From the IMG/VR virus record IMGVR_UViG_3300030047_000076, positions 1 to 33,581 of that record: a DNA stretch of 33,581 nt, one strand, 5' to 3'. This stretch comes from a virus. Position numbers and translations under genes: made by a program. The notes under the pieces are model-generated. The model did no database searches, had not been told where the DNA came from, and saw only the letters and a list, made by a program, of their open reading frames with translations. Within the stretch, counting starts at the first letter, position 1. Every line of letters starts with the position of its first letter. Of the stretch, positions 1-33,581 are shown one piece after another.

Positions 1-1188
1 TCCTCTACCAAAGCAATTAACGTCAATAGTGGAGATCAGCTTGCAGAGTTTCTGTACAAGACAAAAGGAATTAAACCTCCTAGAGAAACTAAAAGCGGGA
101 AAGGTTCTACGAATGATGAAACAATGAAGGAATTAAATATTCCAGAGTTAAATGAGCTACTAAAGAAAAAGCAGCTTAAGAAACTTCGGGATTATTTAAA
201 CGGATTTGAACGAGAACAAGTCAACGGGTACATCCATCCTGTGTTTAACTTGCATCTTGCACAAACATTTAGAAGCAGTTCTGACAGCCCGAACTTCCAA
301 AATATGCCTAACAGAGACAAAGAGGCTATGAAGATTGTTCGGTCTGCAATTTATCCAAGACCTGGGCACATGTTAATGGAGGCTGACTTTAGTGGGATTG
401 AAGTACGTTCAAATGCCTGCATAAACAAAGACAAAAACTTAATAAAGTACATTGAGGATCCTACAACTGACATGCACGGAGACATGGCTGAGCAGCTCTT
501 TAAACTAGATAAGCTAGATAAAAGTATTACTGGGCATGGGGTGTTGCGACAGGCTGCGAAAAACGCTTTCGTGTTTCCAGAGTTTTATGGGAGTTATTAT
601 AAAAATTGTGCTGAAGGTTTAGTCGGGCATTGGGGAGAGCTTCCAAAAGGGAAATGGAAACCTGGGATGGGCATACCAATTGGGGATGCTAAATTGTCTG
701 ATCATTTAATATCTCAAGACTTAACTAACTTTGATAAATTTGTTCAACATGTTAAAATGACTGAGGAAGACTTTTGGGGTAACAGATTTATTGAGTATGC
801 AGAGTGGAAAGACAAATGGTGGAAAAAGTATCAAAAGAAAGGGTATTTTGACATACCTACAGGATTCCGATGTGTTGGTTTGATGGACAAGAAACAAGTA
901 TGCAATTACCCAGGACAAGGATCTGCTTTCCATTCATTGCTTTGGAGTTTTATTGCTTCAGATGCTAGGATGCAGAAAGAGAAATGGGATACAAAACTTG
1001 TCGGACAAATCCATGACAGTATTGTCTTAGATGTGCATCCGTCAGAAAAAGACTACATTAAAGAAACCATTAATCAAATTTTAACAAAAGAGTTACCAAA
1101 AGCATTTGAGTGGATTATTGTACCAATGGAAATCGAAATAGCAGAATACCCAATAGACGGTAGTTTTGCAGAGAAAATAAAAGACTAA
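1..1188 (+). CDS. DNA polymerase I-like (family A), C-terminal part, 5' end outside window
   Basis: The reading frame is open from base 1 and the Met at 124 is internal. Residues before it (INVNSGDQLAEFLYKTKG, then a KSGKGSTNDETM stretch) match the thumb/palm entry of family A polymerases. Motif A is seen as DFSGIEVR, motif B as RQAAKNAFVFPEFYG, and motif C as QIHDSIVLD, where the usual HDE reads HDS. The catalytic aspartates of motifs A and C are present. Any 3'-5' exonuclease domain would lie left of the window. It probably serves as the phage replicative polymerase, since clamp-loader, SSB and recombinase genes follow on the same strand. The protein ends at TAA 1186-1188. Family assignment is firm; its role as the main replicase is inferred. 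Confidence 0.93.
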   Translation, partial: SSTKAINVNSGDQLAEFLYKTKGIKPPRETKSGKGSTNDETMKELNIPELNELLKKKQLKKLRDYLNGFEREQVNGYIHPVFNLHLAQTFRSSSDSPNFQNMPNRDKEAMKIVRSAIYPRPGHMLMEADFSGIEVRSNACINKDKNLIKYIEDPTTDMHGDMAEQLFKLDKLDKSITGHGVLRQAAKNAFVFPEFYGSYYKNCAEGLVGHWGELPKGKWKPGMGIPIGDAKLSDHLISQDLTNFDKFVQHVKMTEEDFWGNRFIEYAEWKDKWWKKYQKKGYFDIPTGFRCVGLMDKKQVCNYPGQGSAFHSLLWSFIASDARMQKEKWDTKLVGQIHDSIVLDVHPSEKDYIKETINQILTKELPKAFEWIIVPMEIEIAEYPIDGSFAEKIKD

Positions 1189-1200
1189 AACCTTACTACT

Positions 1201-1431
1201 ATGGCTAACCTTAAATTTACGGAAGATGGACGAGAGATTATTTCTGTTTATAAATACGGGTATGAGTATGTCTTGTATGAGGCTGCTGTAAGGAAACAGT
1301 ATTGTCCAAATCACATTGGACCTCAACTTCCACAACCTTGTTTTATGGGATATTATAATTTCGGACTTCATGCCTGTAAAAAAATGACTACTTATCAATT
1401 AAAAAAACTAAATTTTAAACAACATGAATGA
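1201..1431 (+). CDS. hypothetical protein, 76 aa
   Basis: A small ORF starts 12 bases after the polymerase stop and ends in an 8-base overlap with the HNH endonuclease gene. It is rich in aromatic residues and Lys, with three Cys (CPNH, PQPCF, HACKK). No family is recognised, and there is no signal peptide or membrane segment. The tight spacing supports a translated gene in the replication operon. Confidence 0.6.
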   Translation: MANLKFTEDGREIISVYKYGYEYVLYEAAVRKQYCPNHIGPQLPQPCFMGYYNFGLHACKKMTTYQLKKLNFKQHE

Positions 1432-2308
1432 ATTAAAACCGATGTGTGCTTGTGGATGCGGAGGGTATATTAATTTAGGAAGAAGGTTTCTTTCTGGGCA
1501 CAATTTTAACCACCACACTGGTAATAATAGAATCTACACAGGATTGTCCATCGAACAAAAATTGAAAAGAAGTGTCTCAAATAAGGGAAAGAAGAGATCT
1601 GTAGAATCTTGTAAAAATATAAGTGATTCTTTAAAAGGAAGAAAGCTTTCTGAAACACACAGATTAAATATATCAAATTCTAAGAAAGGAGTGTCTTTAA
1701 ATTTAACGGAAGATCAATATAGACAAAGAAGCGAATCTCGTAAAGGAGAAAATAACCCTTTTTATGGAAAGGTTCATAAAGGGGATTCTTTAACAATTTG
1801 TAAAAATGCAAGATTAGGAATATTACATACAGAAGAAACAAAAAAGAAAATAAGTGACTCTGGAAAAGGTAGATGTCATAGTAAAGAAACAATCTTAAAA
1901 TGTAGTTTAAGAAAAATAGGATCTTTAAATCCTAATTACGGTAAAATTTACTCTGAAGAAGAAAAAAAGAAGTTTGGAAATAAAAATGAGAAACATCCTA
2001 ATTGGAAGGGTGGGATAGGTAGACTACCTTACTCTTCTGATTGGAATAAAGATAAGAGATTAGAAATTAAGGAAAGAGACGGTTATGTTTGTCAGAATGT
2101 AAATTGTAAAAATGTTACAGACACACTAACAGTACATCACATAGATTACAACAAGAAAAATTGTGATAATCAAAATTTGATTACTTTATGTGTCAGTTGT
2201 AATGTAAGAGCAAACTATAATAGAGAATATCATCAACAGTTTTATCAAGAATTAATAAAATTTAATTATGAATCAAGAAAAATCAAATGTGGGTCCTTTA
2301 TACATTAG
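1424..2308 (+). CDS. HNH homing endonuclease with NUMOD3 repeats
   Basis: This 294-residue protein has an N-terminal Cys cluster (CACGCGG, residues 8-14). Several NUMOD3-like DNA-binding repeats of the SDSLKGRKLSETH / SDSGKGRCHSKET type span about 60-190. An HNH nuclease domain at about 210-270 has C223/C228, H238-H239, N251 and C256/C259. This is the layout of free-standing phage homing endonucleases, which cut DNA and spread themselves into homologous sites. It overlaps the upstream gene by 8 bases and the clamp-loader gene by 41 bases, so its last 14 or so residues are read from the clamp-loader start in another frame. That suggests insertion between two pre-existing replication genes. No intron is evident. 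Confidence 0.9.
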   Translation: MNELKPMCACGCGGYINLGRRFLSGHNFNHHTGNNRIYTGLSIEQKLKRSVSNKGKKRSVESCKNISDSLKGRKLSETHRLNISNSKKGVSLNLTEDQYRQRSESRKGENNPFYGKVHKGDSLTICKNARLGILHTEETKKKISDSGKGRCHSKETILKCSLRKIGSLNPNYGKIYSEEEKKKFGNKNEKHPNWKGGIGRLPYSSDWNKDKRLEIKERDGYVCQNVNCKNVTDTLTVHHIDYNKKNCDNQNLITLCVSCNVRANYNREYHQQFYQELIKFNYESRKIKCGSFIH

Positions 2309-3206
2309 ATATCGTCCTACATCTTTTTTAGAAGTAAAAGGTCAGTCTGAAATAATTTCTATTTTAGATAAAATGGTACTTCATTCTAGCACCTGTCCTC
2401 ATGTATTTTTATTTCATGGAGAAACAGGTACAGGAAAGACAACATTAGGAAGAATACTGGCCAGTAAATTAGGTTGCAAAGGTAATGATTTAACAGAGAT
2501 AAATTCCTCAGATTTTAGAGGTATTGATTCTGTTAGGGACATTATTAAGTCTTCACAATATGCTCCAACATCAGGCAGATGCAAAGTGTATTTAATTGAT
2601 GAGGTTCATAAGTGGACAAATGATGCTCAGAATGCTTCATTAAAGATACTTGAGGATACTCCAGATCACATTTACTTCATTCTGTGTACAACAGAACCTA
2701 ACAAATTAATACCGGCAGTAAAAAGCAGGTGTCAAGAGTTCCAGGTTAAAGTGCTTTCTGATACAGAAATGAAGGGATTGTTGAAAAGTATTGTTAAAGC
2801 TGAGGATGAGAAAGTTGACAAAGAAGTGTATGAACAAATCATACAAGACAGTCTTGGACATCCTAGAGCTGCAATCAACATACTTGAAAAAGTACTTGCT
2901 GCTGATAAGGATGACAGATTGGAAACTGCTAAACAACAGGCAGCAATACAATCTCAGGCAATAGAGCTTGCCAGATTATTGACAAAAAAAGGATCTAATT
3001 GGCAACAGGTTAATTCTGTTTTAAGAGGTCTTAAGACAGAGGATCCTGAAGGAATCAGAAGGGTTGTGTTAGGTTATGCTCAAGCAATACTTTTAAACAA
3101 ATGGGATGAGCAATGTGCTCTGGTTTTAGAGTGTTTTATGGAACCTAACTTTACAAACGGATTTCCACAACTCACATACAATTGTCTACAAGTAATTAAA
3201 GGATAA
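2268..3206 (+). CDS. DNA polymerase III gamma/tau-like clamp loader ATPase
   Basis: This is a AAA+ ATPase of 312 residues. It has Walker A GETGTGKT (51-58), Walker B VYLIDEVH (107-114), sensor 1 CTTEPNKL (140-147) and an SRC arginine finger (153-155). The NASLKILEDTP stretch is typical of bacterial gamma/tau and clamp-loader subunits, which open the sliding clamp on primed DNA. The four-Cys zinc module normally between Walker A and the Walker B region is missing, and there is no tau-like C-terminal extension. No delta, delta-prime or beta-clamp gene is seen in the window, so it may work with host subunits or with genes elsewhere. It starts inside the end of the HNH gene. Confidence 0.9.
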   Translation: MNQEKSNVGPLYIRYRPTSFLEVKGQSEIISILDKMVLHSSTCPHVFLFHGETGTGKTTLGRILASKLGCKGNDLTEINSSDFRGIDSVRDIIKSSQYAPTSGRCKVYLIDEVHKWTNDAQNASLKILEDTPDHIYFILCTTEPNKLIPAVKSRCQEFQVKVLSDTEMKGLLKSIVKAEDEKVDKEVYEQIIQDSLGHPRAAINILEKVLAADKDDRLETAKQQAAIQSQAIELARLLTKKGSNWQQVNSVLRGLKTEDPEGIRRVVLGYAQAILLNKWDEQCALVLECFMEPNFTNGFPQLTYNCLQVIKG

Positions 3207-3225
3207 AATATTTTGTAAAAAATCC

Positions 3226-3256
3226 TTGTTTGTTAATTTTATTTTTATTATATTGC
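3226..3256 (+). promoter_or_regulatory. possible promoter before the UvsY/SSB/RecA gene block
   Basis: The 74-base gap 3207-3280 is the widest gap on the rightward strand and is very A+T-rich. It contains TTGTTT (3227-3232) followed 16 bases later by TATATTGC (3249-3256). That fits a sigma-70-like -35/-10 pair, and loosely fits the Bacteroidota TTTG ... TAnnTTTG promoter. An abundant product (SSB) downstream makes a local promoter reasonable. This is pattern match only. Confidence 0.3.
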
Positions 3257-3280
3257 ATACCAATCCTAAAATCATAAATT

Positions 3281-3784
3281 ATGGGTAAACTCAATTACAA
3301 AGAGGATTTAGACATAAATCCTGACGCACTAGATCTCGAATGGTTGCGTCAATCATCTTTAATGATGAAGTACACCAAACTTGCTGCAAAGGCTAACAGA
3401 GAAGTTGATCGAGCAAAAGAGAAACTAGATGTTACCAAAGCTGGATTAGACAAAGCAATTAGAAAAGATCCTCAACAATATGAGATTGAAAAACTTACTG
3501 AAGGTTCTGTATTTGCTGCAATAATTGTTCAAGGTAGTTATACCGAAGACAACGGATTATATCTACAAGCAAAGTATGAAGCAGACATGGCTAAAGGTGC
3601 TGTCCGTGCTCTAGAGCATAAAAAGGATTCTTTAGAAGGTCTGGTTAAACTTTATCTATCAGGATACTTCTCTGGACCTAATGTTCCTAAAATGCTTAAC
3701 AGAGGTTGGGAACAAGAAGAGAAACAAAAGTCTTCTGATGAGAAAGTTGCAAGTAAATTCAATAATCGTAAAAGAGAAAAATAG
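3281..3784 (+). CDS. UvsY-like recombination mediator candidate
   Basis: This 167-residue, highly charged helical protein has an N-terminal LDLEWLRQSSLMMKYTKLAA segment, a coiled coil with EVDRAKEKLDVTKAGLD (about 40-60), and a second helix pair ending in VKLYLSGYFSGPNVPK. This architecture recurs in many phages beside SSB and RecA genes, where it is usually treated as UvsY-like, the loader of recombinase onto SSB-coated DNA. Here it lies directly before a gp32-like SSB and two genes before a RecA/UvsX protein, which supports the same job. Sequence similarity to T4 UvsY itself cannot be judged by eye, so the function is inferred. Confidence 0.55.
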   Translation: MGKLNYKEDLDINPDALDLEWLRQSSLMMKYTKLAAKANREVDRAKEKLDVTKAGLDKAIRKDPQQYEIEKLTEGSVFAAIIVQGSYTEDNGLYLQAKYEADMAKGAVRALEHKKDSLEGLVKLYLSGYFSGPNVPKMLNRGWEQEEKQKSSDEKVASKFNNRKREK

Positions 3785-3809
3785 TGTTAATTTTTTAAAT
3801 TAAAAACAA

Positions 3810-5276
3810 ATGGCAAAAGGTAAAAAGAGTAGTTTCAGAGGTAAAGTAGCTAGTGATTCAAAAAGACAGCAATCACAAGGGTCTTCTTACGGTCACTTAA
3901 TGTTACCAAAAGGTGTAAGTGTATTCAGTCCTAAACCTGGAAGTAAAGTTAAATTGGACTTCATGCCTTATGAAGTAACGGATGAGAAACATCCAGACAA
4001 AAATGCGGATTTGGACATTGCAGTTGTTGGAACATTGTGGTACAAACGCCCATACAAGGTACACAAGAAAATCGGTTCTGATGAGGATACGGTTGTGTGT
4101 CTTGCCTCTATTGGTAAAAAATGTCCGATTTGTGAATACAGAGCTAAAAGACAAGCTGCCGGTGCAGACAAAGAAGAACTTGCTGCATTGAAACAGTCTT
4201 TGAGAGTTCTTTATGCAGTTATTCCTTTGGATAGCAAAGAGCACGAAGTTAAACCGTATCTCATGGACATCAGTCAATACTTGTTCCAAAACTTGTTAAA
4301 CGACGAGTTGGAAGAGGATGAGGACTACCAAGTGTTCCCAGACCTCGAAGAAGGTTTATCTTTAAAAATACGTTTTGACAGTTCTACAATTGGGTCGTCT
4401 AAACCGTTTGCAGAAGCAAGCAGGATTGACTTTGAGAAAAGGAAAAAGCCTTACAGTGAAGACATTCTAAAAGACGTTCCAAATTTGGACAAAGTCTTAA
4501 AGATTTTGACTTATGCTGAGCTTGATGCAAAATTCCTGGAAATGGATCCTGAGGACATTGGCAAGGATGATAATGATGACGCTCCAAAAAAGGACAAAAA
4601 GAAAGACAAGAAGGATTCTAAACCGGAAAAGGAAGAAAAATCTGATCGTAAAAAGAAAAAAGTAGAAGAGGAACCTGAGGAAGAACCGGAAAAGGAAGCT
4701 GCAGAAGATATGTCTTTGGAAGATGCTATCGGAGAAGCTGAGGATGTGGAAATGCTGTTGGAGATTGCTAAAAGTGACGATGTTTTCAAAAAGCATATGA
4801 AAACACTCAAAACAATTACCAAAAAGAAACTGTTAAAGACAGAAATGCTTGCAATCCTTGAATCTGCAAAGCCTGTTGAGACAGAGGACGATGACGATGA
4901 CGACGATGATGATGATGCACCGGAATTGTCTTGGGAAATGTTGGAAGAGATGTCTTACAACGACATGAAAACTCTTTGCAAAGAAGGCAAACTTACAACT
5001 AAGGCTAAAGATTATGATGACGATCTTCTGTCTTTGCGTAAAGCTATTGCAAAAGAGTTGAACATTGAAGTTCCTAAGGCAAAGAAAGTAGCTGAGGAAA
5101 AAGGAGGTAAAAAAAAAGTAAAGGAGGAAAAGGAGGAGAAGAAGAAGACCTCCCCTTCTAAAGAAAAGTGTCCAAACAAACATCAGTTCGGAGTAGATAC
5201 CGACAAGTTTAAAGATTGTAATGATTGTCCTCTTTGGGATGATTGCTTAGATGCAAAAGAGTCTAAAAAGAAATAA
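3810..5276 (+). CDS. gp32-like single-stranded DNA-binding protein with acidic linker and C-terminal Cys cluster
   Basis: This is a 488-residue protein. Its N-terminal core (about 30-215) contains H85, C97, C105 and C108, with H-x11-C-x7-C-x2-C spacing close to the zinc site of T4 gp32. A long Lys/Glu/Asp-rich linker follows at about 250-300. Then come two helical modules (about 305-355 and 372-415) separated by ten consecutive Asp (360-369). A basic stretch leads to a final CPNKHQFGVD...C470..C473..C479 cluster. The role is coating of single-stranded DNA during replication and recombination. Acidic regions in such proteins usually recruit partners. It is larger than T4 gp32 (about 300 residues), and the C-terminal Cys cluster resembles one seen in some large Gram-positive phage SSBs. 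Confidence 0.75.
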   Translation: MAKGKKSSFRGKVASDSKRQQSQGSSYGHLMLPKGVSVFSPKPGSKVKLDFMPYEVTDEKHPDKNADLDIAVVGTLWYKRPYKVHKKIGSDEDTVVCLASIGKKCPICEYRAKRQAAGADKEELAALKQSLRVLYAVIPLDSKEHEVKPYLMDISQYLFQNLLNDELEEDEDYQVFPDLEEGLSLKIRFDSSTIGSSKPFAEASRIDFEKRKKPYSEDILKDVPNLDKVLKILTYAELDAKFLEMDPEDIGKDDNDDAPKKDKKKDKKDSKPEKEEKSDRKKKKVEEEPEEEPEKEAAEDMSLEDAIGEAEDVEMLLEIAKSDDVFKKHMKTLKTITKKKLLKTEMLAILESAKPVETEDDDDDDDDDDAPELSWEMLEEMSYNDMKTLCKEGKLTTKAKDYDDDLLSLRKAIAKELNIEVPKAKKVAEEKGGKKKVKEEKEEKKKTSPSKEKCPNKHQFGVDTDKFKDCNDCPLWDDCLDAKESKKK

Positions 5277-5279
5277 ATC

Positions 5280-5642
5280 ATGCCAATTTTAAAAGTATTC
5301 CATAAAGAATGCAAAGACTTAAATAGTGCAAAACACCTGGGGGTAAAATTGCCCCCGGGTCTTGCGAATACATTAAATTTGTATTCTTTGGCAAACGGAT
5401 CTTCCAAGACAAAATTAATCATCAGTCTTGTTGAGAAATGGGAAGCTGGAATTGACAAAGAAAAACTCATTACTAAAATATCTGATAGATGTCTTACACT
5501 TTGGAAATTAAAAAAAGCTAAAGATAGCAGCACATTGATTCGCATATTTAAGGAAGAGTTGATTGCAGAGTTAGAATGGAAAGGTTTATCGGAAGACACA
5601 ATCAAATCTATTTTAATAAATTTCAATAATGGAACGAAGTAG
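5280..5642 (+). CDS. ribbon-helix-helix-like small protein
   Basis: This 120-residue product starts 4 bases after the SSB stop and overlaps the recombinase gene by 14 bases. Residues about 20-55 have a beta strand (GVKLPPGLANTL) followed by two helices with NGSSKTKLIISLVEKW, the pattern of ribbon-helix-helix DNA-binding proteins. The rest is helical and unassigned. It could be a DNA-binding accessory or a local regulator. A strong GC hairpin lies within its first codons (5336-5359). Fold assignment is by pattern only. Confidence 0.6.
   Translation: MPILKVFHKECKDLNSAKHLGVKLPPGLANTLNLYSLANGSSKTKLIISLVEKWEAGIDKEKLITKISDRCLTLWKLKKAKDSSTLIRIFKEELIAELEWKGLSEDTIKSILINFNNGTK
5336..5359 (+). other. 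GC-rich stem-loop inside the RHH-like gene
   Basis: CCTGGGGG (5336-5343) can pair with CCCCCGGG (5352-5359) around an 8-base loop TAAAATTG, giving an 8-bp stem with one T-G wobble. It begins about 60 bases after the SSB stop. It is an outlier in A+T-rich DNA. No T-run follows on either strand, so a simple intrinsic terminator is unlikely. Confidence 0.55.
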
Positions 5643-6681
5643 AACCACATTATCCAGTCAAATGAGACAAAGAGTAAAAGAAGAAGTTAAAGAAAAGAAA
5701 GAATACGATGGTGACTTTGGGACTGTATTAAGCACGGGCAGTACCTTGCTTGATTTAGCCATATCAGGGGGGAGAATTAGAGGAGGAGGCTTGCCCGGAG
5801 GTATATTTGTAGAGGCGTTTGGGCCCTCAGGGTCGGGCAAGACAGTACTACTGTCAGAGATTGCCGGTGCCGTACAAAGAAAAGGTGGGGATATAATGTT
5901 TGCTGATCCCGAAGCAAGACTTAATCAACAGTTCGCTTCCATGTTTGGTTTAACATTAACTGAACAAGGGTACAGTAGACCAGATACAGTTGTTGAGCTT
6001 TTCAAATCTGCAAACTCCTGGGAACCTGCTCCTACTAAAAAGAAAGCTATTAATGGAATTTTTGCTGACTCCCTTGCTGCATTATCTACCGAACTAGAAA
6101 TGGAAAAGGTAGAGGGCGATAAAATGGGAATGAAACGTGCAAAGGATTTCAGCGAACAACTTCGTAAATTTTGTCGCGTTATTGCTGAGAAAAACTATAT
6201 TATGGTTTGTAGCAATCAAATTAGACAGAATGCTGACGCTGGACCTTACGGAGAAAAGTATTCTACACCTGGCGGAGTGTCTGTGGGATTCTATTCCTCT
6301 TTGAGATTAAAGTTTACCAAACCTTCTAAAATCAAAGACAAACAAAAAGTCGTAGGTAAGGAAGTTTCCAGGGTAATGGGGATTGAGGTAGAGGTAGAAG
6401 TTTATAAATCAAGTATTTGGAAACCTTATCATACTGCTCCACTTTACATCTTATTTGACTATGGTATCGATGACATTCGTGCCAATTTACAGTACATTAA
6501 AAACTTTACCAAGAATACCACATATACGGTAAATGGTGCTAAATTGACTGCTTCGTTGGAAGAATCAATTAAGATGGTTGAGAAACAAAGTCTCGAAAAA
6601 GAACTTAAAGAACAAGTTATTGATCTTTGGGAGGAAATTGAGGCTAAGTTTGAACAAGTCAGAGAACCTAAAAAGAGATAA
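5629..6681 (+). CDS. RecA/UvsX-like recombinase
   Basis: This is a 350-residue strand-exchange ATPase. It has Walker A GPSGSGKT (65-72), the catalytic Glu in FADPEARLN (E95), Walker B-like GIFADSLAAL (143-152), and the L2-region switch NQIRQN (196-201) followed by a GG-containing loop. The N-terminal basic helix fits the RecA oligomerisation segment. It would form filaments on single-stranded DNA, helped by the UvsY-like and SSB proteins upstream and fed by the Rad50/Mre11-like nuclease downstream. A 14-base overlap with the RHH-like gene suggests coupled translation. The C-terminus is charged and helical. Confidence 0.93.
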   Translation: MERSRTTLSSQMRQRVKEEVKEKKEYDGDFGTVLSTGSTLLDLAISGGRIRGGGLPGGIFVEAFGPSGSGKTVLLSEIAGAVQRKGGDIMFADPEARLNQQFASMFGLTLTEQGYSRPDTVVELFKSANSWEPAPTKKKAINGIFADSLAALSTELEMEKVEGDKMGMKRAKDFSEQLRKFCRVIAEKNYIMVCSNQIRQNADAGPYGEKYSTPGGVSVGFYSSLRLKFTKPSKIKDKQKVVGKEVSRVMGIEVEVEVYKSSIWKPYHTAPLYILFDYGIDDIRANLQYIKNFTKNTTYTVNGAKLTASLEESIKMVEKQSLEKELKEQVIDLWEEIEAKFEQVREPKKR

Positions 6682-6684
6682 GTT

Positions 6685-6837
6685 ATGTTGACAAAGAATA
6701 GTGCTACGTGGTTTCAAAGAAGGAAGAACTTCATTATGGATGCTGTATTGTATGCTGTTCTTCTTTATGTTTACGGATTTATGCTTTTTATGGCTTTCAA
6801 TTCTGCAAGGTTTGTTTTTAAATTCTTTGTAGAATGA
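6685..6837 (+). CDS. small membrane protein, 50 aa
   Basis: ATG 6685 to TGA 6835-6837. It begins 3 bases after the recombinase stop and shares an ATGA overlap with the next gene, which argues that it is translated. A basic N-terminus (FQRRKNF) precedes one hydrophobic segment (about 19-39, AVLLYVYGFMLFMAF) and a short basic tail. Probably a single-pass inner-membrane protein; function unknown. Confidence 0.6.
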   Translation: MLTKNSATWFQRRKNFIMDAVLYAVLLYVYGFMLFMAFNSARFVFKFFVE

Positions 6838-7124
6838 TACGGACAAGAAAAAAGTCTACAGAAGGATTGTGCTGGACAATAGGTTATTTGATCCAGTACA
6901 ATCCTCCTGCATTGTTTAAATTAATGACTCTAGAACGTGCCTTGGATTCCGTAAATTGGTTTCCTTGTCCACTGCCTAATTATTATTACATTTTTAGAGT
7001 GTCAAAAAAAGGCAAGTACTACGTCAGATATAAGATGTATGGCAATCAATGGAACATTTGTCTACCATCTATTAAATATAAACAGAAAAAACCAATACCT
7101 TACAATTTAACCTGGGTAAGATGA
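6834..7124 (+). CDS. hypothetical protein, 96 aa
   Basis: A basic, Tyr/Trp-rich protein with no recognised motif. It has four-base overlaps at both ends (ATGA at 6834-6837 and again at 7121-7124), so it sits inside a chain of translationally coupled small genes between RecA and RuvC. No signal peptide; function unknown. Confidence 0.65.
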   Translation: MIRTRKKSTEGLCWTIGYLIQYNPPALFKLMTLERALDSVNWFPCPLPNYYYIFRVSKKGKYYVRYKMYGNQWNICLPSIKYKQKKPIPYNLTWVR

Positions 7125-7297
7125 GAAGAACTTACAAATGTCTTGTGATAGAAGGATTTACTTCTTTTATTGATAAAGTTACTGTAGATGACATAGACCC
7201 TATCAGGAACATTAAAAATGAATTGGTAAAGTACAACATATCACAAAATCAAAAAGAACTTCCTCATCGTAGATTATTAAGAATACGAACAGCCTAA
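7121..7297 (+). CDS. hypothetical protein, 58 aa
   Basis: ATG 7121 overlaps the previous stop in an ATGA. The product starts MRRTYKCLVIEGF and ends in a basic LPHRRLLRIRTA tail. It is an alpha/beta-looking, basic small protein without a recognised family. Support comes from gene spacing only. Confidence 0.55.
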   Translation: MRRTYKCLVIEGFTSFIDKVTVDDIDPIRNIKNELVKYNISQNQKELPHRRLLRIRTA

Positions 7298-7306
7298 AAC
7301 CTACAA

Positions 7307-7549
7307 ATGACAATCAACTACTATGTTGTCCAGGAAAACAAACTTAAAGAAAGACAAAACAAATTTCTATTCTCAGACGATACTAAGGTAGAATTGTTTG
7401 TTGGATCAGAAGTTGCATTTAAAAGAAAAACATATAAAGTGATGGAAATAGGCATCCAAAGAGTAAGCCTTGTTCATGCACTTTGTTACGAAGTTAAGAA
7501 ACCAAAAATACCAATAATATGGAAAGAAGATCCTTCTTTAGAAACCTAG
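7307..7549 (+). CDS. hypothetical protein, 80 aa
   Basis: An 80-residue, mostly beta-strand-looking protein (KVELFVGSEVAFKRKTYKVMEIG) with no recognised family. Its last 31 bases overlap the start of the twin-arginine-signal gene. It belongs to the small-gene chain between the recombinase and resolvase genes. Unknown function. Confidence 0.6.
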   Translation: MTINYYVVQENKLKERQNKFLFSDDTKVELFVGSEVAFKRKTYKVMEIGIQRVSLVHALCYEVKKPKIPIIWKEDPSLET

Positions 7550-8064
7550 CTGCTTTAGGTGTTATTGCAGCATCTCCGAAAATACTGCAAGAAATACAAG
7601 CTGCAGAAGCACCAATTGTTCCTAAGAAAATTATTCCAGAGGTAAAAACTCCGACTCCTATTGTTACAAGACCTAATAAAGAAGAAGCAATATTAGGAGA
7701 GGTTCAAATATATTCTTTAAAAGGAGAGTACATTTGTAATTTATATTCAGCAACGGTTTCCTCTTCTTTTGAACCTATACAGGTTGGACATGAATATATT
7801 CAAGGAAGACAATCTCACATGATGAAAGGAACCATGGACAATTACTATGCTCACCAATTATTAGCATCGGATGAAGCTGTTCATTGTAAAATAAATCAAG
7901 TAGAAGATATGTTGATTTCTTTTAATGCCTATATAACTGAATGCACACAAATAAATTCCACAGAGTTTATAAGGTGTGAAACCTCTTTTGCTATTTCAGG
8001 AATGATTACAATTGAAGACACAGACAAAAAAGATTATTGGAAACCTAAATCACAAAATACTTAA
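7519..8064 (+). CDS. putative exported protein with Tat-like signal
   Basis: The N-terminus MERRSFFRNLAALGVIAAS has a twin arginine followed by an aromatic pair and a weakly hydrophobic stretch, then EIQAAEAP as a possible cleavage region. That resembles Tat signals, including short ones common in Bacteroidota. A Pro/Lys/Thr linker (33-55) and a beta-rich domain (about 58-170) follow. The mature part matches no family I know. Its place inside a DNA-metabolism operon is odd for an exported protein. A lysis, superinfection or cell-surface role is possible but not shown. The alternative is that the N-terminus is simply a cytoplasmic basic helix. Confidence 0.65.
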   Translation: MERRSFFRNLAALGVIAASPKILQEIQAAEAPIVPKKIIPEVKTPTPIVTRPNKEEAILGEVQIYSLKGEYICNLYSATVSSSFEPIQVGHEYIQGRQSHMMKGTMDNYYAHQLLASDEAVHCKINQVEDMLISFNAYITECTQINSTEFIRCETSFAISGMITIEDTDKKDYWKPKSQNT

Positions 8065-8065
8065 G

Positions 8066-8578
8066 ATGGAACGTAAAAGAACAAGAACACCACATCCAGA
8101 ATTACCTAAAGTAGATGCCCAGCATCAGAAAAGCAGTTACAACATTTTAGCAATAGATCCTGCCACACATTGCGGATGGGCTACATCAAGAACAGTCTAC
8201 GGTGTTTGGGATTTAACTGCTAAGAGAGACGAGTCCGCAGGTATGCGATTAATCAGACTTAGATCTAAAATGCACGAAGTGATTAATTCAGAGAAAATTA
8301 ATCTTGTAGTATTTGAACGTCCTGGAGGACAGTTTAAAGGTGCAATAATTGTCCAGTCAGAATTACAGGGACAGATTAAAGTAGTTTGTGAAGATCTAGG
8401 TATTAATTATAGAGCATATTCCTCAAAGGAAATGAAAGTAAAAGCTACTGGTAAAGGTAATGCTGGAAAGCCTGCTATGATTGCTGCCGCTCATTGTTTA
8501 CTTCAATATCCAGGTAAAAATGATAATGAGGCAGATGCTTTGTGGCTGTTGGAATTAGCTAAATCAGAATACAAATGA
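8066..8578 (+). CDS. RuvC-like Holliday junction resolvase
   Basis: The start at ATG 8066 is chosen because it follows the previous stop by one base. The in-frame Met at 8012 would extend into the upstream gene. The protein has 170 residues with an RNase H/RuvC fold signature: D31 in ILAIDPATHCGWA, E84 in VVFERPGG, and D153/D157 in NDNEADALWLL. These acidic residues bind the two metals. It is expected to cut branched DNA produced by recombination-dependent replication. A 4-base overlap with the Rad50-like gene suggests coupling. Confidence 0.85.
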   Translation: MERKRTRTPHPELPKVDAQHQKSSYNILAIDPATHCGWATSRTVYGVWDLTAKRDESAGMRLIRLRSKMHEVINSEKINLVVFERPGGQFKGAIIVQSELQGQIKVVCEDLGINYRAYSSKEMKVKATGKGNAGKPAMIAAAHCLLQYPGKNDNEADALWLLELAKSEYK

Positions 8579-9669
8579 CAATCCAGAGATTAACAATCGA
8601 GAACATTCAATCACATAAACACTCGGAGTTAGAATTCCATCCAGGTGTTAATGTAATTGTCGGAACTTCTGATTGTGGAAAGACTGCAATTATAAGATCC
8701 TTAAAGTTAGCAGCTTTTAACAGACCGTCTGGAGATGGTTTACGTTCTAATTGGGGTGGACGTTCTTCTGTTGCTGTATTACTTGCTGACGGAAACCTTA
8801 TTACTAGGGTTAAAGACAAGCGAGAAGAGTATTGGTTAAATGATACTGAGTTTAGAGCGTTTGGATCAGAAGTACCAAAAGAGATTTCAGAGACTCTAAA
8901 CTTTAGTGAAATCAATCTACAGAATCAAATGGACAGTTCTTTCCTGTTAAGTTCAACGGCAGGAGAGGTTGCTTTACATTTTAACAAGATTGCAAAAATT
9001 GATCAGATAGACAAAGCAATTACTACAATCAATGGTAAAATATCCAAACTAAAATCTGATATTGAGTATACCAAAAATGATGTTGAAAAACAGAAAGAGG
9101 ATTTGCTTAATTACGAGTTCTTAGAAAAGTTTGAGATAGAGGTTGAGTCTTTAGAATTATTAACTAAGCAGGTTAAAAGTTTTAAAGGTAATTGCAGCGA
9201 CTTAACTGTTTTGCTTTCTAACATTGAAGAAGTGCAAGAATCCATTGAAGAAACAAAGAAAGTACTTGCATTAGATAAATACGTTACAGAAGCAATAGGC
9301 TTGCGAAATCTTTGTGAAACATCCTTAATCTCGCAAGGCAAGTTAATCTCATTGATTAAAGGCATTAAATTGACAGAAACGGATATTGAAGAAAGGACAG
9401 CTTTGTTAGGATTGCAACCTGAGGTAGAGAAACTGTTGAAGGATATCAAAGTTGTAGAAACTAAAAAAGCAGAATGGAATACTTTTTATCGGTTTATAGT
9501 GAACATCAAAAGTACCATAACTGATTTAAAGACAACTCAAATTCTCTTGCAATCCAATTTGGATATTTTTGCAAAAGAAATGCCTGACGTTTGCCCGTTA
9601 TGCGGAACAAATTTATTAGATAATCCTTACGGGGATCTTGAAGGAATGCACAAACATTTTGAAGACTAA
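8575..9669 (+). CDS. SbcC/Rad50-like ATPase, N-terminal half ending at a zinc hook
   Basis: This 364-residue protein carries the N-lobe of an SMC/Rad50 ATPase: Walker A GTSDCGKT (30-37) and a Q-loop in INLQNQMD (113-120). A coiled-coil arm of about 200 residues follows, then CPLC (340-343), a zinc-hook-type motif only 21 residues from the end. It lacks the signature motif, Walker B and H-loop, and these lie in a separate gene at 11123-11734. It should need that partner to form an ATP-binding site. The SbcD/Mre11-like nuclease gene follows after 2 bases. The product would process DNA ends as T4 gp46/gp47 does. Confidence 0.88.
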   Translation: MTIQRLTIENIQSHKHSELEFHPGVNVIVGTSDCGKTAIIRSLKLAAFNRPSGDGLRSNWGGRSSVAVLLADGNLITRVKDKREEYWLNDTEFRAFGSEVPKEISETLNFSEINLQNQMDSSFLLSSTAGEVALHFNKIAKIDQIDKAITTINGKISKLKSDIEYTKNDVEKQKEDLLNYEFLEKFEIEVESLELLTKQVKSFKGNCSDLTVLLSNIEEVQESIEETKKVLALDKYVTEAIGLRNLCETSLISQGKLISLIKGIKLTETDIEERTALLGLQPEVEKLLKDIKVVETKKAEWNTFYRFIVNIKSTITDLKTTQILLQSNLDIFAKEMPDVCPLCGTNLLDNPYGDLEGMHKHFED

Positions 9670-9671
9670 AA

Positions 9672-10553
9672 ATGGAACGTCAAAGGAATAATATAACCAA
9701 AGAAGTAGATGCTATACTAACGGCAGATTGGCATTTGCGACTAGATACTCCTATTTGTAGGACAGACAACTTTCCTAAAACAGAATGGGGAAAAGTAGAT
9801 TTTATTTCTGCATTGCAAAGGAAATATCAATGTCCTGTGTTCCATGCTGGAGATTTATTTGATAAATGGAATCCTAGTGCAGAGCTATTGTCTGAGGCAT
9901 CTAAACACATGCCAGAAAACTTCTTTTCTGTTTATGGGAATCACGACACACCGCAGCACAATCTTGAACTTGTTTATAAATGCGGATTGTACAATTTAAT
10001 GATAAACGGAAAAGTTTCAGTTCCACAGAACGGACATTGGAATCAATCATTAGGTGACGGCAGGACAGGTTGGATTGTTCGTGGAAGACAATTAACCATG
10101 CAGCACATTATGACATACCAAGGATTAGAGCCTTGGCCGGGTTGCACAGATCCTAAAGCTGCAAAGCTATTAAGGAAATATCCGCAATTTGATTTAATAC
10201 TAACAGGAGATAATCATCAAGCATTTGTTGAAGAACACAAAGGCAGATTACTTGTTAATCCTGGATCTATATTTCGCATGGATGCAGATCAAATTGATTT
10301 TAAACCTCGTGTTTATCTGTGGCACGCTGCGGATAATACAGTTACACCCATATATATTCCAATCGTTAAAGAGTCAGTAAGTCGGGAACACTTAGATGTC
10401 ATTAAGGAAAGAGAAAATAGGATAGATGCTTTTATTTCTAAGTTAAATGGAGATTGGAAAATATCAATGTCTTTTGAAGACAACCTTGAGCAATTCAAAA
10501 AATTGAATAAAGTTAAATCAAAAGTAATGACTATAATCTATGACGCTTTATGA
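9672..10553 (+). CDS. SbcD/Mre11-like nuclease (gp47-type metallophosphoesterase)
   Basis: This 293-residue metallophosphoesterase has ADWH (D19, H21), GDLFD (60-64), GNHD (89-92), H145, and TGDNHQ (178-183), where other members have GHxH. VNPGSI follows. These residues bind the two metals of Mre11 nucleases. It lies directly after the Rad50-like N-half and before the pieces that complete the ATPase, so a Rad50-Mre11-like end-resection complex is very likely. The C-terminal helices could contact the coiled-coil base. It overlaps a 49-residue ORF by 4 bases. Confidence 0.88.
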   Translation: MERQRNNITKEVDAILTADWHLRLDTPICRTDNFPKTEWGKVDFISALQRKYQCPVFHAGDLFDKWNPSAELLSEASKHMPENFFSVYGNHDTPQHNLELVYKCGLYNLMINGKVSVPQNGHWNQSLGDGRTGWIVRGRQLTMQHIMTYQGLEPWPGCTDPKAAKLLRKYPQFDLILTGDNHQAFVEEHKGRLLVNPGSIFRMDADQIDFKPRVYLWHAADNTVTPIYIPIVKESVSREHLDVIKERENRIDAFISKLNGDWKISMSFEDNLEQFKKLNKVKSKVMTIIYDAL

Positions 10554-10699
10554 AAAAACCATGCTTAACCCGAAGACAAAGAGTATTTTTAGAATGGCAC
10601 AGAACCAATGTTATTAAAACCTCTGAAGGTGCTCTTATAGAGCATAAACTATGTTGGCTCCGGCTTTTTAGAGAAATTAGAAAACTATTAGAAAGATGA
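10550..10699 (+). CDS. small basic protein, 49 aa
   Basis: ATG 10550 overlaps the nuclease stop (ATGA), and TGA 10697-10699 overlaps the next ATG. Its sequence (MKKPCLTRRQRVFLEWHR... REIRKLLER) is helical and strongly basic. No family is recognised. Double four-base overlaps are good evidence that it is translated. Confidence 0.55.
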   Translation: MKKPCLTRRQRVFLEWHRTNVIKTSEGALIEHKLCWLRLFREIRKLLER

Positions 10700-10887
10700 T
10701 AATCACTCCATTGGAATTATTGCAGAAGCAGTTGTTGGAATTAGAAAGGGATAAAGAAAAATCACAAGAGATGTTTACCAACAGAGTAATAGGTCAGCAT
10801 ACTCATTTGATGCATTTGTCTAATCTAGAACCTGCAATCAAAGAATATAAATTAGCTATTTTTAAATTAAACGAATCACATTTTTAG
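10696..10887 (+). CDS. small helical protein, 63 aa
   Basis: A 63-residue charged protein with two amphipathic helices (LELLQKQLLELERDKEKSQ and NLEPAIKEYKLAIFKLNE) joined by a His-rich turn (GQHTHLMH). It may be a short coiled-coil hairpin. It sits between the Mre11-like gene and the coil protein of the split ATPase. Function is unknown; a subunit or adaptor role is conceivable. Confidence 0.6.
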   Translation: MIITPLELLQKQLLELERDKEKSQEMFTNRVIGQHTHLMHLSNLEPAIKEYKLAIFKLNESHF

Positions 10888-10889
10888 TC

Positions 10890-11126
10890 ATGACTGAAAC
10901 TCAATTATTAAAATTAAAGAAAGAGATTGACAACTCAAAAGAGGAAGTCTCTCAGAAAAAAGGACAGCTTACAGCATTACTGACTCAGCTCAAAAATGAT
11001 TGGGGTTGTGATACTGTAGAAAAAGCTGATAAGAAATTAGTCTCTATGAAGACAGAATATCAAAAAATGTCCGATGCTTTAGAAAAGGGATTGGAAGAAC
11101 TTGAGGAAAAATATGAGGCTTTATGA
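10890..11126 (+). CDS. coiled-coil protein, 78 aa, next to the Rad50 C-half
   Basis: This is a helix-turn-helix coiled coil: about 33 residues of heptads, a NDWGCDTVEKADKKL turn, then a second run of heptads. It shares an ATGA with the Rad50-like C-half gene. Its length plus the roughly 65-residue coil of the C-half (about 140) is within range of the coil arm of the N-half, so it may complete or cap that arm. That is inference. The single Cys (C40) is not a CxxC hook. Confidence 0.65.
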   Translation: MTETQLLKLKKEIDNSKEEVSQKKGQLTALLTQLKNDWGCDTVEKADKKLVSMKTEYQKMSDALEKGLEELEEKYEAL

Positions 11127-11734
11127 CAACTGCAACCCAATTAAGACAAAAATTAGAACAAGCTAAAGGGAGAAAACTTCAGATTGAAAAGAATCTAAAA
11201 CAACTGAAGGGAACCTTAAAGAGTTCTAAAAAGTCTTTAATACGACATGAGCAAGCTAGGGAAATTGTCAGAGAAGTGGGAATGAAAACTCAACAGCAAT
11301 TACAGTTCCATATTTCTGACATAACCTCTTTAGCTTTAGAATCCGTATTCTCTGATCCTTATGAACTTTCTGTAGAGTTTGTTCAAAGGAGAAATAAAAC
11401 AGAATGTGACTTAATGTTTGTTCGAGACGAGTGTAAAGTTAAGCCTTTAGATGCTGCTGGAGGTGGAACTGTTGATGTTGCTGCATTTGCTTTGAGGATA
11501 GCTTCTTGGTCTATGCTTGAGGATGCTTCATCGAACACAATTGTCTTAGATGAACCTTTACGTTACCTTTCTGTTGATTGTCAAGAACGTGCTTCCCAAA
11601 TGATAAAAGATCTGTCTACTAAATTAGGTATTCAGTTCATTATTGTTACACATGAAGAAACTTTAGCTGCATACGCAGACAGGGTATTTGAAGTATCAAT
11701 TAAAAAAGGAATCTCAAAAATCAAATCATCATGA
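11123..11734 (+). CDS. SbcC/Rad50-like ATPase, C-terminal half
   Basis: A 203-residue protein opening with a coiled coil (about 1-60). It carries the C-lobe elements of the ABC/SMC ATPase: a signature segment LDAAGGGTVDVAAF (109-122), Walker B TIVLDEP (139-145), a D-loop at about 148-151, and an H-loop VTHEE (175-179, H177). No Walker A is present. It complements the N-half encoded at 8575-9669, with 1.45 kb and four other genes between them. The function should be ATP-driven control of the Mre11-like nuclease. This looks like a stable arrangement and not decay, since all key residues are intact on both sides and start codons are well placed. Confidence 0.85.
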   Translation: MTTATQLRQKLEQAKGRKLQIEKNLKQLKGTLKSSKKSLIRHEQAREIVREVGMKTQQQLQFHISDITSLALESVFSDPYELSVEFVQRRNKTECDLMFVRDECKVKPLDAAGGGTVDVAAFALRIASWSMLEDASSNTIVLDEPLRYLSVDCQERASQMIKDLSTKLGIQFIIVTHEETLAAYADRVFEVSIKKGISKIKSS

Positions 11735-11907
11735 AATTCATTATTAAAAGGGCAGTAAACAAAGAATGGTTCTTCATCATTACTGCAAAAAATGGACAAA
11801 CATTAGCAACGAGTGAAACGTACAAAAGAAGAGGTGGTTGTCTTAAGGCTATCAAATCTATTGTTAATCATTGTGCTGAAGCAGTGGTTATAGACTTCCA
11901 AATTTAA
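11731..11907 (+). CDS. YegP/DUF1508-like small protein
   Basis: ATG 11731 overlaps the Rad50 C-half stop. The 58-residue product reads KEWFFIITAKNGQTLATSETYKRRGG, then KAIKSIVNH, matching the single-repeat DUF1508/YegP pattern: strand, NGxxLxxSExY, then a helix beginning at an Ala/Lys-rich segment. Function in this family is poorly known. Too short for most gene callers, but spacing and family pattern support it. Confidence 0.65.
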   Translation: MKFIIKRAVNKEWFFIITAKNGQTLATSETYKRRGGCLKAIKSIVNHCAEAVVIDFQI

Positions 11908-11912
11908 CATCT

Positions 11913-12035
11913 ATGACACTCTCTAAAGTCAGAACGATGATGCGGAAAGGTATTGATCGTTCTATAGACAATTATGAAGTAACAATTCTTACAGTATTTG
12001 TTTTCATCATAATGTTGTACATGATATTTTTCTAA
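11913..12035 (+). CDS. tiny single-pass membrane protein, 40 aa
   Basis: ATG 11913 to TAA 12033-12035. A basic N-terminus (MRKGIDRS) is followed by one hydrophobic segment to the C-terminus (about 22-40, VTILTVFVFIIMLYMIFF). It is spaced 5 bases from the gene before and 1 base from the gene after. No function is recognised. Confidence 0.5.
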   Translation: MTLSKVRTMMRKGIDRSIDNYEVTILTVFVFIIMLYMIFF

Positions 12036-12036
12036 T

Positions 12037-12405
12037 ATGATATCTCCATTACACGACATAAAAGATTCTCATGAGCTTTTAGCAGTATTAAAAGCAATGA
12101 AAGCTCTAAAGAATGAAGTTTATTTTGGAGATGTAGAATACTCTATAATAGAAAAATATCTGCGTTATTTATACAGCATAGGGTTTCATCAAGGAATGCG
12201 AACAAAAGCACCTACTAGGATGGTGTATCAATTTACATTAGACGGGGATTATGTTGATAAGCATGACAGTGCTGTTCAAGCTTCTTTAAAATTAGGTGTG
12301 CATAAAGGAACAATTTCAAATGCGATTAGAAGAGGGTTTAATTGTAAAGGGTTTTTATTCAGTTACAAAAAAGCCCCGGACACGACAACCGGGGCTTTAC
12401 AATAA
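12037..12405 (+). CDS. NUMOD1-like DNA-binding protein without nuclease domain
   Basis: This is the last rightward gene, 122 residues. Residues about 64-110 (VYQFTLDGDYVDKHDSAVQAS, then LGVHKGTISNAIRRG and GFLFSY) match the NUMOD1-type helix-turn-helix found at the ends of homing endonucleases. The N-terminal half is helical and shows no GIY-YIG or HNH residues. It may be a regulator or a remnant of a homing endonuclease. The last ten codons are written by the terminator hairpin at 12370-12398, so the tail KAPDTTTGALQ is probably a by-product of the terminator. Confidence 0.65.
   Translation: MISPLHDIKDSHELLAVLKAMKALKNEVYFGDVEYSIIEKYLRYLYSIGFHQGMRTKAPTRMVYQFTLDGDYVDKHDSAVQASLKLGVHKGTISNAIRRGFNCKGFLFSYKKAPDTTTGALQ
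12367..12398 (-). terminator. intrinsic terminator between convergent operons
   Basis: AAAGCCCCGG (12370-12379) pairs with CCGGGGCTTT (12389-12398) around a 9-base loop, giving a perfect 10-bp stem. On the minus strand the stem runs into six T (12372-12367), a classic intrinsic terminator for the late operon. On the plus strand only TTT of the stem plus ACAATAATC follows, so rightward termination is probably weaker. Confidence 0.88.
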
Positions 12406-12438
12406 TCAAACAATTAAAAAACTGAGAAAAATTACCGC

Positions 12439-12675
12439 TTATTTTTGGTTATTGGATAATGTTGTTATTGTGTCGTCCTTCTTTGAAGAATTAAAACTAC
12501 TACCAAAATAATAACCTAAGATTATTGTTGCTGTAGGTAGCAGTCCTCCTGCAATTGGGTATAGGATGTCTTTATTATTTGTCGGAATCTCTACAAAAAT
12601 TAAAACCCCTACAATTGCAAAAATCAAGAATAAAACCAATGCAGCTATAATATCTTTGATTGTTACCTTTTCCAT
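12439..12675 (-). CDS. holin-like membrane protein
   Basis: A 78-residue protein with two hydrophobic segments (about 9-30 and 38-57), a short polar turn (PTNNKD) and a polar basic/Ser tail after GYYFGSSFNSSKK. Size, two-helix topology, and position at the end of the late operon near a cell-wall enzyme candidate fit a holin, which permeabilises the inner membrane at lysis. The GYYFGSS motif recurs in phage proteins of this kind. Topology is seen; the function is inferred. Confidence 0.6.
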   Translation of the reverse strand: MEKVTIKDIIAALVLFLIFAIVGVLIFVEIPTNNKDILYPIAGGLLPTATIILGYYFGSSFNSSKKDDTITTLSNNQK

Positions 12676-12685
12676 ACCATTTGTT

Positions 12686-13369
12686 TTATCGGGTTCCTAA
12701 ATAAAATCCTGCTCCCGCTCCAACCACCATCCACACCCAGGGTTTTTCATACCAACGTATTTTATTTTCTATTGTTATAGAGTTTGCAGTAATTACTACC
12801 GCATTAGGATCAGACAAATATGCACTCACAACATAACTCTTTCCTTTTTTGGTAGTTACAATGTCTATTCCCGTCTTGTACTTGTATGCAAATTGCATAT
12901 TTTTATCTATAATGTTTCCTTTAAGAAAAAGGAACTTATTATTCCAGTCGAATTCAGCCGCTTTTATAGTGTCGGTATTACTTACATACACAGTATCCTT
13001 CAAAGGCGTAGAACCGTGGCTTTCTGCACTGATTTGTAATTTTAAAGCATCTGTAATATCCCGCCATTTTATATCCCTAGCTTTTAAGTCCTTTATCTCA
13101 AATCCAGCCGCCTCCAATGCTTTGCGTCTGTTATCTGATTCCACAACAACAGAAGATAGTGAAAAAGTTAAATTTTTGTTTTTGTCTTTGAATACTTTCA
13201 CAGTATCCTTCAAAGTGGACAATTCTACTTGAGATAGTTGAAGTTTGTCTGCAATTTTATCATTATTGCATTTACCAAGAAATAATAAAAAAACTAAGGC
13301 AGACAAGGTCATAAAGAAAATCCAATTATCTTTACCCCATACTAACAATCTTTTGATTAAAGTGTTCAT
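12686..13369 (-). CDS. membrane-anchored coiled-coil protein, possible spanin-like
   Basis: This 227-residue protein has an N-terminal hydrophobic segment (about 16-33) ending in GKC34. A coiled coil follows at about 38-85, then a mixed beta-rich middle, and a second short hydrophobic segment near the C-terminus (about 209-224, WVWMVVGAGAGFYLG). Membrane segments at both ends with a coil between are compatible with an envelope-spanning lysis protein. However, C34 is not in a good lipobox and the family is not recognised. Its start overlaps the gene upstream by 38 bases. Confidence 0.6.
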   Translation of the reverse strand: MNTLIKRLLVWGKDNWIFFMTLSALVFLLFLGKCNNDKIADKLQLSQVELSTLKDTVKVFKDKNKNLTFSLSSVVVESDNRRKALEAAGFEIKDLKARDIKWRDITDALKLQISAESHGSTPLKDTVYVSNTDTIKAAEFDWNNKFLFLKGNIIDKNMQFAYKYKTGIDIVTTKKGKSYVVSAYLSDPNAVVITANSITIENKIRWYEKPWVWMVVGAGAGFYLGTR

Positions 13370-13562
13370 AATTTTTGTTTTTTAATTCATTTAAATCAAT
13401 AGGGTCTTCTGACCTTTTTAATTTCTCTAAAAATTCTTCAGAGAATATTGTTTCAGGAAGTTTTATTATATCATATTTGCACATGCATCCTGATTTTGCT
13501 CGTTCTGGATTATACTCAAAAACTGAAATTTCCCCGTCTTTATTGATTAGTATGTGTGCCAT
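13332..13562 (-). CDS. hypothetical protein, 76 aa
   Basis: A small soluble protein that starts with a beta hairpin (AHILINKDGEISVFEYN), contains a CMC motif at 26-28, and ends in an acidic helical half (EEFLEKLKRSEDPIDLNELK). It overlaps the next gene by 38 bases. No family is recognised. Its place within the lysis/membrane group says little about function. Confidence 0.55.
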   Translation of the reverse strand: MAHILINKDGEISVFEYNPERAKSGCMCKYDIIKLPETIFSEEFLEKLKRSEDPIDLNELKNKNYEHFNQKIVSMG

Positions 13563-13566
13563 GATG

Positions 13567-13935
13567 TTATGGAATTTTATGAGTAATCCAAGAAGAATAA
13601 AAATCAGGTATTGAAGGAGTCCTTTTCCTAACCATTAGTTTTAATGTTGTGGTTATTAAGACTTCTGACTCAGCTACGGTAATAGATGTTGTCCCAGGTT
13701 TTAACCAAGTTATCGTTAAAGGTTCTTTAATGCTGTAATTTCCGACGGTATCTGCATAAAATCCTCCAACTTTTATAACTGGAACTTTTCCTAAGACTTC
13801 AAAGTATTTATATGTATATGTATTGCAGTAAATAAGATACCTTGTGTATTCTGGTTTATCTGCTACCTTAACATACGTCTGAGAAAAAGACAATAATGAA
13901 AACATCACAAATACAAAAAGCAATATCCGTTTCAT
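13567..13935 (-). CDS. secreted protein with Sec signal peptide
   Basis: The N-terminus MKRILLFVFVMFSLLSFSQ is a clear Sec signal peptide: basic start, hydrophobic core, and an FSQ end as often seen in Bacteroidota proteins. The mature part (about 103 residues) is beta-rich, with a TWLKPGTTSITVAESE segment resembling a small Ig-like or carbohydrate-binding fold, but no family can be named. It overlaps the DUF5675 gene by 4 bases. Possible roles are periplasmic lysis help or superinfection control. Confidence 0.65.
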   Translation of the reverse strand: MKRILLFVFVMFSLLSFSQTYVKVADKPEYTRYLIYCNTYTYKYFEVLGKVPVIKVGGFYADTVGNYSIKEPLTITWLKPGTTSITVAESEVLITTTLKLMVRKRTPSIPDFYSSWITHKIP

Positions 13936-14354
13936 GTGATAATAATTTTAACCTTTTCTTTAGTTACTGAAAGAATGTGAAACAATTTATCAAATATTTC
14001 ATGAGAGTTTGTCAATTGTCCTACAATGCTGTTATTTCCAACAAGTAAACAACCAGAAGTATTTTTGTCTGTTGTACCATTGTGAATTCGGATTCCTTCA
14101 AATCCTGGAACATTCACAAGTAAAGGCATTATCCTTTGAAAGCGATTAGACCAGTTAAGTATTACTTCATACTCTCCTGCTGGAATACAGGTTTCATTCA
14201 TAACTTTTCCTTCTCCGGGATCAGTAATATCCCCATCGAGATTATAATCTCTGTCTTTGTCCTCAAGTGTGTCTGAGAAAAACTCGCCGTCTATAAATAG
14301 CTTACCTATTGTATAGGTTGGACGTCTTGCAATTCTTTTTAATGATAAAACCAT
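13932..14354 (-). CDS. DUF5675-like protein, possible lysis enzyme
   Basis: This 140-residue protein follows the DUF5675 pattern: GKLFIDGEFFSDTLED, then CIPAGEYEVILNWSNRF, LLVNVPGFEGIRIHNG, and SGCLLVG. The H91-N-G ... S100-G-C102 arrangement recalls the His/Cys active site of YkuD-type L,D-transpeptidases, so a peptidoglycan-acting role is plausible. No other endolysin is seen in the window, and it lies with small membrane proteins at the end of the late operon. Family membership is fairly likely; the enzymatic role is inferred. Confidence 0.7.
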   Translation of the reverse strand: MVLSLKRIARRPTYTIGKLFIDGEFFSDTLEDKDRDYNLDGDITDPGEGKVMNETCIPAGEYEVILNWSNRFQRIMPLLVNVPGFEGIRIHNGTTDKNTSGCLLVGNNSIVGQLTNSHEIFDKLFHILSVTKEKVKIIIT

Positions 14355-14357
14355 AAT

Positions 14358-14783
14358 TTATTCTCCTTCTTTTTGGTTTAAAATATCTCTTGGTGATCTG
14401 TAATAAGCATGATTATCTGCATGTACTTTGAATGCAGTAGCAACTTCTGTCATTTTTGTTACAGCCGTCTCTACCTTGTTAAATATCATTTGATGATCTT
14501 CTCTATTATTCTTGTTGAACTCTGTGAGTGCTTTTGTTAGGTCGATCTTGTTTTCATTTAATTTGGTGTCATAATCGTGGAGTTTATTATTGTAGTCATT
14601 TTTCAACTGTAATAACTCCTTCTCTAAATTTAAAAGTTTGATAGAATTTTCATTAATCAATAACTTTGTTGCTGTATTATTCGCACCGATCTTTAACAAA
14701 ATACCAATCGAAGCAAGACCCAACATAGCAAACTCTATCAAAATACCTGGTGTTAATGTAGTTACTACCTGTAGAACTGTCAT
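14358..14783 (-). CDS. membrane-anchored coiled-coil protein, 141 aa
   Basis: A hydrophobic N-terminal segment (about 11-32, TPGILIEFAMLGLASIGILLKIG) is followed by a long coiled coil (about 43-115, with LNLEKELLQLKNDYNNKLHDYDTKLNE) and a polar tail. A single membrane anchor with a long coil could be a lysis accessory such as an antiholin or inner-membrane spanin, or a membrane-linked structural protein. No family is recognised. Confidence 0.6.
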   Translation of the reverse strand: MTVLQVVTTLTPGILIEFAMLGLASIGILLKIGANNTATKLLINENSIKLLNLEKELLQLKNDYNNKLHDYDTKLNENKIDLTKALTEFNKNNREDHQMIFNKVETAVTKMTEVATAFKVHADNHAYYRSPRDILNQKEGE

Positions 14784-14817
14784 AATGGTAAGGTTTTTTT
14801 AATTGTTTATGATTTAC

Positions 14818-15732
14818 TTATACATTCGGATTAATTATATACATAATTGGATTAGCTACAAGGAATATGCGATCTTTAGCGGAATCATAATGTATAGATG
14901 TCACATACTGACCAAGATAAGGAACTGAAATATCAACAATGCCTGTTGGATTAGAAATATTTACAATGTGCATACCTGTCCAATAAACAGCGTAAAAAGC
15001 ATGATTGCCATAAACAGAAACGTCATATCCAGGTGATCCAAGTGATATTGAACTTGCCAAAGAAGGACTGGCAGAGTTTGATATATCTATCACTCTTGCT
15101 CCCTGTGTATTGTGATACTTGGCAACATAAGCATAATTTCCAACAACCTTTATTCCAGCATAATTACTACCTACATCAAAAACACTAATTAAAGACGGAC
15201 TAGCATGATTTGAAACATCAACTATCCTAAATCCATTTTCTCCGACATATGCAATATCTCCAACCACACAAACAGAGTTACAAATTAAACCAGATACTCC
15301 GCCTTTATAAGTACCTACAATGACTGGTGCTGTTTCCGTAGAAATATCAACTATTTGTAATCCGTACGAACCGCAGGCACAATAGGCATAGTTTCCGTCA
15401 ACCCAGACATCAGGACCACTATAAGTTGGTAAAGCACACGAACCAACAAGTGTTGGTGAAAGAGGATTAGTGATATTGTATATTGCTAAATTTCCACCTA
15501 TAATATACAGTCGATTTCCTCTAACAAACAAGTCGTATGATCCTTCTGAAATAGTGTATACCCAGATTGGATTTGTGGTGTCTGTAACATCAAAGATTTT
15601 AGTACCCCATCCTCCATCAGCAACATAGGCATAATTTCCGCCTACACCGACGGTTTTTGCATTCCTAAGTGAATCATACCGTCCAACTACAATAGGGATC
15701 CTTTTTTTCGGTATATAAAGTAATCGGCTCAT
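14818..15732 (-). CDS. LVIVD-repeat beta-propeller protein
   Basis: This 304-residue protein is built from about seven repeats of the form VxGNYAYVA...GLxIVDISNxxSPxLVG, the LVIVD repeat that forms beta-propeller blades. There is no signal peptide. Seven blades fit one closed propeller. Coming after the fibre gene (4-base overlap) at the distal end of the tail module, it may be a tail-tip or adhesion component that contacts host surface polymers. That role is inferred from context. Confidence 0.75.
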   Translation of the reverse strand: MSRLLYIPKKRIPIVVGRYDSLRNAKTVGVGGNYAYVADGGWGTKIFDVTDTTNPIWVYTISEGSYDLFVRGNRLYIIGGNLAIYNITNPLSPTLVGSCALPTYSGPDVWVDGNYAYCACGSYGLQIVDISTETAPVIVGTYKGGVSGLICNSVCVVGDIAYVGENGFRIVDVSNHASPSLISVFDVGSNYAGIKVVGNYAYVAKYHNTQGARVIDISNSASPSLASSISLGSPGYDVSVYGNHAFYAVYWTGMHIVNISNPTGIVDISVPYLGQYVTSIHYDSAKDRIFLVANPIMYIINPNV

Positions 15733-17234
15733 GTCAGTTGTCTTAAAAGTTTTCCTCTAATGGTTGTCGGAGTTCCTGTATACCCTGTTGAAAGATTAAT
15801 AGTTACCCTATCTCCTAATGCTACGGTTTTTGCACCTGTAGATGCAGTTTCTGCCAATGTTGTAGCTGTTAAAGATGAAAGTGAAGTAACGGCTGTTGAA
15901 CCTATTTTAACAGATATTCCTGTAAATGTTCCAGTATCTGTTTCTAATACTATTCCCTCAATTGTATATGCTTTCTTTGCCTTTAAATCAAGAGTATATG
16001 TCTTTGCAGTACCCAAGACAAAGTCTGTAAATTCAAAGTCAATGTCATAAGGGATGTCTGAGGCTGCAAGGAACGTTTCAGGCAGTGCCTGTACCTTTGC
16101 CAATTCAGCTTCAGTTAAATGCCCGAAGAAGTTATTGTCAGGGTCGCCACCGTCAAGACCTTTTAGTTTGTTGTGTTCTGAAATTAAAAGGTCTGCAAGT
16201 GGTATTTCGCCGCCACCGTTAGCTTTATTGTTTTCGTGATAACACATTAAACTTTCTCCTGTCAATCCACGAGAAGCCCAATCTTCGTTTGGAATAGGCG
16301 TATACACTCCACCATTAAACCCTTCAATCCACGAGTGGTCACGCCATTGTGTTTCGTTAAGATTCGATACTATAAAAATTTTAGAACCAATTTTTGTACA
16401 TCCATACGTCTTGCCATCATTCCCTGTATATATGGCTGAAATTAATCCATCTGGTAAAAGTAGTTCTGATTCAGTTGCATCTCTGGACAACCTAATTGAA
16501 TTACCTTGTTCTTTATAATTCCCTCCGGTTGTTATACATATTTCGTGATTTGTGTCAACGGCTAAATACCATGCCGAAATTGTCAAAAAAGACATTTCGG
16601 TTTTACTCCAATATATGGCATCTATATTTAAAGTAGTTGCAAATACCCCAGTATTTAACCTGTAAGAACTGCCCCTTGCATTAAAGTCAAAATCATTAAC
16701 CGCCCCTACGTTTGGTTCGTTCCAAAAAGTATATCCAACTTCTTTTAAATGTCCGCCACCAACAGTTTCACCACCAACATTGTCTCTTAATTCTTCCTGT
16801 TCCGTGTGAGTTAGAATATCCCAATCGTCAGAACTACTTATTTTACGAGAATCAACTGTTACAGGCCAATTATATAAAGCTCCGTAACTAACGTAATCTG
16901 GATCATATTTTACAACAGTTTCAGTAGAAACGATTCCCAATTCATGTGTGTGCTTCCCATCAGCCTGAACATTCCCTGTTTCAGAAGTAATGGTATCAGG
17001 AAAATAGTTCGTTCCGCCACCGCTACCTTCACGATCCTCTCTCCACAAACCTGCAAAATCAGTAACCACCGGTGCAGTTATTTTAATTGGAGATATTAAG
17101 ATAGCACTCCATCTTAAATCAGGGTCATTTGTCATTGTAAACCCTGTTCCGGTTCCGTCAGAGGCATAAGCTATATAGACAAAACTGCCCTTTATACCAA
17201 CCTCAATATACTCTATATAAGTTGGAAGTATCAT
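15729..17234 (-). CDS. tail fibre / receptor-binding protein with FISUMP domain
   Basis: A 501-residue protein. A FISUMP domain at about 110-255 shows YGALYNWPV, a GG-rich KEVGYTFWNEPNVGA stretch, RLNTGVF, YWSKTE and IRLSRD. A second partial copy follows at about 262-340 (DGKTYGCTKIGSKIFIVSNLNE). A fibre-like region with HLTEAELAKVQALPE and a beta-rich Thr/Ser-rich C-terminus make up the rest. FISUMP and related DUF1566 domains have lectin-like folds in surface proteins of Bacteroidota. Its place after tail-tip genes fits a receptor-binding or fibre role. Confidence 0.75.
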   Translation of the reverse strand: MILPTYIEYIEVGIKGSFVYIAYASDGTGTGFTMTNDPDLRWSAILISPIKITAPVVTDFAGLWREDREGSGGGTNYFPDTITSETGNVQADGKHTHELGIVSTETVVKYDPDYVSYGALYNWPVTVDSRKISSSDDWDILTHTEQEELRDNVGGETVGGGHLKEVGYTFWNEPNVGAVNDFDFNARGSSYRLNTGVFATTLNIDAIYWSKTEMSFLTISAWYLAVDTNHEICITTGGNYKEQGNSIRLSRDATESELLLPDGLISAIYTGNDGKTYGCTKIGSKIFIVSNLNETQWRDHSWIEGFNGGVYTPIPNEDWASRGLTGESLMCYHENNKANGGGEIPLADLLISEHNKLKGLDGGDPDNNFFGHLTEAELAKVQALPETFLAASDIPYDIDFEFTDFVLGTAKTYTLDLKAKKAYTIEGIVLETDTGTFTGISVKIGSTAVTSLSSLTATTLAETASTGAKTVALGDRVTINLSTGYTGTPTTIRGKLLRQLT

Positions 17235-17614
17235 AGTTTAAATTCTCCTATTATTATTGCCATGCCTATTGCAGTTGGGTGAATTAAGAGTTTCTCATAT
17301 TGTGATAAAAATGTACCGGATACATACGCTACCGGTTCATCTTCAATTATTTGATAAATTTTTGCAAAGGAATCATTCTCAGCAACCTGTTCTTTTATAA
17401 TCATGTCTTCTTGACACTTATAGATAAAGTCAATCTGATCTTTAAAATCAAAACAGATAGCAAAGGATCTTGGTGTGACTTCTGTTGTTGCAGATTTAAG
17501 AATGTTTTCTATCTGAATAGAGTTTTTTATTTCTCTACTAGAGTTCACATTTATAGAAGAATGCTTTTCTTCTTTGCCTCCTTTGAATTTCTTTGTTATA
17601 ACTACGTCTACCAT
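17231..17614 (-). CDS. hypothetical tail-region protein, 127 aa
   Basis: A 127-residue protein with a charged N-terminus (KKFKGGKEEKHSS) and alternating strands and helices. No recognised family. It lies between a 110-residue protein and the fibre gene, overlapping the fibre start by 4 bases. A minor tail-tip or fibre-attachment protein is the most likely role from position alone. Confidence 0.6.
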   Translation of the reverse strand: MVDVVITKKFKGGKEEKHSSINVNSSREIKNSIQIENILKSATTEVTPRSFAICFDFKDQIDFIYKCQEDMIIKEQVAENDSFAKIYQIIEDEPVAYVSGTFLSQYEKLLIHPTAIGMAIIIGEFKL

Positions 17615-17616
17615 GG

Positions 17617-17949
17617 TTATACTAGATTTACTACGGTTTCATTATCATACTCTAATAATTCTACATCATATTGATCATTTAAAATGTCCATCCTATACCC
17701 TACTAGAATAAACTTTTTATTTGATTGTTTAGAGTCAGTAAACATTTGGAACATTTTTAGAATACCATCAAATTTGATTGTAGCAGTTATCTTTTGACGA
17801 GAAACGTTAGAATTTCTATGTTTGTCTTTCATTAGTATATCTACTAAGGTGTCAAATGCACCTGTACTTCCAGAAACCTCTCCGCCAGATAATGCAGAGT
17901 GGGATGTTATCTCTGATGTTAAAAATTGGGTTGTAACAGATATTGCCAT
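17617..17949 (-). CDS. hypothetical tail-region protein, 110 aa
   Basis: A 110-residue protein with a low-complexity Ser/Gly/Thr N-terminus (HSALSGGEVSGSTGAF) and a beta-rich C-terminal half (KKFILVGYRMDILNDQYDVELLEYD). No family is recognised. It follows the large tail-tip protein by 11 bases, so a minor tail structural role is assumed. Confidence 0.6.
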   Translation of the reverse strand: MAISVTTQFLTSEITSHSALSGGEVSGSTGAFDTLVDILMKDKHRNSNVSRQKITATIKFDGILKMFQMFTDSKQSNKKFILVGYRMDILNDQYDVELLEYDNETVVNLV

Positions 17950-17960
17950 GTTATTTATTT

Positions 17961-20471
17961 TTAAAATGAACGAACCGCTCTAATTGCAAACTTATGAGTT
18001 TTCTTCCAATAACCATCAGAATTAAGTCTTTGTATAAATTGAATAGATCCACTATCTTTAGATGCATCTATGGCATGAGCGTATTTCCATTCACTTGAAA
18101 ATAATCCTAAATCTCCGTCTGCTGGTTCTGAAGAAGTCCAATAGTAATGATTAATAAATCCTCCAACAATTATCTTATTGAAGAGAATCTTTTGTAATTC
18201 GAGCCAACTTGGCAAAAACCAATCTGATCTGCCTCCTGCCTCTTTAGTATTGTAGTCTGTAATTAAACGAATGCCATATACATTTTGATTGGTATTTGCT
18301 TGAATTCCTGCTGTATTTGCTGGACCATCTCCTAACCCATATCTGTTTGCATCACTGGTGTAAGGACCTCCTCCAGTGATATCTCCTATACCAACTGCCT
18401 CACTTAAATTATACATAGACACAATCAATCCATGTTTTACACCTGCCTCGTAACCATCATCTCCAGGCTGTAAAAAGTATGCAACGATTCCTCCTTCATA
18501 ATACTTTCCTAAGACAATTTCTAAAGTGGTAAATGAAATGGATGCTCCATAATGCACAGTACCTGCTCCATCTATTGCATACGCTCTGGCATAGTAAGTC
18601 GTTCCTTCTGCCAATCCTCCGATCCTTGCATCAAAAGCACCAAATCCTGTTCCCACCACTACTTTGGTTCCTGCTATTGTAGGATCTGTGGAAAGTCCGT
18701 AGCATACACCACGTTCTCTTATTTCATTAGTACCAGACAACATACCCCATCGTTCAGTTCTGCTTTCTAAACTGTCTCCTCGAAGGATAGCATTGCGGTA
18801 AGAGTAACTTTCGGAATCGTATACATCAAGAGAAATGTCTTCTTTGTTTACAAAGTTTTCTTCGATCTTGCCAGTAATGATATTAGGTTGATCGTCTCCT
18901 GTTTCTGTTATGTAAATATCACCAAATGCTGCCCAAGATACATATTGTTCGTCTCCAACGTCATACTCATCTTCATATCTAACAGATTCCGTACCTAAAC
19001 AAAATAATAAGGTTCTGTCTCCTTGTAAATAACCTGCTGGCAAATCATTAATAAATGTCTCAACCTTTCCAATCGGTATGGAGATTTTTAAATCTAATGT
19101 ATTGTCTACTTTATTAAATCCAGTACCTGATATATTTTCAATGTACTGCAATCCGTCTAAATTAGAACCTTCTGTAGCTAAAGTCCAAGCATCTGATTGA
19201 ATAGAACTGTCAGGATCTTCAACAGGTCCTTCAACATATTGATCTTCCTCAAGTACTTTTAACCACCAATGGAAAGAGAACATCAAGTCTTCAATTTTAC
19301 CAATATTTGCATAAGACACCTTATCAATATGATATTTTAAAGATACTTCAAGAACTGTATTTTCATTTACAACGGTTATTTTAAAAGTGGTTTTTAGTCC
19401 TTCTTCTTTATTTAAAGCATCTGCAGATAAGGATCTCTGTACTGCATTTTTAATACTTCCTACAGACTTGCCAGGATTTAACCAATTTATATTGACACTA
19501 TTATCAAACGCTTCCCAGGTTCTGACTGCAGGAACATGTGCTGCATTATTTGTTTCTATTAAGTTAGCTAAATCTATTTTAGAAAGACTGTTATACCTTT
19601 GATCATTCAATGTTATTTTAACAGTCTTTAATCCTGGATTGACTCCTCTTGTTTGACTTTGATTAGTAAACACAAGTGAATGAAGATCAGATACTGTTTT
19701 GGTAATATTAACAACTGTTCCTGATTGTACTGGTGTATATGTTTGTTCAGAATTATAAGAAACATAGTTTATTGAAGTACCCCAAATTTCTTGCTGTCTT
19801 TCAATATACCAAATTTTGTTTTCACAATACAGTTTACAATTAAATGAAATAAGAATAGTTTTTAATATTTCAAAACCTGTCTTCTTCTCTGCCTCATCTG
19901 TCCAAAACATCTCAGTAAAAATGCCGTTCTTATTAAAGCAGGTTTGACTTGAAGATTTAACATCACCTTCAGCTTTTAAGGTATTGTTGACATAAATTGG
20001 AAATGAGGATCCTGTCCCTCGAAGAGTCTGATCTATTAAATCAATAAATGTCACATTCTGTAAAGTATCTACTAAGGTAGGAAAATCATCATCCAATTTA
20101 GATAAATAACTTGAGGCTACAAATTTGATAGACTGCCTATGCAGATATTTCTGAGTAATTAGATTACAGTTTAAAAACCCTTCAAATAAAGATACTGTAA
20201 CAGGATTAATGACCTCAATCCTAATCTTGTATTCTCGTTCCTTAGCTATTAACAAAGGATCTAAATCAAAAGGATTTATTTTATCATTAAAAATTTCAAA
20301 CTCTGCATTAGCCCCAATAATACACTCTTGAGTATTTGTAGAGATGTAGAATCCATTTCCCAACAACTGCAACTTAGAAGCCTCACCCACATAATCAAGT
20401 TTATCAATATAAAGATATCCTTGTTTTTTAGGTGTAGCCCATTCTGCATAGTATATATTTCCGTAAGCCAT
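17961..20471 (-). CDS. large tail-tip protein with FN3-like and DUF1566-like C-terminal domains
   Basis: This 836-residue protein is encoded directly after the tape measure. The N-terminal third is beta-rich and resembles the tail-tip/Tal-type proteins of Bacteroidota phages (IYYAEWATPKKQGYLYIDK). A fibronectin III-like domain lies at about 585-650 (RGVCYGLSTDPT ... GLAEGTTYYARAYAIDG). A DUF1566/FISUMP-like domain at about 655-836 has GGIVAYFLQPGD, GGRSDWFLPSWLELQ, YYWTSSE and FAIRAVRSF at the extreme C-terminus. The layout suggests a structural base with a lectin-like tip that contacts the host. Only the FN3 and DUF1566 parts are recognised by motif. Confidence 0.75.
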   Translation of the reverse strand: MAYGNIYYAEWATPKKQGYLYIDKLDYVGEASKLQLLGNGFYISTNTQECIIGANAEFEIFNDKINPFDLDPLLIAKEREYKIRIEVINPVTVSLFEGFLNCNLITQKYLHRQSIKFVASSYLSKLDDDFPTLVDTLQNVTFIDLIDQTLRGTGSSFPIYVNNTLKAEGDVKSSSQTCFNKNGIFTEMFWTDEAEKKTGFEILKTILISFNCKLYCENKIWYIERQQEIWGTSINYVSYNSEQTYTPVQSGTVVNITKTVSDLHSLVFTNQSQTRGVNPGLKTVKITLNDQRYNSLSKIDLANLIETNNAAHVPAVRTWEAFDNSVNINWLNPGKSVGSIKNAVQRSLSADALNKEEGLKTTFKITVVNENTVLEVSLKYHIDKVSYANIGKIEDLMFSFHWWLKVLEEDQYVEGPVEDPDSSIQSDAWTLATEGSNLDGLQYIENISGTGFNKVDNTLDLKISIPIGKVETFINDLPAGYLQGDRTLLFCLGTESVRYEDEYDVGDEQYVSWAAFGDIYITETGDDQPNIITGKIEENFVNKEDISLDVYDSESYSYRNAILRGDSLESRTERWGMLSGTNEIRERGVCYGLSTDPTIAGTKVVVGTGFGAFDARIGGLAEGTTYYARAYAIDGAGTVHYGASISFTTLEIVLGKYYEGGIVAYFLQPGDDGYEAGVKHGLIVSMYNLSEAVGIGDITGGGPYTSDANRYGLGDGPANTAGIQANTNQNVYGIRLITDYNTKEAGGRSDWFLPSWLELQKILFNKIIVGGFINHYYWTSSEPADGDLGLFSSEWKYAHAIDASKDSGSIQFIQRLNSDGYWKKTHKFAIRAVRSF

Positions 20472-20472
20472 C

Positions 20473-23400
20473 TTAGAAAGATTTTACAAATTCATTTTCC
20501 AATTCTAACGCCGCACGAATTATTCTTCCATCTAATTCAAATACAAGTGGTTTAAACTTTAGTTCTCTTTGGGCATTTTGGAAGTTAGGTAATTTTCCTG
20601 GAGGGACTACCGTCTCACCTGAGGTTAACATTGCTGGGTAACTGTCGTTAGGATATCCAGCCGGTATCGTACCTCCGTTTGCCATAGGCGTAGCTTTTAT
20701 TGCTGCAACTTGCATCGCGCCTGCAGCGGCTGACATTGCAGCTAGAATTAAGTTGAAAGGAGGTGGGGCTGAGGACAATGCCATTGTAACTGCAACCGCT
20801 GTATTTATCAATGCCTGAGCAACTGCAACCGCTTTTGACTTTTTAGCGTATTCATGTTCAATACGTTCTTTTTCTCTTGCAACCCATTTAGCTGATTTAT
20901 GATCTGCTTTCGCAATAGCATCTATGGCGGCAAATGCCTTGTTCTTTTTGGCATCCATCAATGAAGAATATGCACTCAATAAATCATTTATACCTTGAGA
21001 ATACCTTTGTACTTCTCTGGCTATTTGAGCATAACTTCCTTTTTTTAATTCTCTTTGCTTATCCCACCATGCCGTTAATTTTTGTTCTTTGTCAGCAGCA
21101 ACTCCTGCCAATGCCAACTGCTTTATTTGTTCTGCAGTCAACATCTTCATGATTACTAATTTCTTAGTATCTATAGGTGTAGAGTCTACGGCAGGACCAA
21201 ACATGCCTGAGAAGGACGGTTCGTTTGTTGGAGTTTTTAATCCTGCTTGAGTTCCTAGTACACCATGTCCTGTTAGATCTATGTTGTTAGACATACCAGA
21301 ACCTTTCCAATCAAAAGAGTCCGCAAGCTTGTAAGAAGAATAGTTGTCTCCTTCTGCATTAATCTTTGCCAAGTAAATAGCCTGATCTATCAACTCCTCT
21401 TGTTTTAATCGGACAGATTCTAATCCAAGCCATTCATTAGCAAGTTGATTTAGTCTTTCTCCAGAAGCTGTTTTCATCAACTCCTGTAATTCTGTAAGCC
21501 TGTCTTTTGATTTTCCAGGATCACCTAATCCAAGACTTTTCTCAGGCATGGATTTAATCATATTATCAACAGACACAGACCATCCAGACAACAATTTTAA
21601 ATCTTGTTGATTGGCATTATATTTTAATTGATACTCTTGAGTAATAGCATCTTTCCTATCTTGTATCTGTTTAGCAATACCTGCCTTGTATGCTGCGGTT
21701 GTGGTAGCTACTTCAGCATTAACCAAACTCTTCTTGAGTTCTTGAAGTTTTGAGTCGTAAGATAGTCTTTTATCTAATTCTTCTTTTATTGTACCTGTGT
21801 ATGCAATTTCTTGTCCTATTTGGGTGTCAATACGCTTCCTTAAATCATCAATTTCAGCAGCATCTAAATCCTTAGGTTTTATTGTGCTAATCGCATCCAA
21901 GGTAGATTTTAAAGTCTTCATGGAATCAACCAGATTCTCATTGGATGTGAAAGCTGCAAAAACATTACCTTGCAATGCCATGATATTGTCTGTAGCTTCT
22001 CTATTGATCAAATCAGAGATAGCTTTTTTACCTGATTCATTTACTTTAAATGCACCTATGGTAACCATCATTGCAGGAAAAGTACCTGCAACCTTTTTAA
22101 CATCTTGATATCTAAAATCTCCTTTTTGTGCTGCTGATAAATTTGCAATCCTTCTTTTTTCTTCCTCTACCCACATTTCTTGAGAAGCTTGAGCGGTAGC
22201 TTTTTTTCTTAGACTTTCAATGTATGTGTCTATGGCAGAAGTGGCTTTTCCCGTTAAGACTTGTTCTTCCGTTATTGCACCTAAATAGGTAGGGCTCATT
22301 GCATTCAATTGTTTGATTGCAGCAGCCTTATCTTGTTTGGTAGAATATTCACTTTTGACAATAGATAATAATTTTTCAATTTCTATCCTTTCATTTACTG
22401 TAGATTGCAAAGCCTGAGAATCAATATCCAATAACATTTTTTGGGTAGCTGTCAATTCTGTAGCTTTTTCTTTTGCCCGACTCATTGCAATAGCTAATCC
22501 TCCAAAAGCAATACCTAATCCAGTTACCAATACAAGTAATTCTGGATTCATAACCAATGCTGCAAAGGCTGCCTTTGCTCCTACTATGATTGCTTGAAAA
22601 GCTACGGCAGAAACTGTTTTTAATAATATGAAAGCATCTACGGTAAGAAGTAGCACTATTCTCATTCCAGAGTAAATCTTAATCAAACCTGCAAAAGCCA
22701 TAGCAATTGGACCTACCGCAGCTAATAAAACCGCAGATTTAATAATCCATTCTTGAGTAGTTGTGTTTAGGTTTTTCCACCAAGTAGTCAGATTTTTAAG
22801 AATATCAATTAAATCTTCCAAAACAGAATTCAATGGAGTAAGCATAGATTGACCTAATCCAATAAATGTATTTTGTAATGCTGAACGAAGTTGTGTTAAT
22901 TTGAACGTGGAAGTTCCTGTCATTATACTAAATGCAGTAGCAAAAGCACCTGTCTCATTTTTAGATTTTTGGATGATCTCGTAGACAGCTTCCATGTTCT
23001 TTCCAACTAAGGACAAATCCCCAGTCAATGCTCTGACATTACCAAATACTATGCCAGCAGCAGATTCTCCAAATTGCTTTGTTAAATTATCAATTTTGAT
23101 CAATGCTTCGATCAATCCTTTTTCTCTGATTGTCTTTCTTAAACCTTCGGCAGTATAGCTTGAATCGTTTAATGCTTTAGACCATGTGTCTAACGCTCTT
23201 TTTGATTCTACAGTTGGATGTAATAAAGACACCATAATCTGCCTCAATGCAGTAGCAGATTTATGAGCATTGAAACCTGTTCTTGTCATTGCAGCAACAG
23301 AACCTGTGACTTGATCAAAGGAAACTCCCATAGCAGCAGCCACAGGAATCAAGTCACCAATCACACTTACCATAGTAGATGCTTCAGCAGTACCTTCTCG

Positions 23401-23952
23401 TACAGCAATGGTAATCGCATCAGCAGCTCTAGCGGCAGTAATATTCTCCTTGCCGTAAGCGTTAATGGCATACGTTAATAATCGCCCCATGTCGGACATT
23501 TCTCCTAAACCGGCTGCAGATGCCTTTGCTGCAATTTCTGTTATTTCTAAGGCTTCTTTCGCTTTAATACCAGCCGATGCTACATAGTACAAAGTATCTG
23601 CAATACTTTTTTGAGAAACCCCTGTTTCATTACTTAATGCAATCATTTTACCTTTCCATGCATCAACTTGAGATTGTCCTACTCCTGCCAAAGCTACAAT
23701 TTTTTGAGTGGAGTATTCTAAATCTGCAGCCATCTTAATAGCAGCACCACCTGCGGCTAACAATGGTAAAGTTAAATACCTGTTAGCCGCACTCCCGAAT
23801 CTCTGGAACTGATTGGATGTTCTTTCTAATACAGCAGAAACATTATTCATGTTGGTGGTTGCTGTTCTTTGAAAGTTCTGCAATGCTGCGGTTGCAGTAT
23901 TCAGTCCAGAGGTGTCTACACCCAATGTCACTATAAGTTGTCCTATGTTCAT
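20473..23952 (-). CDS. tape measure protein (TP901-type)
   Basis: At 1159 residues this is the longest gene. It has an N-terminal coil, then the TP901 core (about 75-330): EYSTQKIVALAGV, SLPD-type SNETGVSQKSIADTLYYVASAGIKA, and GFNAHKSATALRQIMVSL. Several hydrophobic segments follow at about 400-500, then a coiled-coil region. An Ala-rich membrane-like stretch lies near the C-terminus before AGYPNDSYPAMLTSGETVVPPGKL, a common end motif. It sets tail length and enters the host at ejection. Using about 0.15 nm per residue, as in lambda, the tail would be roughly 170-180 nm. It overlaps the T-like chaperone gene by 4 bases. Confidence 0.93.
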   Translation of the reverse strand: MNIGQLIVTLGVDTSGLNTATAALQNFQRTATTNMNNVSAVLERTSNQFQRFGSAANRYLTLPLLAAGGAAIKMAADLEYSTQKIVALAGVGQSQVDAWKGKMIALSNETGVSQKSIADTLYYVASAGIKAKEALEITEIAAKASAAGLGEMSDMGRLLTYAINAYGKENITAARAADAITIAVREGTAEASTMVSVIGDLIPVAAAMGVSFDQVTGSVAAMTRTGFNAHKSATALRQIMVSLLHPTVESKRALDTWSKALNDSSYTAEGLRKTIREKGLIEALIKIDNLTKQFGESAAGIVFGNVRALTGDLSLVGKNMEAVYEIIQKSKNETGAFATAFSIMTGTSTFKLTQLRSALQNTFIGLGQSMLTPLNSVLEDLIDILKNLTTWWKNLNTTTQEWIIKSAVLLAAVGPIAMAFAGLIKIYSGMRIVLLLTVDAFILLKTVSAVAFQAIIVGAKAAFAALVMNPELLVLVTGLGIAFGGLAIAMSRAKEKATELTATQKMLLDIDSQALQSTVNERIEIEKLLSIVKSEYSTKQDKAAAIKQLNAMSPTYLGAITEEQVLTGKATSAIDTYIESLRKKATAQASQEMWVEEEKRRIANLSAAQKGDFRYQDVKKVAGTFPAMMVTIGAFKVNESGKKAISDLINREATDNIMALQGNVFAAFTSNENLVDSMKTLKSTLDAISTIKPKDLDAAEIDDLRKRIDTQIGQEIAYTGTIKEELDKRLSYDSKLQELKKSLVNAEVATTTAAYKAGIAKQIQDRKDAITQEYQLKYNANQQDLKLLSGWSVSVDNMIKSMPEKSLGLGDPGKSKDRLTELQELMKTASGERLNQLANEWLGLESVRLKQEELIDQAIYLAKINAEGDNYSSYKLADSFDWKGSGMSNNIDLTGHGVLGTQAGLKTPTNEPSFSGMFGPAVDSTPIDTKKLVIMKMLTAEQIKQLALAGVAADKEQKLTAWWDKQRELKKGSYAQIAREVQRYSQGINDLLSAYSSLMDAKKNKAFAAIDAIAKADHKSAKWVAREKERIEHEYAKKSKAVAVAQALINTAVAVTMALSSAPPPFNLILAAMSAAAGAMQVAAIKATPMANGGTIPAGYPNDSYPAMLTSGETVVPPGKLPNFQNAQRELKFKPLVFELDGRIIRAALELENEFVKSF

Positions 23953-24284
23953 TTTGTGTCTTTATTTATCGGTGGTGTTGTTCTTTTATAAGCTACTTTT
24001 GCATTCTGCCTTTTAGCAATACCTAACATGGTTGAAAGCATATCATCTACAGATTGAACTTCTGGTTCTTTTTCGACTCTATCTTCTTCATTCCAAACAG
24101 GCATATACTCAATTGGTTGTACAATAGTAGGTTCTTCTCCCTCTTTGTGATACATTGCATTCATTATATTGGAAATAAATGCTTGCATCTGAGCAAATCG
24201 AAAATCATCTCTCCACGTTCCTATAGGATCAAGTTTATCGTATGCAACCCACTCACTAATCTGAGCAGAGGTTAATTCATTCAA
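23949..24284 (-). CDS. tail assembly chaperone, T-like, expressed by -1 frameshift
   Basis: The 111-residue form begins at a TTG (24284), with no ATG nearby. The same frame is open leftward from a slippery site at 24359 and encodes CRELGYPHPDHLLNELTSAQISEW, the signature of gpT-type chaperones. It is therefore probably made only as a fusion to the upstream G-like protein. The fused product would be about 262 residues (126 from G plus 136). GT-type chaperones coat the tape measure while the tail tube assembles. The gene ends in a 4-base overlap with the tape measure gene. Confidence 0.8.
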   Translation of the reverse strand: MNELTSAQISEWVAYDKLDPIGTWRDDFRFAQMQAFISNIMNAMYHKEGEEPTIVQPIEYMPVWNEEDRVEKEPEVQSVDDMLSTMLGIAKRQNAKVAYKRTTPPINKDTK

Positions 24285-24307
24285 TAAATGATCAGGATGT
24301 GGATAGC

Positions 24308-24736
24308 CTAATTCACGACAGAGTCTGAAATAGAAGCGCCGGGTTGGCCGGCCACGGAGTTTTTTACTAACTCCTCCGCATCCTCTTCCGAGATTTTATT
24401 TAGTTTCTGAGCTTCGTTGACAATCTTTTCCAAACGTGCTGCGGACATGTTTTGTGATAATGTTGGGTAATCCTCTGGTTCCAGAATCAATACTCCTTTT
24501 TCATCACACAATGTAACCACTGATAATTTTGCACGGAAGTCAGTCAAGGATCTGTCATAACTTACAACATTTCCTTTGGCATCTTTTGTTTCTTTGATCA
24601 ACGATTGCTCAAATGTGTCTCTTTCTCTTCCAGTCATTTGACGCACATAGACAAAATCATCTTTGCCTAAATCAACTTTAACGATCTCCAGCTTTTCTTT
24701 AGCCAGTAAACTTTTGCGGTTCAATAAATTTCCCAT
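24308..24736 (-). CDS. tail assembly chaperone, G-like
   Basis: This 142-residue protein has the pattern of phage tail assembly chaperones: VYVRQMTGRERDTFEQSL, then DFRAKLSVVTLCDEKG and SAARLEKIVNEAQKLN. It lies between the major tail protein and tape measure genes. Its last 17 codons contain an A AAA AAC slippery site (24365-24359) that allows a fraction of ribosomes to enter the T frame, as in lambda G/GT. Without slippage it ends in SDSVVN. Confidence 0.85.
   Translation of the reverse strand: MGNLLNRKSLLAKEKLEIVKVDLGKDDFVYVRQMTGRERDTFEQSLIKETKDAKGNVVSYDRSLTDFRAKLSVVTLCDEKGVLILEPEDYPTLSQNMSAARLEKIVNEAQKLNKISEEDAEELVKNSVAGQPGASISDSVVN
24338..24365 (-). promoter_or_regulatory. programmed -1 ribosomal frameshift signal
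   Basis: On the minus strand, codons GTA AAA AAC form the heptamer A AAA AAC (24365-24359) in the zero frame of the G-like gene. Six bases on, GCCGG (24352-24348) pairs with CCGGC (24342-24338) around a 5-base loop, a GC stem in A+T-rich DNA. A GGAGGAG run lies just upstream of the heptamer, as SD-like stimulators do. The -1 frame then reads RGRPTRRFYFRLCRELGYPHPDH into the T-like ORF. Confidence 0.85.
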
Positions 24737-24790
24737 GATTAGTAATTTTTTTGATTAATGTTTAAAAATCCGTGATTAGGACTGAATTAA

Positions 24791-25228
24791 TTATGCACCT
24801 GGAGAGCTTGATTCTTGTCCAGAGTTACAAGTTACAACACCACTGATTTGAATAGTAACATCAAGTGTCACTGCTTCTTTTGCACTAATTGTTAATGGAA
24901 GTTCTGTCACCATCCCTTGGAACTCAAAAGATGTTTTTACAGCATCCCCAAGAACAATTTCGTAGTTCTGAAGTTCATCAGTTTCAAAGTCTGCTTTCAA
25001 GGCATCAAAGCCATCACGAGAGAAGTTCATTGACAAAGAGATTGTCCCTGAGTCACGAAATCCTGCAATGTACTCTTTATACCCTCCGGTACTGTCCATG
25101 TTTGTTACTTCGATCGGATCCCTTTTGAAGCCGGGTCCTTTGATAGAAGTAATCTCAGAAATGACAACCCAATCAGAGCCATTCCATTTCTGAAAAATAG
25201 TTCCTACACCACTAAATGCTTTCGTCAT
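24791..25228 (-). CDS. major tail (tube) protein
   Basis: A 145-residue protein of the lambda gpV/TP901 tail-tube type: ISEITSIKGPGFKRDPIEVTNMDSTGG, an IAGFRDSGTISLSMNF stretch, and EFQGMVTELPL near the C-terminus. These mark strands of the tube fold. It is preceded by a strong Shine-Dalgarno sequence, as expected for an abundant virion protein. It lies upstream of the chaperone and tape measure genes in the usual order. No tail sheath gene is seen, which supports a siphovirus. Confidence 0.88.
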   Translation of the reverse strand: MTKAFSGVGTIFQKWNGSDWVVISEITSIKGPGFKRDPIEVTNMDSTGGYKEYIAGFRDSGTISLSMNFSRDGFDALKADFETDELQNYEIVLGDAVKTSFEFQGMVTELPLTISAKEAVTLDVTIQISGVVTCNSGQESSSPGA

Positions 25229-25234
25229 TTGATA

Positions 25235-25244
25235 TTCTCCTTTT
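25235..25244 (-). promoter_or_regulatory. Shine-Dalgarno of the major tail protein gene
   Basis: The minus strand reads AAAAGGAGAA at 25244-25235. AGGAG (25241-25237) lies 8 bases from the ATG. Most genes in this window have no such sequence. Confidence 0.75.
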
Positions 25245-25270
25245 CTTTAAAAAATTAAATTTTGTAAAAA

Positions 25271-25882
25271 TTAATAAGGATACTTACAATACTTCATCCC
25301 AAGATTATGTCCTTTATGAGAATCCCTCATCTTTTGCTTAGTTTCTTCAGAAAGAGTGCTTCCTTTACGTTTACTAGAAGTTCCTAATTTTAAAAAAGAC
25401 ATTTTAAGTTTGGATTCTTCAGAATGCTTTCTTCCTGACATACCAGATATTTTTCTTGAAGAAGCTGCTATAGACATTTTAAGTTTAGTTTCTTCAGAAA
25501 TCACTTTGCCTTTGTTATTTAGACCATTTGTGTTTCCTTTTAATTTTTCACTTAAATTTCTTTTGTATTCTTCAGAATGTTTAACACCTGCACAACTGCC
25601 TGCAATTGGACATCTATTATACCCATTGGGACTAAGTGTTTTGTAATGATCAATTCGTTTCTGTTCTTTTAACAATAATTCATCAGGTTCACAGTAAATC
25701 AGAACTTCAAAAACAAAAGCATCTGCACCATACAAATCCCAGTCTTTTTGTAACACCTTATTAGAATAACTGAATTTTAAACATTGCAAATGATGTTTCC
25801 ATCTTCTCTCAATATTTAAAGAGCTTCCAATATACCGTTTACCGTTTACCAAATTCCTTATCTGATAAATTCCAGAACTCAT
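25271..25882 (-). CDS. GIY-YIG homing endonuclease with NUMOD3 repeats
   Basis: This 203-residue protein has an N-terminal GIY-YIG nuclease domain: GIY (4-6), KRYIGSS (15-21) with YIG at 17-19, R26, E73 as the likely catalytic Glu, and NGYNRCP (86-92). Three or more NUMOD3-type repeats follow (about 103-190: KHSEEYKRNLSEKLKG, ISEETKLKMS, KHSEESKLKMS, LSEETKQKM). It is a mobile DNA-cutting gene inserted in the tail module between the tail terminator and the tail tube. The ATG overlaps the upstream stop by 4 bases. It has no role in virion assembly. Confidence 0.9.
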   Translation of the reverse strand: MSSGIYQIRNLVNGKRYIGSSLNIERRWKHHLQCLKFSYSNKVLQKDWDLYGADAFVFEVLIYCEPDELLLKEQKRIDHYKTLSPNGYNRCPIAGSCAGVKHSEEYKRNLSEKLKGNTNGLNNKGKVISEETKLKMSIAASSRKISGMSGRKHSEESKLKMSFLKLGTSSKRKGSTLSEETKQKMRDSHKGHNLGMKYCKYPY

Positions 25883-26274
25883 GATCTACGTTGAATATTA
25901 AAGTTTACAATAAAACGAGGCCGGTTATTCTCATCCCAATCCAGTAGTGCTGGTCCGCTGGAGCAGTATATTACAGAATATAAAGTCCCATTCCACGTCT
26001 CTTGTGCCCGGCCGTGAAGTGAGTTCTTTATAATTTCTGCCAAAATCCATCCTTTTTGATAATCTGTCGATCTTACCCTAACTTGTACAGATGGATTATC
26101 TATTCCTGCCCCATCTAGGGTTAACTGAGGCGGAATCACTGAGTAGTCAAATAAAGTTGCTGTCTCAGAAGGTTTTGCAGGTTCTTGTCCTATGAACAAA
26201 TTTGTAGCGAATACTAATCCTAGATCAGATTCTGCTACTAACATATCTTTTATATCTTCTGAGGCTGAGTTCAT
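25879..26274 (-). CDS. tail terminator-like protein
   Basis: The start at ATG 26274 (MNSASEDIKDMLV) is chosen because it lies 4 bases after the upstream stop. An in-frame Met at 26304 would overlap the previous gene by 26 bases. The roughly 131-residue protein has an N-terminal helix, then VQVRVRSTDYQKGWILAEIIKNSLHG and a beta-rich end with NNRPRFIVNFNIQR, similar to phage tail terminator/minor capsid proteins. The position between the HK97 gp10-like gene and the tail tube gene supports the tail terminator role at the head-tail joint. Confidence 0.7.
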   Translation of the reverse strand: MNSASEDIKDMLVAESDLGLVFATNLFIGQEPAKPSETATLFDYSVIPPQLTLDGAGIDNPSVQVRVRSTDYQKGWILAEIIKNSLHGRAQETWNGTLYSVIYCSSGPALLDWDENNRPRFIVNFNIQRRS

Positions 26275-26278
26275 GTCT

Positions 26279-26671
26279 TTATGGTATTTTTGTTTCTGAT
26301 GCAATTATTTGTAATAGTACATCCCAATTTCTCATTATTGCTTGTTCAAAGAATTTAGGTCCGGATCCAGGTCTTGTCCAATTTACTGCACCAAGCATTT
26401 CATGTACCCAAAGAGCATAACTGGCGTAAAATCCCATCTCTATACCATGTTCTCTGTTCACTGTGATAGAATGTTGCTGCCAGCTATCTCTTAGGTTTCC
26501 TAAATCTACAGGAATCAAAGGAATGGTGTTGTCCATATCCCTTCTGATAAATTTAGCCATTTTCTGCAAGCCTTTTGCATTCCTGTCTTTTAAAGCTATA
26601 ACCTCCTTATTGAAGTTTGAAATAACTTGTTCAAACCCTCTTATACTTGCTCCTGAGATTCCTTGAGGCAT
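26279..26671 (-). CDS. HK97 gp10-like neck/tail completion protein
   Basis: This 130-residue protein has the HK97 gp10 pattern: a helical start (GFEQVISNFNKEVIALKDRNAKGLQKMAKFIRRD), then PVDLGNLRDSWQ, YASYALWVHEM, and GPKFFEQAIMRN. Members act in the neck or as tail-completion proteins. Its position among head-tail joining genes agrees. Fairly secure. Confidence 0.8.
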   Translation of the reverse strand: MPQGISGASIRGFEQVISNFNKEVIALKDRNAKGLQKMAKFIRRDMDNTIPLIPVDLGNLRDSWQQHSITVNREHGIEMGFYASYALWVHEMLGAVNWTRPGSGPKFFEQAIMRNWDVLLQIIASETKIP

Positions 26672-26675
26672 GGTG

Positions 26676-27062
26676 TTAGTTATTTAGATTCTTGAATCCT
26701 AAAAACAATGTTCTGACAAATACTTTATTTGATTTTATCATTGGTATTTTGTCAATGGCAACAATCTCATAGGCTCCAAAAATGTCTTTAGGATTAGCTA
26801 ACGACGGGTATATTGATAAATCAGAAAGTGTTCCTAAAAATAACCAACCTTCAAAATCTAAATCTTGTGTTACCAAAATAGAGGCTTTAGAGGTTTGTTC
26901 TTTTCCTTTAGGATCAACAAATGTTCTTTGCATGTCTTCCCATCTGCATTTGATTTCTATCGGTTCATCAAATGTAGCATTGCCATAACCGTCTTTTGTT
27001 GGGTTTCCCCAATACACAGCAGTCTGGACACATACTTTCTTTATGAAGCTAGTGATACTCAT
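26676..27062 (-). CDS. head closure / head-tail joining protein
   Basis: A 128-residue, beta-rich protein (QTAVYWGNPTKDGYGNATFDEPIEIKCRWEDMQ) in the slot normally held by head closure or stopper proteins, between the connector adaptor and the gp10-like gene. The GWLFLGT and AYEIVAIDKIP stretches fit the small beta-barrel of that family. Assignment rests on pattern and synteny. Confidence 0.7.
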   Translation of the reverse strand: MSITSFIKKVCVQTAVYWGNPTKDGYGNATFDEPIEIKCRWEDMQRTFVDPKGKEQTSKASILVTQDLDFEGWLFLGTLSDLSIYPSLANPKDIFGAYEIVAIDKIPMIKSNKVFVRTLFLGFKNLNN

Positions 27063-27065
27063 AGC

Positions 27066-27431
27066 TTAGGATTTTATTGCATAAATGGTAGCTACCTTTT
27101 TTCCGTCTTGAGCAGCCATTAAACCGGTTGTGTCAAGAGTTAAAACCATCTGTCCATATGGAGTAGATTTTAATCCTTCTTCATATTTGCCAGTGTATGT
27201 TATTGAAGCGCCGCCTGCTCCTTCTTTAATTGCCATCCTTTCTCTGGTACATGCAATCATGTGAGCAGTAAACCAGCGTTCAATTTCTTTTAGGATATCT
27301 GTAGTTCCTAAACCTAATACTGAATTTACCAAAGTATTCGCAGAAGTTATGTAATACCCTATCTGCGGATCAGACAATTCTGTATTGTCTAAAATTGCTC
27401 TTACCTCTTTTGCTGTTACTCTTGCTGCCAT
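27066..27431 (-). CDS. head-tail connector adaptor
   Basis: This 121-residue protein is mostly helical: VTAKEVRAILDNTELSDPQIGYYITSANTLV, then LKEIERWFTAHMIACT and a short beta end (GGASITYTGKYEEGLKSTPYGQMVLTLD). This is the pattern of gp6/gp15-like adaptors that sit below the portal. Next to the head closure gene in the usual order. Confidence 0.8.
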   Translation of the reverse strand: MAARVTAKEVRAILDNTELSDPQIGYYITSANTLVNSVLGLGTTDILKEIERWFTAHMIACTRERMAIKEGAGGASITYTGKYEEGLKSTPYGQMVLTLDTTGLMAAQDGKKVATIYAIKS

Positions 27432-27442
27432 GTTGTGTATTA

Positions 27443-28108
27443 TTAGAATAGTTTTTTAACTTGCTCTTCAAAATTTGGAGGTATTGTTAATCCTAGCCAA
27501 TTTATTATTTCATACATTTGTTCAAAATCCCCGTCTCGCATTCTCTCCGGCCATATCACTTTACAGTTTAAACCAGCATCTACCATCTCTACAAAACGGT
27601 TTTCCTGCTCGTGTACCCACCACAGCCAACCGTCAGCCTCATTCGCTGCATTTACCTTTTGAAGATTGGCTTTATCTTTAAAAGCAGACATAAAGCCTGT
27701 TTTAATACAACTTTGCACGATATCGCCTGTTCTACGCCTAACTACAATCCACTTGGCTTCAGGATATAAATTATTCCACACCGGCCATGTTTGTCCAATT
27801 CTTGAACTTTTATACAACCAGAGATTATCTCCTTTATACCCTTCTCTGTCAAGAATCTTTTTAATAGTAGACTTCCAATTATGGGTATATAGGTTAATGT
27901 ACGGTTGTTCTGGTATTGGAAACTGTCCTCTTGGATCTAAATTATTGTCTCCGTACAAATGACTTACCAAAGTTTTAATTGAATGATTTTCATGCATCTT
28001 TGTGGTACATCCTGTAAACACACCACAAGACTCAATAATTTTAGCAACAATGGTAGATCCTGATCTTTCTATGCCGGTAATTAGAATAGGTTTGTTTGAG
28101 TAGTTCAT
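27443..28108 (-). CDS. sulfotransferase-like protein
   Basis: This 221-residue protein begins ILITGIERSGST (P-loop GIERSGST, 12-19), the 5'-phosphosulfate-binding loop of sulfotransferases. It continues to IVVRRRTGDIVQS (121-133), which fits the 3'-phosphate-binding Arg...Ser motif. Such enzymes move sulfate from PAPS to a sugar or other hydroxyl. It is the third gene of a cassette with two glycosyltransferase-type genes, all lying between capsid and connector genes. It could add sulfate to a glycan on the virion or on the host surface; the substrate is not knowable from sequence. The start overlaps the upstream gene by 4 bases. Confidence 0.8.
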   Translation of the reverse strand: MNYSNKPILITGIERSGSTIVAKIIESCGVFTGCTTKMHENHSIKTLVSHLYGDNNLDPRGQFPIPEQPYINLYTHNWKSTIKKILDREGYKGDNLWLYKSSRIGQTWPVWNNLYPEAKWIVVRRRTGDIVQSCIKTGFMSAFKDKANLQKVNAANEADGWLWWVHEQENRFVEMVDAGLNCKVIWPERMRDGDFEQMYEIINWLGLTIPPNFEEQVKKLF

Positions 28109-29328
28109 AGTTTGTAAGTTTCTTTGATTGTGTTTCTTAGATTTTCTGGTAACACCTTTTCATGTTTATCACGGTACATACTTGAATTATGTCCGTTTCC
28201 TATCCCTCCTCTTCCTGGCAACCCTTTTATGCCTACAGACAAATTTAAACCTTTTAAAAACTGAATATTTTTTGCTTCTTTAAAAAATGAAATGTCAATA
28301 TATTTTTCCTGGTATTTTAAAACCTCCTCAAACAAGTTAATCATCTTTGGAGTAAATGCTGTCTGAAATAAGCTAGAATGCTTTGTGTTGACACACCTGC
28401 GTTCTGACTTTAATTGTACGTTATAATAGACTGTCTGAATCTCTCCAACAACATCAAATCCTTTTAAAGCAGCAGTCATAACAGACAAATATTTTGGAGT
28501 ATAGTAGTCATCATCCTCAATGATAAAAACTGCATCTACATCATACTTTTTAACTTCCTCAATACCTGCTTTTAAATTTCTTGCTTGAGTGTTATCTCCT
28601 TCCTTCCAAATAGGGAATGGATAAAATTTTACTATTGTCCAATCTTCTCTGAAATCTTCAGGTACTGTATTTACAGTAGTCGGGTAACAATCATCAACCA
28701 AAATCCAAATAACAGGGCCAGAGTATGTTTGATTTTTCATAAAGCCCATACAATGTTTAATCTGTTCTGGACGTCCTCCTGTTGGTGTAATCAGTGCAAT
28801 CGGTTTTCTTTTAGGTGTAATCCATTCACAATTGAGGTTCTTTACATACTCCTTCATTTTTGTAGCTTGGGTAACATACGCTTTAGGAAAATACGGTTTG
28901 CTGGTGTCAAAAGTCGTTACATCTCCGGTAGTGCATGAGTCAAAAGAAATAAATACAAACTTGACACATCCCATAATTTCTGCCATTTTGATTGCAATTA
29001 TGGCTGAAAAAGTGTCTATTGGAAACCCCATTTCTTTTGCATCAAATTCTAAATAAGACAATTTCGGTTTACCGATAGTTTTAACAGACTCGTGTTTATG
29101 CAAAATTAATGTGGTTGATTCTTTTACAGGAACAGTAAACTGATCTTTTTGAAGAGAATATATACTGTTAGGTAGTTCTAATTCTTCAACTTTAATGATA
29201 GCTTGATTTAAAGTGATAACAAGACCTTCCTTTACCATTGTCTTGGTAAGGTAATTCAAACTTGGACCTTTCCCGACAATGTATGCTGTCTGTCCAATAT
29301 GTGTGTCTTTTATATCATCTGTAAACAT
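28105..29328 (-). CDS. two-domain protein: DUF115/GT42-like N-domain plus GT-A glycosyltransferase
   Basis: A 407-residue protein. Residues 1-172 have GQTAYIVGKGPSLNYL, LVITLNQA and CVKFVFISFDS, a Rossmann-like pattern shared with the next upstream gene and with GNGPS-type sialyltransferase-like proteins. Residues about 176-407 are a GT-A glycosyltransferase: PIALITPTGGRPEQIKHC, WILVDD (208-213), and FIIEDDDYYTPKYL, where EDDD (271-274) is the likely metal-binding DxD site. It is predicted to transfer a sugar from a nucleotide sugar. It overlaps both neighbours in the cassette. The acceptor is unknown. Confidence 0.78.
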   Translation of the reverse strand: MFTDDIKDTHIGQTAYIVGKGPSLNYLTKTMVKEGLVITLNQAIIKVEELELPNSIYSLQKDQFTVPVKESTTLILHKHESVKTIGKPKLSYLEFDAKEMGFPIDTFSAIIAIKMAEIMGCVKFVFISFDSCTTGDVTTFDTSKPYFPKAYVTQATKMKEYVKNLNCEWITPKRKPIALITPTGGRPEQIKHCMGFMKNQTYSGPVIWILVDDCYPTTVNTVPEDFREDWTIVKFYPFPIWKEGDNTQARNLKAGIEEVKKYDVDAVFIIEDDDYYTPKYLSVMTAALKGFDVVGEIQTVYYNVQLKSERRCVNTKHSSLFQTAFTPKMINLFEEVLKYQEKYIDISFFKEAKNIQFLKGLNLSVGIKGLPGRGGIGNGHNSSMYRDKHEKVLPENLRNTIKETYKL

Positions 29329-30008
29329 TATGCAATATCTTTAAAGTTGACTTTTTTAAATCCTTCAATTTTACTTTCTGGACTGCAATTAAGAACCTCA
29401 ATATTAAGTTTCTTTAGATCATGCACCATTGATCCAAATCCATCTAAATGTGACCTCAATGTTCTTCCAATTGTTCTAGGATCTGTTGCATAAAATTTAT
29501 GCCAATGCTGATTTTTGTTTGTGTCTAACGACATATCAAATCCCAACAATATGATCCTTTTTACTCCTGTATGTACTGCAACATTGATGGCAGAAGATCC
29601 GCTGTTATTATTCCAACTAAGCATTCTAGGATCATCAGTAATGCCGAACTTCTGTTGTTTATTCTTTGCAATGTATTTTACACCTTTGACATCTAAAATA
29701 TCAGGAGCACAAGAAACTCTTAAGCCCCGAAAATTTAAAATATCGTATTTATTTTTTTTCCAATAACTAGGATCTCCGAAAAACAACATGTCTATCCAAT
29801 CTCCCAATTTGTAGGCCATGTTTACCGCAATAATGTGTTCTGCATGGATACGTTCCAAGTATGGGGAGTAGGACGAAACATCCGCTTTTCCTTCATAAAC
29901 TTGCTTTACTAAAGACTCCGGGATATCAAACTGTTTAATTATAGAAGGACCACCTCCAATAATTACACATTGTCCACCATCCCATACTTTTGGAACTGTC
30001 CATTTCAT
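29328..30008 (-). CDS. DUF115/MptE-like Rossmann protein (phage norphogenetic-type)
   Basis: This 226-residue protein contains GGQCVIIGGGPSI (11-23), HIIAVNMAYKLGDWIDMLFFGD, SSAINVAVHTGVKRIILLGFDMS and a QHWHKFYA stretch. The pattern is of DUF115/MptE-like or GT42-like enzymes found near head genes in many phages, sometimes annotated norphogenetic protein. The GGGPS motif recalls the CMP-sugar loop of Campylobacter-type sialyltransferases. Activity is unproven. It overlaps the GT gene by one base and shares its fold with that gene's N-domain. Confidence 0.75.
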   Translation of the reverse strand: MKWTVPKVWDGGQCVIIGGGPSIIKQFDIPESLVKQVYEGKADVSSYSPYLERIHAEHIIAVNMAYKLGDWIDMLFFGDPSYWKKNKYDILNFRGLRVSCAPDILDVKGVKYIAKNKQQKFGITDDPRMLSWNNNSGSSAINVAVHTGVKRIILLGFDMSLDTNKNQHWHKFYATDPRTIGRTLRSHLDGFGSMVHDLKKLNIEVLNCSPESKIEGFKKVNFKDIA

Positions 30009-30011
30009 AAC

Positions 30012-30440
30012 CTAATCTCCCAAAACCGTTAGTAATTCTTCAGCAGATGCTTTACTTAAAGGAGCCTCATTGATAGGTTTTCCTTTTTCATTAACAACAT
30101 TCCAAAGATCACCTTCTACTTCTTCCAAATGGTAAACTTCTGGAGGTACAGGTAATTTGTTAGGTGCTTTAGGAGCAACTGCATCACCGGGATCTACAAG
30201 GATTACGACGTTACGAAACGATTTAGGTATGTCATCAGGATCAGCCCAAAAAGTTTGGTTTGATTTGATATGATGATTCTCAAATAAGAAAGAACCTCCT
30301 CCGATTTTTCTAAAAAGAGATTTTATGGGCTGTTCAATGATAACAGCAGTTTCTTCGACTTCTTCAACAACAACCTTTTTCTCTTTTTTAACTTTTCCTT
30401 CGGGTTTGTCTGCTCTTACCCGTACTCTTTTATTTTCCAT
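30012..30440 (-). CDS. head-associated hypothetical protein, 142 aa
   Basis: This protein has a Lys/Glu/Val-rich N-terminal tail (about 1-40) and a small beta domain, GGGSFLFENHHIKSNQTFWADPDDIPKSF. Its C-terminus (NEAPLSKASAEELLTVLGD) is an SAP/HeH-like short helix pair. It directly follows the capsid gene, so it is probably a capsid-associated protein. No family can be named. Confidence 0.6.
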   Translation of the reverse strand: MENKRVRVRADKPEGKVKKEKKVVVEEVEETAVIIEQPIKSLFRKIGGGSFLFENHHIKSNQTFWADPDDIPKSFRNVVILVDPGDAVAPKAPNKLPVPPEVYHLEEVEGDLWNVVNEKGKPINEAPLSKASAEELLTVLGD

Positions 30441-30487
30441 GATTAAGATTTTAAAAATTAAAATAATCCATGATTAGGATACTTCAA

Positions 30488-31597
30488 TTATGCAAGATGC
30501 ACAACTCCGCTTCGTTTGTTCTGATCAGAACGAATCTGAGGAACCTGTATGGTAAGAACTTTGTATTTGGTAATAAATTTACCTTCTACGCCCCATTCTA
30601 CGTTCTGTAAGCCTAATCCTTGAACAAGGCGTACTACGTCAGAAGTCATTTGCACCAAAAGCACGTTGTCAGCTTCCAAGGTGTCAATTACTTTGATACC
30701 AGAGATACCAGCAATTTTCAAGATACGTTCGCGAATGGTCATCGTAGATGCACCAGCGGTATCATAATCATTGTCAATAACGGTGTCATAAGATGTTGGA
30801 ATGTACAACTGCCAAGGTCCGTAATGGTAGTCTGCAATAGAGGCATCTTTCATTGCCATTACATCTGCAACAATAGCAGCGGCAGTCTTGCCGGATTCGT
30901 TCCAAGCTACTTTCAACTGCACCAAGTTCCTGTCAGGATGGTTTACATAGCTGTAAATGGTGTTCTGTCCGCGAGAGTCTTTTTCTCCAAAAGAGTACTG
31001 TTGGTTGTCAGAAAACAACATTCCTTCCAATTTTTCCTGGATAGCTCTGGTTGCACGTTCAGCATCTGTGGTATCCAAAGGATTACCAAGTGAACGAGAA
31101 GCAGCAAGCTCACGGGCGTTGATTTCATAATCAACATGGATAATTGGAATTGGCAAGTAATTGTGCTGATATTTCGGTCTGTCATTCTTTCCACGGGTTA
31201 CACCGTCCATGGTAACAACAGCTTCCATATCCCCAGAAATATCATGCCATTCAAGAACAGTTGTTCCCATTGCATTTCCCAGATTGTAAACTAATCCTTT
31301 GGAACGTAAATCGTCAATACCGCCTAAGCGTTGACGAGAAACATCCATCAAAGCAGAATCCAATTGTTTCCACTCATCCCTTCTTAGGGTTGCATTAGTG
31401 TTAATGAACCTGGTATCCCAGTTAGTAGCAATTTTCGGGTCACCACCTTTATAAACAGTCATACAAGGCCTTCCTGTCTCATCAATAAATGGACGAAGAG
31501 CACCTACATTCAAACGACCGTTAGTGATGATGCCACCAGCAACTTCACCTGTAGCCTGGCCGTTTGCTCCCATTAAATCAACATTTGCTTCAAACAT
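30488..31597 (-). CDS. major capsid protein, encapsulin-like HK97 fold
   Basis: This 369-residue protein has IPIIHVDYEINARELAASRS, then TDAERATRAIQEKLEGMLF and GIKVIDTLEADNVLLVQMT, matching the encapsulin/linocin-like branch of HK97-fold capsid proteins used by many phages. It is flanked by decoration and protease-scaffold genes in the usual order. A strong Shine-Dalgarno precedes it. It should assemble the icosahedral head after processing by the protease encoded upstream. Confidence 0.87.
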   Translation of the reverse strand: MFEANVDLMGANGQATGEVAGGIITNGRLNVGALRPFIDETGRPCMTVYKGGDPKIATNWDTRFINTNATLRRDEWKQLDSALMDVSRQRLGGIDDLRSKGLVYNLGNAMGTTVLEWHDISGDMEAVVTMDGVTRGKNDRPKYQHNYLPIPIIHVDYEINARELAASRSLGNPLDTTDAERATRAIQEKLEGMLFSDNQQYSFGEKDSRGQNTIYSYVNHPDRNLVQLKVAWNESGKTAAAIVADVMAMKDASIADYHYGPWQLYIPTSYDTVIDNDYDTAGASTMTIRERILKIAGISGIKVIDTLEADNVLLVQMTSDVVRLVQGLGLQNVEWGVEGKFITKYKVLTIQVPQIRSDQNKRSGVVHLA

Positions 31598-31603
31598 TTT
31601 TAT

Positions 31604-31613
31604 ATCTCCTTTC
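31604..31613 (-). promoter_or_regulatory. Shine-Dalgarno of the major capsid gene
   Basis: The minus strand reads AAAGGAG (31612-31606) with 8 bases to the ATG, inside GAAAGGAGAT. It is among the few clear Shine-Dalgarno sites in the window. Confidence 0.75.
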
Positions 31614-31623
31614 TTAAGTTTAA

Positions 31624-32079
31624 TTAAACAATACGGATTTGAACACGTCCGTCAGGATCAACAGTAGAAGAATCCGACATGTCTACAGTTTTAAGGACTT
31701 GTCCAATGATCTGTAATGGAGTATAGTCTCCGGTGCTTTCAACATCGTAAACCTTTACTTTACCATTTCCAGCAGATACAACGAAGTCACCTGCATGGGC
31801 GTCTTCTCCGTCTTCCAGGATAGCATTTACCTGACAACCGCGTCCAGGAATCCAAACACGGACTGGATCAGTTGCTGCATAATTGTCGTCAATACCTTTG
31901 CCTTGCAAAGCATCTTCGATCGCGAACATCGGGATAGCATTACCGCCAGCTACATCATGAAAACCACAAGTGGTAGCTGATTTAACTTCTACAAGCATTC
32001 CTGGGGTAATTACTCCCGCGGCAACATACTCTTCAAAAATGTCAGAGTAGTTTTTCAAAATAACAGTATTCTTAGCCAT
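31624..32079 (-). CDS. capsid decoration / head stabilisation protein
   Basis: This 151-residue, beta-rich, Gly/Asp-rich protein has VAAGVITPGMLVEVKSATTCGFHDVAGG, then IPMFAIEDALQGKGIDDNYAATDPVRVWIPGRGCQVNAIL. That fits small head decoration proteins of the DUF2190 type. It lies between protease-scaffold and major capsid genes, the usual place, and has a strong Shine-Dalgarno. It would bind and stabilise the expanded capsid. Confidence 0.75.
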   Translation of the reverse strand: MAKNTVILKNYSDIFEEYVAAGVITPGMLVEVKSATTCGFHDVAGGNAIPMFAIEDALQGKGIDDNYAATDPVRVWIPGRGCQVNAILEDGEDAHAGDFVVSAGNGKVKVYDVESTGDYTPLQIIGQVLKTVDMSDSSTVDPDGRVQIRIV

Positions 32080-32088
32080 TTTAATTAT

Positions 32089-32095
32089 CTCCTTT
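32089..32095 (-). promoter_or_regulatory. Shine-Dalgarno of the decoration protein gene
   Basis: The minus strand reads AAAGGAG (32095-32089) with 9 bases to the ATG at 32079. Confidence 0.72.
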
Positions 32096-32105
32096 CTAAT
32101 ATAAA

Positions 32106-32540
32106 TTAATTACCAAGTTCCATTCCGGTAGGCAGCATATGTTCTGGGCCGCCTTTGTCTTTATTAGCATTCAAAGAAGTAGCATTTCCGTTTAAAGAAA
32201 AGTCAACTTCTTCTTTAGATACAGATTTAAACACTCTTTCCAAAGTGTCTTCATCCATTGCATTGAGGGTAGCTTCCGGCCAAAGGTCGGCTGCGGTGTT
32301 CTTTTGGATACCACTGATGTATGTTGACCTTTTCTTAGCCAACTCAGCTTTTCCAAATTCCAATGCTTTTGTGTCTTCTGCAGACATAGCAGCATTTACT
32401 TCGATCGTTTTTGGTACAAGAGCATCCAGCTGTTTTTCAGTTAGAGCTTGCAACATATCCCGATCGTCTTCGGTAAACCCTGTTGCTGAATTAGCAATCA
32501 GTTCGTTTGCCTTCTTTTCCACACATGGGGTACATGCCAT
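32106..32540 (-). other. possible nested scaffold protein from an internal start
   Basis: ATG 32540 (MACTPCVEKKANELIANS) is in frame with the protease gene, has an AAAAAGGAGA sequence upstream, and opens the helical, charged C-terminal part. The 144-residue product has the size and composition of a capsid scaffold, similar in logic to lambda C/Nu3. Confidence 0.5.
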
Positions 32541-33518
32541 ACTTGAAGTCTCCTTTTTATTAGTTCTTACTCGTTTTACATTTGTATTGATAGTTTCATA
32601 CTCTACCTTTTTCTTAACTTCGACAGCATTGCCGACGAATTCAGCAGCACCGGAGTCAACAACAAACTGGTAATTCTGTTTGTAGTACTTACATTCGCTA
32701 TTCCCTTCTTTTTCATAGATGAGATAGTCATCGTAAGCTTCAATCAAATAATACCAAGCATTGTCAGTGCCTCCATCGACATAGACGTTCAAAGATCTAA
32801 CAAGATCCCGAAGTTGATCGAGTTTCTCGTTTAATCCCTTTTCGGAGTTATCAACAATTGTGCTGATTTTATAACCCCCTTCTTTCAGTACTTGGATACT
32901 GCTATCCAATGTTACCTTTTCCACATTGAGTTCTCCTTTCTTTTGATTAGCACGAATACCACAACCATCTTCCAAAGAACATGCTCCAACGGCTCCGGGC
33001 AAGAGCGCCAAATGATCAGGTCTATGGTTTCTGGCAATAGCAGTATATTGTATTCCGTCATAGACTCCAGGAGTTGCTTCATCCTCTGTGAAAACACCAA
33101 CACTGATTTCTATAGGTTTCTTACTGTTTACGGCACTTAAAGTGTCGGCGGATACTTTGCCCAGTTTTTCCTCTTCAAGCCAGACTTCGCCGGTTAACTT
33201 GTTTGAAACAACTTGACAGTTATATACTCTACCTACAGCTAAATTTTCTACAACTTCAGGACTGTTTGCAGATATTGCATGTCCGTCAGATTCTGGATGA
33301 TTTATAACTACAGGTATTCCATTCCAGCTTTCAGGAAACTTTCCGAACTCTTCTGCAGGATGATATAATGGACCATGAGAACCATTTAAAACACCTTCTA
33401 CAATCATCACAACAGGAACAATTAAATGTTTCTTTTCTTGATGAATAGTTTCAGATACGGTGTATCCTGTTACTTGTTTTGCATTCTGCAAAAATGAGTA
33501 TGTTCCTAGAGCTTCCAT
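32106..33518 (-). CDS. DUF2213-type prohead protease fused to a scaffold-like C-terminus
   Basis: A 470-residue protein. The N-terminal part (about 35-190) has PLYHPAEEF, WNGIPVVINHPESDGH (66-80), PIEISVGVFTED (135-146, S139) and ARNHRPDHLALLPGAVGACSLEDGCG (162-187). These are DUF2213 prohead protease features with likely Ser and His residues. A middle domain (about 200-300) includes YLIEAYDDYLIYE. The C-terminus (about 327-470) is charged and helical and looks like a scaffold. Two in-frame starts with their own Shine-Dalgarno sites occur at 32924 and 32540, which could give nested shorter products. The main ATG itself has only an A-rich leader. Confidence 0.83.
   Translation of the reverse strand: MEALGTYSFLQNAKQVTGYTVSETIHQEKKHLIVPVVMIVEGVLNGSHGPLYHPAEEFGKFPESWNGIPVVINHPESDGHAISANSPEVVENLAVGRVYNCQVVSNKLTGEVWLEEEKLGKVSADTLSAVNSKKPIEISVGVFTEDEATPGVYDGIQYTAIARNHRPDHLALLPGAVGACSLEDGCGIRANQKKGELNVEKVTLDSSIQVLKEGGYKISTIVDNSEKGLNEKLDQLRDLVRSLNVYVDGGTDNAWYYLIEAYDDYLIYEKEGNSECKYYKQNYQFVVDSGAAEFVGNAVEVKKKVEYETINTNVKRVRTNKKETSSMACTPCVEKKANELIANSATGFTEDDRDMLQALTEKQLDALVPKTIEVNAAMSAEDTKALEFGKAELAKKRSTYISGIQKNTAADLWPEATLNAMDEDTLERVFKSVSKEEVDFSLNGNATSLNANKDKGGPEHMLPTGMELGN
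32549..32558 (-). promoter_or_regulatory. internal Shine-Dalgarno before Met 327 of the protease-scaffold gene
   Basis: The minus strand reads AAAAAGGAGA (32558-32549). GGAG lies about 9 bases from ATG 32540, inside coding sequence. Confidence 0.6.
32933..32940 (-). promoter_or_regulatory. internal Shine-Dalgarno before an in-frame GTG (residue 199)
   Basis: The minus strand reads GAAAGGAG (32940-32933), 8 bases before GTG 32924, just where the protease domain ends. It codes for KKGE in the long product, so it could also be chance. Confidence 0.5.
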
Positions 33519-33547
33519 ATTTTTAATTTTTTAATTTACATAAATAA

Positions 33548-33566
33548 AAGGAACAAATTGTTCCTT
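33548..33566 (-). repeat. 19-bp palindrome upstream of the protease gene
   Basis: AAGGAACAA (33548-33556) and TTGTTCCTT (33558-33566) form a perfect 9-base inverted repeat around one base. On the minus strand it is followed by TTTTATTTATG. It could be a weak terminator of an upstream late gene or an operator. The 63 bases from 33519 hold no gene that I can see. Confidence 0.5.
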
Positions 33567-33581
33567 GTCGAACTACTTGTT

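Follow-up and report, generated by a model that had tools for sequence, protein, structure and literature searches.

A hypervariable glycan island with a sulfotransferase between the capsid and connector genes of an uncultured phage lineage: a candidate virion-glycosylation locus

Gene layout of the window

The window, i.e., the whole stretch of DNA that was analysed, is a complete virus record of 33,581 bases and represents a genome fragment. Its left end starts near a DNA polymerase gene and its right end stops at the head protease gene; no portal or terminase gene could be assigned within the 33,581 bases. Replication genes lie on the plus strand at 124-11734, and the head and tail genes, including one for a tape-measure protein, are on the minus strand. 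The window reads as a siphovirus-type phage.

Three genes at 27443-30008, all on the minus strand and encoding proteins of 226, 407 and 221 amino acids, are placed after the capsid block and before the connector-type genes, with one small gene separating them from the capsid gene. An earlier note on this DNA had described them as three overlapping genes between capsid and connector, and this is confirmed: the overlaps are 1 base (a TAATG junction) and 4 bases (an ATGA junction). The features of the region, in the order of transcription, are listed below, where "island" denotes the stretch from the DUF115-like gene to the sulfotransferase gene.

32106-33518, minus strand: head maturation protease (DUF2213)
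31624-32079, minus strand: head decoration protein, candidate acceptor (PHROG 766, E 2.6e-7)
30488-31597, minus strand: major capsid protein, candidate acceptor (DUF6260 / PHROG 771)
30012-30440, minus strand: small gene, 142 aa, between the capsid gene and the island (homologues in 42 of 73 representative loci)
29328-30008, minus strand: DUF115/MptE-like protein, 226 aa, upstream border of the island (PHROG 4603; Pfam MptE-like below cut-off)
28105-29328, minus strand: fusion protein, 407 aa, with a weakly DUF115-like N-domain and a GT-A glycosyltransferase (Pfam, fold)
28813-29328, minus strand: residues 1-172 of the fusion protein, an N-terminal domain that may be a second, degenerate DUF115 (weak Pfam and hhalign signals)
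28105-28800, minus strand: GT-A (GT2-type) glycosyltransferase domain of the fusion, aa 177-407 (AlphaFold, Foldseek, EDDD motif)
27443-28108, minus strand: predicted PAPS-type sulfotransferase, 221 aa, downstream border of the island (Pfam Sulfotransfer_3, profile, fold, motifs)
27066-27431, minus strand: connector-type protein, adjoining the sulfotransferase in nearly all relatives (DUF4054)
26676-27062, minus strand: head-tail adaptor (PHROGs 3881 and 793)
26279-26671, minus strand: HK97 gp10-like / Neck1 protein (Pfam, PHROG)
25879-26304, minus strand: further connector-type gene
24791-25228, minus strand: major tail protein, candidate acceptor (PHROG 158, E 1.2e-19)

Pfam and PHROG searches with the small gene at 30012-30440 gave no match. 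The trio is presumably co-transcribed. Because promoter and terminator scans were uninformative, with counts near shuffle level (32 against 28.5 and 6 against 4.8, respectively), this claim leans on gene overlap and spacing. A host assignment through three genome-bin matches was rejected, as the bins (Spirochaetota, Firmicutes and Bacteroidota) conflict and the matches are probably phage contigs in bins.

Predicted enzymes of the trio

By Pfam, family profile and a confident fold model, the 221-aa product is a PAPS-type sulfotransferase with predicted activity, in agreement with the earlier note. The Pfam Sulfotransfer_3 match scored 28.0 bits (cut-off 27), and the residues of the PAPS motifs are present. 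A phmmer search of the PDB with the single sequence gave only chance xylanase matches, and it was the family profile that resolved the identity: among solved structures, only tyrosylprotein sulfotransferases (TPST1/2) were matched at E<0.01 (best 1.3e-4). The structural model has a pLDDT of 92, and all 24 of its PDB fold matches at E<=1e-3 are sulfotransferases.

The best fold match is again a tyrosylprotein sulfotransferase. Both of these matches would suit direct sulfation of a virion protein, on tyrosine or another side chain, with the neighbouring glycan enzymes doing a separate job. Against this, Stf1, STF9 and an olefin synthase domain, which have other acceptors, match almost as well. 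With TPST1/2 and bacterial Stf the window enzyme has in common the fold, a P-loop-like 5' phosphosulfate motif and an Arg/Ser motif for the 3' phosphate, whereas identity is only 12-17% and the window enzyme is smaller, soluble and phage-encoded. Annotated viral sulfotransferases (Synechococcus phage S-SCSM1, Xanthomonas phage FoX4 and uncultured Caudovirales) have a similar fold, but with weak structural similarity and 9-15% identity.

Conservation among 77 relatives follows the motifs. In the 5' phosphosulfate motif TGxERSGST (aa 11-19), R15 and G17 are found in 77/77 and S16 in 76/77 sequences. The 3' phosphate motif residues R125 and S133, which align with the TPST1 Arg and Ser, are present in all 77, and K100 is invariant as well (77/77). 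E40, kept in 71/77, lies near the region of the TPST catalytic Glu but out of register. The earlier note had named replaced active-site residues in relatives as an observation against its reading; the residues are conserved, which favours that reading. The median dN/dS of the sulfotransferase was about 0.11, compared with 0.10 for the capsid protein, and the border enzymes of the island are under purifying selection.

The 226-aa protein at the other border belongs to the phage family PHROG 4603 (E 1.3e-34). Its score with Pfam MptE-like (PF01973) was 23.1 bits, below the cut-off of 34.6, and judged from its sequence it is called DUF115-like here and not a PF01973 member. N63, D79, S136, G137, G156 and D158 are identical in all 48 relatives compared. 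PHROG 4603 carries the label alpha-2,3-sialyltransferase. This GT42 function found no significant support: CstII of Campylobacter was matched at E 0.24 at best, behind unrelated ferritins, and a sub-profile missed CstII.

For the 407-aa protein, proposed earlier to be a fusion of a similar domain with a GT-A glycosyltransferase, the second half of the description is the firmer one. AlphaFold modelled aa 177-407 with pLDDT mostly above 90, and Foldseek matched this domain to SpsA, TarP, TarS and WrtF (E 1e-7 to 1e-10; GT2, GT-A). The EDDD metal/nucleotide-sugar motif at aa 271-274 is kept in 70/70 relatives. The Pfam GT2 score of 17.9 bits is under the cut-off of 23.3, and the domain is therefore classified as a GT-A enzyme by modelled fold, not as a Pfam GT2 member.

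The N-terminal domain is only weakly DUF115-like. It matched Pfam MptE-like at aa 6-44 with E 0.013, and hhalign against the DUF115 profile gave E 0.016 at a probability of 3%, in register with the GFD motif. The model has a pLDDT below 50 here, the only relatives found were near-identical contigs, and no match was obtained with the second DUF115 protein of Tetraselmis virus S20 (see below). These weak sequence signals fit a second, degenerate DUF115 copy, which the domain possibly is.

The earlier note also spoke of a phage-encoded sulfated glycan pathway. The trio is not a full pathway: the window contains no enzymes for sugar nucleotides, which are present only in relatives, and 11 relatives yielded no APS kinase scoring above the family cut-off, so the host would have to supply PAPS.

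A conserved and hypervariable island in relatives

A search with the glycosyltransferase as query yielded 80 viral loci, many of which keep the gene order intact, from protease, decoration, capsid and small gene through DUF115, the variable stretch, glycosyltransferase and sulfotransferase to connector, adaptor, neck and tail. Dozens of relatives show this layout at protein identities of roughly 40-60%, which is beyond chance. A further search, run with a sulfotransferase profile and with profiles built on genes of the window itself, brought up 105 loci. They hold 73 distinct sulfotransferases, and behind 68 of these the connector gene comes directly next.

Because these loci had been selected by cassette enzymes, the search was redone with the capsid protein alone. 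It yielded 65 distinct capsids, and 37 loci show the whole capsid-to-connector interval, which measures 1.0-9.8 kb. The earlier note had suggested looking for the trio in relatives, and in these closed loci an island indeed occupies the same site: DUF115 follows the capsid block in 37/37 and the sulfotransferase is present in 34/37. In the three capsid loci that lack DUF115, the sequence runs on for less than 0.5 kb past the capsid gene.

Between the two borders the gene content differs widely. Across the islands, 376 ORFs were counted from DUF115 to the sulfotransferase, all on the capsid strand. After removal of the short DUF115, glycosyltransferase and sulfotransferase genes 244 remain, which fall into 96 clusters at 35% identity. 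According to Pfam, the islands encode glycosyltransferases of the GT2, GT8, GT92-like and GT32 types, NDP-sugar epimerases, radical-SAM enzymes and many methyltransferases, among them SAM, FkbM and sugar C-methyltransferases. Fusions of these enzymes in differing combinations are frequent, such as DUF115, GT8 and methyltransferase in locus L004. Loci L020 and L024, whose capsids are nearly identical, differ by the gain or loss of one whole gene (a radical-SAM-type ORF) in otherwise matching islands. Such a pattern, with diversifying change between constant borders, is that of a surface-glycan locus, and the trio in the window is a near-minimal version of this conserved hypervariable island.

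A few loci depart from the common arrangement, and they bear on direct protein sulfation. In L086 the sulfotransferase stands alone between the small gene and the connector gene; there is neither DUF115 nor a cassette at the site, and no DUF115 match was found elsewhere in its bin. A pure glycan-sulfation reading leaves this locus unexplained, and L171 and L221, which have a cassette but no sulfotransferase, also count against a virion-glycosylation island with sulfation. Direct sulfation of a virion protein would agree with L086 and with the position of the sulfotransferase, which stays beside the connector gene whatever the cassette contains. It fits less well with the pairing of the sulfotransferase with DUF115 in 34 of the 37 closed loci. 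L232 is the sole closed locus with DUF115 directly before the connector gene, and it lacks the sulfotransferase, as expected if the enzyme acts on a glycan. Taken together, we consider direct protein sulfation distinctly improbable.

Searches of 50,697 phage records with the trio DNA gave no match, and protein searches of the same records with the sulfotransferase and the glycosyltransferase returned nothing convincing. The DUF115 family alone occurs in 73 phage records. Pseudomonas phages PAJU2 and U7 carry it among their head-joining genes, with a methyltransferase within a few genes after it. In Tetraselmis virus S20 the stretch from the head protease to a head-closure gene holds two DUF115 genes along with glycosyltransferases and a methyltransferase, and in the P1-like phage 673R5 DUF115 adjoins putative morphogenetic genes. 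CcrColossus (Caulobacter) carries a DUF115 homologue and glycosyltransferases between tail genes and endolysin, away from the capsid gene, which also counts against a virion-glycosylation role. The likeness of PAJU2, U7, S20 and CcrColossus to the window is a PHROG 4603-type protein at 25-31% identity. DUF115-led sugar genes near head genes thus recur outside this lineage.

Virion or host surface as the target

The position in the late operon shows timing, not target. The border enzymes behave like core virion genes: the sulfotransferase co-diverges with those for capsid, connector and adaptor (r 0.37-0.52; permutation p 0.001), comparably to connector with capsid, for which the value is 0.48.

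The cassette enzymes might instead modify glycans on the surface of the infected host (those of LPS, capsule, teichoic acid or S-layer), which would block superinfection or change the receptor and let progeny escape. Sugars bearing sulfate or methyl groups are typical of bacterial surface glycans, rapid cassette change fits receptor competition, and gene sets for sugar modification in large phages have been interpreted as host-surface modification (PMC7824862). The serotype-converting gtrABC of Salmonella phage P22 is also a phage-encoded sugar modification. However, its products are membrane proteins for lipid-linked transfer, encoded beside attP and int, and the island encodes neither a membrane flippase nor a polytopic transferase of this type. 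In a hydropathy scan of the 244 cassette ORFs none had at least two TM-like segments, whereas the controls P22 GtrB and GtrC did; the scan is a simple one, and little can be decided from its single-helix threshold, as P22 GtrA gives one segment only. The lack of polytopic ORFs, and with it of any flippase or ligase of this kind, means that the island encodes no self-contained route through lipid-linked, membrane-flipped intermediates. Lipid-linked host glycans at the membrane could, however, also be reached by soluble glycosyltransferases.

Of 12 viral records, mostly 62-73 kb long, a single one has a tyrosine integrase, and lysogenic conversion is therefore unlikely as a general role. With the island in the late head operon and co-diverging with virion genes, the host-surface alternative that the earlier note had offered is weakened; we regard it as unlikely, while allowing it some weight.

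A third possible acceptor is the phage DNA itself, with bases hypermodified by sulfated sugars. DNA modification systems containing glycosyltransferases and sulfotransferases have been proposed for phages (Iyer 2013, as cited in PMC10829341). No member of the thymidylate-synthase or dCMP-hydroxymethylase families was found in 11 records of 54-73 kb, and the missing thymidylate-synthase family argues against hydroxymethylated DNA as acceptor. The cassette also lies in the head operon, apart from the replication genes. No TET/JBP match was obtained, which is uninformative since no control genome matched that family. Of the rival explanations this is the least likely, and we give it very little credence.

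It is established for mycobacteriophages that phage enzymes glycosylate the virion (Freeman 2023, as cited in PMC11256854). In cluster F1 mycobacteriophages (Che8, Rita), according to the same source, soluble phage glycosyltransferases modify capsid proteins, which is the function proposed here, and the glycosyltransferase of the island is likewise phage-encoded and, by fold and hydropathy, soluble. The two systems differ in place and content. In Maravista the glycosyltransferases lie near the 3' end of the genome and not at a capsid-connector site, and the text consulted in PMC11256854 describes no sulfotransferase or DUF115-led exchangeable cassette for mycobacteriophages; the chemistry of the island is predicted from its genes.

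These observations make it probable that the trio represents a pared-down virion-glycosylation island that works in the cytoplasm and includes sulfation, with constant borders and a variable middle. In this scheme a short glycan would be built or attached in the cytoplasm during late infection, the DUF115-like enzyme and the GT-A glycosyltransferase drawing on host nucleotide sugars, and the sulfotransferase would then add sulfate taken from PAPS of the host. Among relatives the island's middle would be swapped from phage to phage, so the glycan would differ between lineages. Since DUF115 and the sulfotransferase are constant while the middle changes, they probably act on a shared part of the structure: DUF115 probably in attachment or addition of the first sugar, and the sulfotransferase in sulfation of a common residue. 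The enzyme activities, the order of steps and the benefit to the phage are presumed in this scheme. A head or tail protein from the same operon is, we infer, the most likely acceptor. The suggestion of the earlier note that a sulfated glycan is placed on the virion thereby gains strong circumstantial support from the fixed site, the co-divergence, the conserved active sites and the lack of polytopic ORFs, with the acceptor itself presumed.

Mycobacteriophage virion glycosylation and annotated viral sulfotransferases were already known. A literature search of titles and abstracts on DUF115 in phages found nothing relevant, and as far as titles and abstracts show, what is new is a glycan island that is conserved yet hypervariable, includes a sulfotransferase and keeps its place between capsid and connector throughout a phage lineage.

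More tentatively, the capsid operon of the whole uncultured lineage may contain a dedicated locus, similar to a serotype locus, for a glycan coat on the virion that is sulfated and specific to each lineage. With its constant border enzymes and exchangeable middle it would be comparable to bacterial O-antigen loci, but on virus particles; we hold this wider reading with some doubt. Phage capsids are mostly taken to consist of bare protein. If the proposal is true, a large group of environmental phages devotes up to about 10 kb of genome to making a sugar coat that is variable and negatively charged. This would matter for adsorption of virions to particles and hosts, for resistance to proteases and predators, and for mutual recognition or avoidance. 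It would also give a functional hypothesis for many phage genes beside head genes that are labelled solely alpha-2,3-sialyltransferase. With conserved anchors on both sides, the DUF115 and sulfotransferase genes would predict which phages have modified virions.

Small gene and homing endonuclease genes around the island

The capsid gene of the window is separated from the island, the glycan-gene stretch ahead of the connector genes, by a small conserved gene, of which several relatives (L010, L019, L020 and L081) carry a duplicated copy. Two homing endonuclease genes lie elsewhere in the window.

30012-30440, minus strand, small conserved gene
25271-25882, minus strand, GIY-YIG-type homing endonuclease gene
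1424-2308, plus strand, HNH/homing endonuclease gene

The GIY-YIG-type gene separates the gene for the major tail protein from tail-completion genes. In relatives L009, L016 and L081, genes of this type occupy the same site or one close by, and other relatives have none. The HNH gene has a fragment of a DNA polymerase gene (124-1188) on one side and the clamp loader gene on the other.

Related genes in other settings

Viral contigs L032, L033, L040, L047 and others, in which no capsid-block genes of the window's lineage were detected, encode domains closely related to that of the glycosyltransferase, at 42-54% identity. In the P1-like phage Punavirus 673R5 (L238), a DUF115-like match adjoins putative morphogenetic genes (PmgM).

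Reduced and altered islands

In L232 (8368-10921) the DUF115 gene is directly followed by the connector gene; both glycosyltransferase and sulfotransferase are absent, and the island is apparently empty. Locus L086, on a contig in a Bacteroidota bin, has a lone sulfotransferase gene (9980-10687) between the small conserved gene and the connector, with neither DUF115 nor cassette. Two sulfotransferase genes are present within a single island in L127 (5267-8613) and likewise in L144 (639-3434). An entire radical-SAM-type gene in L020 (8014-9117) is missing from its close relative L024, and this difference is a recent gain or loss within the island.
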